Source of the DNA: Tritonibacter multivorans
GTDB taxonomy: Bacteria; Pseudomonadota; Alphaproteobacteria; Rhodobacterales; Rhodobacteraceae
Assembly: GCF_001458415.1 (NCBI RefSeq)
Contig: NZ_CYSD01000042.1
Span: 310,001 to 374,000 of the forward strand
Direction of reading: 5' to 3'
Length of the DNA: 64,000 nucleotides
A model generated the notes under the pieces. The model ran no database searches. It saw only the letters and a program-made list of their open reading frames with translations, and was not told where the DNA came from. Below are positions 1 through 64,000 of this stretch, piece by piece. The translations under genes and the position numbers were made by a program. Position 1 is the first letter of the stretch. Every line of letters starts with the position of its first letter.

Positions 1-411
1 GCCTTTGCTGCGTGTTTCCACCTGCCTCAGACGCTGACGACCACCGATGGGATGCGGATTATCCGAACCCGCGAGGAGCTGGAGCAGCTGTTTTACGACC
101 TTCGCTCCTATTACAGTGAAATCGGTGTCCAGATGCTGACCCGCCAGCCGGTGAAGGCAGAGTTCACCAATGAATTCACCATTCTTGCGGTTCATCAGAC
201 CTTTGTCATTGGTCAGCAGGGGTTGATGCGCGACCCCTACGAGGTGCTGACCATCCTGCAATATAAAGAAGGATCCTGGGCTGCGACTTTTTCCGATTAT
301 GCGTTGGGGGGCGGGCTTCAGGAGTGTATTGAGCAAAGCCGCCTGCGCGCGCCGGGGCAGCTGCCGGTTTTCAACCCGCCGATCATTCGTGGCGCACGCC
401 GCACGGGCTGA
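1..411 (+). CDS. hypothetical protein, 5' end outside window
   Basis: The frame is open from the first base of the window with no stop upstream of the first ATG (position 52), so the gene most likely begins outside the window and only its C-terminal 136 codons are seen. The visible protein is a small mixed alpha/beta soluble domain without signal peptide or membrane segment, and I do not recognise the family. The stop is followed within 75 bases by a strong hairpin with a T-run, as expected for the end of a transcription unit. If the ATG at 52 were the true start, the product would be 119 aa. Confidence 0.6.
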   Translation, partial: AFAACFHLPQTLTTTDGMRIIRTREELEQLFYDLRSYYSEIGVQMLTRQPVKAEFTNEFTILAVHQTFVIGQQGLMRDPYEVLTILQYKEGSWAATFSDYALGGGLQECIEQSRLRAPGQLPVFNPPIIRGARRTG

Positions 412-483
412 CATTTGTGTGCCGGGGCCTTTGCTGGGGCGGCCACTGTCGGGGCCTGTTTCACTGTCTTTGGTCCAACACAA

Positions 484-507
484 AAGGGCACCCGTTCGGG
501 TGCCCTT
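484..507. terminator. bidirectional intrinsic terminator between hypothetical gene and glnA
   Basis: A 10-bp perfect stem (AAGGGCACCC / GGGTGCCCTT) with a GTTC tetraloop lies between two convergent genes. A-rich sequence sits on one side and T-rich on the other, so it can serve both strands. Confidence 0.8.
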
Positions 508-527
508 CGTCTTTGATCCGCTGGGGA

Positions 528-1934
528 TTAGCAGCTGTAGTACAGCTGGTATTCCACCGGGTGCGGGGTGTGCTCGTAAGCTTCGACTTCTTCCATTTTG
601 AGGTCGATGTAGCCTTCGATCTGGTCTTTGGTGAACACGTCGCCTGCCAGCAGGAATTCGTGGTCAGCTGCCAGGGATTCCAGAGCCTCACGCAGGGAGC
701 CGCAAACGGTCGGGATATCGGCCAGTTCTTCTGCGGGCAGGTCGTAGAGGTTCTTGTCCATGGCTTCGCCCGGATCGATCTTGTTCTTGATACCGTCAAG
801 ACCCGCCATCAGCAGTGCCGCAAAGCACAGGTAGGGGTTGGAGGACGGATCAGGGAAGCGCGCTTCGACGCGCTTTGCCTTCGGGGATTCGGTCCACGGA
901 ATACGAACGCAGCCAGAGCGGTTACGTGCGGAATACGCGCGCAGAACGGGGGCTTCAAAGCCCGGGATCAGACGCTTGTAAGAGTTGGTGGACGGGTTGG
1001 TGAAGGCGTTCAGGGTCTTCGCGTGCTTCAGAACACCACCGATGAAGTACAGCGCTTCGTCGGAGAGGTCTGCGTATTTGTCACCAGCGAAAAGCGGCTT
1101 GCCGTCTTTCCAGATGGACATGTTCACGTGCATGCCGGTGCCGTTGTCGCCAGCGATCGGCTTCGGCATGAAGGTTGCAGATTTGCCGTACGCGTGTGCC
1201 ACATTGTGGATCACGTATTTGTACTTCTGCAGCTCGTCCGCTTGCTTGGTCAGGCTGTCAAAGATCAGGCCCAGCTCGTGCTGACAGGACGCAACCTCGT
1301 GGTGGTGCTTGTCCACTTTCATGCCCAGACGCTTCATGGTGGAGAGCATCTCGGAGCGCAGGTCCTGGGCTTCGTCGATCGGGTTGACCGGGAAGTAGCC
1401 GCCTTTGACACCCGGGCGGTGGCCCATGTTGCCGGTCTCAAACTCTGCATCGGTGTTCCAGGACGCGTCGGTTGCGTCAACTTCATAGGACACTTTGTTG
1501 ATGGAGTTGGAGAAGCGCACGTCGTCGAACAGGAAGAATTCTGCTTCCGGGCCCATGTAGGCCACGTCGCCGATGCCGGATGCTTTCAGGTAAGCTTCGG
1601 CTTTTTCGGCGGTGCCGCGCGGGTCACGCTCGTAGGCTTCGCCGGTGTCGGGCTCAACGATGGAGCAGTGGATGCAGATGGTTTTTTCCGCGTAGAACGG
1701 ATCAACATATGCGCTGTCGGTGTCCGGCATCAGTTTCATGTCGGAATTCTCGATGGATTTCCAACCTGCGATGGAGGAACCATCGAACATGAAGCCTTCT
1801 TCCAGGAAGTCTTCGTCGACCTGATCGGCCATTACGGTCACGTGCTGCAGTTTGCCGCGCGGATCGGTGAAGCGAATATCCACGTATTCTGCTTCTTCGT
1901 CCTTGACCAATTTCAGGAATGCTTCTGTAGTCAT
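528..1934 (-). CDS. glnA: type I glutamine synthetase
   Basis: ATP-dependent ligation of ammonia to glutamate, the cytoplasmic entry point of nitrogen assimilation. The 468-aa length is typical of dodecameric GSI-beta enzymes. The adenylylation tyrosine is present as Tyr397 in the NLYDLP motif, so activity is probably controlled by GlnE. The N-terminal beta-grasp segment ([10 protein letters not shown] region) and catalytic-domain motifs are intact. A GGAGG ribosome binding site lies 9 nt before the ATG. It is downstream of glnB with a 49-nt gap, the usual alphaproteobacterial glnBA operon, so the PII sensor and the enzyme it indirectly controls are made together. Confidence 0.98.
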
Positions 1935-1983
1935 TTGAAGTTTGTCCTCCGTCAGAAACTTGTAAGTCTTTGTTTTGTGTGTC

Positions 1984-2355
<372 letters not shown>

Positions 2356-2432
2356 TCAGATCATCTCTAACTGTTGGCTACAATGTGTTGCGAAACACGG
2401 GCGCAATTTCAACCGTGCCTTTCTGGTGATGT

Positions 2433-2465
2433 GCCTAAAAAATAACACCGCCGCCTAAAAAATAA
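2433..2465. promoter_or_regulatory. pair of 13-bp direct repeats upstream of glnB / nnr
   Basis: GCCTAAAAAATAA occurs at 2433-2445 and again, exactly, at 2453-2465. The start-to-start distance is 20 bp, about two helical turns, so both copies would face the same side of the DNA. The repeats lie in the divergent glnB/nnr intergenic region, just upstream of the nnr start and about 110-140 bp upstream of glnB. They do not resemble the NtrC consensus. A regulatory role is inference. Confidence 0.45.
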
Positions 2466-2491
2466 TCAACAAATGAATCCGAGTTTTTAAA

Positions 2492-4192
2492 ATGACTGAA
2501 CTTCTGACAGCTGCGCAGATGCGAGCGATTGAAAAAGCGGCAATTGAGGCGGGCGAGGTGACCGGTCTGGAGCTTATGGAACGGGCCGGGCGCGCTGTTG
2601 TGGAGGCGATTTACGAGGAATGGCCAGAGTTCCGCGGTGATTCAGAAGAAGATGGGGGCGCTGCCCCCCGGCCTGCGGCCGCCCCCCGGGATATTTCTGA
2701 AAAGATGAAACGGGCAGTTGTGCTCTGTGGACCCGGCAATAATGGCGGTGATGGGTTTGTGGTGGCGCGCCTGCTTGGGGAGCAGGGCTGGGCGGTGCGG
2801 GTGTTTCTGTATGGGGACCCCGACCGTCTGCCGCCGGATGCGCGGGTGAATTATGAGCGCTGGTGTGAAGTGGGGAAAGTGCAGGCTCTTGACGCATATG
2901 ACCGGCGCGATGGGTGGGGCTGCGACCTCTTGGTTGATGCGCTGTTTGGGACCGGCCTGAAGCGAGCCTTGCCGGAATTAGGTGAGCTGTTTTGGAATAT
3001 GGAGGACATGGTTTCGTGCTTTCCGGTTGAGATCGGACATGACATTGGGCGTCCGGCCATTGTTGCTGTCGATATACCTAGCGGGGTTTGTTCTGACAGC
3101 GGGCGCGTTCTCCCACATGAAGAAAGGGACTATTGGGCCTCTGCGGCCAGTGCGCATTTGACTGTGACGTTTCACGGTAGAAAACTGGGTCATGTGCTGG
3201 GGGATGGGGCGAATCATCGGGGCAAGCTCGTGATAAAGAGCATAGGTTTGCCGCGTACTGACGAAATTGGGTCCGTCAGCCGCCAGGCCTTGCTCGATCA
3301 ATTCGGTGGGAAGCAAGTTGAACGCCTTGTGTGCCGGTATGCAGGTGTATCTGCGTATGATCTTCTCAAGGAAGGCCATGCCCACAAATTCTCTCACGGT
3401 CATGCACTGGTTCTGACCGGCGGGGCGGGTAAAACCGGGGCCGGGCGTCTGGCGGCGCGGGGGGCGCTGCGGATTGGCGCAGGGCTGGTGACGCTAGGGT
3501 CGCCGCCCTCGGCGCAGATGGAGGTAGCTTGTCAGATTACCGCGCTGATGCTGACGCGCGTTGACGGGGCAGGTGGGCTGGAGGCTGTCCTTGAGGATTC
3601 GCGGATCAATGCGCTGTGTCTGGGGCCAGGGCTGGGACAGGACCGCGCGCGGGACTTGCTCCCGGTGGCGCTGCGCGATCCAAAGCGGGCCGTTGTGCTG
3701 GATGCGGATGCGCTGTCGGCTTTTGCGGATCGGCCCGCGGATCTGTTTACAATGCTGCACAAGAACTGTGTCCTGACCCCGCATGGGGGAGAGTTTGCGC
3801 GGCTGTTTCCGGATTTGGCGGAAAAACTGGCAGCACCTGCGGAAACAGGCCCGGCCTATTCAAAGGTCGACGCGACTCGAGAGGCGGCCGCGCGGGCGGG
3901 CTGTGTGGTTTTGTACAAAGGCGCAGATACGGTGATTGCGTCCCCCAATGGCATGTGTTCGGTGCACGCGGCCGTGCGGGGCCGGTCAGCGCCGTGGCTG
4001 GCCACCGCCGGGGCAGGGGATGTGCTGGCCGGGTTTATCACCGGGCTAATGGCGCGTGGTTTTTCCCCGCATCACGCCGCAGAGACGGCGGCCTTCCTGC
4101 ATGTGGAATGCGCCCGCACATTTGGACCAGGTCTGATCGCCGAAGATCTGCCCGAACAATTGCCCGCCGTGCTGCGCGATTTGGGCTGTTAG
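2492..4192 (+). CDS. nnr: bifunctional NAD(P)HX epimerase / ADP-dependent NAD(P)HX dehydratase
   Basis: Repairs hydrated NAD(P)H. The N-terminal YjeF_N epimerase domain (about residues 1-260) has the NNGGDGF motif at residues 83-89. The C-terminal ribokinase-like dehydratase domain (about 295-560) has the GGAGKTGAGR and ATAGAGDVLAG motifs. At 566 aa it is longer than usual, mainly because residues about 49-73 (GDSEEDGG...SEKMK) are an extra low-complexity linker encoded by a dispersed DNA repeat inserted in frame between the first helix and the Rossmann core. No clear Shine-Dalgarno precedes the ATG, which follows an A/T-rich stretch. Its 3' end overlaps the convergent Hint gene by 4 bp. Confidence 0.93.
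   Translation: MTELLTAAQMRAIEKAAIEAGEVTGLELMERAGRAVVEAIYEEWPEFRGDSEEDGGAAPRPAAAPRDISEKMKRAVVLCGPGNNGGDGFVVARLLGEQGWAVRVFLYGDPDRLPPDARVNYERWCEVGKVQALDAYDRRDGWGCDLLVDALFGTGLKRALPELGELFWNMEDMVSCFPVEIGHDIGRPAIVAVDIPSGVCSDSGRVLPHEERDYWASAASAHLTVTFHGRKLGHVLGDGANHRGKLVIKSIGLPRTDEIGSVSRQALLDQFGGKQVERLVCRYAGVSAYDLLKEGHAHKFSHGHALVLTGGAGKTGAGRLAARGALRIGAGLVTLGSPPSAQMEVACQITALMLTRVDGAGGLEAVLEDSRINALCLGPGLGQDRARDLLPVALRDPKRAVVLDADALSAFADRPADLFTMLHKNCVLTPHGGEFARLFPDLAEKLAAPAETGPAYSKVDATREAAARAGCVVLYKGADTVIASPNGMCSVHAAVRGRSAPWLATAGAGDVLAGFITGLMARGFSPHHAAETAAFLHVECARTFGPGLIAEDLPEQLPAVLRDLGC
2654..2710 (+). repeat. dispersed GC-rich palindromic repeat inserted inside nnr
   Basis: GGGGGCGCTGCCCCCC (2654-2669) is followed by CCCCCCGGGATATTT and AAAAGATGAAA elements (2682-2710). 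The same order of modules appears in the intergenic region at 29802-29870, and the second module appears inverted at 27083-27107. Here the copy is translated in frame as part of nnr. Confidence 0.75.
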
Positions 4193-4725
4193 AAAACGGG
4201 ACGCAACTGGTCGTCAAACTCATGGGCTGACAGAACTTCCATACCGCCTACATATAATGTGGCCGCAGAGGGAAAGATCAGCCGGGTAAGGCGCAGTTCT
4301 TCAATGCCGTCATCGGTAATATATGCCTCGTCAATCAGCGACGCAGAGGGTGCTTGCGCTTCGGGTTTGCCGTGCAGGGCGGTGGCACGCCAGTCGCGCA
4401 GGTTGACCAATTGATGAGCCGGCAGGCGGAGCGTGTCGTAAAACCCCGGATCACTCAGCACAGTGCGGGCGAACCGCACCATGCGGGTGCGCACAGTGAC
4501 ATGTTCAACGGATGCGACCGTCTGCAAGCCGCTGTCGCGGGTGATCAGCGATTGGCCGACTTCAATGTCCTGTGCTGGCAGAAAACCGCGGCGGGTCAGA
4601 ACAGGGGTGTTGCCGGGCAGCCCGCTGACCGGGGCCAGACCGCGCAGACGCGGGCGCTGGGGCGCTGGAAAACCGGCGGCGTCAGCGTCGGGGCTGACAA
4701 AGGGATCTTGGTGCTGAAGGGCCAT
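4189..4725 (-). CDS. Hint-domain (hedgehog/intein-type) protein
   Basis: A 178-aa protein with the Hint_2 pattern common in Rhodobacteraceae: a GNTPVLTRRGFLPAQDIEVG block (around residues 37-57), where a canonical Hint would have a Cys/Ser nucleophile, then DTLRLPAHQLVNL with the expected histidine region. The position before TPVLT is Asn rather than Cys, so self-splicing chemistry is doubtful. No signal peptide. An AAAGG site lies about 10 nt before the ATG. The 3' end overlaps nnr by 4 bp in convergent orientation. Substrate and role are unknown; family members are often fused to larger secreted proteins, but this one stands alone. Confidence 0.7.
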   Translation of the reverse strand: MALQHQDPFVSPDADAAGFPAPQRPRLRGLAPVSGLPGNTPVLTRRGFLPAQDIEVGQSLITRDSGLQTVASVEHVTVRTRMVRFARTVLSDPGFYDTLRLPAHQLVNLRDWRATALHGKPEAQAPSASLIDEAYITDDGIEELRLTRLIFPSAATLYVGGMEVLSAHEFDDQLRPVF

Positions 4726-4874
4726 TGCAAAAAGTACCTTTATCTCTGTTCTGGGCAGTGTCGGCGGGCAATCGGGCAGGATTGTGTCGCATGCGCCGAC
4801 AGAAAAAGGCGGTTCCTTTCAGTTTTAGTCGAAGGCGGATCAGTGGGTTTGAACAGCCCCCTGCAACTTCGAAT

Positions 4875-4892
4875 GAAAAATGTTCATTTTTC
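4875..4892. promoter_or_regulatory. 18-bp perfect palindrome upstream of Hint gene and tRNA-Leu
   Basis: GAAAAATG-TT-CATTTTTC is a perfect inverted repeat with a 2-nt centre. That is too tight for a good hairpin and more like a dimeric protein site. It lies 150 bp upstream of the Hint gene start and 73 bp upstream of the tRNA. Function is inferred only from symmetry. Confidence 0.35.
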
Positions 4893-4964
4893 CTCTCGCA
4901 TCCCACAAAAAGCTCTGTTAATTACCGGATCCACGCTGGGGCGGCTTTGTTCTGGCGTATGGTT

Positions 4965-5049
4965 GCGCGTGTGGCGAAATTGGTAGACGCACCAGATTTA
5001 GGTTCTGGCGCCGCGAGGCGTGGGGGTTCAAGTCCCTCCACGCGCACCA
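4965..5049 (+). tRNA. tRNA-Leu (anticodon UAG)
   Basis: The acceptor stem GCGCGTG/CACGCGC pairs perfectly over 7 bp. The D arm (GGCGAAATTGGTAGACGC) is of the type II leucine form. The anticodon stem CCAGA/TCTGG encloses TTTAGGT with anticodon TAG, reading CUA/CUN. A variable arm (GCGCCGCGAGGCG) and a T arm (GGGGGTTCAAGTCCCTC) follow, then discriminator A and an encoded CCA. Confidence 0.96.
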
Positions 5050-5082
5050 CTAAAATCAGATCCAGAATATTGATTTAGAACC

Positions 5083-5112
5083 AAAAAACCCGACCTTGCG
5101 GTCGGGTTTTGG
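5083..5112. terminator. intrinsic terminator after tRNA-Leu
   Basis: Stem CCCGACC/GGTCGGG with a TTGC loop, preceded by six A and followed by TTTTGGTTTTTT. It serves the tRNA and, in reverse, can end the minus-strand binding-protein gene. Confidence 0.85.
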
Positions 5113-5160
5113 TTTTTTGTGGCCTCAGCGCAGAGGCAGGGGCAGGGGGAGGGCGCAGCC

Positions 5161-5940
5161 TTAGCTGCCGCCAATGCCCAAAAGGGTGTTCAGCTCTGTT
5201 CTGGCGCTGTCCAATGCGCCGGATGCGGCCATTGCATCAAAGGCTGCCTGCAGCTGTTGGGCCAGCTCTGCGCCGCCTTCGGCCTTGGTCGAAACCTGCA
5301 GGAAGCCCTCGGTTGTGGCCAGAGGCGCTTCCAACGTGGTCAGAGAGGCGCGCTCTTCGGGGGTGAACTGCGTGTTCAGCATGTTCCAGCCGACGCTTTC
5401 ATTGATGATAAAGGCATCGATGCGGCCGGCGACCAGCTTGCGGAAATTGGCAATGTCATCTTTGGTGGTCTGAACTTTGTAGGTGCCTGCTTCCGCAGCG
5501 TCCCAGAACGCCGGGAAATAGGAATAGCCCAGCGTCGCGCCGATGGTGATGTCTGCAACCTCAGCATGCGAGGCAAAATTCGGGATTGGTTTGTCCTTGC
5601 GATAGAACAGCACGACCTGATCCTTGGAGACCGGGCCAACTGGCACCAGGTCGTTTTGGTCTTCCAGCATGGACCAATAGCTGGACGCCGCTTTTTTACC
5701 CTGACGGGTCAGCTCCAGCCCGCGTTTCCACGGCAGATATTCAAAAGTGATCTCAACCCCTGCTTCTTGGGCAATTCGGGAAACCAGGCCATTGACCAGG
5801 CCACCTTCGGGCAGGGCGGCGCCGGTGAAGGGCGCGTATTCGCCGGTGGTGACGACAAGCGGCTCTGCCTGTGCGGCTGCGCCAATGAACAGGGCGGCAG
5901 AGGTCAGGGTGGCGGCAAGACGGCTGGTGAGTGTTTTCAC
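5161..5940 (-). CDS. periplasmic substrate-binding protein (SBP family 3-like), downstream paralogue
   Basis: A 259-aa exported protein with signal peptide KTLTSRLAATLTSAALFIGAAAQA and cleavage after AQA, then a two-lobed binding fold typical of SBP_bac_3 proteins (EPLVVTTGEYAPFTG start, EAGVEITFEYLPWKRGL). I chose the GTG at 5940 rather than an upstream ATG (6054): an AAGGAAG site precedes it and it aligns exactly with the start of its neighbour. It is colinear without gaps with the paralogue at 6178-6957 (roughly 60% identical by eye). No permease or ATPase gene is adjacent, so the ligand is unknown. Confidence 0.85.
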   Translation of the reverse strand: MKTLTSRLAATLTSAALFIGAAAQAEPLVVTTGEYAPFTGAALPEGGLVNGLVSRIAQEAGVEITFEYLPWKRGLELTRQGKKAASSYWSMLEDQNDLVPVGPVSKDQVVLFYRKDKPIPNFASHAEVADITIGATLGYSYFPAFWDAAEAGTYKVQTTKDDIANFRKLVAGRIDAFIINESVGWNMLNTQFTPEERASLTTLEAPLATTEGFLQVSTKAEGGAELAQQLQAAFDAMAASGALDSARTELNTLLGIGGS

Positions 5941-6070
5941 GTTGGCTTCCTTTGGGTTGGTAAAGTCTGTGTTGGTTCGCCAAGACGCTTGGTCTTGGGG
6001 GGTATCAGCGAGGGAACAGGTGGCGCGTTTTGCGACCTGAACCGAGAACGTCACGGCATCGTCCCCCTGC

Positions 6071-6120
6071 GACGGGCCGGATCGGATGGGCCGGTGCGGA
6101 TGGGCCGGTGCGGATGGCCC
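6071..6120. repeat. 14-bp tandem repeat between the two binding-protein genes
   Basis: The unit GATGGGCCGGTGCG is present twice exactly (6085-6098, 6099-6112), with a degenerate copy before (6071-6084) and a partial copy after. It lies in the 237-bp spacer between the duplicated genes. Confidence 0.7.
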
Positions 6121-6177
6121 CGCAGCACGGGGCCAATCCTGCGCGGATCCTGTTTCGTCGGGATCAGAGGGGGCGGA

Positions 6178-6957
6178 TCAAGAGGCCGGAATGCCTGCGG
6201 TTGCGCGCAGCGCGCCGTCGACGCGATCCAATTCGCCAGAGGCCTTCAGCGCGTCATAGGCGGCTTGCAGCTTCGCCGCGATCTCTGCACCGCCTTCCAT
6301 TTCGGTGGACACCTGCAGGAAGCCATCGGCCTCTGTCACCGCGGTTTCGGTGACAGTCAGGGAGGCGATCTCTTCGGCGGTGAACTCGTTCTTCAGCATG
6401 TCCCAGCCAACCAGTTCGTTGATCACAAAGCCATCAATGCGGCCGGCCAGCAGCTTTTTGAAGTTGGCAAGGTCGCTTTGGGCGGTCTGGATTTTGAATG
6501 TTCCTTCTTCGCCCGCGGCCCAGAACGCTTCGCTATAGGGATAGCCAAGGGTCGCGCCAAAAGTGCGGCCGCTCAGATCAGACAGTTCGGTCCATTCCGG
6601 CAGCGGCTTGTCCTTGCGATAGAAGAACACGATCCGACCAGAGGACACCGGGCCCACGGCGATCAGGCCGGTCTGATCGGCCAGTGTGTTCCAATAGCTG
6701 GCCGCGCCTTTCTGGCCCTGACGGGTCAGGGTCAGGCCGCGTTTCCAGGCCATATATTCAAATTCGATCTCGACGCCGGCTTCTTCGGCAATGCGGGAGA
6801 CCAGACCGTTCACAACACCCTGATTGGGCAGGTCGGCGCCTGTCATCGGGGCGTATTCACCGGTGGCAATGACCAGCGGGTCGGCGTGGGCTGCGGTGCC
6901 CAGCAGAAGGGCAACAGAGGTAAAGGTGGCGGCGAGGCGGCTGGTGACAGTTTTCAC
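6178..6957 (-). CDS. periplasmic substrate-binding protein (SBP family 3-like), upstream paralogue
   Basis: A 259-aa exported protein beginning KTVTSRLAATFTSVALLLGTAAHA (signal peptide, cleavage after AHA), followed by DPLVIATGEYAPMTGADLP and the same binding fold as the downstream copy. It has the same length and is gapless in alignment, so the two arose by tandem duplication. The 237-bp gap and the separate ribosome binding sites suggest either co-transcription or individual promoters. Proteins of this type in marine alphaproteobacteria are often solitary; possible roles are amino-acid capture or signalling to a membrane partner encoded elsewhere. Confidence 0.85.
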   Translation of the reverse strand: MKTVTSRLAATFTSVALLLGTAAHADPLVIATGEYAPMTGADLPNQGVVNGLVSRIAEEAGVEIEFEYMAWKRGLTLTRQGQKGAASYWNTLADQTGLIAVGPVSSGRIVFFYRKDKPLPEWTELSDLSGRTFGATLGYPYSEAFWAAGEEGTFKIQTAQSDLANFKKLLAGRIDGFVINELVGWDMLKNEFTAEEIASLTVTETAVTEADGFLQVSTEMEGGAEIAAKLQAAYDALKASGELDRVDGALRATAGIPAS

Positions 6958-7402
6958 GTCTTGATCCTATTGTCTGGAGGAGGGTGCTGCATGTTCTGCA
7001 CCGGGTTGGGATCAGGTCCCTTGCGGCCATGTTTCGGCGCAAGTTCTTAGAAAAGTCTGAACGCGACCAAGCGACTCAACCCGCAGGTTTCGATCACATT
7101 TTGTTCAACCTGTCGGGAGCTGTCGCAATTTGAGTCCTGCATGGCGGACATGCGCATTTTGGGCGACTTGAGGGGTTGAAATTGCGATTTCCCTCGCAGG
7201 CCTAGATGCGAAAACCCGGAATAGACCGGCGCTTTTGATGCAAATTGTGCCAATCTTTTTTTCTTTCCAACATGTCGGTCCAAAATGGATTTCAAGACCT
7301 TTCGTCCGGGAATTTTGACGCTATCTCCGAGATACGGACCGGAGCCGAGGGATGGCGGGATACCGGCCGCGACCATGCATGACCATTTGGAGCATGAGAC
7401 AG
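6958..7402. other. intergenic region upstream of binding protein and porin
   Basis: A 445-bp divergent spacer with no credible reading frame. It must hold the promoters of the porin (+) and the binding-protein pair (-). It is more A/T-rich near 7240-7270. I saw no palindrome or repeat strong enough to call an operator. Confidence 0.5.
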
Positions 7403-8548
7403 ATGAAAACCACATTCTCCCCCAAGCTGACCCTGGGCGTCAGCGCTGCAGCTATGACCGTTGCTCTGGCGGCTCCGGCCTTTGCGGGCCCGACCTACAC
7501 CAATGACAACGGTGGTTCGGTGACCTGGTACGGCCAGCTGAACCCGACGCTTCAGTACTATGATGACGGCGCCGAAGATTTCACCCGCCTGCTGGACAAC
7601 TCGGCCAGCAACTCGCGTCTGGGTTTCACCATCACGCAGCCGTTTGGTGAAAACACGCTGAAGTTCAACTTTGAAACCGCCCTGTCGCTGCGGGCCTCTG
7701 ACGGTGTGAACCAGAACGACCAAGGCGATATCACCGACTGGCAGCGCACCGACATCCGCAAGGTCGACCTGTCCTACGAAACTGCGCGCTACGGCACCTT
7801 CTCGATCGGTCAGGGCTCCATGGCGGCAGATGGCGTCACTGGCATTGACCTCTCCGGCACCGGCCTTGGCGCAAGCGTTGCGGTTGCAGACAGCGCAGGC
7901 GGATACTTCTTCCGCGACAGCACCGGTGCGCTGACCGGCATTGAAGTTGCAGACGCCTTTGCAACCTTTGACGGCTCCCGCCGGGGGCGCATCCGCTATG
8001 ACAGCCCCAGCTTTAACGGGTTCTCTGTTGCCACCTCTTACGGTGAAGATATCTTGACCGAAGATGCGGACACCACCCAGTACGATCTGGCGCTGAACTA
8101 TGCCAATGACAGCGTGGGTGACTTCAAAGTCGAAGGTGGGTTGGCCGTGAACTGGACCGAACGCGGCGGCTCTGCGGATCGTCAGGACATTATCGCGTCG
8201 GTTGGGGCCCTGCACAAACCCACCGGCCTGTCCGTGGCGCTGGCAACCGGGTCCCGCGACACCGACGGCACCAATGTTGATGGCTCTTATGGCTATATCA
8301 AACTGGGCTACACCACCAATCTGATCGCAGCTGGCTCCACCTCTGTGTCGCTGGATTACTATGATGGGTCTGACATGATCACCGCCGGTGACAGCGCGGA
8401 ATCCATTGGCGTTGCAGCGGTGCAGAAGTTCGACGATCTGAACCTCGAAGCCTACGTCGCCTACCGTCAGTACTCCTATGACGACACCTCCGCGACCAGC
8501 TTCCAGGACGGTGACGCTGTACTTCTGGGCGCGCGCTGGAAGTTCTGA
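7403..8548 (+). CDS. outer-membrane porin
   Basis: A 381-aa protein with a signal peptide (MKTTFSPKLTLGVSAAAMTV... cleaved after AFA), then an amphipathic beta-strand-rich sequence, with alternating hydrophobic and polar residues, many Tyr/Gly/Asp, and a C-terminal phenylalanine (GARWKF), the BAM-targeting signature. It resembles Rhodobacter-type general porins forming a 16-strand trimeric channel. I used the internal ATG at 7403 with GGAG 10 nt upstream rather than the upstream ATG at 7352. It is monocistronic: a long leader region and a strong terminator flank it. Confidence 0.9.
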   Translation: MKTTFSPKLTLGVSAAAMTVALAAPAFAGPTYTNDNGGSVTWYGQLNPTLQYYDDGAEDFTRLLDNSASNSRLGFTITQPFGENTLKFNFETALSLRASDGVNQNDQGDITDWQRTDIRKVDLSYETARYGTFSIGQGSMAADGVTGIDLSGTGLGASVAVADSAGGYFFRDSTGALTGIEVADAFATFDGSRRGRIRYDSPSFNGFSVATSYGEDILTEDADTTQYDLALNYANDSVGDFKVEGGLAVNWTERGGSADRQDIIASVGALHKPTGLSVALATGSRDTDGTNVDGSYGYIKLGYTTNLIAAGSTSVSLDYYDGSDMITAGDSAESIGVAAVQKFDDLNLEAYVAYRQYSYDDTSATSFQDGDAVLLGARWKF

Positions 8549-8570
8549 TCGCACCGCCTATACCCACAGG

Positions 8571-8600
8571 AACGCCTCCCGATTTCGGGGGGCGTTTTGC
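8571..8600 (+). terminator. intrinsic terminator after porin
   Basis: An 11-bp stem (AACGCCTCCCG / CGGGGGGCGTT, one T-G pair) with an ATTT loop, followed by a T-run. Confidence 0.85.
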
Positions 8601-8770
8601 ATTTGTGACCCGTGCTGACCTCGTAAAACGCGGAAAATTGCCCCTGTTTCCCGGTTCCGGCACGGAATGCGGCTTATGCCTCTTGCACCGCGCGGCGCAG
8701 GGCAATAGAAGGCCTCAAATTGACCGGGGGCGGAGCCTGCGCGCCGCCCCGAATCTCTATGGGGAATATG

Positions 8771-10102
8771 ATGCAGGTTACTGAGACGCTGAACGAAGGT
8801 CTGAAACGCGCCTACGCGATCACCATCACCGCAGCCGAGCTGTCCGAAAAAGTCGACGCCAAGCTGCTCGAGGCACAGCCCGAGGTGGAACTGAAAGGCT
8901 TCCGCAAGGGCAAAGTGCCCATGGCGATGCTGAAAAAACAATTTGGCCCCCGCGTTATGGGCGAAGCCATGCAGGAAGCCGTCGATGGTGCCATGAACGA
9001 GCACTTCGAAAAATCCGGCGACCGCCCGGCGCTGCAGCCCGACGTCAAAATGACCAACGAAGACTGGAAAGAGGGCGACGACGTCAACGTCGAAATGTCC
9101 TATGAAGCACTGCCGGAAATCCCGGAAGTTGACGTGTCCGGTGTTGCGCTGGAAAAACTGATCGTCAAAGCCGAAGACGAAGCCGTGACCGAGGCGCTGA
9201 CCAATCTGGCAAGCACCGCTCAAGACTTCGAAGCACGCGACGAAGCAGCCGCAGCCGAAGACGGCGACCAGGTTGTCATCGACTTCGTGGGTTCCGTGGA
9301 CGGCGAAGAGTTCGAAGGCGGCGCAGGCGAAGCGTATCCGCTGGTTCTGGGCTCCAACTCCTTCATCCCCGGCTTCGAAGAGCAGCTGGTCGGCACCAAA
9401 GCCGGTGAAGAAAAAGACGTCAACGTGACGTTCCCGGCGGAATACGGTGCAGAGCACCTCGCGGGCAAAGAAGCGCTGTTCAAATGCACCGTCAAAGAAG
9501 TCAAGGCGCCCAAAGCAGCCGAGATCGACGACGAGCTGGCAAAGAAATTCGGCGCAGAAGATCTGGAAGCCCTCAAAGGTCAGATCTCCGAGCGTCTGGA
9601 AGCTGAATACACTGGCGCCGCGCGTCAGGTGATGAAGCGTGCCGCGCTGGACGCGCTGGCGGACCTGGTGTCCTTCGATCTGCCGCCGTCCCTGGTGGAA
9701 GCCGAAGCCAAGCAAATCGCGCACCAGCTGTGGCACGAAGAAAACCCCGAAGTGACCGGCCACGATCACCCGGAAATCGAAGCCACCGAAGAGCACACCT
9801 CTCTGGCAGAGCGCCGCGTGCGCCTCGGCCTGCTGCTCGCCGACATGGGTCAGAAAGCCGAAGTCGAAGTGACCGACGCGGAAATGACTCAGGCGATCAT
9901 GCAGCAAGCCCGCCAGTACCCGGGTCAGGAACGTCAGTTCTTCGAGTTCATCCAGCAGAACGCTCAGATGCAGCAGCAGCTGCGCGCGCCGATTTTTGAA
10001 GACAAAGTCATCGACCTGGTCTTTGAAAAAGCAAACGTCTCCGAGAAAGAAGTCTCCAAAGACGATCTGCAAAAAGCAGTTGAGGCTCTGGAAGACGAAT
10101 AA
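8771..10102 (+). CDS. tig: trigger factor, ribosome-associated chaperone and prolyl isomerase
   Basis: 443 aa, family length. The N-terminal ribosome-binding domain contains the GFRKGKVP signature (residues about 42-49). The central FKBP-type PPIase domain (about 155-245) includes [14 protein letters not shown] and IPGFEEQL. The C-terminal alpha-helical arms end in an acidic tail. I chose the second of two adjacent ATGs (8771, [10 protein letters not shown]) because family members start at MQV; upstream codons encode low-quality sequence. It is monocistronic with a terminator 25 nt downstream. Confidence 0.97.
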
Positions 10103-10128
10103 GTCTCCGCGCCAAAGCATTTCAGAAA

Positions 10129-10155
10129 GGCCGCCCCTTGGGGCGGTCTTTTTCG
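10129..10155 (+). terminator. intrinsic terminator after tig
   Basis: Stem CCGCCC/GGGCGG with flanking pairs and a CTTG loop, followed by TCTTTTTCG. Confidence 0.85.
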
Positions 10156-10377
10156 TTTGCACAGTTGACGTTGGGGCAGGGCGCTGAGGGGCTTTGCTCG
10201 AATGTCTTTTGCGCACCGGGCCATGGCGTGTATCCTGCGCGCGAAACCAGTTGTATTTTCACGTTTAAAGGTGACCTTAAAGATCTTGGAAACCGAAGGT
10301 GGCACAATATGCCCCTTGTTTCTGACCACGCGATTGGCAGGGTTGCGACATTGAACGCCAATTGAATTGGGCCACAC

Positions 10378-11355
10378 GTGCAAGACAGATCTTCCTCTCT
10401 TCAAGCGGCACCCGCAGAAGCGGAACCGGTGCGTCGGTTCAGCGGCCTGAAAAGCCCAGAACAGCTCTACCGCGTGCTGGGTGTGCTGTGCATCGTGGTC
10501 CATATGCTGTTGATTGGGGACAAGCTGTTCAACGGGCTCTGGGGGCTCGCCGGGCTCGAGGCGCTGATTTGTACACTCGTGCTGATCAACCTCGAAGCGT
10601 CCTATCGCGGCCATCGGTTTCCGATCCCGATTGCTGTTGTCCTGACGCTCCTTGCGGTCGACCTGCCTTTTGCAATTCAGGGCCTTGGGGTGCAGGAGGT
10701 CTATTGGGCCTTTCCCACCATCGTGGGCTTCATTGCGATCAGCGAAGGGCGTGTCGGCCTCGGGCTCAGCGTTGCCCTTTGTGTCTTATTGCCTGTTGTG
10801 CTGGCGGGGATGGGGCAGGACATTCGGTTTCTCGCGCCGCTGACCCTGTCTTTGGGGTTGGTTACGGCCTTTTCCTGGTTCATGGCCCGGCGCATCGGCG
10901 ACCTGCAAAAGCAGGCCCGCAATATCAAGGCGCTGGACGCGCAAAGCGGCGCATACAGCCGCGGCTATCTCGACTTTCTGTCCAAATCCAACGACTGGGC
11001 GCAGACCAATCTGGTTCTGGTGGACTGGCAGCCCAAACAGGGCGTCACGCCGACCGATCTGCAGATGGAAACCCTTGCAGGCCTTCTGGGGGCAGAGCTC
11101 GGCGGGCGGGACCTGCTGTTTCGCGTCGACGATCGTTCGCTTCTGGTGCTGCTGCCAGAGGAAGCAGCCCATGTGATGTTTGAACGCGCGCAGGCGTTTC
11201 AGGATATCACCGAAGCCAGCGCCCTGTCAGTGGAAGGCCGCGCCCGCTTTGGCTGCGCCTCCCTGCGCGAAGGAGAAGCCTTCTGGGACGCCGTGTCCCG
11301 TGCCCGCGACCGGATCCTCACCGCCAAACACCACAGCCAGCGCCGCGTCGTTTGA
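10378..11355 (+). CDS. membrane protein with degenerate GGDEF (diguanylate cyclase-like) domain
   Basis: 325 aa with five to six predicted membrane helices (about residues 30-175), then a cytoplasmic domain starting DAQSGAYSRGYLDF, which matches the D-x-L-T-G-L-x-N-R-R-x-F entry of GGDEF domains. Where the catalytic GGDEF motif should lie, in the RDLLFRVDDRSLLVLLPEE context, the sequence reads VDDRS, so both glycines and the metal-binding residues are gone. The domain is therefore probably catalytically dead and acts as a sensor or binding module, if at all. The start is a GTG (first possible in frame after a TGA); the ribosome binding site is weak. Confidence 0.7.
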   Translation: MQDRSSSLQAAPAEAEPVRRFSGLKSPEQLYRVLGVLCIVVHMLLIGDKLFNGLWGLAGLEALICTLVLINLEASYRGHRFPIPIAVVLTLLAVDLPFAIQGLGVQEVYWAFPTIVGFIAISEGRVGLGLSVALCVLLPVVLAGMGQDIRFLAPLTLSLGLVTAFSWFMARRIGDLQKQARNIKALDAQSGAYSRGYLDFLSKSNDWAQTNLVLVDWQPKQGVTPTDLQMETLAGLLGAELGGRDLLFRVDDRSLLVLLPEEAAHVMFERAQAFQDITEASALSVEGRARFGCASLREGEAFWDAVSRARDRILTAKHHSQRRVV

Positions 11356-11403
11356 CCGGCCTCCGCAGCCCCGTCCCGAGGGAATGGGGCGCAGGCAGGA
11401 TCT

Positions 11404-11450
11404 TCTTTTGGCTCAAAATACTCCGGAGCGCGAGGCAGAGCCTCGCAAAA
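11404..11450. repeat. dispersed repeat, CCGGAG/CGAGGC hairpin type
   Basis: CTTTTGGCTCAAAATACTCC continues into GGAGCGCGAGGC-AGA-GCCTCG. A near-identical copy is at 29887-29938, and an inverted relative of its first half at 29842-29870. The CGAGGC-AGA-GCCTCG part is a hairpin. Confidence 0.8.
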
Positions 11451-11470
11451 CATCTGCTTTCAAAACCAAA

Positions 11471-11500
11471 GGCCGCCCGAAAAGGGGCGGCCTCTCTTTT
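11471..11500. terminator. intrinsic terminator between GGDEF-like gene and cpdB
   Basis: Stem GGCCGCCC (11471-11478) / GGGCGGCC (11485-11492) with loop GAAAAG and tail TCTCTTTTG, between convergent genes. Confidence 0.85.
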
Positions 11501-11517
11501 GTTTCATTCAAGCGGAC

Positions 11518-13476
11518 TTAGAGATCGATCTTGAAGCGGGCAAAGCCGTCGGGGCCATCGCCTGCCGCTTCGATCTTCACGCCCGGCACTTCGGCTGCGT
11601 AATCCGCCGCCTTGGGGCCGGTGTCGAACAGCACCGAAGTGCCCGGCAGCGATGTGAACTTCCAGTTCGCGTCCGCCTTCGGGCTGATGGTGCCTTGCTC
11701 GACGATATAACGCACGATCACGTCGCGGTTTGTATCCGGCGCCTCAAGGATAATGGTGTCGCCCAGAGCGCCCGGGAACTTGCCGCCGCCGCTTGCGCGG
11801 TAGTTGTTGGTGGCAATCACGAACTCCTGCGCCAGATCCAGCGGCGCACCGTTGAACATCAGGTTCTTGATGCGGTTAGCGCCTGCGTTCTCCAGCTCGC
11901 CCTTCGGGCCGAACATCGACGGCTCGCTGAGGTCGATCTCATAGGTCACACCGTCGATCACATCAAAGTTGTAGGACGGGAAGGACGGGTTCAGCAGAAC
12001 CTGATCTGCCTTTCCGGCTTCAACCTGATTGAACATGCCGGCCGAGCGCTCCAGCCAGTCTTTGACCTGCTGACCGGTCACACGCACGGCGCGCACGGTG
12101 TTCGGGTAGAGATACAGGTCCGCAACGTTCTTGATCGCGACATCGCCCACCGGCACATCGGTGTAGTACTCAGGACCACCACGGCCACCGGCCTTGAAGG
12201 GGGCGGCGGCAGACAGGATCGGCAGACCTTCGTGCTCGGTGCCTTTCAGCATCTGCTCGACGTACCAAAGCTGCGCGATCGACACGATCTGCACCGACGG
12301 GTCATCCGCCACCAGCGCGAAATAGCTGTGCAGCGGCGCATCGGTTTTGCCAACGGCGCGGCGCACATAGGCCAGTGTTGCATCGTGGTCGGCCTGAACG
12401 CTGTCCAGAACCGCCTGATCGCTTTCCACCAGCGCGGTGATCGACCGGTCCTCGTTGCGTTTGGAGATCGGGCGCGCCTCGGACGCATGCCCCACAACGC
12501 GCCAGCCAGAGCCGTCACGTTCCAGCATCAGGTCAATCAGACCCATGTGAGAGCCCCAGTAGCCGCCCATGGTGGCAGGCTTGCCGTGGATGGTGCCTTT
12601 GTCCGCGTCCACACCAGCGAAATCCGCGAATGCCGAGGACGGAAACACAAGGTGGTTGTGGCCGGTCATGATGGCGTCAATGCCTTCAACCGCTGCCAGC
12701 GGCACAGAGGCGTTTTCCATGCCTTCGACCTCATTCGCGGCGCCAATGCCCGAATGCGACAGGGCGATAATGATGTCTGCGCCTTTTTCTTTCATCTCGG
12801 GCACATAGGCACGCGCGGTGTCAACGATGTCACGCGCCTGCACATTGCCTTCCAGATGGCGGCGGTCCCAGTTCATCACCTGCGGCGGCACAAAGCCGAT
12901 GAGGCCGATCTTGATCTGGTGGCTGTTGCCTGCGCCATCGGTCACGGTGCGGTCCATGATCACGTAAGGCGGCAGCAGGGTTTTGTCGTCGCGCGGGGTG
13001 GCGCCCATTTCTTTAGAAACGTTGGCGCAGACCACGGGGAAATTCGCACCCGCCAGCGACTTCATCAGAAAGTCGAGGCCATAGTTGAATTCGTGATTGC
13101 CCAGGGTCGAGGCATCAAAACCCACCGCATTCATCGCGGTGATCACCGGGTGCTCGTCGCCTTCCTTCATGCCGCGCTCATAAGCGATGTAATCGCCCAT
13201 CGGGTTGCCCTGCAGGAAGTCGCCATTGTCCAACAGGATGGAGTTCGTGGCTTCGGCACGGATGTCGCGGACGATGGATGCGGTGCGGGCCAGACCCACG
13301 GTGTCGCGCTCTTTGTCGGCGTAATAATCATAAGGGAAGACATGGACGTGCAGGTCCGTGGTCTCCATCAGGCGCAGGTGCACCTGATTGGTGGCCGCCT
13401 GAACGGAAAATGGGTGCAGTGCGATAAAGCCTGCGGTGCTCGCCAGAAAAGAGCGGCGATCCAGTTTGAAAGACAT
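11518..13476 (-). CDS. cpdB: 2',3'-cyclic-nucleotide 2'-phosphodiesterase / 3'-nucleotidase, Tat-exported
   Basis: Periplasmic nucleotide scavenging: hydrolyses 2',3'-cyclic nucleotides and 3'-nucleotides. 652 aa. It starts with a twin-arginine signal, DRRSFLASTAG (residues 6-16). The calcineurin-like metallophosphoesterase domain has ligand motifs TTDLHVHVF (39-47), DNGDFLQG, GNHEFNYG and GHNH, followed by the C-terminal 5'-nucleotidase substrate domain (GGRGGPEYYTDVP, NNYRASGGG). I used the ATG at 13476 with AGGAGA upstream; an in-frame upstream ATG would bury the Tat signal. It is convergent with the GGDEF-like gene and divergent from aqpZ. Confidence 0.94.
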   Translation of the reverse strand: MSFKLDRRSFLASTAGFIALHPFSVQAATNQVHLRLMETTDLHVHVFPYDYYADKERDTVGLARTASIVRDIRAEATNSILLDNGDFLQGNPMGDYIAYERGMKEGDEHPVITAMNAVGFDASTLGNHEFNYGLDFLMKSLAGANFPVVCANVSKEMGATPRDDKTLLPPYVIMDRTVTDGAGNSHQIKIGLIGFVPPQVMNWDRRHLEGNVQARDIVDTARAYVPEMKEKGADIIIALSHSGIGAANEVEGMENASVPLAAVEGIDAIMTGHNHLVFPSSAFADFAGVDADKGTIHGKPATMGGYWGSHMGLIDLMLERDGSGWRVVGHASEARPISKRNEDRSITALVESDQAVLDSVQADHDATLAYVRRAVGKTDAPLHSYFALVADDPSVQIVSIAQLWYVEQMLKGTEHEGLPILSAAAPFKAGGRGGPEYYTDVPVGDVAIKNVADLYLYPNTVRAVRVTGQQVKDWLERSAGMFNQVEAGKADQVLLNPSFPSYNFDVIDGVTYEIDLSEPSMFGPKGELENAGANRIKNLMFNGAPLDLAQEFVIATNNYRASGGGKFPGALGDTIILEAPDTNRDVIVRYIVEQGTISPKADANWKFTSLPGTSVLFDTGPKAADYAAEVPGVKIEAAGDGPDGFARFKIDL

Positions 13477-13826
13477 GGGAGGTCTCCTGTCGTTTGTTTT
13501 TTCATGCGAATACACGCTTATTCGAAACAAGCTGATGACAGTTCGGGGTTTTGCCAAGCGAAATTTATCAGCCGGTCAAATTTGGCGTGAAATTGCATGA
13601 GAAAATCCGGGTTCATGTCATAAAATCAGCATTCTGCGCGTCCTTGCGTCTTGAAACGGTGCTGATCCTACGGGGGGAAGCCCCTCGATATTCCCCTTAC
13701 TGCAAGGCCCAAGGGCCTGCACTCTTGACCATAGAGGGCCGATGCGCCCAAGGCCAGTTCTTTTGGAATGGCCGTCTGTGTCCTTGCACAGCGCATTGGT
13801 TCGTTCGTCATGGAGGGAATGTTCAA
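13477..13826. other. intergenic region between cpdB and aquaporin gene
   Basis: A 350-bp divergent spacer. An open frame runs through part of it into the aquaporin gene, but its translation is not protein-like and a GGAGGG site directly precedes the aquaporin ATG, so I treat it as non-coding. No repeat or palindrome stands out. Confidence 0.5.
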
Positions 13827-14354
13827 ATGATGAAAAGACTTATGGCAGAGGGGTTTGGCACCTTTTGGCTGGTGGTGGCCGGGCGGTTCGAGGCCAAGGA
13901 TCTGCTGCCGTACTGGCTGGCGCAGGTGGTGGGCGCGATCCTTGCGGGGCTGGTGCTCTATCTCATTGTGTCCGACACTCCGAACTTTGTGGGCGCAGGC
14001 GGCTTTGCCTCCAATGGTTATGGCGCGGCCTCGCCGCAGGGCTATGGTCTGCTGGCCGGGCTGGTGACGGAAATCGTCATGACCGCCGCCTTTCTGGTGA
14101 TTATCTTGGGGGCGACTTCAAACCGGGTGCCTGCGGGCTTTGCCCCGATTGCGATTGGTCTGGGGCTGACGCTGATCCATCTGATTTCGATCCCCGTGAC
14201 CAATACCTCGGTGAACCCGGCGCGGTCGACAGGTGTGGCGCTGTTTGCCGATGGCCCGGCGCTGGCGCAGCTGTGGCTGTTCTGGGTGGCGCCGCTGATC
14301 GGCGGCGCGCTTGGGGCGGTGATCTGGAAGCTGATCGACCCCAAAGACGCATAA
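13827..14354 (+). pseudogene. aqpZ: aquaporin Z lacking TM2 and the first NPA half-helix (in-frame deletion)
   Basis: The N-terminus [17 protein letters not shown] matches the start of AqpZ, and residue 18 onward ([20 protein letters not shown]) matches AqpZ just after the first NPA motif. About 55 residues are missing at the junction, including the end of TM1, TM2, the first pore half-helix and the first NPA. The rest is well conserved, including GFASNGYG and the second NPA (TSVNPARST, residues 130-132). The frame is preserved and there is no stop, so a 175-aa protein can be made, but a six-helix water pore cannot form. GGAGGG lies 9 nt upstream of the ATG. It is either a recent pseudogene or a truncated variant. 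Confidence 0.8.
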
Positions 14355-14362
14355 AGACAATA

Positions 14363-14383
14363 GCGGGGCCGGTGAGGCCCCGC
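14363..14383. terminator. hairpin between convergent aqpZ and transglycosylase genes
   Basis: A perfect 8-bp stem GCGGGGCC/GGCCCCGC with a GGTGA loop. It has only a weak T-tail, so termination is plausible but not certain. Confidence 0.5.
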
Positions 14384-14439
14384 ACTTGATTAAGGCGCCC
14401 AGGATTTCGGGCGCCCAGGGGCTTTGGGGCGCAGAGCGT

Positions 14440-14919
14440 TTAGGGCACCAGCCCGGTTTCTTTCAGCATCCCGCGTCGCTTGGCTTCGTGCCAGTACCCG
14501 CGCGAGTAATGTTTGACCGCCTGATCCTGCGACCCGTCCGAAATCAGCCAGGCCCCGCGCAGGTATTTCCCGGCAAATTCCAGATTGGTGCCGGCGTCCA
14601 AAAGATCCTCGGGTTTGCCGTCAAATCCCATCGACCGGGCGGTGGCGGGCAGGATCTGCAACAGCCCATAATAGGGCCGGTTCACCGCCCAGGGACGATG
14701 GGTGCTTTCCCGAATGGCCAGACGGTGCACCAGACTGCGGGGGATCTCGTAGTGATCGGCCCAGTAATTGATCTGGCGGCGCAGCTCGGGTGTCTCGTTG
14801 GGATAGAGGGGGGGATCAAAGGGGGCAGGGGCGTCGGCGGTGGCGGGGCTGTCAGCGCAGGCAGACAGGCCAAGGACCGCAAAAGCGGCGGTCAGCGCGG
14901 TAAAGTGGCGGCGGTGCAT
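14440..14919 (-). CDS. SLT-domain lytic transglycosylase lipoprotein
   Basis: 159 aa. A lipoprotein signal peptide with lipobox LSAC (MHRRHF...VLGLSAC) gives a membrane-anchored periplasmic enzyme. The goose-lysozyme-like SLT domain has the catalytic glutamate in AIREST and the GLLQILPATA motif, cleaving peptidoglycan glycan strands. I chose the second ATG (14919) because GGAG is 5 nt upstream and the lipobox then lies at normal depth. It is the short stand-alone type. The next gene upstream, in the opposite direction, is flagellin, so a role in wall opening for the flagellum is possible but not shown. Confidence 0.85.
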   Translation of the reverse strand: MHRRHFTALTAAFAVLGLSACADSPATADAPAPFDPPLYPNETPELRRQINYWADHYEIPRSLVHRLAIRESTHRPWAVNRPYYGLLQILPATARSMGFDGKPEDLLDAGTNLEFAGKYLRGAWLISDGSQDQAVKHYSRGYWHEAKRRGMLKETGLVP

Positions 14920-15094
14920 TGGGGCTCCGGTGTCCATAAACAGTCAAATCGATCCTATCGTGCTGCGGGTGCAGCGCAAGTCAGGGTGGCAAAGCTTTGC
15001 CCATGATCTGGGTCAAGGTGGAACGGTATGCCGAGCGTAAAATCGACAGGGTGCTGTGGGAAAGAAGAGGCAATTTTAGTCATCTATGTTCTTG

Positions 15095-15109
15095 TTAACC
15101 TGTCATTAA
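15095..15109. promoter_or_regulatory. CtrA-type site TTAA-N7-TTAA upstream of flagellin
   Basis: TTAACCTGTCATTAA matches the full CtrA consensus and lies 166 bp before the flagellin ATG. CtrA controls motility genes in Rhodobacterales (established for the group). Two more perfect copies occur in this window, at 19828 and 52453. Confidence 0.65.
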
Positions 15110-15192
15110 ATTGGAGGGGCCATAGTGAGCGGGCATTCAGAATGTGATGCCGCTGAAACAGGGACAGCGGGGCAGTACGTCTCAGAGTAAAT

Positions 15193-15213
15193 GAGAATTC
15201 GCAGGAGAATTCG
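15193..15213 (+). repeat. GAGAATTCG direct repeat in flagellin leader
   Basis: GAGAATTCG at 15193-15201 and 15205-15213, 12-bp period, 62-82 bases before the flagellin start codon. It probably lies in the 5' untranslated RNA; flagellin leaders in alphaproteobacteria are targets of FlbT, so a post-transcriptional role is conceivable. Confidence 0.45.
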
Positions 15214-15274
15214 GTCCAGAGCGCGCCACGACAGGCTGTGCGAGGCCGGGGATGCTCCTTTTGGGGGACGTACC

Positions 15275-16126
15275 ATGTCAAGCATACTTACAAACTACGG
15301 CGCCATGGTCGCGCTGCAGACGCTAAATTCGGTGAACGACGACATGTTGGACACCCAGACCTCTATCTCGACCGGTAAAGAAGTCGCGACCGCCAAGGAT
15401 GACGCGGCCAAATGGTCGATCTCCAAGGCGATGGAATCCGATATTGTCGGGTTTGAAGGTGTTGAGGAAAACATTGCCATGGCCGAAGCCACGGTATCTG
15501 TGGCCTCTGCCGGTGCTGAAATGATCGTCGATAAGATGGTTGAAATCAAAGAGCTGCTGATTTCCGCCTCGGCCGAAAACGTTGATCACGGCAAAATTCA
15601 GGATCAGATCACCAATAAGGCTGCGCAGATTGATGAGATCATCAATACCGCGTCCTTCAATGGGGTGAACCTGTTGCAGGATGATGTGAATGGCGCGGGC
15701 GACAGCAGCATTGATGTTCTGATTTCTATGGATCGCAGCGGGCCGGGTGGCACGCCGACGGCGACCACCCTGACGGTGAACAGCGCAGGCATTGAAGACG
15801 CAAGCGGGTATGAGACCTCTTTCGCCAATCTGGTGACGGATGCGGACACCGCGCGCACCAGCCTCAACAATTTTGAGGCCACTATGACCACCATGATTGA
15901 TGCAACAACCGCTCTTGGCGCCACCGCTGCGCGCCTTGAGGACCAGTCGGATTTTGTCGGCACGCTGGTGGATGCGATGACGCAGGGTATTTCGGCCATG
16001 GTGGACACCAATATGGAAGAGGCCTCGGCCCGCCTAAATGCGCTGGAGACCCAGCAGGAACTGGCGGTGCAATCCCTGGGGATCGCCAATGATGCGCCGT
16101 CGTCGCTGATGCAGCTGTTCCGCTAG
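15275..16126 (+). CDS. fliC: flagellin
   Basis: Filament subunit, 283 aa. The conserved N-terminal D0/D1 (SSILTNYGAMVALQTLN; STGKEVATAKDDAAKWSIS) and C-terminal D1/D0 (LNALETQQELAVQSLGIAN ... LMQLFR) domains surround a short variable middle, typical of compact alphaproteobacterial flagellins. The ATG at 15275 gives MSSILTN; an upstream ATG would add arginine-rich leader sequence, and a GGGGGA site lies before 15275. No other flagellar genes are in the window, so this is an orphan relative to the structural cluster. The upstream CtrA site suggests cell-cycle or motility control. Confidence 0.95.
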   Translation: MSSILTNYGAMVALQTLNSVNDDMLDTQTSISTGKEVATAKDDAAKWSISKAMESDIVGFEGVEENIAMAEATVSVASAGAEMIVDKMVEIKELLISASAENVDHGKIQDQITNKAAQIDEIINTASFNGVNLLQDDVNGAGDSSIDVLISMDRSGPGGTPTATTLTVNSAGIEDASGYETSFANLVTDADTARTSLNNFEATMTTMIDATTALGATAARLEDQSDFVGTLVDAMTQGISAMVDTNMEEASARLNALETQQELAVQSLGIANDAPSSLMQLFR

Positions 16127-16150
16127 CAGGGCCGTTTAAGCCGCTGAAAA

Positions 16151-16190
16151 CAAACAGGCCGGATGCAGATGCGTCCGGCCTGTTTGTTTG
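16151..16190 (+). terminator. strong intrinsic terminator after flagellin
   Basis: A 13-bp perfect stem CAAACAGGCCGGA / TCCGGCCTGTTTG followed by TTTGG, 24 bases after the stop. Confidence 0.9.
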
Positions 16191-16231
16191 GTGTGACAGG
16201 ATGCGTCGCCCCGCCTGGGGGGGGCGAAGGC

Positions 16232-16672
16232 TTAGCAGTCCAGTGCGACAATGTAATCGGACCCGGTGCCATTCTGACCCCGGCTGCGCCAGACGCGATC
16301 GGCACGCCCGCAGGGGGACAGCTGTGTTGCAGCGCTCAGCACGGCGGCGGTGCGGTCCGGTTCAGCGCCATAGCCCGCTGTGGACAGCCCGTCCTGAAAC
16401 ACCAGAAAACTGTGCCCCTCCAGCGTCACCTGCGCCATGCGCATCTGCCGGCCTGCAACCGAAACCGCGGTGCCACCAAGGTTGCGCGCCATGCCAAGCG
16501 CCTGACGCGACAGTGCCTTCTGGCGGTTGTCCGCAGACGGGGCGCTCTGCCCGCTGTCACAGGCCAGCGGATAACAGGCAGAGGCCGTACGGGCCTTTTG
16601 CACATGGCTGTCACATCCCGCAAGCACAGCAAGCGGAAGGGCGAAGGCAAAGGCGGGTAGCAACAAACGCAT
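16232..16672 (-). CDS. hypothetical lipoprotein
   Basis: 146 aa. Signal peptide MRLLLPAFAFALPLAVLAGC with lipobox LAGC (Cys20). The mature part has cysteines near both ends (CYPLAC, PCGRADR, final DC) that could form disulfides in the periplasm. I do not recognise a domain. It sits alone between the flagellin terminator and the ribosomal protein operon. Confidence 0.75.
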   Translation of the reverse strand: MRLLLPAFAFALPLAVLAGCDSHVQKARTASACYPLACDSGQSAPSADNRQKALSRQALGMARNLGGTAVSVAGRQMRMAQVTLEGHSFLVFQDGLSTAGYGAEPDRTAAVLSAATQLSPCGRADRVWRSRGQNGTGSDYIVALDC

Positions 16673-16780
16673 GAGGGACTCCAGTGTTCTGTAAGCTTCT
16701 TCTGTGCCGCAGGAAGCGGGCAGAATTTGGACAGGGGCAGGCCAAAGCTATGAAAACTGGACGGGATGGCCGCACAGAAA

Positions 16781-16806
16781 AAGGGCCGCCCAGACAGGCG
16801 GCCCTT
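16781..16806 (-). terminator. intrinsic terminator of the rpsF-rpsR-rplI operon
   Basis: A 10-bp stem AAGGGCCGCC/GGCGGCCCTT with a 6-nt loop. In the minus direction it is followed by TTTTTC. Confidence 0.85.
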
Positions 16807-16846
16807 TCTTGAAATCTCAGACGTGATCAAACGATCAGGCCATGGA

Positions 16847-17461
16847 TTAAGATTGCGCTTCTTCTTCGCCAGCGTCAGCTGCCGGAGCGTCGTCTTCGTC
16901 GGAGGCTGCGCCACCGATATCGTCGAACAGCTCCTGGATTTCGAACTCAGCAGCGGCTTCTTCTTCAGCAGCCAGCTCTTGGATCGATTTGCCAGAGGCT
17001 TGCAGTTCAGCTTCTTCGGTGGAACGTGCAACGTTCATCTGGATCTGCGCCTGAACTTCCGGGTGCAGGTTCACAGCAACAGCATGCAGGCCCAGCTCTT
17101 TGATCGGAGCGATCAGAGCAACCTGTTTTTTGTCGACGGTGAAGCCAGCCTCAGTCGCCGCTTCAGCTGCGTCACGCGGGGTGACAGAGCCATAAAGCGC
17201 GCCAGCGTCGGAAGCGGAGCGAATCACGATGAACTGCTGACCGTCCAGCTTTTCAGCCAGAGCTTCCGCTTCTTTCTTGGTCTCCAGGTTGCGTGCTTCA
17301 AGCTGCGCTTTCTGGGCTTCGAAAGAGGCGATGTTCGCGTCAGAAGCGGTTTTTGCTTTGCCCTGCGGCAGCAGGAAGTTGCGGGCGTAGCCAGCTTTTA
17401 CGTCAACTACGTCGCCCATTTGGCCCAGTTTGGCCACGCGCTCAAGAAGGATAACTTGCAT
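16847..17461 (-). CDS. rplI: 50S ribosomal protein L9
   Basis: Binds 23S rRNA at the L1 stalk base. The N-terminal domain ([30 protein letters not shown] region) and the connecting helix are canonical. At 204 aa it is about 50 residues longer than E. coli L9; the extra C-terminus is very acidic ([14 protein letters not shown] ... EEEAQS), a feature of Rhodobacterales L9. Last gene of rpsF-rpsR-rplI, 13 bp after rpsR. Confidence 0.97.
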
Positions 17462-17474
17462 CTGTCAGGTCTCC

Positions 17475-17702
17475 TTACTTCACAGCGTAGGGAAGCAGAG
17501 CGAGGAAGCGTGCGCGTTTGATCGCACGGGACAACTCGCGCTGTTTCTTCGCGGAAACTGCGGTGATACGGGAAGGCACGATCTTGCCACGCTCAGAGAT
17601 GTAGCGCTGCAGGAGTTTGGTGTCTTTGTAGTCGATTTTCGGCGCATTGTCGCCCGAGAACGGGCATACTTTGCGGCGGCGGAAAAACGGTTTGGCTGCC
17701 AT
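17475..17702 (-). CDS. rpsR: 30S ribosomal protein S18
   Basis: 75 aa, full family length, with the conserved core [26 protein letters not shown] (residues about 23-48) and Arg/Lys-rich C-terminus. Pairs with S6 on the 30S platform. It lies between rpsF (28 bp upstream) and rplI (13 bp downstream). Confidence 0.97.
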
Positions 17703-17730
17703 GATTTAGCGTCCTTTTCTCAAGCTTCGA

Positions 17731-18084
17731 TCAGCGGCGCTCGCGACGGTTGTCGCGTTCGTCACGTTTCTGCATCTGGACCGAGGGGCCCTCGACGTGC
17801 TCTTCGACCTTGATGGTCAGAACGCGCATTACGTCGTCGTGCAGGCGCATCAGGCGTTCCATTTCCTGAACCGCAGCAGAAGGCGCGTCGGTTTTCAGGA
17901 AGGCGTAGTGGCCCTTGCGGTTTTTGTTGATCTTGTAGGCCATGGTCTTAACGCCCCAGTACTCCTGCTCAACCAGCTTACCGCCGTTGTCGGACAGAAC
18001 AGCACCGAAGTGTTCAATGAGGCCTTCAGCTTGCGAGTTGGACAGGTCCTGACGCGCAATCATTACATGCTCATAAAGGGGCAT
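17731..18084 (-). CDS. rpsF: 30S ribosomal protein S6
   Basis: 117 aa. Starts MPLYEHVMIARQD, with the family core GVKTMAYKINKNRKGHYAFL and C-terminal charged tail (MQKRDERDNRRERR). First gene of the operon. In many bacteria the leader of this operon is bound by the S6:S18 complex; I could not confirm that structure in the leader (18085-18180). Confidence 0.97.
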   Translation of the reverse strand: MPLYEHVMIARQDLSNSQAEGLIEHFGAVLSDNGGKLVEQEYWGVKTMAYKINKNRKGHYAFLKTDAPSAAVQEMERLMRLHDDVMRVLTIKVEEHVEGPSVQMQKRDERDNRRERR

Positions 18085-18262
18085 GTGAACTCCACTTTGT
18101 GTCTAGGCGCATTTCATAGGCGGGACCAATAATCCTTCCACGGCCCTGCCACGAGAGTCTGCGCGGATCAAATCGTTTGCGGAAGGAGGCTTCCCTTTAA
18201 GCGAAATACCCAGATCTGGCAAGCACCTTGACGCATGGCGCGCATGTTACGGGCGCAAGGTT

Positions 18263-18346
18263 TGCGGCGTGGCTTGCGGCGTGGCGTGCGGCGTGGCGTG
18301 CGGCGTGGCGTGCGGGGTGGCTTGCGGTATGGAGTGCCGGGTTGGC
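18263..18346. repeat. 12-bp tandem repeat (about seven units)
   Basis: TGCGGCGTGGC(G/T): units 1-4 (18263-18310) are identical except the last base, and units 5-7 (to 18346) are progressively degenerate. It lies in the spacer between merR-type gene and rpsF. Short antisense frames through it give Thr/Lys-Pro-Arg-Arg repeats that look artefactual. Confidence 0.85.
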
Positions 18347-18375
18347 GGCTGCCCCGCGGACAACACGGCAGGCGG

Positions 18376-18744
18376 TCACTCTGCGGCGGTCGCATCAAGC
18401 CCCTGTCGGAGGGTATAGAGGCGCTGTAACACGGCGGTGCGTTTGGCGTCGAGCTCGGCTTGCAGGCGGTCAATATGCGCCAGTTTCTCGGTTAGTTTTT
18501 CAATGCCGCCACTACAGGGGCCGCTGCCGTCATCAGACAGGCAGGCGCGCATGGCATGGATTTCGCGGGTGGAAAATCCGGTGGCAATAAAATCGCGGAT
18601 ACGGGCGGCGCGGCGCAGGTCAGAGGGGCTGTAGCTGCGATAGCCATTGGTGCCGCGGGCAACCTGCATCAGACCTTCGGCTTCATAATGGCGCAGCATC
18701 CTTTGGGTGATGCCAAGTCGGGCCGCGGCGTCTTTTGATTGCAT
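18376..18744 (-). CDS. MerR-family transcriptional regulator
   Basis: 122 aa. N-terminal winged helix-turn-helix (AAARLGITQRMLRHYEAEGLMQ, then NGYRSYSPSDLRR), followed by the dimerisation helix (IEKLTEKLAHIDRLQAELDAKR). Cysteines at ACLSDDGSGPC could be part of a sensor, but the C-terminal domain is minimal. Second gene of an operon with the SDR gene (91-bp gap). The promoter upstream of the SDR gene has a 19-bp spacer and a dyad, the classic MerR target, so autoregulation with the SDR gene is likely. Confidence 0.9.
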   Translation of the reverse strand: MQSKDAAARLGITQRMLRHYEAEGLMQVARGTNGYRSYSPSDLRRAARIRDFIATGFSTREIHAMRACLSDDGSGPCSGGIEKLTEKLAHIDRLQAELDAKRTAVLQRLYTLRQGLDATAAE

Positions 18745-18835
18745 GACGGGTCTCCTTTGCGAGATCGCATAAAGATGTGGTGGCGGCTTGTGCGGATCAA
18801 GGCGCGCCGGCAGCAGGCCGCCGGCGCGCGTGGCG

Positions 18836-19600
18836 CTATCCGCGCAGCGACCAGCCGCCGTCGATGGTCAGCACCTGACCGGTCAGCCATGCGTTCTCTG
18901 GGCTGCCAAGGCGCAGGATCCACGGCACAATGTCGGACGTCACTCCGCGCCGCCCAAGAGGGATTTCTGCGGCTTCCTGAGCTTCGACCTGGGCTGCCAC
19001 CTCGGGTGGCAGGCCCATCATCCCGGTCAGCGCGCCGCTTTTCACCGGCCCCGGAGCAATGGCATTGACACGAATGCCGTCCTTGGCAAGTTCTCCAGCC
19101 CAGGCTTGGGTGAGATGTTCCAGCGCGGCTTTGGTCGCCCCGTAATGGGCCAGCATGGGCGCCGGGTTGCGGGACACGGCGGTTCCGATGTTCACAATCG
19201 CGCCCTTGCTGTCCCGGAGCGCAACATGTGCGGCTCTAACCAGCTGCGAGGGCGCGATGATGTTGACCGCAGTCATGGCAGCCATCACCTCCGGGTCATA
19301 GCCCTCGAGCGGCATTGGCTGACCTGCGCCTGAATTGTTGACAATCAGATCCACGCGCCCCCATTGGGCCAGCGCCTTCTGTACGATCTGCGTGCCGCTG
19401 TCCGGATCAGCGCTGTCAGCCTGCAGCGAGTCGATCTGATCGTTCTGTGCCGCCACAGAGGCCAAGCGGTCCGGCCTACGCCCGGTGATGAGAACCTTTG
19501 CGCCCCGCGCGACAAGGTCCAGCGCGGTGGCCTGCCCAATGCCTGAGCTGCCGCCCGTGACAATCGCGACTTTGTTCTGCCAAACGTCTGATGCTGTCAT
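18836..19600 (-). CDS. SDR-family NAD(P)-dependent oxidoreductase
   Basis: 254 aa. Classical short-chain dehydrogenase: TGGSSGIG nucleotide-binding motif (residues 15-22), NNSG in place of NNAG, active-site YGATK, and IDGGWSLRG end. The arginine after the first strand (TGRRPDR) suggests NADP(H) preference. Substrate unknown. First gene of the SDR-merR operon and presumably induced by the MerR ligand. Confidence 0.9.
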   Translation of the reverse strand: MTASDVWQNKVAIVTGGSSGIGQATALDLVARGAKVLITGRRPDRLASVAAQNDQIDSLQADSADPDSGTQIVQKALAQWGRVDLIVNNSGAGQPMPLEGYDPEVMAAMTAVNIIAPSQLVRAAHVALRDSKGAIVNIGTAVSRNPAPMLAHYGATKAALEHLTQAWAGELAKDGIRVNAIAPGPVKSGALTGMMGLPPEVAAQVEAQEAAEIPLGRRGVTSDIVPWILRLGSPENAWLTGQVLTIDGGWSLRG

Positions 19601-19638
19601 TCTGTCATATCCTATCTTTGGTGGTGATAGGTCACAGG

Positions 19639-19669
19639 CTTACAGCCTTGACGCTAATGTCAGGGTCAA
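19639..19669 (-). promoter_or_regulatory. MerR-type promoter of the SDR-merR operon
   Basis: On the minus strand: -35 TTGACC (19664-19669), a 19-nt spacer (19645-19663), -10 TGTAAG (19639-19644). The spacer holds a dyad, CCCTGAC-ATTAGC-GTCAAGG, with 7-bp arms and a 6-bp centre. A 19-bp spacer overlapped by a dyad is diagnostic of promoters twisted open by MerR proteins. It lies about 40 bp before the SDR start. Confidence 0.75.
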
Positions 19670-19827
19670 TGGGTTTTTGCATGCTGACTGCGGTGTCACG
19701 GTGGTTTTCATGGTCTGCAGGGGCGGCGCTGGATTGCGAACCTGTTGGCATCGCCGGATTTGAATTTTTGTCCGGGTCTTTCCGCCTTCCTGCCACATTC
19801 GCGCCTCAAATGAAGGCGATCACTTTC

Positions 19828-19842
19828 TTAACGGATGGTTAA
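19828..19842. promoter_or_regulatory. CtrA-type site TTAA-N7-TTAA upstream of membrane protein gene
   Basis: TTAACGGATGGTTAA, perfect consensus, 102 bp before the start of the downstream membrane protein gene. Confidence 0.6.
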
Positions 19843-19943
19843 CGACTGTTGGTCCGCAGCACTTTGAGAAACGTTAAGGTGTTTGCGATATACAGAAAAC
19901 CACCTCCGGTAGAAACGGACCTTTGAGGCGAGGGCAGAATGTC

Positions 19944-20495
19944 ATGACTGCGATTGATCACAATACAGCAAACTACATCCGCGTTGCCCCAATGGAGGGT
20001 CCTTTGCAGGGCATGCAGACCGTCGCGTCCGGCGTGGCGCCCGCCGCTGATCCCATGTGTCTTCCGTCCTATTGGTCCCCGCGCGCGCTGATCCTGCGTC
20101 TGCTGGGGGGCTGTATGGTGCTGGCCTCTACGGGGCTGTGGCTGGTGGACGGGGCAGGGGATGACCCGGAACTTGCCCTGATCCGCATTGGCGCGTCTGT
20201 GATGCTGCTGTTCTTTGGTCTGGTGCTGATGCTGCTGAATGATCCCGCCGCCCAGCCCGAGGTGGAATTTGACACCGCAGCGGGGGAGCTGCGCATTCTT
20301 GAAAGCGCGCGCCGGTCCACAAAGCTGGTCTCGCGCCATTCCTTTGCAAGCCTTGCTGGCGTGCAGTTCACCAATGGTGCGCTGATGGTCTATGATCTGC
20401 AGGGCCATGTGGTTGTTGCTGTGCCGTTGGTCGATGCCAAAAGCCGCCGTCTGATCCAGACCCAGATCGCAGGTCACCTGGCGCATTTGGCCTAA
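19944..20495 (+). CDS. two-helix membrane protein of unknown function
   Basis: 183 aa. A cytoplasmic N-terminal stretch of about 55 residues is followed by two membrane helices (around residues 55-75 and 85-105) and a C-terminal domain of alternating beta strands (PEVEFDTAAGELRILES ... LVDAKSRRLIQTQIAGHL), which resembles a PH-like fold. I used the ATG at 19944 with GAGGG about 10 nt upstream. I do not recognise the family. A perfect CtrA-type site upstream suggests cell-cycle or motility-linked expression. Confidence 0.75.
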   Translation: MTAIDHNTANYIRVAPMEGPLQGMQTVASGVAPAADPMCLPSYWSPRALILRLLGGCMVLASTGLWLVDGAGDDPELALIRIGASVMLLFFGLVLMLLNDPAAQPEVEFDTAAGELRILESARRSTKLVSRHSFASLAGVQFTNGALMVYDLQGHVVVAVPLVDAKSRRLIQTQIAGHLAHLA

Positions 20496-20756
20496 GGGCT
20501 GCGCCCCCCCGCGGGCCGCTGAAAATCAAACGAAGCCTCAAAAGAAGTCTCTGAAACAACGCCTTAAAGATGCGGTTCGCCCCTTTGGGGCTGTGCGGCC
20601 TTCACATTCCCGCGAGACGGGCGTGTTTTTGTACGAATAAATTTGCACGTTGCAGTGTTTGTATATTCACAGACCCTGTTGGCAAATGCGGAATGGCTTT
20701 GCGCCCCCCGTTCGCCCACATTCTGGTCATCCAAACGTCTAACGGAGCAGAGTTCC

Positions 20757-21332
20757 ATGAAAAATCTCCTTCTTGCTGCCGCCCTGATCGGCGCCACCGC
20801 GACCACCGCATCCGCCGCCGCCGAGAAATATGTGCTGGATGCCAGCCACTCGCAGGTGATCTTCAGCTACAACCACCTTGGGTTCTCCACCACCTACGGC
20901 ATGTTCTCGGGCTTTGAAGGCGAGATCATGTTTGACCAGGAAAACCCGGCCGCGTCTTCCGTGTCCGTCTCTATGCCCGTGATGAGCATGTTCACCGGCT
21001 GGGAAAAGCGCGAAGGCCACTTCATGTCCGAAGATTTCTTCGGCGCGACTGAGGCCGACATGGTGACCTTCACCTCCACCGGTATCGAAGTGACCGGCGA
21101 AAACACCGCCAAGATCACTGGCGATCTGACCCTGAACGATGTGACCAAATCCGTGGTTCTGGATGCGGTTCTGAACAAGGTCGACACCCATCCGATGGCG
21201 AAAAAGCCCTGGGCCGGGTTTGATGCCACCACCACCGTGGTGCGCAGCGACTTCAACCTCGGCAAGTTTGCGCCGTTTGTCTCTGATGAGGTCGAAGTGA
21301 ACATCTCGATCGAGGCGATGAAAGCCGAATAA
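20757..21332 (+). CDS. YceI-family periplasmic protein
   Basis: 191 aa. Signal peptide MKNLLLAAALIGATATTASA, then the YceI lipocalin-like barrel that binds isoprenoid-type lipids (YVLDASHSQVIFSYNHLGFS start; ITGDLTLNDVTKSVVLD; GFDATTTVVRSDFNLGKFAP near the end). I used the ATG at 20757, with GGAG 9 nt before it. It is monocistronic with a strong terminator. A second YceI domain is encoded nearby, fused to a cytochrome b561 (22300-23523). Confidence 0.93.
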   Translation: MKNLLLAAALIGATATTASAAAEKYVLDASHSQVIFSYNHLGFSTTYGMFSGFEGEIMFDQENPAASSVSVSMPVMSMFTGWEKREGHFMSEDFFGATEADMVTFTSTGIEVTGENTAKITGDLTLNDVTKSVVLDAVLNKVDTHPMAKKPWAGFDATTTVVRSDFNLGKFAPFVSDEVEVNISIEAMKAE

Positions 21333-21376
21333 GCAGGCAATCTGCTACGCAGCCTGCGCTGCACTGACGTTGCAAG

Positions 21377-21406
21377 CCGCCACTGGTCCGCCAGTGGCGG
21401 TTTTGC
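21377..21406 (+). terminator. intrinsic terminator after yceI
   Basis: A 10-bp perfect stem CCGCCACTGG/CCAGTGGCGG, TCCG loop, TTTTGCGTTT tail. Confidence 0.9.
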
Positions 21407-21427
21407 GTTTGCGGCTTTGGGTTTTCC

Positions 21428-22282
21428 TTGACAGACCTGCCGCTCCGGCGCGAGGTGCAGGGAGAGTTATTTCGGATCAATGCCTTGCCCTATCTTCCAC
21501 GTCTTCGTCTGATGGCCGACCACCTGATCCTGTGTTGCGGCGTCGCCTTTATGTGCGGCCCTGTGGCGTATCTGCTGTGGCAGTTGGTGGCAGGGCTGTC
21601 GATAGCGCAGATCGGGCAGACCTTTTTGGATCTGTGGCGCGACGGGCTGGGCAGCGTTGGGATCAGCGGTGCGGCCATGATGGCCAATTCGCTGGTGCTG
21701 GCCTTTGGGGTGGCGGTGGTCAAGCTGTGCCACGCGCTGCCTGCCGCCTATGCGCTGGTCTGGTTTCGCCTGCCAGCGCCGGGGCTGATCTATGGGGCGA
21801 TCCTGATTGCCATGTTTTTCCCGGTGGAAACCCGCGTGCTGCCGACCTTTCTGGTCACCGCGAAACTCGGGCTTTTGAACAGCTACACGGGCATGATCCT
21901 GCCGGTTGCCGCCAGCGGTCTCGGCGTGCTGGTCTTTACCCAGTTTATGAAACAGCTGCCGCCCGCGCTGATCGAAGCCGCGCGTCTGGACGGGGCAGGG
22001 CCGTTGCGTATCTTGTGGGACATTGTCATCCCGATGAGCGCGCCAATGGCGGCCTCGCTGTTCACCGTGCTGTTTGTGCTTGGCTGGAACCAGTATCTGT
22101 GGCCCCTGATGGTGGCGACCACCAGTGTGGAACATGACACGCTGGTGCGCGGGATCTCTTATGCTGGGGCGGGCAGCCGGGCGGGGCTGGCGCTGGCGCT
22201 CTTGGCCATGCTGCCGCCGGTTCTGGTGCTGATCTGTGCGCAGCGCTGGATGCTGCGCGGATTGACGGTCGGGATCCACTGA
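21428..22282 (+). CDS. orphan ABC transporter permease, UgpE/MalG type
   Basis: 284 aa with six predicted membrane helices and the permease EAA loop (EAARLDGAGPLRILWDIVIPMS, about residues 181-202) that contacts the ATPase. The sequence resembles UgpE, the inner-membrane subunit for sn-glycerol-3-phosphate uptake, although MalG-type sugar permeases are close. No binding protein, second permease or ATPase is adjacent. The start is a TTG with no clear ribosome binding site; an ATG at 21512 also lacks one. It may be a remnant of a transporter operon. A terminator separates it from yceI upstream. Confidence 0.75.
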   Translation: MTDLPLRREVQGELFRINALPYLPRLRLMADHLILCCGVAFMCGPVAYLLWQLVAGLSIAQIGQTFLDLWRDGLGSVGISGAAMMANSLVLAFGVAVVKLCHALPAAYALVWFRLPAPGLIYGAILIAMFFPVETRVLPTFLVTAKLGLLNSYTGMILPVAASGLGVLVFTQFMKQLPPALIEAARLDGAGPLRILWDIVIPMSAPMAASLFTVLFVLGWNQYLWPLMVATTSVEHDTLVRGISYAGAGSRAGLALALLAMLPPVLVLICAQRWMLRGLTVGIH

Positions 22283-22299
22283 TCCCGACCGACGGGTCT

Positions 22300-23523
22300 C
22301 TACTCGGCCTTGCGCGCCTCAAGCTGCACCTGAATGGCCACCGCATAGGCCAGCGAGCTTTCGTCCTTTGTGCCAAGGCCCACGTGATATTCCATTCGGT
22401 TGACCTCCGCCGCGCCAGACATGCGCGCCAGATCCCCTTCCTGCTCCAGCGTGAACGGCAGGGTCAGCGGCAGGGTCTGGTCGCGAATGGTCAGCGTGCC
22501 GCGCGCCTCGTAGCCGTCGTCCAACTTGAAGATCTCGGCTTTGAACAGCGCCGTGGGCCAGGTTTCCGCGTCAAAGTAATCGGCTCCCATGGCCTGATCC
22601 GTGACCGAACCCAGCTCGAGCGAGGGGATCGAGATGGTCACTTCTACATTTCCCGCAGGGCCGGGGGCGGCGGGTTCCTCAAAATTGATGGCGGCAGACC
22701 AGTCGGTAAATTGCCCGCTCACATCCGCGCCCATCTGCACCACGGTGATGCCTAGCGTGCCGGTTTCAACCGCCCAGCCAGACCCTTCTGCCGTTTGGGC
22801 CACAGGGGCTTGGGAATGTGGTCCATGATCCACAACATAAAGCGCGCTCGCCCCGATCAGGGTCATCACCCAGACCGCAAAGGCGGTGACAAAGGGGATG
22901 GCCGAATGGCGCTGTGCGGGCGGTTGCGGCAGATTGCGGCTGCCCGGCAACATCCGCACCAGCGTGCTGTCATGGTCAATCACATGGTGCTTCACCGCGC
23001 CGCCCACATGGGCCAGAATGGTCAGGCCCAACAGGATCATCGCGTAGAAATGCACATAGCTGAACAGATGCGAGAGGTATTCTGATTTCGGCACCAGCGG
23101 CAGGTTTTGACCAAAAGGCCACCAGATCGGCGCAAAACCTTCGGAGGCCGCGTGGTGGATCCAGCCCGACAGCGGCACAATCAGCATCGCGCCATACAGC
23201 ACCCAATGCGCGGTCTCTGCCGCCCAGGTTTCGAGCTTGCGGTCCGGGTGCAGCAGCCCCGGCTTGTCCTGGCGCAGCGCCCACAGGATGCGCAGAAGCG
23301 CGGTAAAGAAGGCGGCGACGCCAATGGTTTTATGCAGCGAGAACAGCAAAACCGCGCGGTCCAGCACCGCCTGCGATCCGTCAAACGCGGCGCTTTGAAT
23401 GTACTGCGCTGTCTCTTGGGCAAAATATCCAACCGGGAAGGCCGTCAGGATCAACAACGCGGTGAGCCAGTGAAAGCTCTTGGTGATCGATCCGTAAGTC
23501 GTCTGTGTGTTCTGGAGGGGCAT
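22300..23523 (-). CDS. cytochrome b561 fused to YceI domain
   Basis: 407 aa. The N-terminal half is a four-helix cytochrome b561 (FHWLTALLILTAFPVGYFAQ; LFSLHKTIGV; HWVLYGAMLIVPLSGW; HFYAMILLGLTILAHVGGAVKHH) with the histidines for two b haems. A fifth helix (FVTAFAVWVMTLIGASALYVV) leads to a periplasmic YceI barrel (about 230-400). Probably carries electrons between the membrane quinone pool and a YceI-bound lipid or quinone. The ATG at 23523 (MPLQNTQTTYG) has AAGGA upstream. Fusion of the two domains, often separate adjacent genes, supports a joint function. Confidence 0.92.
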   Translation of the reverse strand: MPLQNTQTTYGSITKSFHWLTALLILTAFPVGYFAQETAQYIQSAAFDGSQAVLDRAVLLFSLHKTIGVAAFFTALLRILWALRQDKPGLLHPDRKLETWAAETAHWVLYGAMLIVPLSGWIHHAASEGFAPIWWPFGQNLPLVPKSEYLSHLFSYVHFYAMILLGLTILAHVGGAVKHHVIDHDSTLVRMLPGSRNLPQPPAQRHSAIPFVTAFAVWVMTLIGASALYVVDHGPHSQAPVAQTAEGSGWAVETGTLGITVVQMGADVSGQFTDWSAAINFEEPAAPGPAGNVEVTISIPSLELGSVTDQAMGADYFDAETWPTALFKAEIFKLDDGYEARGTLTIRDQTLPLTLPFTLEQEGDLARMSGAAEVNRMEYHVGLGTKDESSLAYAVAIQVQLEARKAE

Positions 23524-23805
23524 GGTGTCATGTCCTTGGGTGAAGTGGCTTTTCTCTTTGCTATCTTGTCTTAACACCCGAATACGCAATCTAATTCACA
23601 TAAATCGACGTTCACATTCATTGTGCGTTTCTGCACTTTGAAGGGCCGGGCGGACGCAACGTCATCCAAGTGCTTGAACGCGCGGGCCACCCCGTCTAAA
23701 GACGCCGCAAACCGTACAGACCATAGGCCTTGCGCCATAAGGCTGGTAAACAGCCCCCTAAATTGGGTAAGTACGTCCAAACGACTTGAAAAGACGAGGA
23801 CATCC

Positions 23806-24741
23806 ATGTCGATCGCATTTGTGTTTCCGGGCCAGGGCGCCCAGACCATTGGAATGGGCAAGGCCCTTGCAGACAGTTACCCGGCGGCCAAAGCTGTCTT
23901 TGACGAGGTAGATGCGGCGCTGGGGGAAAAACTGTCGGACCTGATCTGGGAAGGCGATATTGAAACCCTGACCCTGACCCAGAACGCCCAGCCTGCGTTG
24001 ATGGCGACGTCGATGGCGGCGATGGCGGCCTTGGCGGCCGAGGGCATCACCGTCGACAAAGCGGCGTTTGTGGCCGGTCACAGCCTTGGTGAATATTCCG
24101 CACTGGCCGCATCCGGCGCGCTGACGATTGGCGACACCGCGCGCCTGCTGCGCACCCGCGGCGAAGCCATGCAATCCGCTGTGCCGGTCGGCGTTGGCGC
24201 AATGGCGGCGCTGCTGGGGCTGGATTTTGCCACCGTCAAAGAGGTCGCGGCTGAGGCTGCTGCGGACGGCGAGGTGGTTCAGGCCGCAAATGACAATGAC
24301 CCGACGCAAGTGGTGGTCTCTGGCCACAAGGCGGCCGTGGAACGCGCCGCTGAGATCGCCAAAGCCAAAGGCGCCAAGCGCGCGGTGATGCTGCCGGTGT
24401 CCGCGCCCTTCCACTGCGCCCTGATGCAGCCCGCCGCCGATGTGATGGCCGAAGCCCTCGCGGCGGTCGAAATCAAAGCGCCCGCCGTTCCGCTGATCGC
24501 CAATGTGCGCGCCGACGCCGTGACCGACCCGGCGCTGATCCGCGAGCTGCTGGTCGAACAAGTCACCGGCTCCGTGCGCTGGCGCGAAAGCGTCGCAGCC
24601 ATGGCCGCCAAAGGCGTGACCGAGTTCTGGGAAATCGGCGCGGGCAAAGCACTTTCCGGCATGATCCGCAAAATTGACCGCTCGCTGGCCTCGCGCCAGG
24701 TGGGCACCGACGCGGACGTCAAAGCCGCGCTTGACGCATAA
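23806..24741 (+). CDS. fabD: malonyl-CoA:ACP transacylase
   Basis: Loads malonyl groups onto ACP for fatty acid elongation. 311 aa. FPGQGAQ motif (residues 7-13), nucleophile Ser93 in GHSLGEY, and the downstream histidine in SAPFHCALM. I used the ATG at 23806 with GAGGA before it; the longer frame upstream is not conserved-looking. First gene of fabD-fabG-acpP, 17 bp before fabG. Confidence 0.97.
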   Translation: MSIAFVFPGQGAQTIGMGKALADSYPAAKAVFDEVDAALGEKLSDLIWEGDIETLTLTQNAQPALMATSMAAMAALAAEGITVDKAAFVAGHSLGEYSALAASGALTIGDTARLLRTRGEAMQSAVPVGVGAMAALLGLDFATVKEVAAEAAADGEVVQAANDNDPTQVVVSGHKAAVERAAEIAKAKGAKRAVMLPVSAPFHCALMQPAADVMAEALAAVEIKAPAVPLIANVRADAVTDPALIRELLVEQVTGSVRWRESVAAMAAKGVTEFWEIGAGKALSGMIRKIDRSLASRQVGTDADVKAALDA

Positions 24742-24758
24742 ACAATAGGACCCTCATC

Positions 24759-25496
24759 ATGTTTGATCTGACAGGTAAGAACGCGCTGATCACTGGCGCA
24801 TCCGGTGGCATCGGTGGCGACATTGCGCGCGCGCTCCACGCAGCGGGCGCGACTGTTGCGCTTTCCGGCACCCGGCCTGACCCGCTGCACGCCCTCGCGG
24901 CAGAGCTTGGCGAACGGGCGCATGTTGTGACGTGCAACCTCTCTGACGCCGAAGCGGTCGAGGCCCTGCCGAAACAGGCGGCCGAGGTCATGGGCTCTGT
25001 TGATATTCTCATCAACAATGCGGGCATCACCAAAGACAACCTGTTCATGCGCATGAAAGACGAGGAATGGCAGAGCGTTCTGGACGTCAACCTGACCTCC
25101 ACCATGCGCCTGTGCCGCGGCGTGCTGCGCGGCATGATGAAAGCCCGCTGGGGCCGCATTGTGAACATCTCTTCTGTTGTGGGCACCACCGGCAACCCCG
25201 GTCAGGGCAACTATGCCGCCTCCAAGGCAGGCATGATCGGCATGTCCAAATCGCTGGCCTATGAGGTCGCAAACCGTGGCATCACCGTCAACGCCGTGGC
25301 GCCGGGCTTTATTGCCACCGCCATGACTGAAAAACTGAACGACAAACAGAAAGAGGGCATCCTGACCCAGATCCCCGCAGGTCGCATGGGGGATTCGAAA
25401 GAAATCGCCGCTGCGGTGCTCTATCTGGCGTCCGATGAGGCGGCTTATGTCACCGGCACAACCCTGCATGTCAACGGCGGCATGGCTATGATCTGA
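24759..25496 (+). CDS. fabG: 3-oxoacyl-ACP reductase
   Basis: NADPH-dependent reduction of beta-ketoacyl-ACP. 245 aa, family length. TGASGGIG (13-20), NNAG (86-89), catalytic Ser138, Tyr152 and Lys156 (NYAASK), and C-terminal HVNGGMAMI. Co-transcribed with fabD; a terminator follows. Confidence 0.97.
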   Translation: MFDLTGKNALITGASGGIGGDIARALHAAGATVALSGTRPDPLHALAAELGERAHVVTCNLSDAEAVEALPKQAAEVMGSVDILINNAGITKDNLFMRMKDEEWQSVLDVNLTSTMRLCRGVLRGMMKARWGRIVNISSVVGTTGNPGQGNYAASKAGMIGMSKSLAYEVANRGITVNAVAPGFIATAMTEKLNDKQKEGILTQIPAGRMGDSKEIAAAVLYLASDEAAYVTGTTLHVNGGMAMI

Positions 25497-25539
25497 TAGG
25501 GCTCTGCCAAGTGGGGCAGCCCTTTCAAAAACCGCAGAA

Positions 25540-25570
25540 AGCCGCGCATAAAGCGCGGCTTTTTTCTTTT
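25540..25570 (+). terminator. intrinsic terminator after fabG
   Basis: Stem AGCCGCGC/GCGCGGCT, loop ATAAA, tail TTTTTCTTTTTT. Confidence 0.9.
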
Positions 25571-25712
25571 TTCGCTTGAACTATTGACCTTAGGGCAGTT
25601 TAAGCCGCGCCAAGACGGGGACCTTGGTGTTTGCCTGGGCTTTGCATCAGGACGGATAGAAATCGTTCAAATGCGACGCATCGGGCTTCTGCTTTAACCG
25701 AATGGAAAACAT

Positions 25713-25740
25713 TTGCGTAAGCTTGCGACTGTGCTATAGG
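25713..25740 (+). promoter_or_regulatory. candidate acpP promoter
   Basis: TTGCGT and TATAGG separated by 16 bp, upstream of acpP and after the fabG terminator. Assigned by eye only. Confidence 0.4.
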
Positions 25741-25903
25741 CCCCCCATCTTTGCTGTTGTGCGAACGGAAATTCGTTTGCGCACACATTTACCCCGTATC
25801 GCGCGGGGACCAACCGCTGCTACATACTGTGGTGGCAAAACCATCCTACCCCGCGCGGGCAAGGGCAGAAACGGGCAGTGGCCCTGAAAAACGAGGAAGA
25901 GAT

Positions 25904-26137
25904 ATGAGCGACGTCGCAGAGCGCGTGAAGAAGATCGTTGTTGAGCACCTGGGTGTTGAAGAAGAGAAAGTGACCGAGAGCGCGTCCTTCATCGACGATC
26001 TGGGCGCAGACAGCCTCGACACCGTCGAGCTGGTCATGGCTTTCGAAGAAGAGTTCGGCATCGAGATCCCGGACGACGCAGCCGAAACCATCCAGACCTT
26101 CGGCGACGCAGTGAAATTCATCACCGAAGCCTCCTAA
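25904..26137 (+). CDS. acpP: acyl carrier protein
   Basis: 77 aa, acidic. The 4'-phosphopantetheine attachment serine is Ser37 in [11 protein letters not shown]. Carries acyl chains through fatty acid synthesis in the cytoplasm. GAGGAAGAG precedes the ATG. Its own promoter region and strong terminator fit separate high-level expression. Confidence 0.98.
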
Positions 26138-26160
26138 GCTTTCGGCGGTGATCCGCTCGA

Positions 26161-26198
26161 AGCGGCGCTTTCCATCCGGAAAGCGCCGCTTTTTGTTT
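26161..26198 (+). terminator. intrinsic terminator after acpP
   Basis: A 13-bp perfect stem AGCGGCGCTTTCC/GGAAAGCGCCGCT, ATCC loop, TTTTTGTTTG tail. Confidence 0.92.
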
Positions 26199-26296
26199 GA
26201 TGACGCAGAATAGTCGTCAAAACCCTCCGGCTTTCCTTGACCCCGCATTGTCTCGCCGTGCTAGCCTGCTTCTACAACCAGAAGGAGGAACGCCCG

Positions 26297-27040
26297 ATGA
26301 TGATCTATCCGACAATGGAACTCCTGGATGGAAACTGCGTGACGCTCGACAAGGGCAACCTTGATGCGCCGCAGATCTGGCATGTAGACCCGATCGAGAC
26401 CGCCCGGTCCTGGGCCGAAGCAGGCGCAGAATGGATGCACCTCACCGATTTCAACGCGGTGCAGGGCGACAGCAGAAACGCAGACCTTGTCGAAGACATT
26501 ATTCGTCAGGTCGGCATTCCCGTCCAACTTGGCGGCGGCATGCGGTCACGCGAACAAATCGAACATTGGATCGGCCTCGGGGCAGGGCGCATCGTGGTGG
26601 GAACGCTCGCGGCCTATGATCCCGCACTGGTGTCCGAACTGGCCAAACTGCATCCCGACCAAATCGTCCTCTCTGTAGACGTCTGGCAGGGGCAGGTGAT
26701 GACCGAAGGCTGGCGCAAAGCTGGCGCGATGGAGCCGGACCGCTTTATCAAGGCCTTTGATGACGTCCCATTGGCGGGGGTGATTGTCACCGATATTGAC
26801 AGCGATATGGTCGATGTCGAAGCCCAGCTGGGGCTGATTTCGGGCCTGGCCGCAGATTGCCGCTGGCCGGTGACCGCTTCGGGTGTGGTGCGCAAGGGCG
26901 ATGATATTTCGCGCCTCAAATATATCCCCAACATCGAAGGCGCGCTGGTCGGACGGGCGCTGTTCCGCAAGACAACCTCTTTGGAAGACGCGCTGGAACT
27001 GGCCAAAGCCGAAGCAGAACCGGTGGCTGAATTCCTCTGA
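26297..27040 (+). CDS. HisA-like (ProFAR isomerase family) TIM-barrel protein, divergent paralogue
   Basis: 247 aa. It aligns with HisA along its whole length (MMIYPTMELLDGNCV; QLGGGMRS; LSVDVWQGQVMTEGW; VGRALF). Differences at key sites: the catalytic Asp of PAIDL is Glu8, the TDI-x-RDG loop reads TDIDSDM, and the second phosphate loop ASGG reads ASGVV. The first phosphate loop GGGMRS and the SVD aspartate are kept. It therefore probably does not do the histidine reaction at normal rate. AAGGAGG precedes the ATG. It sits between acpP and fabF, not with other his genes. A role in another sugar-phosphate isomerisation is possible. Confidence 0.8.
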   Translation: MMIYPTMELLDGNCVTLDKGNLDAPQIWHVDPIETARSWAEAGAEWMHLTDFNAVQGDSRNADLVEDIIRQVGIPVQLGGGMRSREQIEHWIGLGAGRIVVGTLAAYDPALVSELAKLHPDQIVLSVDVWQGQVMTEGWRKAGAMEPDRFIKAFDDVPLAGVIVTDIDSDMVDVEAQLGLISGLAADCRWPVTASGVVRKGDDISRLKYIPNIEGALVGRALFRKTTSLEDALELAKAEAEPVAEFL

Positions 27041-27369
27041 CCCGTGCCGTGACGCCTCCCGCTGCCAGGGGCGGGCCGTCCGGCTTTCATCTTTTTACAA
27101 ATATCCTCGCCGAAGGCAGGCAGTGTCCCACAGGACGCTGCCTTTTTTACATCGCAGTTTTTCGCGGGTGCGTGCCATCGCGCCCCCCAGATCAGCACAG
27201 GGTAAGAAAATTCCCATGTGTCAAACCCCACGCAACGGCAAGCCCTTGCCGAAAGATGCCCCTTCAAAGGGCAGGGAAAACCCGCATCCAGTTAACCCGC
27301 ACTTGAACCTGATGGTCTTTCCAAGCTATTTGGACAGATGATTTGCCAAAGGCTAAGGAGAGCAGAAAA
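27041..27369. other. intergenic region between HisA-like gene and fabF
   Basis: 329 bp. It contains an inverted copy of the GATATTT..AAAAGATGAAA repeat (27083-27107), GC-rich inverted segments around it (27060-27150), and the fabF promoter region. A TTAACCCGCACTTGA sequence near 27293 is one base off the CtrA consensus. No gene is seen. Confidence 0.5.
27083..27107 (-). repeat. dispersed repeat module, GATATTT-AAAAGATGAAA type
   Basis: On the minus strand, GGATATTTGTAAAAAGATGA followed by AAG, matching the module inside nnr at 2688-2711 with few differences. Confidence 0.65.
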
Positions 27370-28635
27370 ATGCGTCGAGTAGTTGTTACCGGTCTGGGCC
27401 TCGTGACCCCGCTGGCCACCGGGGTCGAGGACAGCTGGTCCCGCCTTCTGGACGGTGAGTCCGGTGCAGGCCCGATCACGCGCTTTGATGCCGAAGCAAG
27501 CGGCGTGGCCACGACCTACGCCTGCGAAGTCAAACGCGGCGACGGCAGTGATGGCACCTTCAACCCTGATGACTGGATGGCCAAGAAAGACCAGAAAAAG
27601 GTCGATGATTTCATCCTCTACGGCGTTGCTGCGGCTGACCAGGCGGTCAAGGACTCTGGCTGGATGCCCGAAGATGACGAAGGCCGCGAACGCACCGGGG
27701 TGATGCTCGGCTCCGGCATCGGTGGTCTCAGCTCCATCGCCGACACTGCCGTGATGATCAAAGAAAAAGGCGTGCGTCGCGTATCGCCGTTCTTTATTCC
27801 CGGCGCGCTGATCAACCTGATCTCTGGTCAGGTGTCGATCCGCTATGGCTTCAAAGGTCCGAACCACGCGGTTGTGACTGCGTGCTCCACCGGCGCCCAC
27901 GCCATTGGCGACGCGGCCCGTCTGATCAAATCCGGCGACGCTGATGTGATGATCGCAGGCGGCGCGGAATCCGCGATCTGCGAGATTGGCATTGCGGGCT
28001 TCAACGCCTGTAAGGCGCTGTCGACCAAACGCGCGGATGATCCGAAATCCGCCAGCCGCCCCTATGACGCCGACCGCGATGGCTTTGTCATGGGCGAAGG
28101 CGCAGGCGTTGTGGTGCTCGAAGACTATGAGCACGCAAAAGCACGCGGTGCAAAGATCTATGCCGAGGTGCTGGGCTATGGTCTGTCGGGCGACGCCTAT
28201 CACATCACCGCCCCCTCCGAGGACGGCGAAGGCGGCGAACGCTCCATGAAAGCGGCGCTGAAAAACGCAGGTCTGGAGCCGTCGGCGATTGACTACATCA
28301 ACGCACATGGCACCTCCACCATGGCCGATACCATTGAACTGGGCGCGGTTGAACGCCTGCTGGGCGACCACGCGGGCAATGTGACCATGTCCTCGACCAA
28401 ATCCGCCACCGGCCACCTCTTGGGCGCTGCGGGCGCGATCGAGGCGATCTTCTCGATCCTCGCGATCCGCGACCAAGTTGTGCCGCCGACCATCAACCTC
28501 GACAACCCGGCTGTGGAAACCGCCGTGGATCTGGCGCCGAACGCGAAACGCGAACGCAAAGTCGAGGTCGCCCTGTCGAACTCCTTCGGCTTTGGCGGCA
28601 CCAACGCCTCTGTGATCTTCGGCAAGGTCGACTGA
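27370..28635 (+). CDS. fabF: 3-oxoacyl-ACP synthase II
   Basis: Condensing enzyme of fatty acid elongation. 421 aa. Nucleophile Cys172 in VTACSTGAH and the histidines in NAHGTST and GHLLGAAG, full thiolase fold. I used the ATG at 27370 (MRRVVVTGLG); a start nine codons upstream is not conserved in the family. One base separates it from mltG, so the two are co-transcribed. Confidence 0.97.
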   Translation: MRRVVVTGLGLVTPLATGVEDSWSRLLDGESGAGPITRFDAEASGVATTYACEVKRGDGSDGTFNPDDWMAKKDQKKVDDFILYGVAAADQAVKDSGWMPEDDEGRERTGVMLGSGIGGLSSIADTAVMIKEKGVRRVSPFFIPGALINLISGQVSIRYGFKGPNHAVVTACSTGAHAIGDAARLIKSGDADVMIAGGAESAICEIGIAGFNACKALSTKRADDPKSASRPYDADRDGFVMGEGAGVVVLEDYEHAKARGAKIYAEVLGYGLSGDAYHITAPSEDGEGGERSMKAALKNAGLEPSAIDYINAHGTSTMADTIELGAVERLLGDHAGNVTMSSTKSATGHLLGAAGAIEAIFSILAIRDQVVPPTINLDNPAVETAVDLAPNAKRERKVEVALSNSFGFGGTNASVIFGKVD

Positions 28636-28636
28636 G

Positions 28637-29791
28637 ATGTGGCGTGCTTTGGCCTCGAACATGCTGACCTTTCTGGTGGTCGGGGCCTTTCTCTTTGCGG
28701 GGCTGCTCCTTTGGGGGCAGTCTCAGTACACCGGCAACGGGCCGCTGGCGCAGGCGATCTGCCTGCGGGTCGAGCGTGGCTCTAACATGAGCCGCGTCAG
28801 CCGCGATCTGGAAACCGAAGGCGCGATCTCCAATGGCGCCATTTTCCGCGCGGGCGTCAAATACAGTGAAAAAGCAGGCGACCTGAAAGCCGGCAGCTAT
28901 CTGGTGGAACCGGGCAGCTCCATGGCGGGCATTGTCGATCAGATCACCCGTGGTGGGGCATCGACCTGCGGCACGGAAATCGTCTACCGCGTTGGTGTGA
29001 CCCGCACCCGCGCGCAGGTGCGCGAACTGGACCCGGCCTCTAATACCTTTGTGGAGGCTGCGAATTTCGTCGTCGGCGAGGGCGAGGTGCCCGCCGCCTA
29101 TACCGAAAAGCGCGGTGAAACTGACACCCGGTATCGCATTGCGGTGGCCGAAGGCGTGACCAGCTGGCAAGTGGTCGAAGCGCTTAAATCCATGGATGTG
29201 CTGGACGGCGACACCGGCGACCTCCCGGCCGAGGGCAGCCTTGCGCCGGACAGCTACGAGGTGCGCCCCGGCGACACCCGCCTGTCAGTCCTGACCGACA
29301 TGCAGGCCCGTCAGGCAGAGCGGATCGCGGATGCGTGGGACGTGCGCAGCCCGGATGCAGCCGTGCAAAGCCCCGAGGAAATGCTGATCCTTGCCTCGAT
29401 TATTGAGAAGGAAACCGCCCTCGCGGAGGAACGCGGCTTGGTGGCCTCGGTCTTTACCAACCGTCTGAACCGCGGCATGCGCCTGCAGACGGACCCCACC
29501 GTGATCTACGGTGTGACCGAAGGCAAAGGCGTGTTGGGTCGTGGCCTGCGGCAAAGCGAACTGCGCCGGGCAACCCCTTGGAACACCTATGTGATCGAAG
29601 GGCTGCCGCCGACCCCGATTGCCAATCCGGGCCTCGACAGTCTGATTGCTGCGGTGAACCCCGAAGACAGCAAGTTTGTGTTCTTCGTGGCAGATGGCAC
29701 CGGCGGGCATGCGTTCGCGGAAACGCTGGCAGAGCATAACCGCAACGTGGCCAAGTGGCGCCAGATCGAAGCGGACCGTAACAACAACTAA
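28637..29791 (+). CDS. mltG: endolytic murein transglycosylase
   Basis: Cleaves nascent glycan strands at the inner membrane. 384 aa. One N-terminal membrane helix (about residues 8-27), a LysM-like region, and the YceG catalytic domain with the glutamate in ILASIIEKETA, followed by NRLNRGMRLQTDPTVIYG and NPEDSKFVFFVADG. Starts one base after the fabF stop. The fabF-mltG pair is common in alphaproteobacteria. Confidence 0.95.
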   Translation: MWRALASNMLTFLVVGAFLFAGLLLWGQSQYTGNGPLAQAICLRVERGSNMSRVSRDLETEGAISNGAIFRAGVKYSEKAGDLKAGSYLVEPGSSMAGIVDQITRGGASTCGTEIVYRVGVTRTRAQVRELDPASNTFVEAANFVVGEGEVPAAYTEKRGETDTRYRIAVAEGVTSWQVVEALKSMDVLDGDTGDLPAEGSLAPDSYEVRPGDTRLSVLTDMQARQAERIADAWDVRSPDAAVQSPEEMLILASIIEKETALAEERGLVASVFTNRLNRGMRLQTDPTVIYGVTEGKGVLGRGLRQSELRRATPWNTYVIEGLPPTPIANPGLDSLIAAVNPEDSKFVFFVADGTGGHAFAETLAEHNRNVAKWRQIEADRNNN

Positions 29792-30110
29792 ACACATCTG
29801 AGGGGGGCGCTGCCCCCCTCGGTCTTTTTCAAAGCCCTTCACCCCCCGGAGTATTTGGGGCCAAAAGAAACATGGGGTCTCCCGCTTTTCTTTTGGCGCG
29901 AAATACTCCGGAGCACGAGGCAGAGCCTCGTTGAAAACATAGGCGTTGCCATAGCGCCGCGCGCTGCATTCTGTGAAGTTTAACGTCCGTGCGGCTATTC
30001 TCCATCTCGCAGCTGGAAAACGTGGAGGTGGGATGCGGAGCGCTCGGACGGGCCGCACCGATCCTCCTCCCGTTTCTCTTTCGGATTGTTTGAAAGAGGA
30101 GCTGCCAGAC
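29792..30110. other. intergenic region upstream of the GTA cluster
   Basis: 319 bp. The first half is filled by the composite dispersed repeat (29802-29938), whose first hairpin probably ends the mltG transcript. The second half (29940-30110) must hold the GTA promoter. No CtrA-type site was found in it, consistent with indirect CtrA control of GTAs. Confidence 0.55.
29802..29938. repeat. composite palindromic dispersed repeat before the GTA cluster
   Basis: Modules in order: GGGGGGCGCTGCCCCCC (29802-29818, with a following TCTTTTTC that makes it terminator-like), CCCCCCGGAGTATTTGGGG plus CCAAAAGAAA (29842-29870), then the inverted module with CTTTTGGCGCGAAATACTCC and the CGAGGC-AGA-GCCTCG hairpin (29887-29938). 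Related copies lie at 2654-2710 and 11404-11450. Confidence 0.8.
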
Positions 30111-30467
30111 ATGGCTTCCCCCAAAACACCCTCTGACATGCCTGCGACCTATGAAGGGCGCTTGGACCGGCTGCGATCGCTTTACGGCACGATCCAGCGC
30201 GCCCGGCGGTCGACAGAGGCCTATATCGACGAGCTTGAAGCCGAAGAGGAGGCCAATCCTGACACCACCCATCTGCGCGCCCGAATAAGCAAACTTGACG
30301 GCGTGCTGCGTGATTTTCAGAAATTGGAGAAGCTTCTTGACCCGGAAAACGCCGACGAACCGACCCGTGCCAAAGGCATCTTTGACCTCACCTCAGCGCG
30401 TGCCGAAATTGAACGCCGCCTGGCTGGCCTCGCAGAGCTGCTTGAGCCGGGAGATCCTGCTGAATGA
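30111..30467 (+). CDS. GTA small terminase subunit (g1)
   Basis: 118 aa, mostly helical with a coiled-coil centre (RLDRLRSLYGTIQRARRSTEAYIDELEAEEE ...), matching RcGTA gp1, the small terminase that helps package random host DNA. The ATG at 30111 (MASPKTPSD) has GAGGAG 9 nt upstream. Its end overlaps the start of the large terminase frame. First gene of the GTA cluster. Confidence 0.85.
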   Translation: MASPKTPSDMPATYEGRLDRLRSLYGTIQRARRSTEAYIDELEAEEEANPDTTHLRARISKLDGVLRDFQKLEKLLDPENADEPTRAKGIFDLTSARAEIERRLAGLAELLEPGDPAE

Positions 30468-31737
30468 TCTGCCCGAACACGATCTGGCGGCCTGGCCGTG
30501 GATCTTTGACCATTGGGCGCTGCCGCATCAGGCGGCCCCTCCGGGGGACTGGCGCACATGGGTGATCCTCGGCGGGCGCGGGGCAGGCAAGACCCGTGCA
30601 GGCGCGGAATGGGTGCGTGCGCAGGTCGAAGGTGCGACGCCGCGCGCCGTGGGTCGGGCGCGGCGTGTGGCCTTGTTGGGCGAAACCTATGATCAGGTGC
30701 GCGATGTGATGATCCGGGGTGACAGCGGCATTCTGGCCTGCACCCCGCCGGATCGCCGTCCAGACTGGCGCGCGGGCGAACGGCGTCTGGTCTGGCCCAA
30801 TGGCGCAGAAGCGCAGGCGTTTTCTGCCTCCGATCCCGAGGCCCTGCGCGGGCCGCAGTTCGACGCCGCCTGGGCGGATGAGCTGGCCAAATGGCGTCAG
30901 GGCCAAGAGGCTTGGGACATGCTGCAGTTTGCCCTGCGGCTGGGGCAGGAGCCGCGCGTCTGTGTCACCACCACGCCGCGCAATGTGGATGTGCTGCGCC
31001 GTCTGCTCGACAGTCCTTCGACCGTCATGACCCACGCCCCGACCGAGGCCAATCGCGCCAATCTTGCGCCATCTTATCTGGCCGAGGTCCGTGCCCGCTA
31101 TGAAGGTACGCGGCTGGAACGCCAAGAACTGGATGGGGAGCTGTTGGGCGATGCCGACGGCGCGCTCTGGACCCTTGCGCAGCTTGAGGGGCTGAAAGGC
31201 GCGCCCTTCGACTTTGACCGGATCGTTGTCGGGGTCGACCCTTCGGTGTCTGCTACGGGGGATGCCTGCGGGATCGTGGTTGTGGGCGCACAGACGCGCG
31301 GGGTCATCACCAGTTGGCGCGCCCATGTGATTGCCGATTGCACGCTGCAAAAGGCCACGCCGCTGACTTGGGCCAAGGCGGTGGTTGCCGCCCGCGACCG
31401 CTTCCAGGCCCATCTGGTTGTGGCCGAGGTCAATCAGGGTGGCGGGCTGGTGCAGGACCTGTTGCGCCAGATCGACCCGACAATTCCATATCAGGGGGTG
31501 CATGCAGGCGCAGGCAAGGCGGCACGCGCCGAACCGGTGGCGGCGCTTTATGAACAGGGGCGTGTCACCCATGCGCAGGGGCTTGGTCGGCTGGAGGCGC
31601 AGATGGTGCAGATGACCGCGCAGCGGTACTGCGGCACCGGCAGCCCCGACCGGGTGGATGCGCTGGTTTGGGCGCTGTGGGCGCTGATACTGGAGCCAAT
31701 GCAGCGCAACCGATGCCCCCGCGCACGGCAACTCTGA
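30400..31737 (+). CDS. GTA large terminase (g2)
   Basis: Packaging motor ATPase and nuclease. Walker A GGRGAGKTRAGAEW, Walker B FDAAWADE, the TTTPR coupling motif, and RNase H-like nuclease aspartates (VGVDPSVSATGDACG; VAEVNQGG; SPDRVDALVWAL). About 445 aa. The start is uncertain: no ATG lies before the conserved region, so I used the GTG at 30400, overlapping g1 by 68 bp; a TTG at 30442 is an alternative. It is followed by an intrinsic terminator rather than running directly into g3. Confidence 0.93.
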   Translation: MPKLNAAWLASQSCLSREILLNDLPEHDLAAWPWIFDHWALPHQAAPPGDWRTWVILGGRGAGKTRAGAEWVRAQVEGATPRAVGRARRVALLGETYDQVRDVMIRGDSGILACTPPDRRPDWRAGERRLVWPNGAEAQAFSASDPEALRGPQFDAAWADELAKWRQGQEAWDMLQFALRLGQEPRVCVTTTPRNVDVLRRLLDSPSTVMTHAPTEANRANLAPSYLAEVRARYEGTRLERQELDGELLGDADGALWTLAQLEGLKGAPFDFDRIVVGVDPSVSATGDACGIVVVGAQTRGVITSWRAHVIADCTLQKATPLTWAKAVVAARDRFQAHLVVAEVNQGGGLVQDLLRQIDPTIPYQGVHAGAGKAARAEPVAALYEQGRVTHAQGLGRLEAQMVQMTAQRYCGTGSPDRVDALVWALWALILEPMQRNRCPRARQL

Positions 31738-31742
31738 CCCGC

Positions 31743-31778
31743 AAATGCCCGGCCCAAGTGCCGGGCATTTTTGTTTTT
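31743..31778 (+). terminator. intrinsic terminator between GTA g2 and g3
   Basis: An 11-bp perfect stem AAATGCCCGGC/GCCGGGCATTT, 6-nt loop, then TTGTTTTTAAA. It starts 6 bases after the g2 stop and sits inside the GTA cluster. Confidence 0.85.
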
Positions 31779-31904
31779 AAACAGAAGCTTGGAGCTGGTG
31801 TTGCATCCCCGCCGCGCGCTCTGGTCGGGGGCATTTAAATCTCCGGCGCGATACTGCTTCCCAACGACGAAACATGAACCCTCAGCTTTCAGAAGGTGAC
31901 GCCC

Positions 31905-33119
31905 ATGGTCCTGAATGTCCTGCGCCGCAAACCCGTGCCCCAGCCACAGGGTGCGGAGGTCAAGGTCTCTGCCGCTGCTCAAATTGCGAGCCGCGTTCTG
32001 CCCACCGGGGGTGCGCAGGCCGTGTGGGGTGCGCGCGATGGGGCGACGCTGACCCGGTCTGGCTTTCTGGGCAACCCCGTCGGCCATCGCACCGTCAAAC
32101 TGATCGCAGAGGCCGCCGCGAGCCTGCCGCTGGTGTTGCAGGACGACGCACGCCGCTATGACAGCCATCCGCTGCTGCGGCTTCTGGCGCGTCCCAATGG
32201 CGCGCAGGGCCGGGCCGAGCTGCTGGAGGCGATCTATGCGCATCTGCTGCTGTCCGGCAACGCCTATATCGAGGCAGTCGCGGGGGACGCGGGCCTGCCG
32301 GTTGAACTGCATGTGCTGCGCCCGGACCGGATGCGGGTGGTGCCCGGTGCGGATGGCTGGCCCGTGGGCTATGACTATACTGTCGGGGCCAAATCGCACC
32401 GTTTCCCCAATGATCCCATGCGCCCGGCGGTCTGCCATCTGCGGGCCTTTCACCCGCTGGACGACCACTATGGCGCAGCGCCGCTGCAGGCGGCTGCCAC
32501 TGCGGTCGAGGTGCATAATGCCGCCGCGCGCTGGTCGAAATCCCTGCTGGACAATGCGGCGCGGCCGTCCGGTGCCTTGGTCTGGCGCGGCAATGACAAT
32601 CAGGGGCTGCTGGCGGACGATCAGTTCCGCCGCCTGAGCGAAGAGATCGAGGCCAATTTTCAAGGCGCGCGCAATGCCGGCCGTCCCATGGTTCTGGAAG
32701 GGGGCCTGGACTGGAAACCCATGGGCTTCAGCCCCTCGGATATGGAGTTTCACCGCACCAAGGAAAGCGCCGCGCGCGAGATCGCGCAGGCGTTTGGCGT
32801 GCCGCCCATGTTGCTCGGCATTCCGGGGGACGCGACCTATGCGAATTATCAGGAAGCCAACCGCGCCTTTTACCGCCTGACGGTGCTGCCCCTGGTGGCG
32901 CGGGTAACGGCGGCCCTTGCGGATTGGCTGACGCTCTATTCCGGCGAGGTGCTGGAGCTGAAACCCGATCTTGATCAGGTGCAGGCGCTGGCCAGTGAAC
33001 GCGATGCGCAATGGCGCCGTGTGGCCGAGGCAGAGTTTCTGACCGTCGCCGAAAAACGCCGCCTTCTGGGCCTGCCTGCCTTGTCCGAGGACAGCACAGA
33101 GGGGGGCGCGGATGTCTGA
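31905..33119 (+). CDS. GTA portal protein (g3), HK97 family
   Basis: Dodecameric DNA portal of the capsid vertex. 404 aa with the HK97 portal signatures (HLLLSGNAYIEAV; FHPLDDHYGAAPLQ; AQAFGVPPMLLGIPGDATYANYQEANRAFY). I used the ATG at 31905 with AAGG 8 nt upstream; a GTG three codons earlier is possible. The 3' end overlaps g3.5 by 8 bp. Confidence 0.95.
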   Translation: MVLNVLRRKPVPQPQGAEVKVSAAAQIASRVLPTGGAQAVWGARDGATLTRSGFLGNPVGHRTVKLIAEAAASLPLVLQDDARRYDSHPLLRLLARPNGAQGRAELLEAIYAHLLLSGNAYIEAVAGDAGLPVELHVLRPDRMRVVPGADGWPVGYDYTVGAKSHRFPNDPMRPAVCHLRAFHPLDDHYGAAPLQAAATAVEVHNAAARWSKSLLDNAARPSGALVWRGNDNQGLLADDQFRRLSEEIEANFQGARNAGRPMVLEGGLDWKPMGFSPSDMEFHRTKESAAREIAQAFGVPPMLLGIPGDATYANYQEANRAFYRLTVLPLVARVTAALADWLTLYSGEVLELKPDLDQVQALASERDAQWRRVAEAEFLTVAEKRRLLGLPALSEDSTEGGADV

Positions 33120-33345
33120 GCTGCCGCCTTTTGCCCCGCCACCGTTTGACTGCGCGCCGGGGCTGCGACTGGCCGCCCATGAACGTGTGGCCGAGGCCCG
33201 CCGCGAGGCCATGCTGCGCCGTCTGGCGCGTCTGGAGGCCGCGCAGGAGCTGCTCGAACGGCGTCTCTGGCTGACCGTTTACGGCGTGGCAGCTGTGGTT
33301 CTGAGCCAAGCTGTGCAGGGCTTTCTTTCCACGCAAACACAATGA
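33112..33345 (+). CDS. GTA small head-region protein (g3.5)
   Basis: 77 aa. A Pro-rich N-terminus, a charged helix (ERVAEARREAMLRRLARLEAAQELLERR), then one hydrophobic helix (LWLTVYGVAAVVLSQAVQGF). Position and size match RcGTA orfg3.5, a small gene always between portal and protease. Possibly membrane-associated during assembly. Overlaps g3 and, by ATGA, g4. Confidence 0.8.
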   Translation: MSELPPFAPPPFDCAPGLRLAAHERVAEARREAMLRRLARLEAAQELLERRLWLTVYGVAAVVLSQAVQGFLSTQTQ

Positions 33346-33920
33346 AACCAATGGGATGCAATCATATGTTAATCAAAGGTGAACCCGTGTTTGAACAGAA
33401 GTTCGCACGCTTCGGCAATGATCTTGCGCTGGAAGATGACGCCCGGATCGAAGGCTATGCCAGCCTGTTCAATGTGGCCGATGAAGGCGGCGATATTGTC
33501 CAGCCCGGCGCCTACAGCGCCTCTCTGGCGCGCCATGCGGCGCGGGGAACAGCGGTAAAAATGCTGTGGCAGCACCAGCCCGACCAGCCGATTGGCGTCT
33601 GGGACCGGGTCCTTGAGGACGAGCGCGGCCTGAAGGTCACTGGCCGGCTTCTGACCGAAACCAGACAGGGCGCAGAGGCCGCCGCACTGGTCAAGGCCGG
33701 CGCAATCGAGGGGCTGTCGATCGGCTACCGCACGGTCAAAGCCAGCCGTGACAGCCAGGGCCGCCGTTTGCTGACCGAGGTCAGCCTCTTCGAGGTCTCG
33801 CTGGTGACATTTCCCATGCTGCCCACCGCCCGCGTGGCCGCCAAGGCGGAGGCAACGGCCGACCCCGCAGCCCCGCTGCGCGCGCTGGTGGCAGAACTGC
33901 GCGCCGCCTGCCGCAGCTAA
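33342..33920 (+). CDS. GTA prohead protease (g4), HK97 family
   Basis: 192 aa. Caudovirales serine protease fold: EGYASLFNVADEGGDIVQPGAY, histidine in MLWQHQ, and serine in GLSIGYR. Cleaves the scaffold domain of the capsid protein during maturation. Starts at an ATGA overlap with g3.5. Confidence 0.93.
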   Translation: MKPMGCNHMLIKGEPVFEQKFARFGNDLALEDDARIEGYASLFNVADEGGDIVQPGAYSASLARHAARGTAVKMLWQHQPDQPIGVWDRVLEDERGLKVTGRLLTETRQGAEAAALVKAGAIEGLSIGYRTVKASRDSQGRRLLTEVSLFEVSLVTFPMLPTARVAAKAEATADPAAPLRALVAELRAACRS

Positions 33921-33944
33921 CCCGACCCCTCCAGGAGACCCCAA

Positions 33945-35120
33945 ATGACCGACCAACCAAACACCGAGGTTCCCCGCGAAGATCTGGCCCATGAGGTGAA
34001 ACAAGCTGTTTCCGAATTCGTAAGCCACTTCAAAGGGTTCAAGGACGACGTCACCCTGAAACTGCAACAGAACGAAGAGCGTATGACCATGCTGGACCGT
34101 AAGACACACATCACCGCCCGCCCGCATCTTGCGGCATCTGAAACTGAAACCGCGCCGCATCAGAAGGCCTTTGATGCCTATCTGCGCTCTGGCGATGAAA
34201 CCGCGCTGCGCGGCCTGGATCTGGAAGCCAAGGCGCTGAGCACGGCTGTGAACACGGATGGCGGCTTTCTGGTCGATCCGGTCACCTCGGACACGGTGAA
34301 ATCGGTGCTGACCTCCACCGCGTCTCTGCGCGCTGTGGCCTCTGTGGTGTCGGTCGAGGCGACGTCCTATGACGTGCTGATCGACCACGGCGAATTGGGC
34401 GCAGGCTGGGCCACTGAGACCGGCAGCCTGACCGAAACCGCAACCCCGCAGATCGACCGGATTACCATCGCGCTGCACGAATTGTCGGCGCTGCCCAAGG
34501 CCTCGCAACGTCTGCTGGATGACAGTGCTTTTGATCTGGAAAGCTGGCTGGCAGGCCGGATTGCGGAAAAATTCGCCCGCTCCGAGGCGGCGGCCTTTAT
34601 CAATGGCGACGGCATCGACAAGCCCATGGGCATGATGACCCATCCGGCGGTGGACAATGACAGCTGGACCTGGGGCAACCTTGGCTATGTGGCGACCGGC
34701 GTGGACGGCGGGATTTCCGGCGGTGATGCGATTGTTGATCTGGTCTATGCGCTGGGGGCGGAATACCGCGCCAATGCAACCTTTGTGATGAATTCCAAAA
34801 CCGCAGGCGTGGTGCGCAAGCTCAAGGACGCCGATGGCCGCTTCCTGTGGTCCGATGGTCTGGCCGCGGGCGAACCTGCGCGCCTGATGGGCTATCCGGT
34901 GCTGGTGGCCGAAGACATGCCCGACGTGGCCTCGGACAGCTGTTCCATTGCCTTTGGCGATTTTGCCGCCGGCTACACCATTGCAGAACGCCCGGACCTG
35001 CGCGTGCTGCGCGATCCGTTCTCTGCGAAACCGCATGTGCTGTTTTATGCCTCCAAACGGGTCGGCGGAGATGTCAGCGACTTTGCGGCGATCAAACTGC
35101 TGAAATTCGCCACCAGCTAA
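33945..35120 (+). CDS. GTA major capsid protein (g5), HK97 family
   Basis: 391 aa. An N-terminal helical scaffold segment (about 1-100, KQAVSEFVSHFKGFKDDVTLKLQQNEERM) is removed by the protease. The rest has the HK97 fold: STAVNTDGGFLVDP, LPKASQRLLDDSAFDLESWL, FVMNSKTAGVVRKLKD, and AGYTIAERPDLRVLRDPF. GGAG in the spacer gives a good ribosome binding site. A 155-bp spacer follows, one of the two long gaps in the cluster. Confidence 0.96.
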   Translation: MTDQPNTEVPREDLAHEVKQAVSEFVSHFKGFKDDVTLKLQQNEERMTMLDRKTHITARPHLAASETETAPHQKAFDAYLRSGDETALRGLDLEAKALSTAVNTDGGFLVDPVTSDTVKSVLTSTASLRAVASVVSVEATSYDVLIDHGELGAGWATETGSLTETATPQIDRITIALHELSALPKASQRLLDDSAFDLESWLAGRIAEKFARSEAAAFINGDGIDKPMGMMTHPAVDNDSWTWGNLGYVATGVDGGISGGDAIVDLVYALGAEYRANATFVMNSKTAGVVRKLKDADGRFLWSDGLAAGEPARLMGYPVLVAEDMPDVASDSCSIAFGDFAAGYTIAERPDLRVLRDPFSAKPHVLFYASKRVGGDVSDFAAIKLLKFATS

Positions 35121-35275
35121 GCGCTGTGTGACGGATGACGTGCCCGGCAGCCCGGGCGCGTCGGCGGGCACGCGCCAAACCAGCCTGTCGTCCAGCTGCT
35201 CCCTCCGTCCGAGCGGCAGGCCAGGCGCGTGCTCCCACCTGAGGGGGGAGAGGTTTTTCAAAGCGGAGAGTTGGC
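35121..35275 (+). other. spacer between GTA g5 and g6 with hairpin
   Basis: Contains an imperfect long hairpin with CGTGCCCG (35139-35146) pairing CGGGCACG (35165-35172), and near its end CTGAGGGGGG and TTTTTCAAAGC, segments also found in the repeat at 29800-29835. Possibly mRNA stabilisation or processing after the abundant capsid message. Confidence 0.45.
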
Positions 35276-35890
35276 ATGACCCTGACCGAGACGACCCAAT
35301 TGCCCGATGCCGCCCTGCCGCTGGCGCCGTTTCGCGCGCATCTGCGCATGGGCACTGGCTTTGGCGATGACACCCTGCAGGACGAGGTTCTTCTGGCCTT
35401 TCTGCGCGCCAGTCTGGCCGCCATTGAGGCCCGCACCGGCAAAGTTCTGCTGGCCCGCGCGTTTCAGTGGCAGACCGAAAGCTGGGGGACCACCGCCCAG
35501 GCGGACGGCGCTTCCGCGCCGCTGCCGGTGGCGCCGGTCTCTGCTGTGTCGGAGCTGGCGATTGTGCCACTGACCGGCGCCGAGACCGTGGTGGATGTGG
35601 CGGCCTATCGGTTGGTGGCCGATGCGCAGGCACCGAAACTGGCCGCTGTGGGGGCGGCGTTGCCGGTGATCCCAACCGGCGGCGCGGCGCGGGTCACATT
35701 GACCGCTGGCATGGCTCCGGACTGGGAGGGGCTGCCTGCGGATCTGCGGCAGGCGGTGCTGATGTTGGCCGCGCATTACTATGAATACCGCGAGGATCGC
35801 GGGCTGGACGCGGGCTGCATGCCCTTTGGCGTATCCGCACTGCTGAGCCGCTATCGCCGCCTGCGGCTGAGCTTTGGGGGCGCGGCATGA
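35276..35890 (+). CDS. GTA head-tail connector / adaptor (g6)
   Basis: 204 aa. An N-terminal helical domain of the gp6-like connector type (LGDDTLQDEVLLAFLRASLAAIEARTGKVLLAR pattern around residues 25-60) and the C-terminal LRQAVLMLAAHYYEYRED helix of phage head-tail connectors. GGAG lies 8 nt before the ATG. Overlaps g7 by ATGA. Matches RcGTA gp6. Confidence 0.9.
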   Translation: MTLTETTQLPDAALPLAPFRAHLRMGTGFGDDTLQDEVLLAFLRASLAAIEARTGKVLLARAFQWQTESWGTTAQADGASAPLPVAPVSAVSELAIVPLTGAETVVDVAAYRLVADAQAPKLAAVGAALPVIPTGGAARVTLTAGMAPDWEGLPADLRQAVLMLAAHYYEYREDRGLDAGCMPFGVSALLSRYRRLRLSFGGAA

Positions 35891-36237
35891 GACGGTCCCG
35901 AGTGACACCGCGGTTGACCCGGCGTCTGCGGCTGGAAGAGGTGAACCGCGTGGCGGATGGCGCCGGAGGCTTTACCGAGGTCTGGGTGGAGAAAGGCCGG
36001 CTCTGGGCCGAGGTGCGCAGCCTGACGGGGCGCGAAACCACGCAAGGCGGCGTGCCGCTGTCGGTGCAGCGCTATCGGATCACCCTGCGCGCGGCCCCGG
36101 ACGGCAGCCCCGAGCGGCCCCGCGCCGATCAGCGGTTTCGCGACGGCAGCCGGATCTTCCGCATCACCGCCGTGGGCGATGCCGACCCCGAGGGGCGGTT
36201 TCTGACGGCCCAGGCCACAGAGGAGACCGCCACATGA
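35887..36237 (+). CDS. GTA head-tail stopper (g7)
   Basis: 116 aa, the SPP1 gp16 / HK97 gp10-like stopper: basic N-terminus RRLRLEEVNRVADGAGGF, then GRLWAEVRSLTGRE and a beta-rich core ending in DGSRIFRITAVGDADPEGRFL. Overlaps both neighbours by 4 bp. Confidence 0.9.
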   Translation: MRRSRVTPRLTRRLRLEEVNRVADGAGGFTEVWVEKGRLWAEVRSLTGRETTQGGVPLSVQRYRITLRAAPDGSPERPRADQRFRDGSRIFRITAVGDADPEGRFLTAQATEETAT

Positions 36238-36638
36238 CCTATGCATTGGCGTCCAGTTTTCAGACTGCAGTCTATCAATGTCTTCTCGGGGATGCGGAGG
36301 TTCAGGCGGCGGTCGGCACGGCGATCTATGACGCGCTGCCCACGGGCACGCTGCCGGACCTTTATGTGACGCTCGGCGCCGAAGAGGCGCTGGATCGGTC
36401 GGACAGCAGCGGGGCGGGCGCGCTGCATATGTTCACCGTGACGCTTCGGGCGGAAAGCGCGGGCTTTGCCCGTGCAAAGACAGCGGCGGCAGCCATTTGC
36501 GATGCGCTTCTGGCGGCGGATCTGACGCTGGAGCGGGGCCGGGTCGTGGGCCTGTGGTTTGACCGGGCCCGCGCCGAACGGATGAGCGATGGCACCCGGC
36601 GGATTGCCCTGCGGTTCACCGCGCGGCTCGAGGCGTAA
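36234..36638 (+). CDS. GTA tail terminator (g8, DUF3168)
   Basis: 134 aa. DUF3168 pattern: FQTAVYQCLLGDAEVQAAVG, AIYDALPTGTLPDLYVTLG, and the final IALRFTARLEA strand. Caps the tail tube and joins it to the stopper. The ATG at 36234 forms an ATGA overlap with g7; the longer frame starting upstream is antisense-like shadow. Confidence 0.9.
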   Translation: MTYALASSFQTAVYQCLLGDAEVQAAVGTAIYDALPTGTLPDLYVTLGAEEALDRSDSSGAGALHMFTVTLRAESAGFARAKTAAAAICDALLAADLTLERGRVVGLWFDRARAERMSDGTRRIALRFTARLEA

Positions 36639-36680
36639 GCAACAGCGTAAACCTAATCTTTCAAACGAATGGAGGCCAAG

Positions 36681-37094
36681 ATGGCAGCCCAGAACGGCAA
36701 GGATCTGTTGATCAAAGTGGATATGACCGGTGGCGGCAGTTTCACCACCATTGCGGGGCTGCGCGCAACGCGGATCGCGTTCAACGCCGAAAGCGTCGAT
36801 GTCACCAGCCTTGATAGCCAGGGGGGCTGGCGTGAACTGTTGGGCGGTGCGGGCATGCGGTCGGCCAATATCTCGGGCTCGGGCGTGTTTCGCGACGCCG
36901 ACACCGATGAGCGCGCGCGTCAGTTGTTCTTTGATGGGCTGACGCCCGCCTTTCAGGTGGTGATCCCCGATTTTGGCACCGTGGAGGGGCCGTTTCAGGT
37001 CACCGCACTTGAGTATTCCGGCAGCTACAATGGCGAGGCGACCTATGAGCTGTCGCTGGCCAGCGCCGGTGCGCTGACCTTTACGGCGGCGTGA
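36681..37094 (+). CDS. GTA major tail tube protein (g9)
   Basis: 137 aa. Phage major tail protein 2 family: NGKDLLIKVDMTGGGSFTTIAGLRATRIAFNAE and the beta-sandwich core to ATYELSLASAGALTF. I used the second ATG (36681) because GGAGG just upstream fits it, whereas the first ATG (36669) overlaps that site. Confidence 0.92.
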   Translation: MAAQNGKDLLIKVDMTGGGSFTTIAGLRATRIAFNAESVDVTSLDSQGGWRELLGGAGMRSANISGSGVFRDADTDERARQLFFDGLTPAFQVVIPDFGTVEGPFQVTALEYSGSYNGEATYELSLASAGALTFTAA

Positions 37095-37098
37095 TCCG

Positions 37099-37437
37099 AT
37101 GGCGAACCCACATCGCGGCGAGGTGGCGCTGGTTCTGGATGGGGAAACCCATGTGCTGCGCCTGACATTGGGCGCGCTGGCCGAGCTGGAGGCCACGTTG
37201 GCCGAGGACAGCCTTGTGGCGCTGGTGGAACGGTTTGAAACCGGCGCGTTCTCCGCCCGCGATCTCTTGGCGCTGCTGGCCGCAGCGCTGAAAGGGGGCG
37301 GGTCCAGCGTCACGCCTGCGGCCCTGGCGGCGGCAGAAATCGCCGGCGGCGCGCAAGAGGCCGCCCGTGTGGCCGCGCGGCTGTTGGCGCTGAGTTTTGC
37401 AGGCGTCCCGGATCCCGCGCCTGTTTCACCGTCATGA
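37099..37437 (+). CDS. GTA tail assembly protein (g10)
   Basis: 112 aa. Matches the GTA gp10 family (HRGEVALVLDGETHVLRLTLGALAELEATL start; helical C-terminus). Probably a tail-tube assembly chaperone acting before tape-measure folding. Overlaps the next gene by ATGA. Confidence 0.88.
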   Translation: MANPHRGEVALVLDGETHVLRLTLGALAELEATLAEDSLVALVERFETGAFSARDLLALLAAALKGGGSSVTPAALAAAEIAGGAQEAARVAARLLALSFAGVPDPAPVSPS

Positions 37438-37640
37438 CCGGGTTCAACTGGCCCGTGCTGATGCGGGCGGGGATCGCCGGGCTGCGGCTGAGGCCGGATC
37501 AGTTCTGGGCGCTGACGCCTCATGAACTGCGGCTGATGCTGGGCCTGACTGAGACAGCCCAACAGGCAATGGATCGCAGCCGGCTGACCCAGCTGATGCG
37601 GGATTTCCCGGATGTGAGCGACCTCAAGGAAGGAAGTTAA
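37434..37640 (+). CDS. GTA tail assembly chaperone-like protein (g10.1)
   Basis: 68 aa. The phage TAC type with FNWPVLMRAGIAGLRLRPDQFWALTPHELRLMLG. In many phages a protein of this position is made with the previous gene by frameshifting; here an ATGA overlap does the coupling. GGAAGG near its end provides the ribosome binding site of the tape measure gene. Confidence 0.85.
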   Translation: MTGFNWPVLMRAGIAGLRLRPDQFWALTPHELRLMLGLTETAQQAMDRSRLTQLMRDFPDVSDLKEGS

Positions 37641-37643
37641 CCC

Positions 37644-38300
37644 ATGGAAGAAGCAGATTTTTCGGCCCTTGATGCGGAAAGCGGATCGCTCGGCGATGCG
37701 CTGGGGACTGCCGCCGGAATGGCTGCGAGTTTCCGCGCAGAGCTGAGCCATCTGTCGCGCGGACTGGCCAGCACAAGCCAGGGCGCGGGGCGTCTGGAAC
37801 GGGGGCTGAGCCGGGGGCTGAGCCGGGCTTTCACCGATCTGGTGGTCGACGGCGATGGTCTGTCGGATGTGCTCGAAGGGCTGGGCCGGTCGATGATCCG
37901 AAGCACCTATAACGCCGCCATTCGCCCGGTGGCGGATCAGGCCGGCAGCGCCCTTGCGAGCGGGCTGTCGGGGCTGGTGGGGGCGGTCCTGCCTTTTGCC
38001 GATGGGGCGGCGTTTTCGGCCGGGCGCGTTGTGCCCTTTGCCCGTGGTGGGGTGGTGAATGGCCCGACCCATTTCCCGATGCGCGGCGGTGTTGGGCTGA
38101 TGGGCGAAGCCGGACCAGAGGCGATCATGCCGCTGGTGCGCGGCGCGGATGGTGCGCTTGGCGTGCGGTCGTCGGGCGGCGCGGCGCCAACCGTAGTGAT
38201 GAATATCACGACCCCGGATGTGGCAGGATTTGCCCGCGCGCGTGGACAGATCGCCAACCAGATGAGCCGCGCCCTGTCGCGTGGCAACCGCAACCGCTGA
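37644..38300 (+). CDS. GTA tail tape measure protein (g11)
   Basis: 218 aa, short, as expected for the stubby RcGTA-like tail. A helical N-terminal region (LGDALGTAAGMAASFRAELS; LEGLGRSMIRSTYNAAIRPVADQAG) and a C-terminal lambda-like segment (GGVVNGPTHFPMRGGVGLMGEAGPEAIMPL). Sets tail length and sits inside the tube. Confidence 0.9.
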   Translation: MEEADFSALDAESGSLGDALGTAAGMAASFRAELSHLSRGLASTSQGAGRLERGLSRGLSRAFTDLVVDGDGLSDVLEGLGRSMIRSTYNAAIRPVADQAGSALASGLSGLVGAVLPFADGAAFSAGRVVPFARGGVVNGPTHFPMRGGVGLMGEAGPEAIMPLVRGADGALGVRSSGGAAPTVVMNITTPDVAGFARARGQIANQMSRALSRGNRNR

Positions 38301-38337
38301 TCCCGGCGGTGGCGCCTGAATGAAAGAGGGCAAGCCT

Positions 38338-38970
38338 ATGAATTTTCACGAAATCCGATTCCCTGAAACCCTGTCATTTGGATCTGTCGGCGGCCCCGAA
38401 CGGCGCACCGATGTGGTCACGCTGGCCAATGGCCACGAGGAGCGCAATGCGCCCTGGGCCCATGCGCGCCGCCGCTATGATGCGGGGCTGGGGCTGCGGT
38501 CGCTGGACGATATTGCGGCCCTCATCGCGTTTTTTGAGGCCCGTCAGGGCCGGCTGTTTGGGTTTCGCTGGAAGGATTGGTCGGATTTTCGCAGCTGTCT
38601 GCCCTCGGGTCAGATCAGCTTTGAGGATCAGGTCATTGGTCTGGGCGATGGCGCGGCAACCGGATTTCAGCTGACCAAGACCTACCGGTCGGGGGCGCAG
38701 TCCTATGGCCGTCCGATTTCCAAACCTGTGGCAAGCACGGTTCAGGTCGGGATCGAACAGGAGATCCTGCAAGAGGGCGTGGATTATACGCTGGATGCCG
38801 CGACCGGCGTGGTGGAGCTGTCTTACGCGCCGGAAATCGGTCAGCGCGTGGTGGCGGGGTTTGAATTTGACGTGCCGGTGCGGTTTGACACCGACCGGAT
38901 CCAGACCTCGGTGGCGTCTTTTCAGGCCGGTGAAGCGCCGAATGTGCCGGTGGTTGAGGTGCGGGTCTGA
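38338..38970 (+). CDS. GTA distal tail protein (g12, DUF2460)
   Basis: 210 aa, TIGR02217/DUF2460 type: NFHEIRFPETLSFGSVGGPERRTDVV and RLFGFRWKDWSDFRS. Forms the distal tail ring joined to the hub. I used the ATG at 38338 rather than one six codons upstream, because family members start MNFHEI and AGGGCAAG is near. Overlaps g13 by one base. Confidence 0.92.
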   Translation: MNFHEIRFPETLSFGSVGGPERRTDVVTLANGHEERNAPWAHARRRYDAGLGLRSLDDIAALIAFFEARQGRLFGFRWKDWSDFRSCLPSGQISFEDQVIGLGDGAATGFQLTKTYRSGAQSYGRPISKPVASTVQVGIEQEILQEGVDYTLDAATGVVELSYAPEIGQRVVAGFEFDVPVRFDTDRIQTSVASFQAGEAPNVPVVEVRV

Positions 38971-39851
38971 TGGCAGAGCTTGACACAGCGCTGCAGGCGC
39001 ATCTGGACAGTGGGGCCACAACGCTGGCGCGGGCCTGGGCGGTGACGCGGCGCGATGGGGTGACCTATGGGTTTACCGATCATGATTGCGACCTCAGCTT
39101 TGACGGCGTGACCTTTCGGGCAGGCACCGGCCTGACCGCGCGGGTGCTGGCGCAAAGCACAGGGCTGTCGGTCGACAACACCGAAGCGCTGGGTGCGCTG
39201 ACGTCCTCTGCGGTGACAGAGGCCGATATTGACGCGGGCCGCTTTGATGGCGCCGAGGTGCTGGCCTGGCTGGTGAACTGGCAGGATGTCCGCCAGCGGG
39301 TGGTTCTGTTTCGGGGCAGTTTTGGCGAAATTCGCCGCAGCAATGGGGCCTTTGAGGCCGAACTGCGCGGGCTGACCGAGGCGCTGAACCGGCCGCTGGG
39401 GCGGATTTATCAGAAGGGCTGCACCGCCGTTCTGGGCGATGGAGCCTGCCGGTTTGATCTGAATACAACCGGCTATGCCGTTGAAACCCCATTTGAAATC
39501 ATTGATGGCGACCGGCTGGAATTTGCCGCGCTAGCGGGGTTTGCCGAAGGCTGGTTCGCCCATGGCCGCCTTGAGGTGCTAAGCGGCGCGGGCGCGGGGC
39601 TTTGGGCGGCGGTCAAAGGCGACCGGGGCAGCAGCCCCCGCGTGCTGGACCTGTGGGCGCCGCTGCCGGCGTCTGTGCTGCCGGGGGATCTGCTGCGCCT
39701 GACGGCGGGCTGTGACAAACGGTTGGAAAGCTGCCGGTTGAAGTTCGACAATATTTTGAACTTTCAGGGTTTTCCGGACATTCCGGGCGAAGACTGGATG
39801 GTGGCGGTGCCCAAGTCCTCGGGGCGCAATGACGGCGGGAGCCTCAGATGA
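38970..39851 (+). CDS. GTA baseplate hub protein (g13, DUF2163)
   Basis: 293 aa, TIGR02218/DUF2163 type: WAVTRRDGVTYGFTDHDCDL, YQKGCTAVLGDGACRFDL and a C-terminal CDKRLESCRLKFDNILNFQGFP. The paired cysteines in this family bind an iron-sulfur cluster in RcGTA structural work; here the C-terminal Cys pair and GACRF cysteine are kept. Overlaps g14 by ATGA. Confidence 0.92.
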   Translation: MAELDTALQAHLDSGATTLARAWAVTRRDGVTYGFTDHDCDLSFDGVTFRAGTGLTARVLAQSTGLSVDNTEALGALTSSAVTEADIDAGRFDGAEVLAWLVNWQDVRQRVVLFRGSFGEIRRSNGAFEAELRGLTEALNRPLGRIYQKGCTAVLGDGACRFDLNTTGYAVETPFEIIDGDRLEFAALAGFAEGWFAHGRLEVLSGAGAGLWAAVKGDRGSSPRVLDLWAPLPASVLPGDLLRLTAGCDKRLESCRLKFDNILNFQGFPDIPGEDWMVAVPKSSGRNDGGSLR

Positions 39852-40270
39852 ACGCGGTGGTGGAGGAGGCACGGCTGTGGCTGGGCACGCCCTATCGCCA
39901 TCAGGGCGCGGTGCGCGGGGCGGGCTGTGACTGTTTGGGCCTGATCCGCGGCATTTGGCGCGCGCGCTATGGGGCAGAGCCGGAAGCCGTGCCCCCCTAC
40001 AGCCGTGACTGGGCCGAACGGGGCGGCGAAGAACACCTGTGGCGCGCGGCGCTGCGCCATATGGCGCCGGGCACGGGCGCGGCCGGCGATGTTTTGCTGT
40101 TTCGGATGCGCAGGGGCGCGGTGGCAAAACACCTTGGTATCCAGTCCGACGACGGGCGGTTTATCCACGCAATGAGCGGTCAGGGCGTGGTGGAAAGCGC
40201 GCTGACCCCGCTGTGGCGGGCCCGGATTGTGGCGCGCTTTTCGTTTCCGTTGAATGGCTTAGGGAGTTAA
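39848..40270 (+). CDS. GTA NlpC/P60 cell-wall peptidase (g14)
   Basis: 140 aa, TIGR02219 type. Catalytic cysteine in GAGCDCLGLIRG and histidine in DDGRFIHAMSGQGV. Cuts peptide bonds of recipient peptidoglycan during DNA entry. GGAG in the short spacer precedes g15. Confidence 0.93.
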   Translation: MNAVVEEARLWLGTPYRHQGAVRGAGCDCLGLIRGIWRARYGAEPEAVPPYSRDWAERGGEEHLWRAALRHMAPGTGAAGDVLLFRMRRGAVAKHLGIQSDDGRFIHAMSGQGVVESALTPLWRARIVARFSFPLNGLGS

Positions 40271-40274
40271 CTTC

Positions 40275-43200
40275 ATGGCAACCATTGTGCTTGCAGCAGC
40301 GGGGTCTGCAATTGGCGGAGCGATCGGGGGAACCGTGGCGGGCCTGTCTGCGGCGGTGATTGGCCGCGCGGTGGGCGCGACGCTGGGCCGGGTGATCGAT
40401 GCGCGCCTCATGGGGGGATCGGACGCGGTTGAAACCGGCCGCGTGGACCGGTTCCGCCTAACCCAGGGCAGCGAAGGCGAACCGGTGGCGCGGGTCTTTG
40501 GCCGCATGCGCATTGGCGGGCAGGTGATCTGGGCCAGCGATTTTCAGGAAACCCGCTCCACCACCCGGCAAGGCGGCAAAGGCAGCGCGCCGGGGCAGGA
40601 TGTGACCTCTTACAGTTACACGGTGTCGCTGGCGGTGGCCTTATGCGAAGGGGAGATCACCCGTGTCGCCCGTGTCTGGGCGGATGGTGAGGAACTGGAC
40701 CTGAGCAGTATTGCCATGACCACCTACCGTGGCAGCGCCGATCAGCTGCCCGATCCGCTGATCGAAGCCATTGAGGGCGCGGGTCAGGTGCCCGCCTATC
40801 GCGGCACCGCCTATGTGGTGTTTGAAGATCTGCCGCTGGGTCCGTTTGGCAATCGGGTGCCGCAGCTGTCCTTCGAGGTGCTGCGCGCAGAGGACACCGA
40901 CAGCGGAACCCATGATGCGGATCTGGCGCAGATCGTCGAAGGCGTGGCGCTGATGCCGGGCACCGGGGAATATGCGCTTGCGGCCTCGCCTGTTTACATG
41001 AACCGGGGGCCGGGGGATGCACAGGCGGTGAACCTGTCGTCGGCGTCTGGTGGCAGCGATCTGCAGGCCTCGCTCGCGGCGCTGGAGGAAGAGCTGCCCA
41101 AGGCGCGCGCGGTGTCGCTGGTGGTCAGCTGGTTTGGCGATGATCTGCGCTGCGGCGACTGTCGCCTGCGGCCAAAGGTGGAACAGAAGCTGGCCGATGG
41201 ATCGATGCCCTGGGAGGTGTCGGGCCTGACGCGGGCGGCGGCGCTTAAGGTGGCTGTGACTTCGGATGGGGACGAAGACGCCCCGGTCTATGGCGGCACC
41301 CCTGCGGATGCGGCGGTGGTCGAGGCGATCCGCGACATCCGCGACCGGGGCCAGCGGGTGATGTTCTACCCCTTTATTCTGATGGAGCAGCTGGCGGGCA
41401 ATACGCTGCCCAACCCCTGGACGGGCGCGGAGGGCCAGCCGGTGCTGCCCTGGCGCGGGCGGATCACCACGTCCCTCGCGCCGGGGGTGGCGGGGTCGCC
41501 TGATGGCACCGCGCTGGCTGATGCAGAGGTCGCGGCGTTTCTGGGCACGGTTCAGGCCAGTGATTTCACCGTTTCGGATGGCACGGTGTCCTATACGGGC
41601 CCGGAGGAATGGAGCTTTTCGCGGTTCATTCTGCACTATGCGGCGCTCTGTGCGGCGGCGGGGGGCGTTGATGCGTTCTGCGTCGGCTCTGAACTGCGCG
41701 GGCTGACCCAGATCCGGGGCGCGGCTGGCTTTCCCATGGTGGCGGGCCTGCGGGCGCTCGCCGGTGAAGTGCGCGCGCTTTTAGGGCCAGATTGCGATCT
41801 GGGCTATGCGGCGGACTGGTCGGAATACTGGGGCTACCAAAGCCCCGAGGGCGACCGGTACTTCCACCTTGATCCCCTGTGGGCGGATGCGGAGATCGAT
41901 TTCATTGGCATCGACAACTACATGCCGCTGAGCGACTGGCGCGAGGGCGAGGATCATCTGGACGCCGCTGCGGCGGATGCGATTTACGAGCTGGCGTATC
42001 TGCAATCCGGCATCGAAGGCGGCGAGGGCTTTGACTGGTTCTACCCCAGCCCAGAGGCCCGCGACGCGCAACGCCGCGAACCCATCACCGACGCCGCGCA
42101 CGGGGAGCCGTGGATCTGGCGGTACAAAGACCTGCGCAGTTGGTGGGGATTGGAACATCACGAACGCATTGGCGGCATCCGGCAGGAGATGCCCACCGCA
42201 TGGCAACCCGAAAGCAAGCCGATCTGGTTCACGGAACTGGGGTGTGCTGCGATTGACAAGGGCACCAACCAGCCAAATGTGTTTCTGGACCCAAAAAGCT
42301 CAGAGAGCTTTTTGCCATATTATTCAAACGGTTTGCGCGACGACCTGTTGCAGCAGCAATACTTGCGCGCGCAGCTGACCTATTGGTCGGACGACGCGCG
42401 CAATCCGGTGTCAGCCGTCTATGACGCGCCAATGCTGGATCTGTCGAACGCCTATGTCTGGGCCTGGGACGCGCGCCCCTATCCGGCTTTTCCGACGCGC
42501 GGCGATCTGTGGAGTGATGGCCCGAATTACCTGCGCGGCCATTGGCTGAACGGGCGCGTCGGGCAGCGCACGCTGGCTTCGGTCGTGGCGGAAATCTGCG
42601 CCGATGCGGGGCTGCGCGACATTGATGTCAGCGATCTGTGGGGCGTGGTGCGGGGCTATGGGCTGCGCGATGTGGACAGCGCGCGCGCCGCGCTGCAGCC
42701 GCTGATGCTGCGCCACGGGTTTGACACCATCGAACGCACGGGCCAGCTGGTGTTTCGCCCACACAAGGGCCTGGGCGCGGTGGATCTGGTCGAGGACCAA
42801 ATGGCCGAGCACGAAGACCTTGAGGGCCGAATTGAACGGCTGCGCGACTCCGAGGCCGAGCTGTCGGGGCGGGTGCGCGTCAGTTTTGTTGAAGCAGGCG
42901 GTGATTTCGCAGTGCAAAGCGAAGAAGCCGTGCTGCCGGATGAAGCCACCCATGCGATCAGCCACTCGGATCTGCCCATGGCGCTGACCCGCGGCGAGGG
43001 CCGCCAAGTGGTGCATCGCTGGCTGGCAGAGGCTCGCGTCGGCCGGGACCGGATGCGCTTTGCCCTACCACCGTCGAAGCTGGGCCTTGGGGCCGGGGAT
43101 ATTGTGGCGGTAGATGGCGCGTCCTATAGGATCGATCGCGTAGACCTGGGCGCGGGCCAGCTGATTGAGGCTCAGCGGATCGAGGCCGGCGTTTATGACC

Positions 43201-44183
43201 CGGCGACCATGCCCGAAGACATGGCCGAGACACAGGCTTTTGCGGCGCCTTTGCCGGTTCTGCCGCTGTTTTTGGACCTGCCGCTGATCACCGGGGATGA
43301 GGTCGACCATGCCCCGCATCTGGCGGTGACGGCGGCCAGCTGGCCGGGCACGGTGGCGGTCTATGGCGCCGATCTGGGCGCGGAATTTGCGCTGGAAGAG
43401 ATCATTGCGACGCGGGCAACACTGGGCCAGACGCTGGGCGATCTGCCCTCTGCGCCTGCGGGGCGCTGGGATCTGGGTGCGGATCTGGAGGTCCAGCTGA
43501 TTGCCGGCGCGCTGGAGACGCTGGAGCCGGGCGCGGTTCTGGCGGGCGGCAATCGTCTGGCCATTGGCGATGGCAGCCCGGAAAACTGGGAGATTCTGCA
43601 GTTCCAGGAGGCAGAGCTGATCGGCCCCAATCGTTACCTGCTGCGCAACCGGCTGCGGGGGCAATATGGCACCGACGGGCTGATGCCCGAGGTCTGGCCT
43701 GCGGGGTCTTACGTGGTGCTGCTGGATGATCGGGTTGGCCAGATTGATCTGGCCGCCAGCCAGCGCCGTGTGGCGCGCAATTGGCGGATTGGCCCGGCGC
43801 GGCGGAGCTTTGAGGATCCGTCGTATGTGGCGATCGAAGCCGCGTTCGAGGGCGCGGGCCTGCGCCCCTATGCGCCTGCGCATCTGGCGGTTGATGGGGC
43901 GCTGGGGGGCGCGATGCAGTTCGACTGGATCCGCCGCACCCGCATTGACGGCGACGACTGGACCGCGCCCGAGGTGCCCTTGGGCGAGGAAAGCGAAAGC
44001 TATCTGCTGCGGGTGATCTCGGGCAGCACGGTGCTGCGCGAAGAAATTCTGACCACGGCGGCGTGGACCTATGACCCTGCCGCACAGAGCGCGGATGGGG
44101 TGGTGCCGGGCGACCGGGTGGAGGTGGCGCAGCTGTCGCGACGCTTTGGCGCGGGGCTTTTTGCTGCGGTGGCGCTGGTCTGA
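40275..44183 (+). CDS. GTA host-contact / baseplate megatron protein (g15)
   Basis: 1302 aa, the largest GTA protein. An N-terminal glycine-rich hydrophobic segment (residues 1-45), a hub-type region (VFGRMRIGGQVIWASDFQETRSTT; PQLSFEVLRAE), the GTA TIM-barrel domain (about 440-720, with FCVGSELRGLTQIRG and PIWFTELGCAAIDKGTNQPN), then the phage-tail_3 region (about 790-1000) and beta-rich tip domains. Contacts and penetrates the recipient cell. Overlaps the next gene by one base. Confidence 0.95.
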   Translation: MATIVLAAAGSAIGGAIGGTVAGLSAAVIGRAVGATLGRVIDARLMGGSDAVETGRVDRFRLTQGSEGEPVARVFGRMRIGGQVIWASDFQETRSTTRQGGKGSAPGQDVTSYSYTVSLAVALCEGEITRVARVWADGEELDLSSIAMTTYRGSADQLPDPLIEAIEGAGQVPAYRGTAYVVFEDLPLGPFGNRVPQLSFEVLRAEDTDSGTHDADLAQIVEGVALMPGTGEYALAASPVYMNRGPGDAQAVNLSSASGGSDLQASLAALEEELPKARAVSLVVSWFGDDLRCGDCRLRPKVEQKLADGSMPWEVSGLTRAAALKVAVTSDGDEDAPVYGGTPADAAVVEAIRDIRDRGQRVMFYPFILMEQLAGNTLPNPWTGAEGQPVLPWRGRITTSLAPGVAGSPDGTALADAEVAAFLGTVQASDFTVSDGTVSYTGPEEWSFSRFILHYAALCAAAGGVDAFCVGSELRGLTQIRGAAGFPMVAGLRALAGEVRALLGPDCDLGYAADWSEYWGYQSPEGDRYFHLDPLWADAEIDFIGIDNYMPLSDWREGEDHLDAAAADAIYELAYLQSGIEGGEGFDWFYPSPEARDAQRREPITDAAHGEPWIWRYKDLRSWWGLEHHERIGGIRQEMPTAWQPESKPIWFTELGCAAIDKGTNQPNVFLDPKSSESFLPYYSNGLRDDLLQQQYLRAQLTYWSDDARNPVSAVYDAPMLDLSNAYVWAWDARPYPAFPTRGDLWSDGPNYLRGHWLNGRVGQRTLASVVAEICADAGLRDIDVSDLWGVVRGYGLRDVDSARAALQPLMLRHGFDTIERTGQLVFRPHKGLGAVDLVEDQMAEHEDLEGRIERLRDSEAELSGRVRVSFVEAGGDFAVQSEEAVLPDEATHAISHSDLPMALTRGEGRQVVHRWLAEARVGRDRMRFALPPSKLGLGAGDIVAVDGASYRIDRVDLGAGQLIEAQRIEAGVYDPATMPEDMAETQAFAAPLPVLPLFLDLPLITGDEVDHAPHLAVTAASWPGTVAVYGADLGAEFALEEIIATRATLGQTLGDLPSAPAGRWDLGADLEVQLIAGALETLEPGAVLAGGNRLAIGDGSPENWEILQFQEAELIGPNRYLLRNRLRGQYGTDGLMPEVWPAGSYVVLLDDRVGQIDLAASQRRVARNWRIGPARRSFEDPSYVAIEAAFEGAGLRPYAPAHLAVDGALGGAMQFDWIRRTRIDGDDWTAPEVPLGEESESYLLRVISGSTVLREEILTTAAWTYDPAAQSADGVVPGDRVEVAQLSRRFGAGLFAAVALV

Positions 44184-44497
44184 TGCGCAGGCCGGTGCTG
44201 CCAAATGACATCATCACCTGCGCCCGCGCGCTGCTGGCCTGTCGGGCCGAAAAACGGGGGGCGCGGGCCAGAACCATTGCCCAAGGCGCGCGGCGGGCGG
44301 GCCGGTATGCGCAAGTGACCGGTCGTCTGCATCCGCGCTGGGGCGACGGATCGCTGGATGCCGCGGCGCGTCGGTTTGCGCTGGCTCCGGAGCCGTTCTG
44401 GGATGATCCAGAGTACATCGCCTGTCTTCAAACGGCCTTGGCGGTCGTTCAGCAGCAGCTGCCCAAGCGCATCATAGAAAAAGCCCCGGAAGCCTGA
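44183..44497 (+). CDS. small protein following GTA g15 (DUF7742-like)
   Basis: 104 aa, basic. PNDIITCARALLACRAEKRGARARTIAQGARRAGRYAQ and a C-terminal helix (WDDPEYIACLQTALAVVQQQLP). It starts on the last base of the g15 stop, so it is translated with the GTA cluster, and relatives follow g15 in other Rhodobacterales. Function unknown; the family assignment is from memory. Its stop codon lies inside the terminator hairpin. Confidence 0.8.
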   Translation: MRRPVLPNDIITCARALLACRAEKRGARARTIAQGARRAGRYAQVTGRLHPRWGDGSLDAAARRFALAPEPFWDDPEYIACLQTALAVVQQQLPKRIIEKAPEA

Positions 44498-44513
44498 GGC
44501 ATCCGGGGCTTCT
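44481..44513 (+). terminator. intrinsic terminator ending the GTA cluster
   Basis: A 10-bp stem AAGCCCCGGA/TCCGGGGCTT overlapping the last codons and stop of the preceding gene, followed by CTGTAATCC. It can also serve cspA from the other side, where an A-rich stretch becomes TTTTTC. Confidence 0.8.
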
Positions 44514-44537
44514 GTAATCCTGACGGATCGGGGTCGA

Positions 44538-44744
44538 TTATTCGACCACCAGATCCACTGCGGATTCGCGACCATCGCGGCCTTCACGCAGTTCGAAACT
44601 GACGGCTTGGCCATCGGCCAGACCGGTCAGGCCGGAACGCTCAACTGCAGAGATGTGCACGAATACATCGTTGGGGCGGCCTTCAACTTCAATGAAACCA
44701 AAGCCTTTTGTGGTGTTGAACCATTTCACGGTGCCTTTGGGCAT
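44538..44744 (-). CDS. cspA: cold-shock protein
   Basis: 68 aa, single cold-shock domain with RNP1 KGFGFIEV and RNP2 VFVHISAVE. Binds single-stranded RNA/DNA and acts as RNA chaperone. A long spacer lies upstream, consistent with the long leaders typical of cold-shock genes. No name-specific paralogue can be assigned; cspA is used in the generic sense. Confidence 0.95.
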
Positions 44745-45168
44745 GGTGGAAACTCCTGTCTTTCCGTAGTCCGTTGTGCCTGCCGCGGGACGCGGCGGAG
44801 CGCTATGTTCGCCGCCCGCGGTCGGGCCGGCCTGCAGCGTCGCGTCGAAAGCTGGTCTTAAGGAACAGGGTTTCGATGGTCAGATTGCAAGAGAATTGGT
44901 GGCACAGGTCTGGATCAAAACCAACAAAAATCGGAACTTTCTTTTGGGCAGGCGTTCTTAGCCCACGTTGATGTAACGTTCTGCCGCAAAATCGGCGCTT
45001 GTAGCGTCCGCAGACCTGACGTAAAGGGCAGGGCTTGCAGCGATCGAAAACTGCAATACATGCCATCACAGGATTGCGTTTGGCGAATGTGCACTTAGAT
45101 GGGTAAGATGGGACTTACCGAGCGCAGCGACCCATAAATGTGGCGCGACGAGAGAAAGGGATAGCCCG
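44745..45168. other. divergent intergenic region between cspA and cysE
   Basis: 424 bp without a credible gene. The cspA-proximal half probably is a long structured leader (GC-rich inverted segments near 44778-44835). No riboswitch was recognised. Confidence 0.45.
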
Positions 45169-45978
45169 ATGCTGGACACGCATAAAGCTGTACGGAAGAT
45201 CGACCCGGTCTGGGGTCAGATCACCGAAGAAGCCGAAGAAGCCGTTCACAAGCAGCCCCTGATGGGGGGGCTCATTCATTCCTGTATTCTGCACCATAAA
45301 TCGCTGGACCGCGCGCTGAGCTATCGGATTTCGGCCAAGCTGTGTTCCAATGAAATGTCGATGGTGATCCTGCGCGAGATCGTCGATGCGGCCTATGAGG
45401 CCGCGCCCGATCTGGTTGAGGCCGCGCGCAGCGATCTGGTCGCGGTTTATGAACGCGATCCGGCCTGCCACCGTCTGCTGCAGCCGATCCTGTATTTCAA
45501 AGGCTATCAGGCCGTACAGGCCTATCGTGTTGGCCATTACCTGTGGGAACAGGGCGATTATGATCTGGCCTATTTCTTCCAGATGCGCGTCTCTGAAATC
45601 TTTGGCGTCGATATTCACCCGGCCGCAAAGATCGGCAAGGGCATTATGATCGACCACGCCCATTCCATTGTGATCGGCGAAACCGCCGTGGTGGGCGACA
45701 ATGTGTCGATGCTGCATTCGGTGACGCTGGGCGGCACCGGCAAGGAAGAAGAAGACCGCCATCCGAAGATCGGCAATGGCGTGCTGATTGGCGCAGGCGC
45801 CAAGGTGCTGGGCAATATCAAAGTGGGCGATTGTTCGCGAATTGCGGCTGGGTCCGTGGTGCTGCAGGAAATCCCGCCGTGCAAGACCGTGGCCGGTGTG
45901 CCTGCAAAAATCGTCGGTGAGGCGGGCTGTGATCAGCCCTCGGTGTCGATGATCCAGGTGCTGGGCAAAGACGACTGA
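45169..45978 (+). CDS. cysE: serine O-acetyltransferase
   Basis: First step of cysteine synthesis: acetyl-CoA plus serine to O-acetylserine. 269 aa. N-terminal helical domain (about 1-140), then the left-handed beta-helix of hexapeptide repeats (GIMIDHAHSIVIGETAVVGDNVSMLHSVTLGG; VLIGAGAKVLGNIKVGDCSRIAAGSVV) with the catalytic Asp-His pair in DHAH. Downstream of the GTA cluster on the same strand but with its own promoter region. Confidence 0.97.
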   Translation: MLDTHKAVRKIDPVWGQITEEAEEAVHKQPLMGGLIHSCILHHKSLDRALSYRISAKLCSNEMSMVILREIVDAAYEAAPDLVEAARSDLVAVYERDPACHRLLQPILYFKGYQAVQAYRVGHYLWEQGDYDLAYFFQMRVSEIFGVDIHPAAKIGKGIMIDHAHSIVIGETAVVGDNVSMLHSVTLGGTGKEEEDRHPKIGNGVLIGAGAKVLGNIKVGDCSRIAAGSVVLQEIPPCKTVAGVPAKIVGEAGCDQPSVSMIQVLGKDD

Positions 45979-46005
45979 GCCGCAAAGACTGTTTCAATTC
46001 AAAAA

Positions 46006-46040
46006 CACTCCGCCAGCGAACTGGCGGGGTGTTTTTTTTG
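46006..46040. terminator. bidirectional intrinsic terminator between cysE and chemoreceptor gene
   Basis: An 11-bp stem (CACTCCGCCAG/CTGGCGGGGTG) with a CGAA tetraloop, five A upstream and eight T downstream. Confidence 0.92.
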
Positions 46041-46044
46041 ATAA

Positions 46045-47805
46045 TCACGCCGCGTCGCGGGTGTCGTCGATGCTGTGCGGGACTGCGTCGCCAAAGCTGA
46101 ACTCCCCGACCAGCGCATTGAGCGACCCGGCATCGCCGCGCAGGGCCTCCACATCACTGACCTGACCCTGCAGGATCGTGGCATTGTTGCTGGTGGTCTG
46201 ACCCAGCTCGCTCAGATCGCCGGTGAGCTGCGAAAGCTTCTGGCTGTCATGGGCAAAACTGGCGGCAGAGGCCTCGATCCGGCTGGAAATCTCGCCGAGA
46301 GAGGCAATGACATGGGTCAGCGCCGCGCCGGTGTTGTTGACCTCTTCAACGCCGTTCTGGATATGCGAGGTGGCATTGGTGATCAGCGCTTTGACCTCGG
46401 TGGCGGCGTCCGTCGTGCGCTGCGCTAGCGCCCGCACCTCGGAGGCGACAACGGCAAAGCCCGCACCGGCCTGACCGGCCCGCGCGGCCTCAACCCCTGC
46501 GTTCAGCGCCAGGAGGTTGGTCTGGAAGGCGATGTCGTCAATGACGGCAATAATGGTTTCAATTTTGCCGGCGCTTTCCTCGATCTCGGTCATGGCGGCG
46601 ATGGCTTTTTCCACCACCTGTTCATTGTCGCGCGCATCCGTCACCGCGCGATGGGCGAGGTCATTGACATGGGTTGCGCCTTCGGCCGCGGCACTGACCG
46701 AGGCGGTCAGCTGGGTTAATGCGCCCGAGATCTGTTCGAGCGTTTCAGACTGGCTTTGAATACGGTCATTGAGGTTCCCGGCACCGCTTTCAATATTGGA
46801 AGATCGCGTCAGGATTTGACCCGCTGTGCCCAGCACCTTGTCCATCGCCTGCGCAATGGAGGCGATGGCAGAGTTGAAATCCGCCCGCAGCGGTTCGTAG
46901 GTGCCAGACAGACGGTGTTCGATCCGGGCCGACAGGTTCTGATCTGCCAGTTGCCCCAGTCCGGTGCGCAGAAGATCAATCGCATGGGCAAGCTCTGTCT
47001 GGTCGGCTTCGCGCTGCTGGCTGGCCTGTTGGCCGGTGCGCAGGGTGTCCTGCAGGGTGAGGATGCGTCGCGCCATACGGCCCAGTTCGTCGCGTCGGGA
47101 CGACAGGGAAAGGCGGGTGTCATATTTGCCGCTGTCGATGCGTTCCAGCGCCTTGACCAGCTGCGCCATGGGATTGCCAAGCGAGCGTTTCAGAATGGCA
47201 AAGCAGATCCCGAGCGAGACCACCATCAGCCCCAATGCGATCAGCGCGTCCCGGATCAGCGCCCCGGTGACCTTGGCCTGCACCGGGGCAGGATCCCAGA
47301 CCATGACCAGAACGCCGCGAATTTTGCCCTTTTTGGAGGTCACCGGCTGCACCAGCGAGAACCCATCCGCAGAGGCGTAGAATTCACCGGTTTCCAGGGC
47401 TTTGGCGGCCTCGGCCTCGAGCGTGGCTTTGGCACTGTCATCAAGCGTGCCCAGATCGGCCATGACCACACCATCGGATTTGATCACCTTGGTCCAGGCA
47501 AAGCTGTCGCCCGCGCGGTCTATGACATAGTTCAGGCGTTTTTCCACGGTGCCGGAAAAGCCGAGCTTCAGCGGCTGTTCCACCTGCGTGGCGGCAAGGT
47601 TTGTCAGTTCCAGCTGGAGGGTGCGCAGCGCATCCATGGACTGCACCTCGAGCCGCCCACCGGCCAAAATGCCAATGGGAAGGGCCACAATAAGAGAGAA
47701 GAGGGAAACCAGCGCCGCGATGCGGATGTTCATCGAAGCAAAGAACTCTTTCGACGTCACAGCAGAGACCCCAGGGGCAACCTGTTTGGGCTTGGATGTC
47801 GACAT
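46045..47805 (-). CDS. methyl-accepting chemotaxis protein
   Basis: 586 aa inner-membrane receptor. TM1 about residues 29-48, a roughly 135-residue periplasmic domain of single-Cache type, TM2 about 184-204, HAMP ([21 protein letters not shown] onward), a second HAMP-like helical stretch, and the signalling hairpin with the conserved tip [23 protein letters not shown]. No C-terminal CheR-binding pentapeptide. Ligand unknown. Together with the orphan flagellin it implies a motile cell. Confidence 0.95.
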
Positions 47806-48002
47806 GTTGGATCCTGTATGTCGGGAGGGAGAAGAACTTTCGCCTCCCGTTTAGGATGTGAAGCTTTGCGAAAGGTAAATCCGCGTCTACGCAAAAGGCG
47901 AAAACTGCGGCCTTCAATAAAGATTTACAAAACTGTCACATTTGGACCCGTGGTCCCTTGGCGCAGCAGACGTCACCGCGGCCGGGGCGGTTGTGGGCGG
48001 CC

Positions 48003-48031
48003 AAAAAAAGAGGCCGGGATGATCCCGGCCT
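48003..48031 (-). terminator. intrinsic terminator of the pdh operon
   Basis: A 9-bp perfect stem AGGCCGGGA/TCCCGGCCT with a TGA loop; in the minus direction it is followed by a seven-T run. Confidence 0.9.
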
Positions 48032-48073
48032 CCTTTCAACATTGATAAATAGACCCGTTCAGGGGCTGCCGGA

Positions 48074-49378
48074 TCAGGCGAGCATCACCATCGGGTTTTC
48101 GAGGTTCTCGACAATTGCCTTCAGCAGATCTGCCCCCAGCGCGCCGTCGATGACACGGTGGTCGACGGACATGGTCACGCTCATCACGGTGGCGACGGTC
48201 AGTTCGCCATCCTCGCCCACAACCGGTTTCTTGACGCCAGAGCCGACGGCCAGAATACCGGCGTGCGGCGGGTTCACAATCGCGTCAAAGTTGTCGATGC
48301 CGAACATGCCGAGGTTGGAGATCGCGAAAGACCCGCCCTGGTATTCATGCGGCGCGAGCTTGCGGTCGCGGGCGCGTTTGGCCAGGTCTTTCATTTCCGC
48401 CGACAGCGCCGACAGCGATTTCAGGTCGCTGTCCTGCAGAACCGGGGTGAACAGGCCGCCCTCGATCGCGACGGCCACGGCCACATCCGAGGATTTCATC
48501 TTCAGCACCCGGTCGCCAGCCCAAACGGCATTGGCATCCGGCACCGCCTGCAGCGCCAGCGCCACCGCTTTGATGATGAAGTCATTGACCGACAGCTTCA
48601 CGCCGCGCGGCTCCAGCTGCTTGTTCAGCTGCGAGCGGAACTTCAGCAGCGCGTCGAGCTTGATGTCGCGGCGCAGGTAGAAATGCGGGATGGTCTGCTT
48701 GGCCTCGGTCAGGCGGGCAGCGATGGTCTTGCGCATACCGTCGAGGGTGACTTCCTCGTAGTCGCGACCTTCGTACATCTTGGCAACCATATCGGCGGAA
48801 GGACCCGCAGGCGCGGCAGCGGCAGCTGCCGAGGCAGGTGCTGCGGCTTTCGGGGCCTCTTTCGGGGCGGCAGTTGCGTTTTCCACATCGACCTTGATGA
48901 TGCGACCCTTGGGGCCGGAGCCTTTGATCGCGGAGAGGTCCAGACCCTTCTGCGCCGCAATGCGACGGGCGAGGGGGGAGGCAAAGATGCGCGACCCATC
49001 GGCCGCTGCCGGGGCGGCAGGCGCAGGCGCCGCCGCAGGGGCGGAAGCTGCCGCTTCAACGGCCGCAGGGGCCGCCTCAGCCGCAGCTGCGGCAGGCGCC
49101 GCGGTGGCACCTGTTGCGATGTCGTCGGCGCTTTCGCCGTCTTCCAAGAGGACCGCGATCAGGGAGTTGACTTTCACCCCTTCGGAGCCTTCGGGCACAA
49201 CGATCTTGCCAACAACACCTTCGTCCACGGCTTCAAACTCCATGGTGGCTTTGTCGGTCTCAATCTCGGCAATCAGGTCGCCAGAGGAGACGGTGTCGCC
49301 TTCCTTGACGAGCCATTTGGCAAGGGTGCCCTCTTCCATCGTGGGCGAGAGGGCGGGCATGAGGACTTCAATAGGCAT
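48074..49378 (-). CDS. pdhC: pyruvate dehydrogenase E2, dihydrolipoamide acetyltransferase
   Basis: 434 aa. One lipoyl domain (attachment lysine in [17 protein letters not shown], about residue 42), an Ala/Pro-rich linker, peripheral-subunit-binding domain ([23 protein letters not shown]), a second Ala-rich linker, and the catalytic core ending with [16 protein letters not shown]. Core of the complex. 12 bp after pdhB. Confidence 0.97.
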
Positions 49379-49390
49379 CAGGTCGCTTCC

Positions 49391-50764
49391 TTACCGGTAG
49401 GTCACTTGTTTAACGGCGGCGATCACTTCGTCGGTGGTGATCAGCGCGTGCTTTTCGAGGTTTGCGGCGTAAGGCATCGGCACGTCCTTGCCGGTGCAGA
49501 CCGCAACCGGCGCATCCAGATAGTCAAACGCCTGTTGCATGACCTCGGAGGCGATGTAGGAGCCAACAGAGCCCTGCGGCCAGCCTTCTTCCACGGTCAC
49601 CAGACGGTTGGTCTTCATCACCGATTTGATCACGGTCGGCAGGTCCATCGGGCGCAGGGTGCGCAGGTCGATGACCTCGGCGGAGATACCCTCTTCGGCG
49701 AGCTTGTCTGCCGCTTCGAGCGCATATTGCATGCCAATGCCGAAGGAGACGATGGTCACATCCTCACCGGCGCGCCAAATCTTTGCCTTGCCGAACGGCA
49801 CGGTGTAATCATCCAGCTTCGGCACCTCGAACGAACGACCATACAGGATCTCGTTTTCGAGGAAGATCACCGGGTTGTTGTCGCGGATCGCGGTCTTCAT
49901 CAGACCTTTGGCATCCGCCGCAGAGTAAGGCATTGCCACCTTCAAGCCGGGGATCTGCATGTACCAGGCGGCGTAGTCCTGAGAGTGCTGCGCGGCCACG
50001 CGGGCGGCAGCACCGTTGGGGCCACGGAAGACCATGGGCGCGCCCATCTGGCCGCCGGACATATAAAGCGTCTTCGCGGCAGAGTTGATGATCTGGTCAA
50101 TCGCCTGCATGGCGAAGTTGAAGGTCATGAACTCCACAATCGGGCGCAGACCGCCAAAGGCCGCGCCGGTTGCGATGCCGGCAAAGCCGTGCTCGGTGAT
50201 CGGGGTGTCGATCACGCGCTTGGAGCCGAACTCGTCCAGAAGGCCCTGGGAGATCTTGTAAGCGCCTTGGTATTCGGCGACTTCTTCCCCCATCAGGAAG
50301 ACGTTTTCGTCACCGCGCATCTCTTCCGCCATAGCGTCGCGCAGGGCTTCGCGGACGGTGGTGGTGACCATTTCGGTGCCTGCGGGGTAGTCGGGGCTTT
50401 CGTCCACGACCGGCATGTCCGGGGCGGCGGCAGCAGCGGCGGGCGCTGTGGGCGCCGCAGGTGTCCCGGCGGCCGGCGCTTCCTCTGCGGCGGCAGGCGC
50501 GGCAGCGGCGTCATAGGTTTCGCCCTCTTCGACCAGCACGGCGATGGGGGTGTTTACTTTGACCCCTTCCGATCCTTCGGGGATCAGGATCGCGCCAACA
50601 ATGCCTTCGTCCACGGCTTCAAATTCCATGGTGGCTTTGTCGGTTTCAATCTCGGCCATGATGTCGCCGGAGTTGACGGTGTCGCCTTCTTTGACCAGCC
50701 ATTTGGCCAGCGTGCCTTCCTCCATGGTGGGGGACAGGGCGGGCATCAGAATTTCGGTTGCCAT
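49391..50764 (-). CDS. pdhB: pyruvate dehydrogenase E1 beta with N-terminal lipoyl domain
   Basis: 457 aa. Unlike most E1-beta subunits it begins with a lipoyl domain ([17 protein letters not shown] again) and Ala/Pro linker, as in other alphaproteobacteria and Zymomonas-like complexes. The E1 beta core has [28 protein letters not shown] and [13 protein letters not shown]. The lipoyl domains of pdhB and pdhC are nearly identical and probably homogenised. 22 bp after pdhA. Confidence 0.97.
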
Positions 50765-50786
50765 TGTCGTCTTTTCCCTTGTCAGA

Positions 50787-51776
50787 TCAGGCGTAAATGT
50801 CGGTCCACAGCTCTTCCAGAGCCGGTTCCGGGCTGGTTTTGGCGAACTCGGCGCTTTCGTTGACGATCTCTTTGATCTCTTTGTCGATCGCTTTGAGGTC
50901 GTCTTCGGTGGCGTGTTTGCCGGTCAGCAGCATGTCGCGGACCTGTTCGATCGGATCACGTTCGTCGCGCATTTTCTGCACTTCGTCGCGGGTCCGGTAT
51001 TTTGCCGGGTCAGACATGGAGTGGCCGCGGTAGCGGTAGGTCTTGACCTCGAGGATGTAGGGGCCTTTGCCTGCGCGGCAGTGGGCCACGGCGCGTTCGC
51101 CGGCTTCTTTGACAGAAAGGACGTTCATGCCGTCCACTTCTTCGCCTTTGATGCCATAGGCTTCGCCGCGCTTCCACAGCGCCGGGGATTTGGTCGACCG
51201 GGCGACCGAGGTGCCCATGGCGTATTGGTTGTTCTCGATGACGAAAACCACCGGCAGCTCCCAGAGCTGGGCCATGTTGTAGGTCTCGTAGACCTGACCC
51301 TGGTTTGCAGCACCGTCCCCAAAGTAGGCGAAGGTCACGCGGCCGTTGCCTTTGTATTTGTCGGCAAAAGCCAGACCGGCACCCAGCGGCACCTGCGCGC
51401 CCACGATGCCGTGGCCGCCGTAGAAATGCTTCTCCTTGGAGAACATGTGCATGGAGCCGCCTTTGCCTTTCGACAGGCCGCCCTCGCGACCGGTCAGTTC
51501 GGCCATGACGCCATTGGGGTCCATGCCGCAGGCCAGCATGTGGCCGTGGTCGCGGTAAGAGGTGATGCGTTTGTCACCCTCTTCGGCTGCGGCCTCGAGG
51601 CCAACAACAACAGCTTCCTGACCGATGTACAGGTGGCAGAAGCCGCCAATCAGACCCATACCATAGAGCTGACCCGCTTTTTCTTCGAATCGGCGGATAA
51701 GAAGCATTTCACGGTAGTACTCTGTGAGTTCCTCGGCAGAAACGTTTGGTTTCTGAGCGCTTTTTCTCGTAGCCAT
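50787..51776 (-). CDS. pdhA: pyruvate dehydrogenase E1 alpha
   Basis: 329 aa. Thiamine diphosphate motif [31 protein letters not shown], split below; [16 protein letters not shown], and the phosphorylation-loop-like [11 protein letters not shown]. Forms the E1 heterotetramer with pdhB. GGGGGAG lies upstream of the ATG. First gene of pdhA-pdhB-pdhC; a perfect palindrome lies 27-46 bp upstream. Confidence 0.97.
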
Positions 51777-51802
51777 AGCGGCGGGCTCCCCCTTCAGGCC
51801 AA

Positions 51803-51822
51803 ATAGTTTAGTGTTAAACTAT
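51803..51822. promoter_or_regulatory. perfect 20-bp palindrome upstream of pdhA
   Basis: ATAGTTTA-GTGT-TAAACTAT, 8-bp arms and 4-bp centre, 27 bp before the pdhA start. Size and A/T-rich symmetry are like MarR- or GntR-type operators. No regulator gene is adjacent. Confidence 0.55.
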
Positions 51823-51940
51823 CTTCTAAATCATTTTCTCGCCGCTGGCGAGACCTAATGTGACGCAAGGTTCAACACGCAAAAAAGCGCGCGTGAAAAA
51901 TCACGACACGCTTTGTAAAAAGGCGATCTGTTGTGAAGAT

Positions 51941-52240
51941 TTAGTGAATGACGATCTCATCGGCGCGGGCCAGCCCCAGTACCGAACGGGCCTGTTCGTC
52001 CAGCAGGTCCAGATCAAGATAGCTGTCCGACAGCCGGTGGGTCAGGTTTTCCATCTCGGCGATTTCATCGCGCAGGCGCTGAAGGTCTGCCATCAGAAGA
52101 TCCGCTTCGGCCTGAATTTCCACGCGCCGGAATAAGCCAAAGTCGCCCTGAACGGCGGCAAAGGTGAAATACGCGCTGAGCAGGAAAGCGATCGCAAAGA
52201 ACAAGATCGTGCCAAGGGAGGGTGTGGTGCTGCGTGTCAC
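51941..52240 (-). CDS. ftsB: septum formation initiator (FtsB/DivIC family)
   Basis: 99 aa bitopic division protein of the FtsQLB complex. One membrane helix (TILFFAIAFLLSAYFTFAAVQG, about residues 8-29), then a coiled coil (EIQAEADLLMADLQRLRDEIAEMENLTHRL). I used the GTG at 52240, because upstream in-frame codons are poorly protein-like and family members have a short N-terminus; an ATG at 52297 is an alternative. A perfect CtrA-type site lies 213 bp upstream. Confidence 0.85.
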   Translation of the reverse strand: MTRSTTPSLGTILFFAIAFLLSAYFTFAAVQGDFGLFRRVEIQAEADLLMADLQRLRDEIAEMENLTHRLSDSYLDLDLLDEQARSVLGLARADEIVIH

Positions 52241-52452
52241 GTGCAAGCTGCCTGTGTTTGCCACCGCTGGGCGCACCTCAACTGTAAGGTGGATCATCGG
52301 GGGCGAGGTTAAAAGTCTGCTCAAGGTCTCGAACGAGCCGATTTGTTCGGCTTCTGTTAAGATGATGCCACAGCAACAGCGATGTGGGTATACCTAAAAT
52401 TGTCTTCAAAGGGTGTTTAATTGCGGAAATCGACGGGGAAAATTCCCCAATG

Positions 52453-52467
52453 TTAACGCATTGTTAA
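52453..52467. promoter_or_regulatory. CtrA-type site TTAA-N7-TTAA upstream of ftsB
   Basis: TTAACGCATTGTTAA, perfect consensus, between the pgk terminator and ftsB. Cell-division control by CtrA is established in Caulobacter; transfer to this gene is inference. Confidence 0.6.
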
Positions 52468-52492
52468 CCTTCGCGCCGCGGGAGGTGCGAAA

Positions 52493-52527
52493 ACGCCCGA
52501 CACTCAATCTATTCGAGTGCCGGGCGT
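52493..52527 (-). terminator. intrinsic terminator of pgk
   Basis: ACGCCCG-CACTC paired with GAGTG-CGGGCGT with a small internal bulge; T-rich on the minus-strand exit side. Confidence 0.85.
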
Positions 52528-52570
52528 CGCTTGGTCGTGAGGGGCCCTGGGGGGCGTGGGCAATCGGGTC

Positions 52571-53761
52571 TTAGCCTTGCAGCGCCGCGACGCCGGGCAG
52601 GGTTTTGCCCTCCATCCACTCCAGGAAGGCACCGCCAGCGGTGGAGATATAGGTGAAGGCCTCTGCAGCGCCGGCCTGGTTCAGCGCCGCGACGGTGTCA
52701 CCGCCCCCCGCAACCGAAATCAGAGACCCCGCTTTGGTCAGCTCAGCCGCTTTTTGGGCCGCTGCATTGGTGGCGGCGTCAAAAGGCGTGATCTCAAAGG
52801 CGCCCATCGGACCGTTCCAGATCAGGGTTTTGCATTCCGCCAGTGTCTCGGACACCACGGCCACGGTTGCAGGCCCTGCATCCAGGATCATGGCGTCAGA
52901 CGGGCAGGCGTCTGCGGCGACGGTTTCATTTGCGGCATTGGCTGCAAACTCGCGCGCCACAACGACGTCGGTGGGCAGGATGATCTTGCAGCCTTCGGTG
53001 TCGGCCTTGGCCATGATCTCGCGGGCGGTGTCGGCCATCTCGTGTTCACAGAGCGATTTGCCCACGTCGATGCCTTGGGCTGCGAGGAAGGTGTTGGCCA
53101 TGCCGCCGCCAATGACCAGACGGTCCACTTTGCCGACCAGATTGCCCAGAAGGTCCAGCTTGGTCGACACTTTGGCGCCGCCAACAACGGCGACCACGGG
53201 GCGTTCGGGTTCGCCTAGTGCGCTTTCCAGCGCCGACAGCTCTGCCTGCATCAGACGACCTGCACAGGCGGGCAGTTTTTTGGCCAGACCTTCGGTCGAG
53301 GCATGGGCGCGGTGGGCGGCAGAGAACGCATCGTTGCAGTAGATGTCACCCAGCGCCGCCATCTCGGTTGCGAGGGCGTCGTCGTTTTTCTCTTCCCCGG
53401 CATGAAAGCGGGTGTTTTCGGCCAGCAGAACCGAACCTTCGGGCAGGGCGGCAACCGCAGCCTCTGCCGCCGGGCCGCGGCAGTCGGCGACAAAGACCAC
53501 GGGCGCGCCAAGCGCGGCTTCGAGTGCAGGCACCAGCGGAGCCAGCGACATGTCCGCGACCACTTTGCCTTTGGGGCGGCCAAAATGGGCCAGCAGCACC
53601 GGCTTGCCGCCTTGGGCGAGGATGTCTTTGAGGGTGGGCACAATGCGCTGGATGCGGGTGTCATCGGTGACGCGACCGTCTTCCATTGGCACGTTAATAT
53701 CGACGCGAGTCAGGACCGTTTTGCCTGCCAATTCCATATCGTCGAGTGTTTTCCAGCTCAT
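52571..53761 (-). CDS. pgk: phosphoglycerate kinase
   Basis: Glycolysis/Calvin-cycle/gluconeogenic ATP step. 396 aa. N-terminal substrate domain ([32 protein letters not shown]), hinge, and C-terminal nucleotide domain ([34 protein letters not shown]). I used the ATG at 53761 (MSWKTLDDM) rather than six codons upstream. Monocistronic with terminator. Confidence 0.97.
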
Positions 53762-53927
53762 CGCGAAACTCCATGTCATCGGCCGCGTCTTGTGCAGCCG
53801 CAGAAAATATCATCCGTTGTCTCGGCGGTTTTGGGCCATAGGTCAATGGGCTTGTGGCGATCTATGCTTGGCAATCTGAGGGATCTTCCTTAGGTATCTG
53901 CCCAATATCTAATGACAGGAGGGCCCT

Positions 53928-54434
53928 ATGGCCGAGATCAAGGATCCCGAAAACACCATTATCGTTGAACTGAAGGACGGCAATGTCGTCATCGAGCTGC
54001 TGCCCGACGTGGCGCCGATGCACTGTGATCGGATGAAAGAGCTTGCCCGTGAAGGCCAGTACGACAACGTCGCCTTCCACCGTGTGATCGACGGTTTCAT
54101 GGCGCAGACCGGCGACGTGCAGCATGGCGATATGGAAGACGGGTTCAACATCCGCATGGCGGGCACCGGTGGCTCTGACAAAAAAGACCTGCCGGCCGAA
54201 TTCTCTGGCGTGCCCCACGACCGTGGCACCCTGGGTGCGGCGCGCTCTGCCAACCCGAACTCTGCGAATTCTCAGTTCTTCATCAACTTCAAAGACAACC
54301 ACTTCCTGAACCGTCAGTACACCGTGTACGGCCGTGTGATCGAAGGCATGGAGCACGTCGATGCGATCACCCGTGGTGAGCCGCCTGCGAGCCCGGACCG
54401 CATGATCTCTGTCAAAGTGGCTGCTGATGCGTAA
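53928..54434 (+). CDS. ppiB: cytoplasmic cyclophilin-type peptidyl-prolyl isomerase
   Basis: 168 aa without signal peptide. Cyclophilin core: FHRVIDGFMAQTGDV, PAEFSGVPHDRGTLGAARSANPNSANSQFFINF and YTVYGRVIEGMEHVD. GGAGG lies shortly before the ATG. Overlaps the following exported cyclophilin gene by 8 bp. Confidence 0.95.
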   Translation: MAEIKDPENTIIVELKDGNVVIELLPDVAPMHCDRMKELAREGQYDNVAFHRVIDGFMAQTGDVQHGDMEDGFNIRMAGTGGSDKKDLPAEFSGVPHDRGTLGAARSANPNSANSQFFINFKDNHFLNRQYTVYGRVIEGMEHVDAITRGEPPASPDRMISVKVAADA

Positions 54435-55008
54435 GGCGCTGGCAGCTCTGGCCCTGCTTGCCGCAGGGCCCGCTTTTGTTGTGCTGGGTGGCGCACCTGC
54501 TGGTGCGACTGGTCTGGAGATCCAGGTCGAGGGCGAGGGCGCCAATGGCACCATCAAGATCGACCTGCTGGAAGAGGTTGCACCGAAACATGTTGAGCAG
54601 ATCACCGCGCTGGCGGCCGATGGCAAATATGACGGTGTGGTCTTTCACCGGGTGATCGATGGCTTTATGGCGCAGACGGGCGACGTGCAGTTTGGCCGTC
54701 TGGGTCAGGACATGCGCCGCGCGGGCATGGGCGGATCTGAGCTGGGCGATATTGACGCCGAGTTCTCGGATCTGCCGTTTGAACGTGGCGTTGTGGGCAT
54801 GGCGCGCTCTGCCAACCTGAACTCTGCCAATTCGCAGTTCTTCATCATGTTTGAACCCGGTTATTTCCTGAACGGTCAATACACCGTTGTGGGCACCGTG
54901 ACCGAGGGCATGGATGTGGTGGATGCGATCAAGAAGGGCTCTTCTGCGCGCAATGGCGCAATTGTCGGCCAGCCCGACGCGATGACCAAGGTCACCGTCA
55001 CCGAGTGA
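54427..55008 (+). CDS. exported cyclophilin-type peptidyl-prolyl isomerase
   Basis: 193 aa with signal peptide MRKALAALALLAAGPAFVVL... cleaved after AGA. The core repeats the neighbour's motifs (FHRVIDGFMAQTGDVQFG; GVVGMARSANLNSANSQFFIMF; YTVVGTVTEGMDVVD). So the two genes are tandem duplicates, one for the cytoplasm and one for the periplasm, translated as an overlapping pair. Confidence 0.94.
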   Translation: MRKALAALALLAAGPAFVVLGGAPAGATGLEIQVEGEGANGTIKIDLLEEVAPKHVEQITALAADGKYDGVVFHRVIDGFMAQTGDVQFGRLGQDMRRAGMGGSELGDIDAEFSDLPFERGVVGMARSANLNSANSQFFIMFEPGYFLNGQYTVVGTVTEGMDVVDAIKKGSSARNGAIVGQPDAMTKVTVTE

Positions 55009-55033
55009 TCGCTTTGACATTGGTAAATTAGAA

Positions 55034-55066
55034 AGGGGCTGCCTATTTGGGCGGCCTCTTTTTTCG
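55034..55066 (+). terminator. intrinsic terminator after cyclophilin pair
   Basis: A 10-bp stem AGGGGCTGCC/GGCGGCCTCT (two wobbles), six T follow. Confidence 0.82.
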
Positions 55067-55185
55067 GCGCGTTCGATTTTACGCTGGTTTTCAGCCGATT
55101 TGTTCTTCTCCCTGCATCGTGTCGCTAAGGTTTTATCGAATTTTGGTCGAACGATTGTGATGTTTGTTTTGAGGGAGATTTACCA

Positions 55186-56457
55186 ATGCAACGTCTATTT
55201 GTGTCTACGGCGATTGGTGCGTTGAGTTTAATGGTCACAGGTACTGCGCATGCGGATTGTGATGCCGTGACCGGCATTGCCGAATGGCAGTCTGTTACCT
55301 GCGATAGCACCAGTGTATTCGATGGCCCCGATGCGGTTGAAACGCGTGGGATAAGCGCTGAGAATGATGATATCTTCGTGCGGGTTACTCCTGGTGCTGT
55401 GATCAACACCCAGCAGTCCGGATCGAGCGCAATTGACCTTTCGGACAGTACGGGCGGGTTTGTGGAAAACGAGGGCGAAATACTTGCCGGGAGTCAGGGC
55501 ATACAAGGCGGGTCCGTTTATGTTTTTAATTCGGGGGACATTGCCGCCGTAGAGCAGGCTATCCAGGCGAATGAGAGCGCGGCAGGCGTCTACAACAGCC
55601 AAAATTCGACAATTCAATCATCGACCAATAACGCAATCGAGGCTGAGGGATATGTGACTCTGGAAAACAGAGGGGCGGTTTTGGGGTTCGGCGGCGTGAT
55701 TCAGGCTGAGGGCGCCGACATAGAAAACTATGGGCTGATCGAAAGCACGCAAACTGTTGAGGATCTTTCCTCAGGCCCTGCGATAGAGACACAAGATGCC
55801 ATCAATCTTGACCATGGTAGAATCTACAACGAAGGAACCATCACTTCGACCACTGGATCCGCAATTGATATCGGTGCTGGTGTGTACTCAACACGGGTCC
55901 TCAACGAATTTGGGCTTATATCTGGCACAATTGGTATCGCAACTGATGCGGAGAACACTGCTCAGCAAGAAGTTGAGAATATCTTTGGCACCATCGCCGG
56001 TACTTCGGGCACCGCTCTTTCTTTGGGGCGGGGGGCTGATTGGTTGTTCCTCGTCGGCGGATCCATAATTGGCGATGTCGATATGGGGCAGGACGACGAT
56101 TTATTAACAATCTACAACTTGTCTGAATACACGTTGAGCGGTGCAAATGAGATATATTTTTTTGGCGGTGAGGGATACGATACTTTGTGGCTGCAAGAAT
56201 TACCACATCGTCCATTTTCGGAGTTTGACATTCGAGCACAGGGCGAGGATCTCTATTCCCTGAACTATGGCGGGGAGAGTACCCTGTTCTTTGGCGGTTT
56301 TGAGAGCATTCGGCTTAACGAAGGTGAGTTCAGCTTTCACGATTTCGCCATGTCTTCGGTGCCAGTGCCTGGCGCAGGTTTTTTGTTGTTGGGAGCTTTG
56401 GGCGCTGTTGCGGGGTTAAAGCGCAAGAAACGACGGCTTCGGATGTTGTTATGCTAA
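55186..56457 (+). CDS. exported beta-helix-like surface protein with VPxPA-CTERM sorting signal
   Basis: 423 aa. Signal peptide MQRLFVSTAIGALSLMVTGTAHA; then repeats of the autotransporter passenger type (short strands of N-x-G-x-I: FVENEGEILAGSQGI, VFNSGDIAAVEQAI, LENRGAVLGFGGVI, IENYGLIEST, IYNEGTITSTTGSAI), predicted right-handed beta-helix. The C-terminus is a sorting tail: VPVPGAGFLLLGALGAVAG followed by KRKKRR, i.e. motif, helix and basic end. No beta-barrel follows. Base composition is visibly lower in GC than neighbours (many ATT, AAT, TTA codons), suggesting recent acquisition. GAGGGAG upstream of ATG. Confidence 0.8.
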   Translation: MQRLFVSTAIGALSLMVTGTAHADCDAVTGIAEWQSVTCDSTSVFDGPDAVETRGISAENDDIFVRVTPGAVINTQQSGSSAIDLSDSTGGFVENEGEILAGSQGIQGGSVYVFNSGDIAAVEQAIQANESAAGVYNSQNSTIQSSTNNAIEAEGYVTLENRGAVLGFGGVIQAEGADIENYGLIESTQTVEDLSSGPAIETQDAINLDHGRIYNEGTITSTTGSAIDIGAGVYSTRVLNEFGLISGTIGIATDAENTAQQEVENIFGTIAGTSGTALSLGRGADWLFLVGGSIIGDVDMGQDDDLLTIYNLSEYTLSGANEIYFFGGEGYDTLWLQELPHRPFSEFDIRAQGEDLYSLNYGGESTLFFGGFESIRLNEGEFSFHDFAMSSVPVPGAGFLLLGALGAVAGLKRKKRRLRMLLC

Positions 56458-56605
56458 CCAAAAGAGGTCGTTCCCTTGCGTGCGCCTCGGCGTCTTGCCC
56501 CGCCCCATGATGTGATGTTTGCCTTTGCCTTTCATGCTTTCTGGCCGGATGGGACATGGATGCTGGGGCAATAAGGATGCCTGATACCGCTTTGCCGTTC
56601 ATATA

Positions 56606-56643
56606 AAAACGCCGCCGATGCGATCTGCACCGGCGGCGTTTTT
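56606..56643. terminator. bidirectional intrinsic terminator between surface protein and bactofilin genes
   Basis: Stem AAAAACGCCGCCG/CGGCGGCGTTTTT around a 13-nt loop. A and T runs are on both sides of the convergent pair. Confidence 0.88.
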
Positions 56644-56665
56644 AATCTGTTTTACGGTGTGACGA

Positions 56666-57166
56666 TTAGCCAGCAACCGCCGGTTTCGGCGCGGCTTTGC
56701 CCGGGTTCAGCGGGTCATCCTGACGCTGAACGGAGCCTTCAAAATGGGCGCCGGATTCAATCGCGATGGTCTTGTGAATGATGTCGCCTTCCACCCGTGC
56801 GGTGGAGGTCAGGCGGACTTTCAGACCACGGACGCGGCCCACGATGCGGCCGTTGATCACGACGTCATCAGCGGTCACTTCGCCTTTGATGGTTGCGCTT
56901 TCGCCGATGGTCAGCAGATGCGCGCGGATGTCACCTTCGACGGTGCCCTCGACCTGGATGTCACCAGAGGTCTTGATGTTGCCGGTGATGGTCAGATCAG
57001 AGCTGATCAGAGAGGCAGCAGGTTTTGCTTTGGGGGCCGCAGGCTTCGGAGCTGCGGCTTGTGCCGGTGCAGACTGGGCCGGAGCGGCCGGTGCAGGGGC
57101 AGGGGAGGTCGAGGTGGCGTCGGTTTGCTTCGGGCCGGGCTCGTTGATTTTGCTCTTAGAAAACAT
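56666..57166 (-). CDS. bactofilin (polymer-forming cytoskeletal protein)
   Basis: 166 aa. An Ala/Pro-rich N-terminal tail (about 1-48) precedes a DUF583 beta-helix core (SLISSDLTITGNIKTSGDIQ; GDIRAHLLTIGESATIKGEV; VINGRIVGRVRGLKV; ARVEGDIIHKTIAIESGAHFEG). Polymerises without nucleotide into filaments that scaffold wall enzymes. It starts inside the end of the M23 peptidase gene (11-bp overlap), so the two are translationally linked. Confidence 0.93.
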   Translation of the reverse strand: MFSKSKINEPGPKQTDATSTSPAPAPAAPAQSAPAQAAAPKPAAPKAKPAASLISSDLTITGNIKTSGDIQVEGTVEGDIRAHLLTIGESATIKGEVTADDVVINGRIVGRVRGLKVRLTSTARVEGDIIHKTIAIESGAHFEGSVQRQDDPLNPGKAAPKPAVAG

Positions 57167-58487
57167 TTCTCGCAGCCTTGATATAGATCATGGGGTTTAC
57201 GGGTTTTCCGCCGACCCTAATCTCGTAATGGAGATGGGGGCCAGTGGACCGTCCTGTGCTACCCATATCAGCAATATGCTGACCGCGCGAGACCCTTTGA
57301 CCGGCCTTTACGCGGTTGTTTGTATTATGGGCATATCGGGTTTCAATCCCGAAATCGTGCTGGATGATTACAATGCGGCCGTAGCCGGATTGCCATCCGG
57401 AAAAAGTGACAACGCCATCGGCGGTTGCAAAGATATCTGTGCCGGTGGGGCCTGCCAGATCAATCCCTTTGTGCATCCGACGGCCACCCGTGATCGGGTG
57501 GCGGCGATAGTCAAAAGGGGAAGACAGGCGCGCCGCCCCGCGCACCACCGGTTCCGAGAAGGGCGCATGTTCGGCGGCCACCCGGTAGGTGTTCAGTTCG
57601 CGCATCTGCGACAGCAGCGCATTGGCGCGCTGTTCATCCGCGCTGGGGCCGTCTCCGCGGGTGGAAAAGGGCAGAGGTTCCAGCGGGCCACCGCCCTGAC
57701 CGTTATAGCCCCGGCGCACCTGTTCCAGAATGCGATCCGGCGGCAGACCTGCATTGCGGAACATTTTGGTCAGCGGTTCAACCGAGACTTTCATCGCCTC
57801 TTCCAGCTGGCGGAAGATCTGGTCATTGCGCTGTTCGGTCAGGCGCAGCTCCAGTTCGAGCGCGTCGCGCTGTTCCAATGCGTCGCGGGCGTCGGTTAGG
57901 ATCTGGTCGCGTTCCTCGGCGGTATCGCTAAGCGCCTCGGCCAGAAGTTCAAACTGTTTCGGGTCGCTCAGATGCGATTGGCCTGCGCCGTTTTCGGCGT
58001 TTTCAGCCTCCATCGCGGCGAGCTTATTGCGCAGACTGTCACGTTCCTTCAGGCGGTCGCGCAGGTTGGACTGCACGATCTCGAGCCCGGTTTCCAATTC
58101 GCGCAGGCGCGTTTCAGAGGCCAGAAGTTCCGACTGCATGACCGAGATCTGTTCAAGCGCGGCATTGAAGCGCCCCTGAGCGGCCAGCGCTTCGCTGGCG
58201 CGGGCGTCGCGTTCGTCGGAGATCTGGTTCAGGCGGCTGCGATAAATGGCTTGATCACGCTTGGCCTGCTCGCGGAAATTGCCAGAGCCAATGCTGTCCA
58301 TCAGCACGATCGAGGTGGCGACAATGGACCAGGAGACAAACAGACCCGCGCCCAGAATGGCGGCAAACTGGCTTTCCGGGGTCAGTCGGATAAAGCGCGT
58401 GTCGCTGTCAGATTTGAGAAAAACCCGGCGTTCCGGAAGCTTGCGCTCCAGAAAGGCATGAATCTTGATTGCCAGTCCCCGTCGCAA
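57156..58487 (-). CDS. M23-family murein endopeptidase with coiled coil
   Basis: About 443 aa. A membrane helix (FAAILGAGLFVSWSIVATSIVLMD), a long periplasmic coiled coil (about 70-230, heptad-rich: ERDARASEALAAQGRFNAALEQISV..., kept here in part), then the LytM zinc domain with MHKGIDLAGPTGT and GPHLHYEIRVG. Start uncertain: a TTG at 58487 gives the expected short cytoplasmic part; upstream ATGs would overlap the preceding gene. Overlaps the bactofilin gene, a pairing known elsewhere, where the filament positions the peptidase. Confidence 0.88.
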   Translation of the reverse strand: MRRGLAIKIHAFLERKLPERRVFLKSDSDTRFIRLTPESQFAAILGAGLFVSWSIVATSIVLMDSIGSGNFREQAKRDQAIYRSRLNQISDERDARASEALAAQGRFNAALEQISVMQSELLASETRLRELETGLEIVQSNLRDRLKERDSLRNKLAAMEAENAENGAGQSHLSDPKQFELLAEALSDTAEERDQILTDARDALEQRDALELELRLTEQRNDQIFRQLEEAMKVSVEPLTKMFRNAGLPPDRILEQVRRGYNGQGGGPLEPLPFSTRGDGPSADEQRANALLSQMRELNTYRVAAEHAPFSEPVVRGAARLSSPFDYRRHPITGGRRMHKGIDLAGPTGTDIFATADGVVTFSGWQSGYGRIVIIQHDFGIETRYAHNTNNRVKAGQRVSRGQHIADMGSTGRSTGPHLHYEIRVGGKPVNPMIYIKAARNVF

Positions 58488-58689
58488 AGTGCCCAGTCCC
58501 GTTCCTTGCCGTTGCCATAGTGCAGCCTGAGATGGGTCTTTTGCAGAATGCAACGTGCCCCGGCCTTGATTGGAACAGGAAATACGCGTTGTGTGTCCTT
58601 CGAGCAACCCTAATCGGTTCGCTCGGCTGTAAGTCTCTGGTTTAGCGGTAGGATCGGCGATTTCCCGCCGATCTGCGGTTGAGTGAGCC

Positions 58690-59520
58690 TCAGCGCGCGT
58701 AGGCGGGGGCCTCGCCATCGGCAAGCGGCCAGTAGAAGTCTGGCGGAAGCCCCGCGTCTGCGCGCTTTTCTTCATTAAACGGTGGTTTCAGCGCGCCGTG
58801 GAAATAATGGGTCACAAGGCGGTGGAATTCGGCCTTAGGGTCAAGGTTGTCGCGTCCACAGAGGAAGTTGAACCATTTGGAGCCATAGGCGACATGGCCG
58901 ACCTCTTCGGCATAGATCAGCTCCAGCGCGGCGACAGCGTCCTTGTTGTCGGCGCGTTTGAAAATCTCGATCATGCCGGGGGTGACATCCAGCCCGCGCG
59001 CTTCAAGCACCATGGGGACCACGGCGAGGCGCCCCATCAGGTCATCCACCGTGTCTTCCGCCGCGCGCCACATGCCTGCATGAGCCGGCAGAGCACCGTA
59101 TTGCGAGCCGAGCGCTTCGAGGCAGTCGCACATCAGGTTGAAATGCTTGCTTTCTTCGTCGGCCGATTTGACCCAGTCGTCGTAAAACCCCAGCGGCATC
59201 GGCACATCGGTGAAGCGCGCAATAATGTCCCAGTGCAGATCCACGGCGTTGAGTTCGATATGGGCCACCGCATGCAGGAGCGCAATGCGCCCCTGCGGGG
59301 AGCCGGGCTTGCGTTTGGGCACGTCGCGCGGGTTCAGAAGTGCGGGGCTCTCGGGGCGGGCGGGATGCAGCGGCGGTGTGGCAGAGCCGACCTCAATTGC
59401 GGCGGCGTCCCCGCTGCGCGACGCGCGCCATTCGGCGGCATATTGGCGCGACAGTGCGGTCTTTTGGCGGCCATCTGCGGTGGTCAGAACATCAGTGGCC
59501 ATTTCGGCAAGGGTTTTCAT
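58690..59520 (-). CDS. DUF455 ferritin-like protein
   Basis: 276 aa. DUF455 family: HAVAHIELNAVDLHWDIIAR, KSADEESKHFNLMCDCLEALGS, EARGLDVTPGMIEIF and YAEEVGHVAYGSKWF. The repeated Glu/His pairs (EL, EE..H, EAR, EE..H) form the diiron-type four-helix bundle. Oxidase or hydroxylase chemistry on an unknown substrate is possible; similar to MiaE-like proteins. Followed by the M23 gene. Confidence 0.9.
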   Translation of the reverse strand: MKTLAEMATDVLTTADGRQKTALSRQYAAEWRASRSGDAAAIEVGSATPPLHPARPESPALLNPRDVPKRKPGSPQGRIALLHAVAHIELNAVDLHWDIIARFTDVPMPLGFYDDWVKSADEESKHFNLMCDCLEALGSQYGALPAHAGMWRAAEDTVDDLMGRLAVVPMVLEARGLDVTPGMIEIFKRADNKDAVAALELIYAEEVGHVAYGSKWFNFLCGRDNLDPKAEFHRLVTHYFHGALKPPFNEEKRADAGLPPDFYWPLADGEAPAYAR

Positions 59521-59938
59521 CAGCCGCTCCGCGCGTTTGGGGGCAAGGGTTTGGAGGTGCCGGTTCGATAGTCAAAGGCGGCCGGGTTCGCAAGGCTTCT
59601 CTGGGGCCACGCGCGGTTCGGTCTGGGTCCGTTCTGGGTCTGGGCCGGGTCGGGGCCGGGTCTGGGGCTGGCGCCCCGCGCCTGCGGCGGGCGGGCGGGC
59701 GGGCGGGGCTCCCGCAGGGGCCAGCGGCATCATAGATGCCACAGGTCCCTTTTGGGCCAAGCGCCCTGCTGCGCAGGCCGCGTCACCGCAGAACTGTGAC
59801 CTGAACAGAAGCCGCAAACGGTGCCGCAGCGCGCCCCCACGCGGGGGCGCGCTGCCATGCCCAACAGGCCAGGTCGCATCTTTGATGCGGGCGCAGCCGG
59901 CGGGAGCGCCCCGCCCGCCGCAGGCGCAGCGTCCGGGC
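59521..59938. other. GC-rich intergenic region between DUF455 and bcp genes
   Basis: 418 bp without a gene. Holds the large inverted repeat (arms about 59678-59746 and 59868-59927), a run of GGGC units (59686-59707) and shorter GC palindromes (CGCCCCCACGCGGGGGCG near 59831). Confidence 0.6.
59678..59927. repeat. large imperfect inverted repeat
   Basis: Outer 17 bp perfect: GCGCCTGCGGCGGGCGG (59678-59694) is complementary to 59911-59927. Inner portions also match imperfectly: GGGGCTCCCGC with GCGGGAGCGCC, and GCATCATAGATGC with GCATCTTTGATGC. Arms of about 60-70 bp, with about 120 bp between. Confidence 0.65.
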
Positions 59939-60400
59939 TCAGAGCGCTTTTACAGCCTCGAGCACCTCATCCACATGGCCGGGCACTTTGACCTTGCGCC
60001 AGATCCGGGCGATTTTGCCTTCGGCGTCGATCAGGAATGTGGAGCGTTCGATGCCCATGCTTTTCTTGCCGTACATGTTCTTTTCGACCCAGGTGCCGTA
60101 GGCCTCGCAGACCGTGGTTTCGCCATCGGACACCAGCGGCACGGTCAGCCCGTGTTTGGCGATGAATTTTTCATGCTTTGCGACCGTGTCGCGGGAAATG
60201 CCCACAACTTCGGCCCCTGTGGCCTTAAATGCATCAAGCGCTTCGGAAAATCCGATGGATTCCTTGGTGCATCCCGGCGTATCATCACGCGGGTAAAAGA
60301 ACAGGACAACCGCCTTGCCGCGCAGAGCAGACAAAGACAATTCCGTTCCGCCATCGCGCGGCAGGGTGAAATCAGGGGCGAGGTCTTGCGGTTCCAGCAT
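59939..60400 (-). CDS. bcp: thiol peroxidase, bacterioferritin comigratory protein type (peroxiredoxin Q)
   Basis: Reduces hydroperoxides in the cytoplasm. 153 aa. Thioredoxin fold with peroxidatic Cys44 in TPGCTKES. The residue five positions on, where many Bcp proteins carry the resolving Cys, is Ile; the only other Cys (ETTVCEAYG) is far away, so a 1-Cys or atypical mechanism is likely. Divergent from the AsmA-like gene with a 49-bp spacer. Confidence 0.94.
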   Translation of the reverse strand: MLEPQDLAPDFTLPRDGGTELSLSALRGKAVVLFFYPRDDTPGCTKESIGFSEALDAFKATGAEVVGISRDTVAKHEKFIAKHGLTVPLVSDGETTVCEAYGTWVEKNMYGKKSMGIERSTFLIDAEGKIARIWRKVKVPGHVDEVLEAVKAL

Positions 60401-60449
60401 GTTTGGTCTCTCCGGTGGTTATCTTGTTCTCCCGAAACGTAAATAGCCC

Positions 60450-63400
60450 ATGTCTGACAAAGTAAAGCCGGATAAGCCCGATCAATCGCCTGATCCTGCG
60501 GCGGCCGACCCTGCAACGGGCGGGGTCACCAGCGCTGCACAGGCCGTAGATGCACAGCCGGCAGATGCACAGGCGGCAGATGCAGAGGCGGGATCTGATG
60601 CGGGTTCTATTGCGGGGCTGGCGGTGTCAAAAGGGCGCGCCGGGGGGGCGGTGATCGGGATGCTGGGCTTTCTGGGCAAAGCCGCGATGCGATTGATCGG
60701 GTTTCTTTTGGCGCTGGCAGTTGCGGCTGCGGTGATGCTGTACCTGATGCTCGACCGTCAGGTGGACATGCCGGATTGGGTTCGGGGTGAAGTGGAGCGG
60801 CGGCTGGAACATAACCTTGGCGGTCTGCAGATCGACTTTGGGGAAATTTCGGTTCTTGTCAGCCAGGGGTGGCGGCCCAGCGTGTCGCTGCGCGATGTCA
60901 CGCTGAGCTACCCGGATGGCACATCGGCGCTACAGGTGGCGGATGCGCAAGCGGCTCTTGCCATGCGGCCCCTTCTGAAGGGGCAGGTGCGGCCAAAAAC
61001 CATTTCCCTCAGTGGGTTGTTTGCCATTCTTGAACGCGGCGAAAACGGCGCGGTGGCGTTGCGCTTTGGCGATGGCAACACGAATTTCCGTCAGGCGGAC
61101 AGTTTTGCGCTGCTGATGGAGCAATGGGATCAACAGCTGACCCTGCCAATATTGTCGGCGCTGACACAGGTAGAGACCCATGCGCTGACGCTGCGGCTCG
61201 AGGATCTGCGGCTGGGGCGCGGCTGGACGCTGGACGGCGGTGCTGTCACGCTGTCGCGCAGCCAGGGCGATGTGGAGTTTGACGCAGGCTTCTCTGTCCT
61301 CAGCGGTCGCGACTTTGCCAGCACGGTCGAGGCCAACTACCGGTCGCGGATCGGCGACACGGCGGCGGAATTTGCGCTGGTGATCACCGAGGTCCCGGCC
61401 GAAGATGTGGCCGTGCAAAGTGCGGCGCTTGGCTGGCTGTCGGTTCTGCGTGCGCCGATTTCCGGCGCGGTGCGCGGGGCGGTGGACAGTGACGGAGGGC
61501 TGATGCCCCTGCAGGCGGCGCTGGAAATTGGCGAAGGCGTGATCCAGCCGGAAGAGGCCGCCAAACCCGTGCCGATCCGCGGCGCGCAGAGCTTTTTCAC
61601 CTTTGATCCCGGCGGCGAAGAGCTGACCTTTGACAGTCTGAGCATCGACAGCGGCTGGGGCAGCGGCAATATGCAGGGCACCGCCTCTTTGGTTGGGGTA
61701 GAAAACGGTCAGCTGCGCGAACTGGTTGGGCAGCTGGCGTTTTCAGACCTGAAACTGAACCCGCGCGGGTTTTATGACCAACCGCTGGAGCTGACCGGGG
61801 TCAATGCGGATTTCATGATGGAGCTCAACCCCTTCCGGCTGCGTCTTGGGCAGATGCTGGTGGAACGGGACGGGATGCATATTCTGGCCAAAGGCGAGGC
61901 ACGAGTGGGCGATGCGGGGTGGGATTACGACCTCAGCGTCAGCTCGGACCGCCTGAGCCCAGAGCTGATCAAGGCGCTCTGGCCCACCACAACCCCGCCC
62001 AGGCCACGCCAATGGGTGCAGGACAATGTGCTGCGGGGCACGATCTATGACGCCGAAGTGGGGCTGCGCGGGCGTGGCGGCCAAAAGCCCTTTGTGTCGG
62101 TGGATCTGAACTTCCGGGACGGGGAGGTCAAATATCACAGGACCCTGCCCAATGTGGTGCAGGCTGCGGGGCAGTTGTCCATTCACGGCCACCGTCTGGT
62201 TGTGACCGCGACCGAAGGTCTGCTGCTGCCGCCTGAAGGCGGGCCGCTGGATATGAGCGGCACCTCTTTTATTATCCCGGACACCTCGCTTCCGCCGGGC
62301 GAAGGCTTTGGCATTCTGCGCGCCGATGCAACGGGCGCGGCCACGGCGGCGCTGTCCCTTTTGAACCTGCCGCCGCTGTCGCTGATGGATAAGGTGGACC
62401 TGCCGGTGGCCCTTGGTGACGGGCAGGTGGCCGCACAAGGCACCATGACGATCCCGCTGCGGGACCATGTCGATGCCAGCGATATTGAATACCACTATAC
62501 GGGCACGCTGGCGCAGCTGCACAGCGATAAACTGCTGCCCGGCCATGTGCTGGAGGCCGAGGCGCTGAGCCTGCGCGGCGATCAGAGCTTTGTCGAGATT
62601 TCCGGCCCCGGTCAGCTCAGCGGCATTCCCTTTGATGCGGTCTGGCGACAGGAGATCAACCCGGAGGATCCGCAGGCGGGCCGCGTGCGCGGCACGATCG
62701 AAATCAGCGACGCTACGGTCAAAACACTTGGCATCGGTCTGCCTGACCGCAGTGTTTTTGGCCGTGGCGAAGGGGTGTTCGATGTTACCCTGCCACCGGG
62801 CGGCGCGGCGCCGCGCCTGTCCTTTACCAGCGCGCTGGCAGGGGTTGGGCTTCGTCTGCCGGATCTGGCCTGGTCCAAGTCCGAACGGTCGCAGGGGCGT
62901 CTGCGCGTTGAAGCGCGCCTTGGCGACAGCCCCGTGGTCGAAGACCTGCAGCTCGAGGCGCCGGGCCTGGCCGCGCGGGGGCGGGTCACCACCAAAGCGG
63001 ACGGCGGCCTGAACCGGGCAGAATTTTCCAGCGTATCCCTTGGCGGCTGGCTGCGCGGGGCGGTCACGCTGGAGGGGCGCGGCGCAGCGGCCCCGGCGGT
63101 TTTTGTCCGGGGCGGGCGTATTGATCTGCGCAATCTCCCCTTTGACAGCCAGTCCAGTGGCGCAGGCGGGTCCAGCAGCGGTGGCAATGTGCCGATTGAT
63201 CTGCAACTGGATCAGCTGCAGGTCACCGATGGATTTGCGCTGAGCGGGTTTCAGGGGCGGTTTTCCACCCGTGGCGGTTTCAACGGAGAGTTTTCGGGCC
63301 GCCTGAACGGCAAGGCCCCGCTGACAGGCGTGGTGGTGCCGCAGCAGACGGGGCTGGGCATACGGCTGAAGGCCAAGGACGCCGGTGCGGTGCTGCGCGC

Positions 63401-63992
63401 GGCAGAGATTATCGACAACAGCTTTGGCGGTGATTTTGAAATGACCCTGCTGCCAACCGCGAAGCCCGGCGAATACACCGGTCAGGTGCGGGTTGGCCGC
63501 ATTCGGGTCAAGCAGGGGTCGTTGATCACGGCGCTGCTGAACTCCATCAGTTTGGTGGGGCTGGTGAATGAGCTGGCGGGCCAGGGCATCCAGTTCAACT
63601 CGGCAGAGGCCGATTTCCGGCTGGGGCCGGAATATCTGACGCTGACAAATATGTCGGCGGTGGGCGCGTCTATTGGGATGTCGATGGAGGGGCTTTATAA
63701 CCTCAGGACCGATGCGCTGGACATGCGCGGGGTGCTGACGCCGGTCTATGCGTTGAATGCCATTGGCAGTGTTCTGACGCGACGGGGCGAGGGGCTGTTT
63801 GCCTTTGCCTTCCGGCTGCGCGGAACCGGGGCGGATCCGGATGTCTCAGTCAATCCGCTGTCGGCGCTGGCGCCGGGGTTCCTGCGCGAAGTGTTCCGGG
63901 GCGAAAAGCCCTTGAAACCCGGCGAGCAGCGCAAACGCAAAACCGCAGAAGAGCTGCGGGAGGAGCGGCGCCAACGGATCGAGGACCGCTGA
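60450..63992 (+). CDS. AsmA/YhdP-like large membrane protein
   Basis: 1180 aa. Cytoplasmic Ala/Asp/Pro-rich N-terminus (about 1-70, with AQPADAQAADAEAG repeats), one membrane helix (about 76-97, MRLIGFLLALAVAAAVMLYLML), then a very long periplasmic chain of beta strands as in DUF3971 and the AsmA-like C-terminal domain (SLITALLNSISLVGLVNELAGQ; GVLTPVYALNAIGSVLTRRG). These proteins form hydrophobic grooves that carry phospholipid to the outer membrane. The stop is inside the window. No strong ribosome binding site. Confidence 0.9.
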   Translation: MSDKVKPDKPDQSPDPAAADPATGGVTSAAQAVDAQPADAQAADAEAGSDAGSIAGLAVSKGRAGGAVIGMLGFLGKAAMRLIGFLLALAVAAAVMLYLMLDRQVDMPDWVRGEVERRLEHNLGGLQIDFGEISVLVSQGWRPSVSLRDVTLSYPDGTSALQVADAQAALAMRPLLKGQVRPKTISLSGLFAILERGENGAVALRFGDGNTNFRQADSFALLMEQWDQQLTLPILSALTQVETHALTLRLEDLRLGRGWTLDGGAVTLSRSQGDVEFDAGFSVLSGRDFASTVEANYRSRIGDTAAEFALVITEVPAEDVAVQSAALGWLSVLRAPISGAVRGAVDSDGGLMPLQAALEIGEGVIQPEEAAKPVPIRGAQSFFTFDPGGEELTFDSLSIDSGWGSGNMQGTASLVGVENGQLRELVGQLAFSDLKLNPRGFYDQPLELTGVNADFMMELNPFRLRLGQMLVERDGMHILAKGEARVGDAGWDYDLSVSSDRLSPELIKALWPTTTPPRPRQWVQDNVLRGTIYDAEVGLRGRGGQKPFVSVDLNFRDGEVKYHRTLPNVVQAAGQLSIHGHRLVVTATEGLLLPPEGGPLDMSGTSFIIPDTSLPPGEGFGILRADATGAATAALSLLNLPPLSLMDKVDLPVALGDGQVAAQGTMTIPLRDHVDASDIEYHYTGTLAQLHSDKLLPGHVLEAEALSLRGDQSFVEISGPGQLSGIPFDAVWRQEINPEDPQAGRVRGTIEISDATVKTLGIGLPDRSVFGRGEGVFDVTLPPGGAAPRLSFTSALAGVGLRLPDLAWSKSERSQGRLRVEARLGDSPVVEDLQLEAPGLAARGRVTTKADGGLNRAEFSSVSLGGWLRGAVTLEGRGAAAPAVFVRGGRIDLRNLPFDSQSSGAGGSSSGGNVPIDLQLDQLQVTDGFALSGFQGRFSTRGGFNGEFSGRLNGKAPLTGVVVPQQTGLGIRLKAKDAGAVLRAAEIIDNSFGGDFEMTLLPTAKPGEYTGQVRVGRIRVKQGSLITALLNSISLVGLVNELAGQGIQFNSAEADFRLGPEYLTLTNMSAVGASIGMSMEGLYNLRTDALDMRGVLTPVYALNAIGSVLTRRGEGLFAFAFRLRGTGADPDVSVNPLSALAPGFLREVFRGEKPLKPGEQRKRKTAEELREERRQRIEDR

Positions 63993-64000
63993 GTGCAGCC

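Follow-up and report, generated by a model that had tools for sequence, protein, structure and literature searches.

Gene transfer agents (GTAs) are domesticated virus-like particles that move pieces of host DNA from cell to cell. A run of phage-like head and tail genes in the genome of Tritonibacter multivorans, a marine member of the Rhodobacterales that shares its genus with Tritonibacter scottomollicae and T. aquimaris, raises the question of whether it encodes a working GTA of the kind described in Rhodobacter capsulatus (RcGTA), a silent descendant of such a system or a prophage, and of how its expression might be controlled. To address this question, we have analysed a stretch of 64,000 nucleotides surrounding these genes, hereafter termed the window, together with other loci of the same genome and corresponding regions in relatives.

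Region 30111-44497 of the window contains a complete RcGTA-type cluster, where the genes g1, g2, g3, g3.5, g4-g10, g10.1 and g11-g15 form 17 open reading frames, all on the plus strand and arranged as in RcGTA, followed by g16 as last gene (Table 1). The cluster thus holds all 17 head-tail genes and g16, where the published membership rule, as given in PMC9662315, requires six or more RcGTA homologues, g2 and g5 among them, within a single neighbourhood. Of the 17 genes, 14 were assigned to Pfam families, comprising terminase, portal, S78 protease, HK97-type capsid, connector, head completion and tail completion gp17 families on the g2-g8 side and tail tube, GTA-gp10, TAC, DUF2460, hub, NlpC/P60 and GTA_TIM families in later genes. 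NCBIfam adds assignments for g3.5 (NF048001, GTA head formation), g11 (NF058675, RcGTA_tape) and g15 (NF048004, GTA_megatron, 1860 bits), and the solved RcGTA proteins 6tb9/6tba are matched by g5 (598 bits) and g15 (1613 bits). No match in Pfam, NCBIfam or PHROGs was obtained for g1, which was assigned from its position and from relatives within the genus (44-49% identity in four congeners), and the start of g2 is uncertain between TTG codons at 30295 and 30442. The initial annotation had described g1 to g15 with g3.5 and g10.1 as full-length and in order, which is borne out by the open frames and family matches, and as mostly overlapping, which applies to about half of the junctions (9 of 17 among the 18 genes, with the g2 start taken as 30442 or earlier), with gaps of 158 nt between g2 and g3 and of 155 nt between g5 and g6. 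Its gene list was correct for g1-g15 and left the eighteenth and final gene, g16, unnamed.

Table 1. Features of the RcGTA-type cluster and its host flanks (positions refer to the window).
Feature	Position	Strand	Basis
mltG (yceG), upstream host gene	28637..29791	+	TIGR00247
Terminator-like hairpin 3' of mltG	29798..29822	+	fold z -4.11
GCARCTGGAAAAYGTG block, ~100 nt 5' of g1, candidate regulatory element	30009..30024	+	common to 3 of 4 congeners aligned
g1, small terminase	30111..30467	+	position and relatives
g2, large terminase	30442..31737	+	PF03237, PF17289; frame open from 30295
Intrinsic-terminator-like hairpin, 5 nt past g2 stop	31743..31770	+	11-pair stem and T-run
TGTTGC box, then less conserved GC-rich stretch, between hairpin and g3	31799..31826	+	
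g3, portal	31896..33119	+	PF04860
g3.5, GTA head formation protein	33112..33345	+	NF048001
g4, prohead protease	33342..33920	+	PF04586
g5, major capsid protein	33945..35120	+	PF05065; 6tb9
g6, head-tail connector	35276..35890	+	PF05135, TIGR02215
g7, head completion	35887..36237	+	PF05521
g8, tail completion	36237..36638	+	PF11367
g9, major tail protein	36669..37094	+	PF06199, TIGR02126
g10	37099..37437	+	PF11836
g10.1	37434..37640	+	PF09550
g11, short tape measure	37644..38300	+	NF058675
g12, distal tail	38320..38970	+	PF09343
g13, hub	38970..39851	+	PF09931, PF09356
g14, NlpC/P60 peptidase	39848..40270	+	PF00877, TIGR02219
g15, megatron	40275..44183	+	NF048004 (1860 bits); 6tba
g16 (DUF7742), taken as rcc01699 homologue	44183..44497	+	PF24891; PMC9552610
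Strong hairpin across g16 stop	44480..44515	T-run on minus strand	z -5.50 and -5.95
Cold-shock (CspA-like) gene between g16 and cysE	44538..44744	-	PF00313
cysE, serine acetyltransferase, downstream host gene	45169..45978	+	TIGR01172

The predicted structure of g16 (AlphaFold, pLDDT 92.6) did not retrieve any match at E 0.001 in PDB or BFVD by Foldseek. Its model shows a weak resemblance to SleB (Z 5.8, rmsd 2.5-2.7 across 73-76 residues, with the next entry following at 3.0), as already reported in PMC9552610, and comparison of g16 with a profile of 25 SleB-like sequences, obtained from 30 loci after removal of five by a motif filter, gave a probability of 0.4%. The same study describes a knock-out of g16 in R. 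capsulatus that was without phenotype in the reported assays. No match to g16 was found on plasmids at E 0.01, nor in 50,697 phage records at E up to 1, where a consensus query yielded only a 33% partial match at E 0.5.

The regulator and the lysis genes, which the initial annotation had named as elements to be sought elsewhere in the genome, are both present and intact outside the cluster. The gene gafA encodes a full-length protein of 361 residues with HTH and DUF6456 regions, and a GH108 endolysin and a holin of the family PF11351 ('GTA_holin_3TM') form a pair that is located on the same contig as the cluster, about 64 kb further downstream. A DUF2793 protein constitutes a candidate tail fibre; it matches chain S of PDB entry 8gtc (E 7.6e-12), which also contains a megatron and names this chain 'Ribonuclease III', and we infer that chain S is a tail fibre of the baseplate. 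Finally, a TspA-like beta-helix protein adjoins class I lysS; within the genus, its frame is free of stops in 17 of 18 genomes.

In this organization the system closely resembles RcGTA (Rhodogtaviriformidae), with which it shares the order g1-g16, mltG upstream and cysE downstream (as described in PMC9552610), in addition to an unlinked gafA, a lysozyme-holin pair and TspA beside lysS. The two differ at the end of the cluster, where R. capsulatus g16 is reported to overlap cysE1 by 59 bp (PMC9552610), whereas here an opposite-strand cspA-like gene and a hairpin lie between g16 and cysE. The T-run of this hairpin is on the minus strand, and it is therefore terminator-like for cspA. Phages with RcGTA-like baseplates such as RcMeacham, RDJL phi 2 and R4C, whose megatron relatives show 39-44% identity to g15 in the 20 listed of 148 records, are whole phage genomes, unlike the cluster.

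The cluster is ordinary for its group and of a known kind. Within the order, a megatron above the cut-off is found in 353 of 390 genomes and, among 80 named relatives kept of 440 that were selected by g15, g3-g14 are present in 71-78 and g2 in 69, with missing genes partly falling at the ends of stretches. In 76 of these 80 relatives, cysE lies downstream, a shared host flank on the basis of which vertical inheritance appears probable. In comparison with four congeners, the dN/dS of cluster genes ranges from about 0.07 to 0.64 and is below 1 in every computable pair, values that are merely indicative of purifying selection because dS is near saturation (with one g16 pair being saturated).

The surroundings of the cluster show no sign of a prophage. 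A Pfam scan of 19 flanking ORFs within 18836-59571 (13 with a family match and six without) detected no integrase or phage replication family, the segments 29701-30150 and 44401-45300 have no exact 15-mer in common, and the only tRNA of the window, which is also the sole Rfam hit at gathering threshold, is located at 4965. Integrase, attachment sites and replication genes, which would be expected beside the structural genes of a prophage, were thus not found around the cluster, in agreement with the initial annotation, which had excluded a prophage since it saw no integrase, replication or lysis gene. Although the IMG/VR entry IMGVR_UViG_2615840706_000001 (14387 bp), the sole match of g16 in a search of this database that reaches close relatives, equals region 30111-44497 exactly, the view that the cluster is a prophage or virus, as filed there, is highly improbable in light of these flanks, of mltG adjoining upstream and cspA and cysE downstream, of the conserved position of cysE and of lysis and regulator genes residing at other loci. 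In total, 280 stretches in IMG/VR encode relatives of g15, some of which are perhaps real phages, and among the 80 of them that were listed, 70 belong to entries that, at 12-16 kb, approximate the cluster in length. IMG/VR thus files GTA clusters as viruses, and numbers of marine alphaproteobacterial viruses derived from it may be overestimates.

It appears unlikely that the cluster is a silent or decaying GTA, whose genes are still open but whose expression is lost. Decay or loss does occur in relatives, as illustrated by one case (L070) in which g3-g8 are unmatched and both g2 and g9 are partial, and by congeneric genomes that are at least 90% complete, where g3 has no match in two of 17 (G501, G315) and a 26% phage-like match only in G494, thus indicating that loss or assembly gaps occur in the genus. 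In T. multivorans, by contrast, all 18 genes are open, dN/dS is below 1, and gafA and the lysis genes are intact. We thus consider the locus, with a probability of about 87%, as a vertically kept and working RcGTA-type gene transfer agent, which is consistent with the functional assignment of the initial annotation. This reading draws on what was observed, namely an intact and ordered gene set under purifying selection, with a regulator and lysis genes at separate loci, whereas expression, packaging, release and transfer are inferred from R. capsulatus. By this analogy, GafA would switch on a promoter 5' of g1, small tailed particles would be assembled from products of the cluster and loaded with random host DNA by the g1/g2 terminase, other loci would supply tail fibre and TspA, and particles would be released by the GH108 endolysin and the GTA-type holin. 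Within the genus, spontaneous particles considered as potential GTAs were reported for 'Ruegeria mobilis' 45A6 (PMC3419701), a species since moved into Tritonibacter (PMC13420450).

The block preceding g1 was considered as a genome-wide GafA operator and rejected, with 13 sites at up to two mismatches compared to 18 for a reversed control; it was not found at the gafA, lysis and DUF2793 loci. A 14-base version, which is clearly more frequent than its reversed control, was detected in 60 of 150 genomes; in the ten genomes other than that of T. multivorans for which the GTA position could be compared (G002, G004, G011, G027, G103, G124, G151, G174, G265 and G327), no site is located at the GTA.

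A second difference to RcGTA, whose side of the comparison is known from papers and not from sequence, concerns the terminator-like hairpin following g2; the word 'terminator' is absent from the two RcGTA papers in which it was sought, PMC6363796 and PMC6854486. Within the genus, a strict rule detects this hairpin in 13 of 14 genomes, against an expectation of 0.19 and three for the minus strand, and in a wider sample in 10 of 67 genera, against an expectation of 0.73 and two for the minus strand. Compensatory changes are present across the genus, as read by eye, with the automatic hairpin alignment being out of register between subgroups. The location of the hairpin inside the cluster suggests how particle genes may stay off. 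A terminator directly 3' of the large terminase gene gtaT has been described for CcGTA of Caulobacter crescentus, where it is bypassed by GafZ, a protein homologous to the C-terminal part of GafA (PMC11150451), which in T. multivorans bears DUF6456. Both elements have predicted counterparts here, although the Caulobacter terGTA consists of three 150-bp GC-rich repeats instead of one short hairpin, and two distinct proteins, GafY and GafZ, are found there in place of a single GafA. We thus tentatively propose, at somewhat less than even odds, that the hairpin would halt transcription downstream of the terminase genes and that GafA, as fused counterpart of GafY and GafZ, would be a processive anti-terminator carrying RNA polymerase past it, a role that for R. 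capsulatus is so far described as speculation (PMC11150451).

Alternatively, the hairpin could split g1-g2 and g3-g16 into two transcription units, with a promoter in the 158-nt gap making anti-termination unneeded, which we regard as a serious contender that still falls short of an even chance. The TGTTGC box 3' of the hairpin, kept in all 14 genomes of the genus measured, is consistent with such a promoter. The hairpin is missing by the strict rule in 57 of the 67 wider genera and is therefore not a general need. Among 75 genera, six have more than 700 nt between g2 and g3, with additional open frames in this interval, of which several run on the opposite strand. Moreover, GafA is reported to activate via the omega subunit, and no enrichment of omega was seen with GafZ of Caulobacter (PMC9638019, PMC11150451), indicating that both proteins may work differently. 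Conversely, the GafA-bound promoter and start site reported for R. capsulatus were mapped 5' of g1 (PMC6363796), and a search of 29700-45200 for sigma-70-like promoters, a weak test for this group, gave none.

If anti-termination by GafA applies, stray or basal transcription would provide terminase without capsid, and particles and host death would thus be confined to cells in which GafA is on. The different-looking Caulobacter terminator in the same place would then imply that the switch is either ancestral with changing signals or has arisen more than once at this position. The hairpin offers a precise place for testing the published question of whether GafA is an anti-terminator.

The seventeen genes, all open and in the order g1, g2, g3, g3.5, g4 to g10, g10.1 and g11 to g15 claimed by the initial annotation, lie in a draft genome of 4.17 Mb, and their matches to family models and to solved RcGTA structures bear out the proposed assignment to the RcGTA type. 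In agreement with the same annotation, neither an integrase nor a phage replication gene was found among the Pfam matches of 19 flanking ORFs, thirteen of which match families, one below threshold and twelve cellular (short-chain dehydrogenase, YceI twice, transporter, HisA-like, FabF, cold-shock, chemotaxis receptor, DivIC, phosphoglycerate kinase, bactofilin and M23 peptidase). The observation of the cluster is confirmed and its reading as a gene transfer agent (GTA) supported. It is of an already known and ordinary kind, since the megatron g15 finds matches in 383 of the 390 genomes searched in the order, 353 of them over the curated cut-off.

Features of the cluster and its surroundings (window positions)
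Feature	Position	Strand	Description
g1 to g15 with g3.5 and g10.1	30111-44183	+	seventeen open genes
Terminator-like hairpin	31743-31770	+	11 pairs and T-run, from cluster scan; 5 nt past g2 stop
TGTTGC box	31799-31826		possibly promoter or regulator site
g16 (18th gene)	44183-44497	+	DUF7742; shares last base of g15
Cold-shock gene	44538-44744	-	between g16 and cysE

The cluster has a GC content of 65–67%, compared to 56–65% (mostly 57–63%) in the remaining 2-kb blocks of the window. Two genomes assigned to the genus of the window are Tritonibacter scottomollicae DSM 25328 and T. aquimaris SM1969, as their fetched stretches are identical to contigs so named. Every cluster gene is present in four congeners, with a coverage of 79–100% except for one g9 alignment (50%), and pairwise dN/dS values against the four range from about 0.07 to 0.64, with one g16 pair saturated. 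In a fifth genome (L125), the cluster is interrupted at a contig end. The host genes mltG and cysE were identified as neighbours. Among 80 named relatives kept of 440, where g15 is present by construction and g1 and mltG were left uncounted as mostly outside the fetched stretches, cysE was found within the stretch in 76 and g16 in 67. In 6 of the 80, a cold-shock gene likewise lies between g16 and cysE. Because this gene intervenes on the minus strand here, transcription of the cluster probably does not extend into cysE. The cluster of Rhodobacteraceae Alg231_04 (locus L070) carries a large deletion: g3 to g8 are without match, g2 and g9 are partial, and both fabF and mltG can be reached from g15. 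A record titled Nocardioides marinus (L052, JAHVJD010000001.1) holds a Rhodobacterales-type GTA cluster with cysE and is probably mislabelled. The segment 30111-44497 is identical to the IMG/VR entry IMGVR_UViG_2615840706_000001, where it is listed as virus. A g15 scan of this database detected relatives encoded on 280 stretches, and of the best 80 listed, 70 belong to entries of 12–16 kb, 7 to entries below and 3 to entries above this range.

The last gene, g16, is taken as homologue of rcc01699 of R. capsulatus from its position and the protein start given by a primer in the accessible text of PMC9552610, which places rcc01699 next after g15, co-transcribed with the cluster, and describes its deletion as without effect in the reported assays. 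DUF7742 was found in 214 of the 390 genomes, and in all of the 30 best loci fetched g15 resides upstream, within 10 nt in 28 and about 700 nt away in two. The protein did not match any of 50,697 phage records, and its confidently predicted fold has no secure structural match. In one relative (L032, 5426-6136), a 236-residue DUF2793 protein is encoded between g15 and g16, overlapping both, and gaps of the same size (699–703 nt) are found in L022, L027 and L036-L038.

Both the gafA and the lysis genes sought elsewhere in the genome were located. GafA comprises 361 residues with HTH and DUF6456 domains. The lysis genes share the contig of the cluster and lie about 64 kb downstream of it, where, preceded by a ccmE-like gene, a GH108 endolysin with peptidoglycan-binding domain overlaps a holin assigned by Pfam to GTA_holin_3TM. 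A DUF2793 protein matches chain S of 8gtc, an entry also containing a megatron. This chain is named 'Ribonuclease III' there, and our own reading makes the protein a tail fibre candidate. Finally, a 761-residue pectate-lyase-like/beta-helix protein adjoins the class I lysS. Such a protein was found in 17 of the 18 congeneric genomes searched, and the genome without it is 67% complete. The protein has no match named TspA and is a candidate for this protein by its fold family and its place, as tspA is located beside lysS in the accessible part of PMC13420450.

The terminator-like hairpin following the large terminase gene g2 shows a folding z-score of –3.37, equalled by 1 of 200 shuffles. One such site alone proves little, since the cluster scan returned 18 sites compared to 12.6 from shuffles, and a comparative test is stronger. 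Under a strict rule (at least 7 pairs, 4 G-C and 5 T in 8), a hairpin was detected in 13 of 14 g2-g3 gaps of the genus, where dinucleotide shuffles predict 0.19 and the minus strand yields 3. The gaps come from those of 18 searched genomes in which g3 has a full match of GTA type. The fourteenth (L376) retains the stem with two G-U pairs and has no T-run. The stem arms vary together between genomes (AAATGCCC/GGGCATTT, AAACGCCC/GGGCGTTT, AAACACCC/GGGTGTTT). Three congeners of 94–100% completeness (G501, G315, G494) are without GTA-like g3 match, the cluster of G315 ending at a contig end. Among 85 sources (the 80 named relatives, four congeners and the window), the hairpin was present in 21 of 60 measurable gaps (0.7 expected), with 13 of the other 25 exceeding 600 nt and 12 without usable g2 or g3 match, compared to 1 of 79 (0.5 expected) for the similarly long g5-g6 gap. 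In one genome for each of 75 genera, hand-picked from megatron match positions with one of 76 chosen stretches proving non-existent, it was found in 10 of 67 measurable gaps (0.73 expected, 2 on the minus strand). In these sets, which partly overlap (L290 and L052 stem from equally long contigs), the predicted hairpin is near-universal in the genus, common in neighbours and missing by the strict rule from 57 of the 67 wider genera. Gaps of 734–1440 nt in L310, L299, L307, L342, L343 and L351 contain open frames resembling, by eye, short-chain dehydrogenases (L310, minus; L343, plus) and an acetyltransferase (L299, minus).

The hairpin occupies a place equivalent to a terminator of the Caulobacter GTA directly 3' of the large terminase gene, a terminator that is bypassed by GafZ according to PMC11150451. 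There, the N-terminal part of GafA is likened to GafY and its C-terminal part to GafZ, and the authors raise the possibility that R. capsulatus GafA possesses a previously unrecognised anti-termination activity. As counterpoint, omega was not enriched with GafZ, unlike with GafA, in the same text, and the two mechanisms may therefore differ. In the literature examined, no terminator is described for any GTA from Rhodobacterales, which is no proof of its absence. The main alternative to anti-termination is a second promoter between g2 and g3, as suggested by the TGTTGC box and a less conserved GC-rich stretch that follow the hairpin in all 14 genomes of the genus, and TGTTGC itself occurs in 11 of the 67 gaps from the wider genera (2.0 expected from mononucleotide shuffles). 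By analogy to Caulobacter, the hairpin may instead be a stop signal that is passed by anti-termination through GafA, and this stop signal after g2 is a lead worth following.
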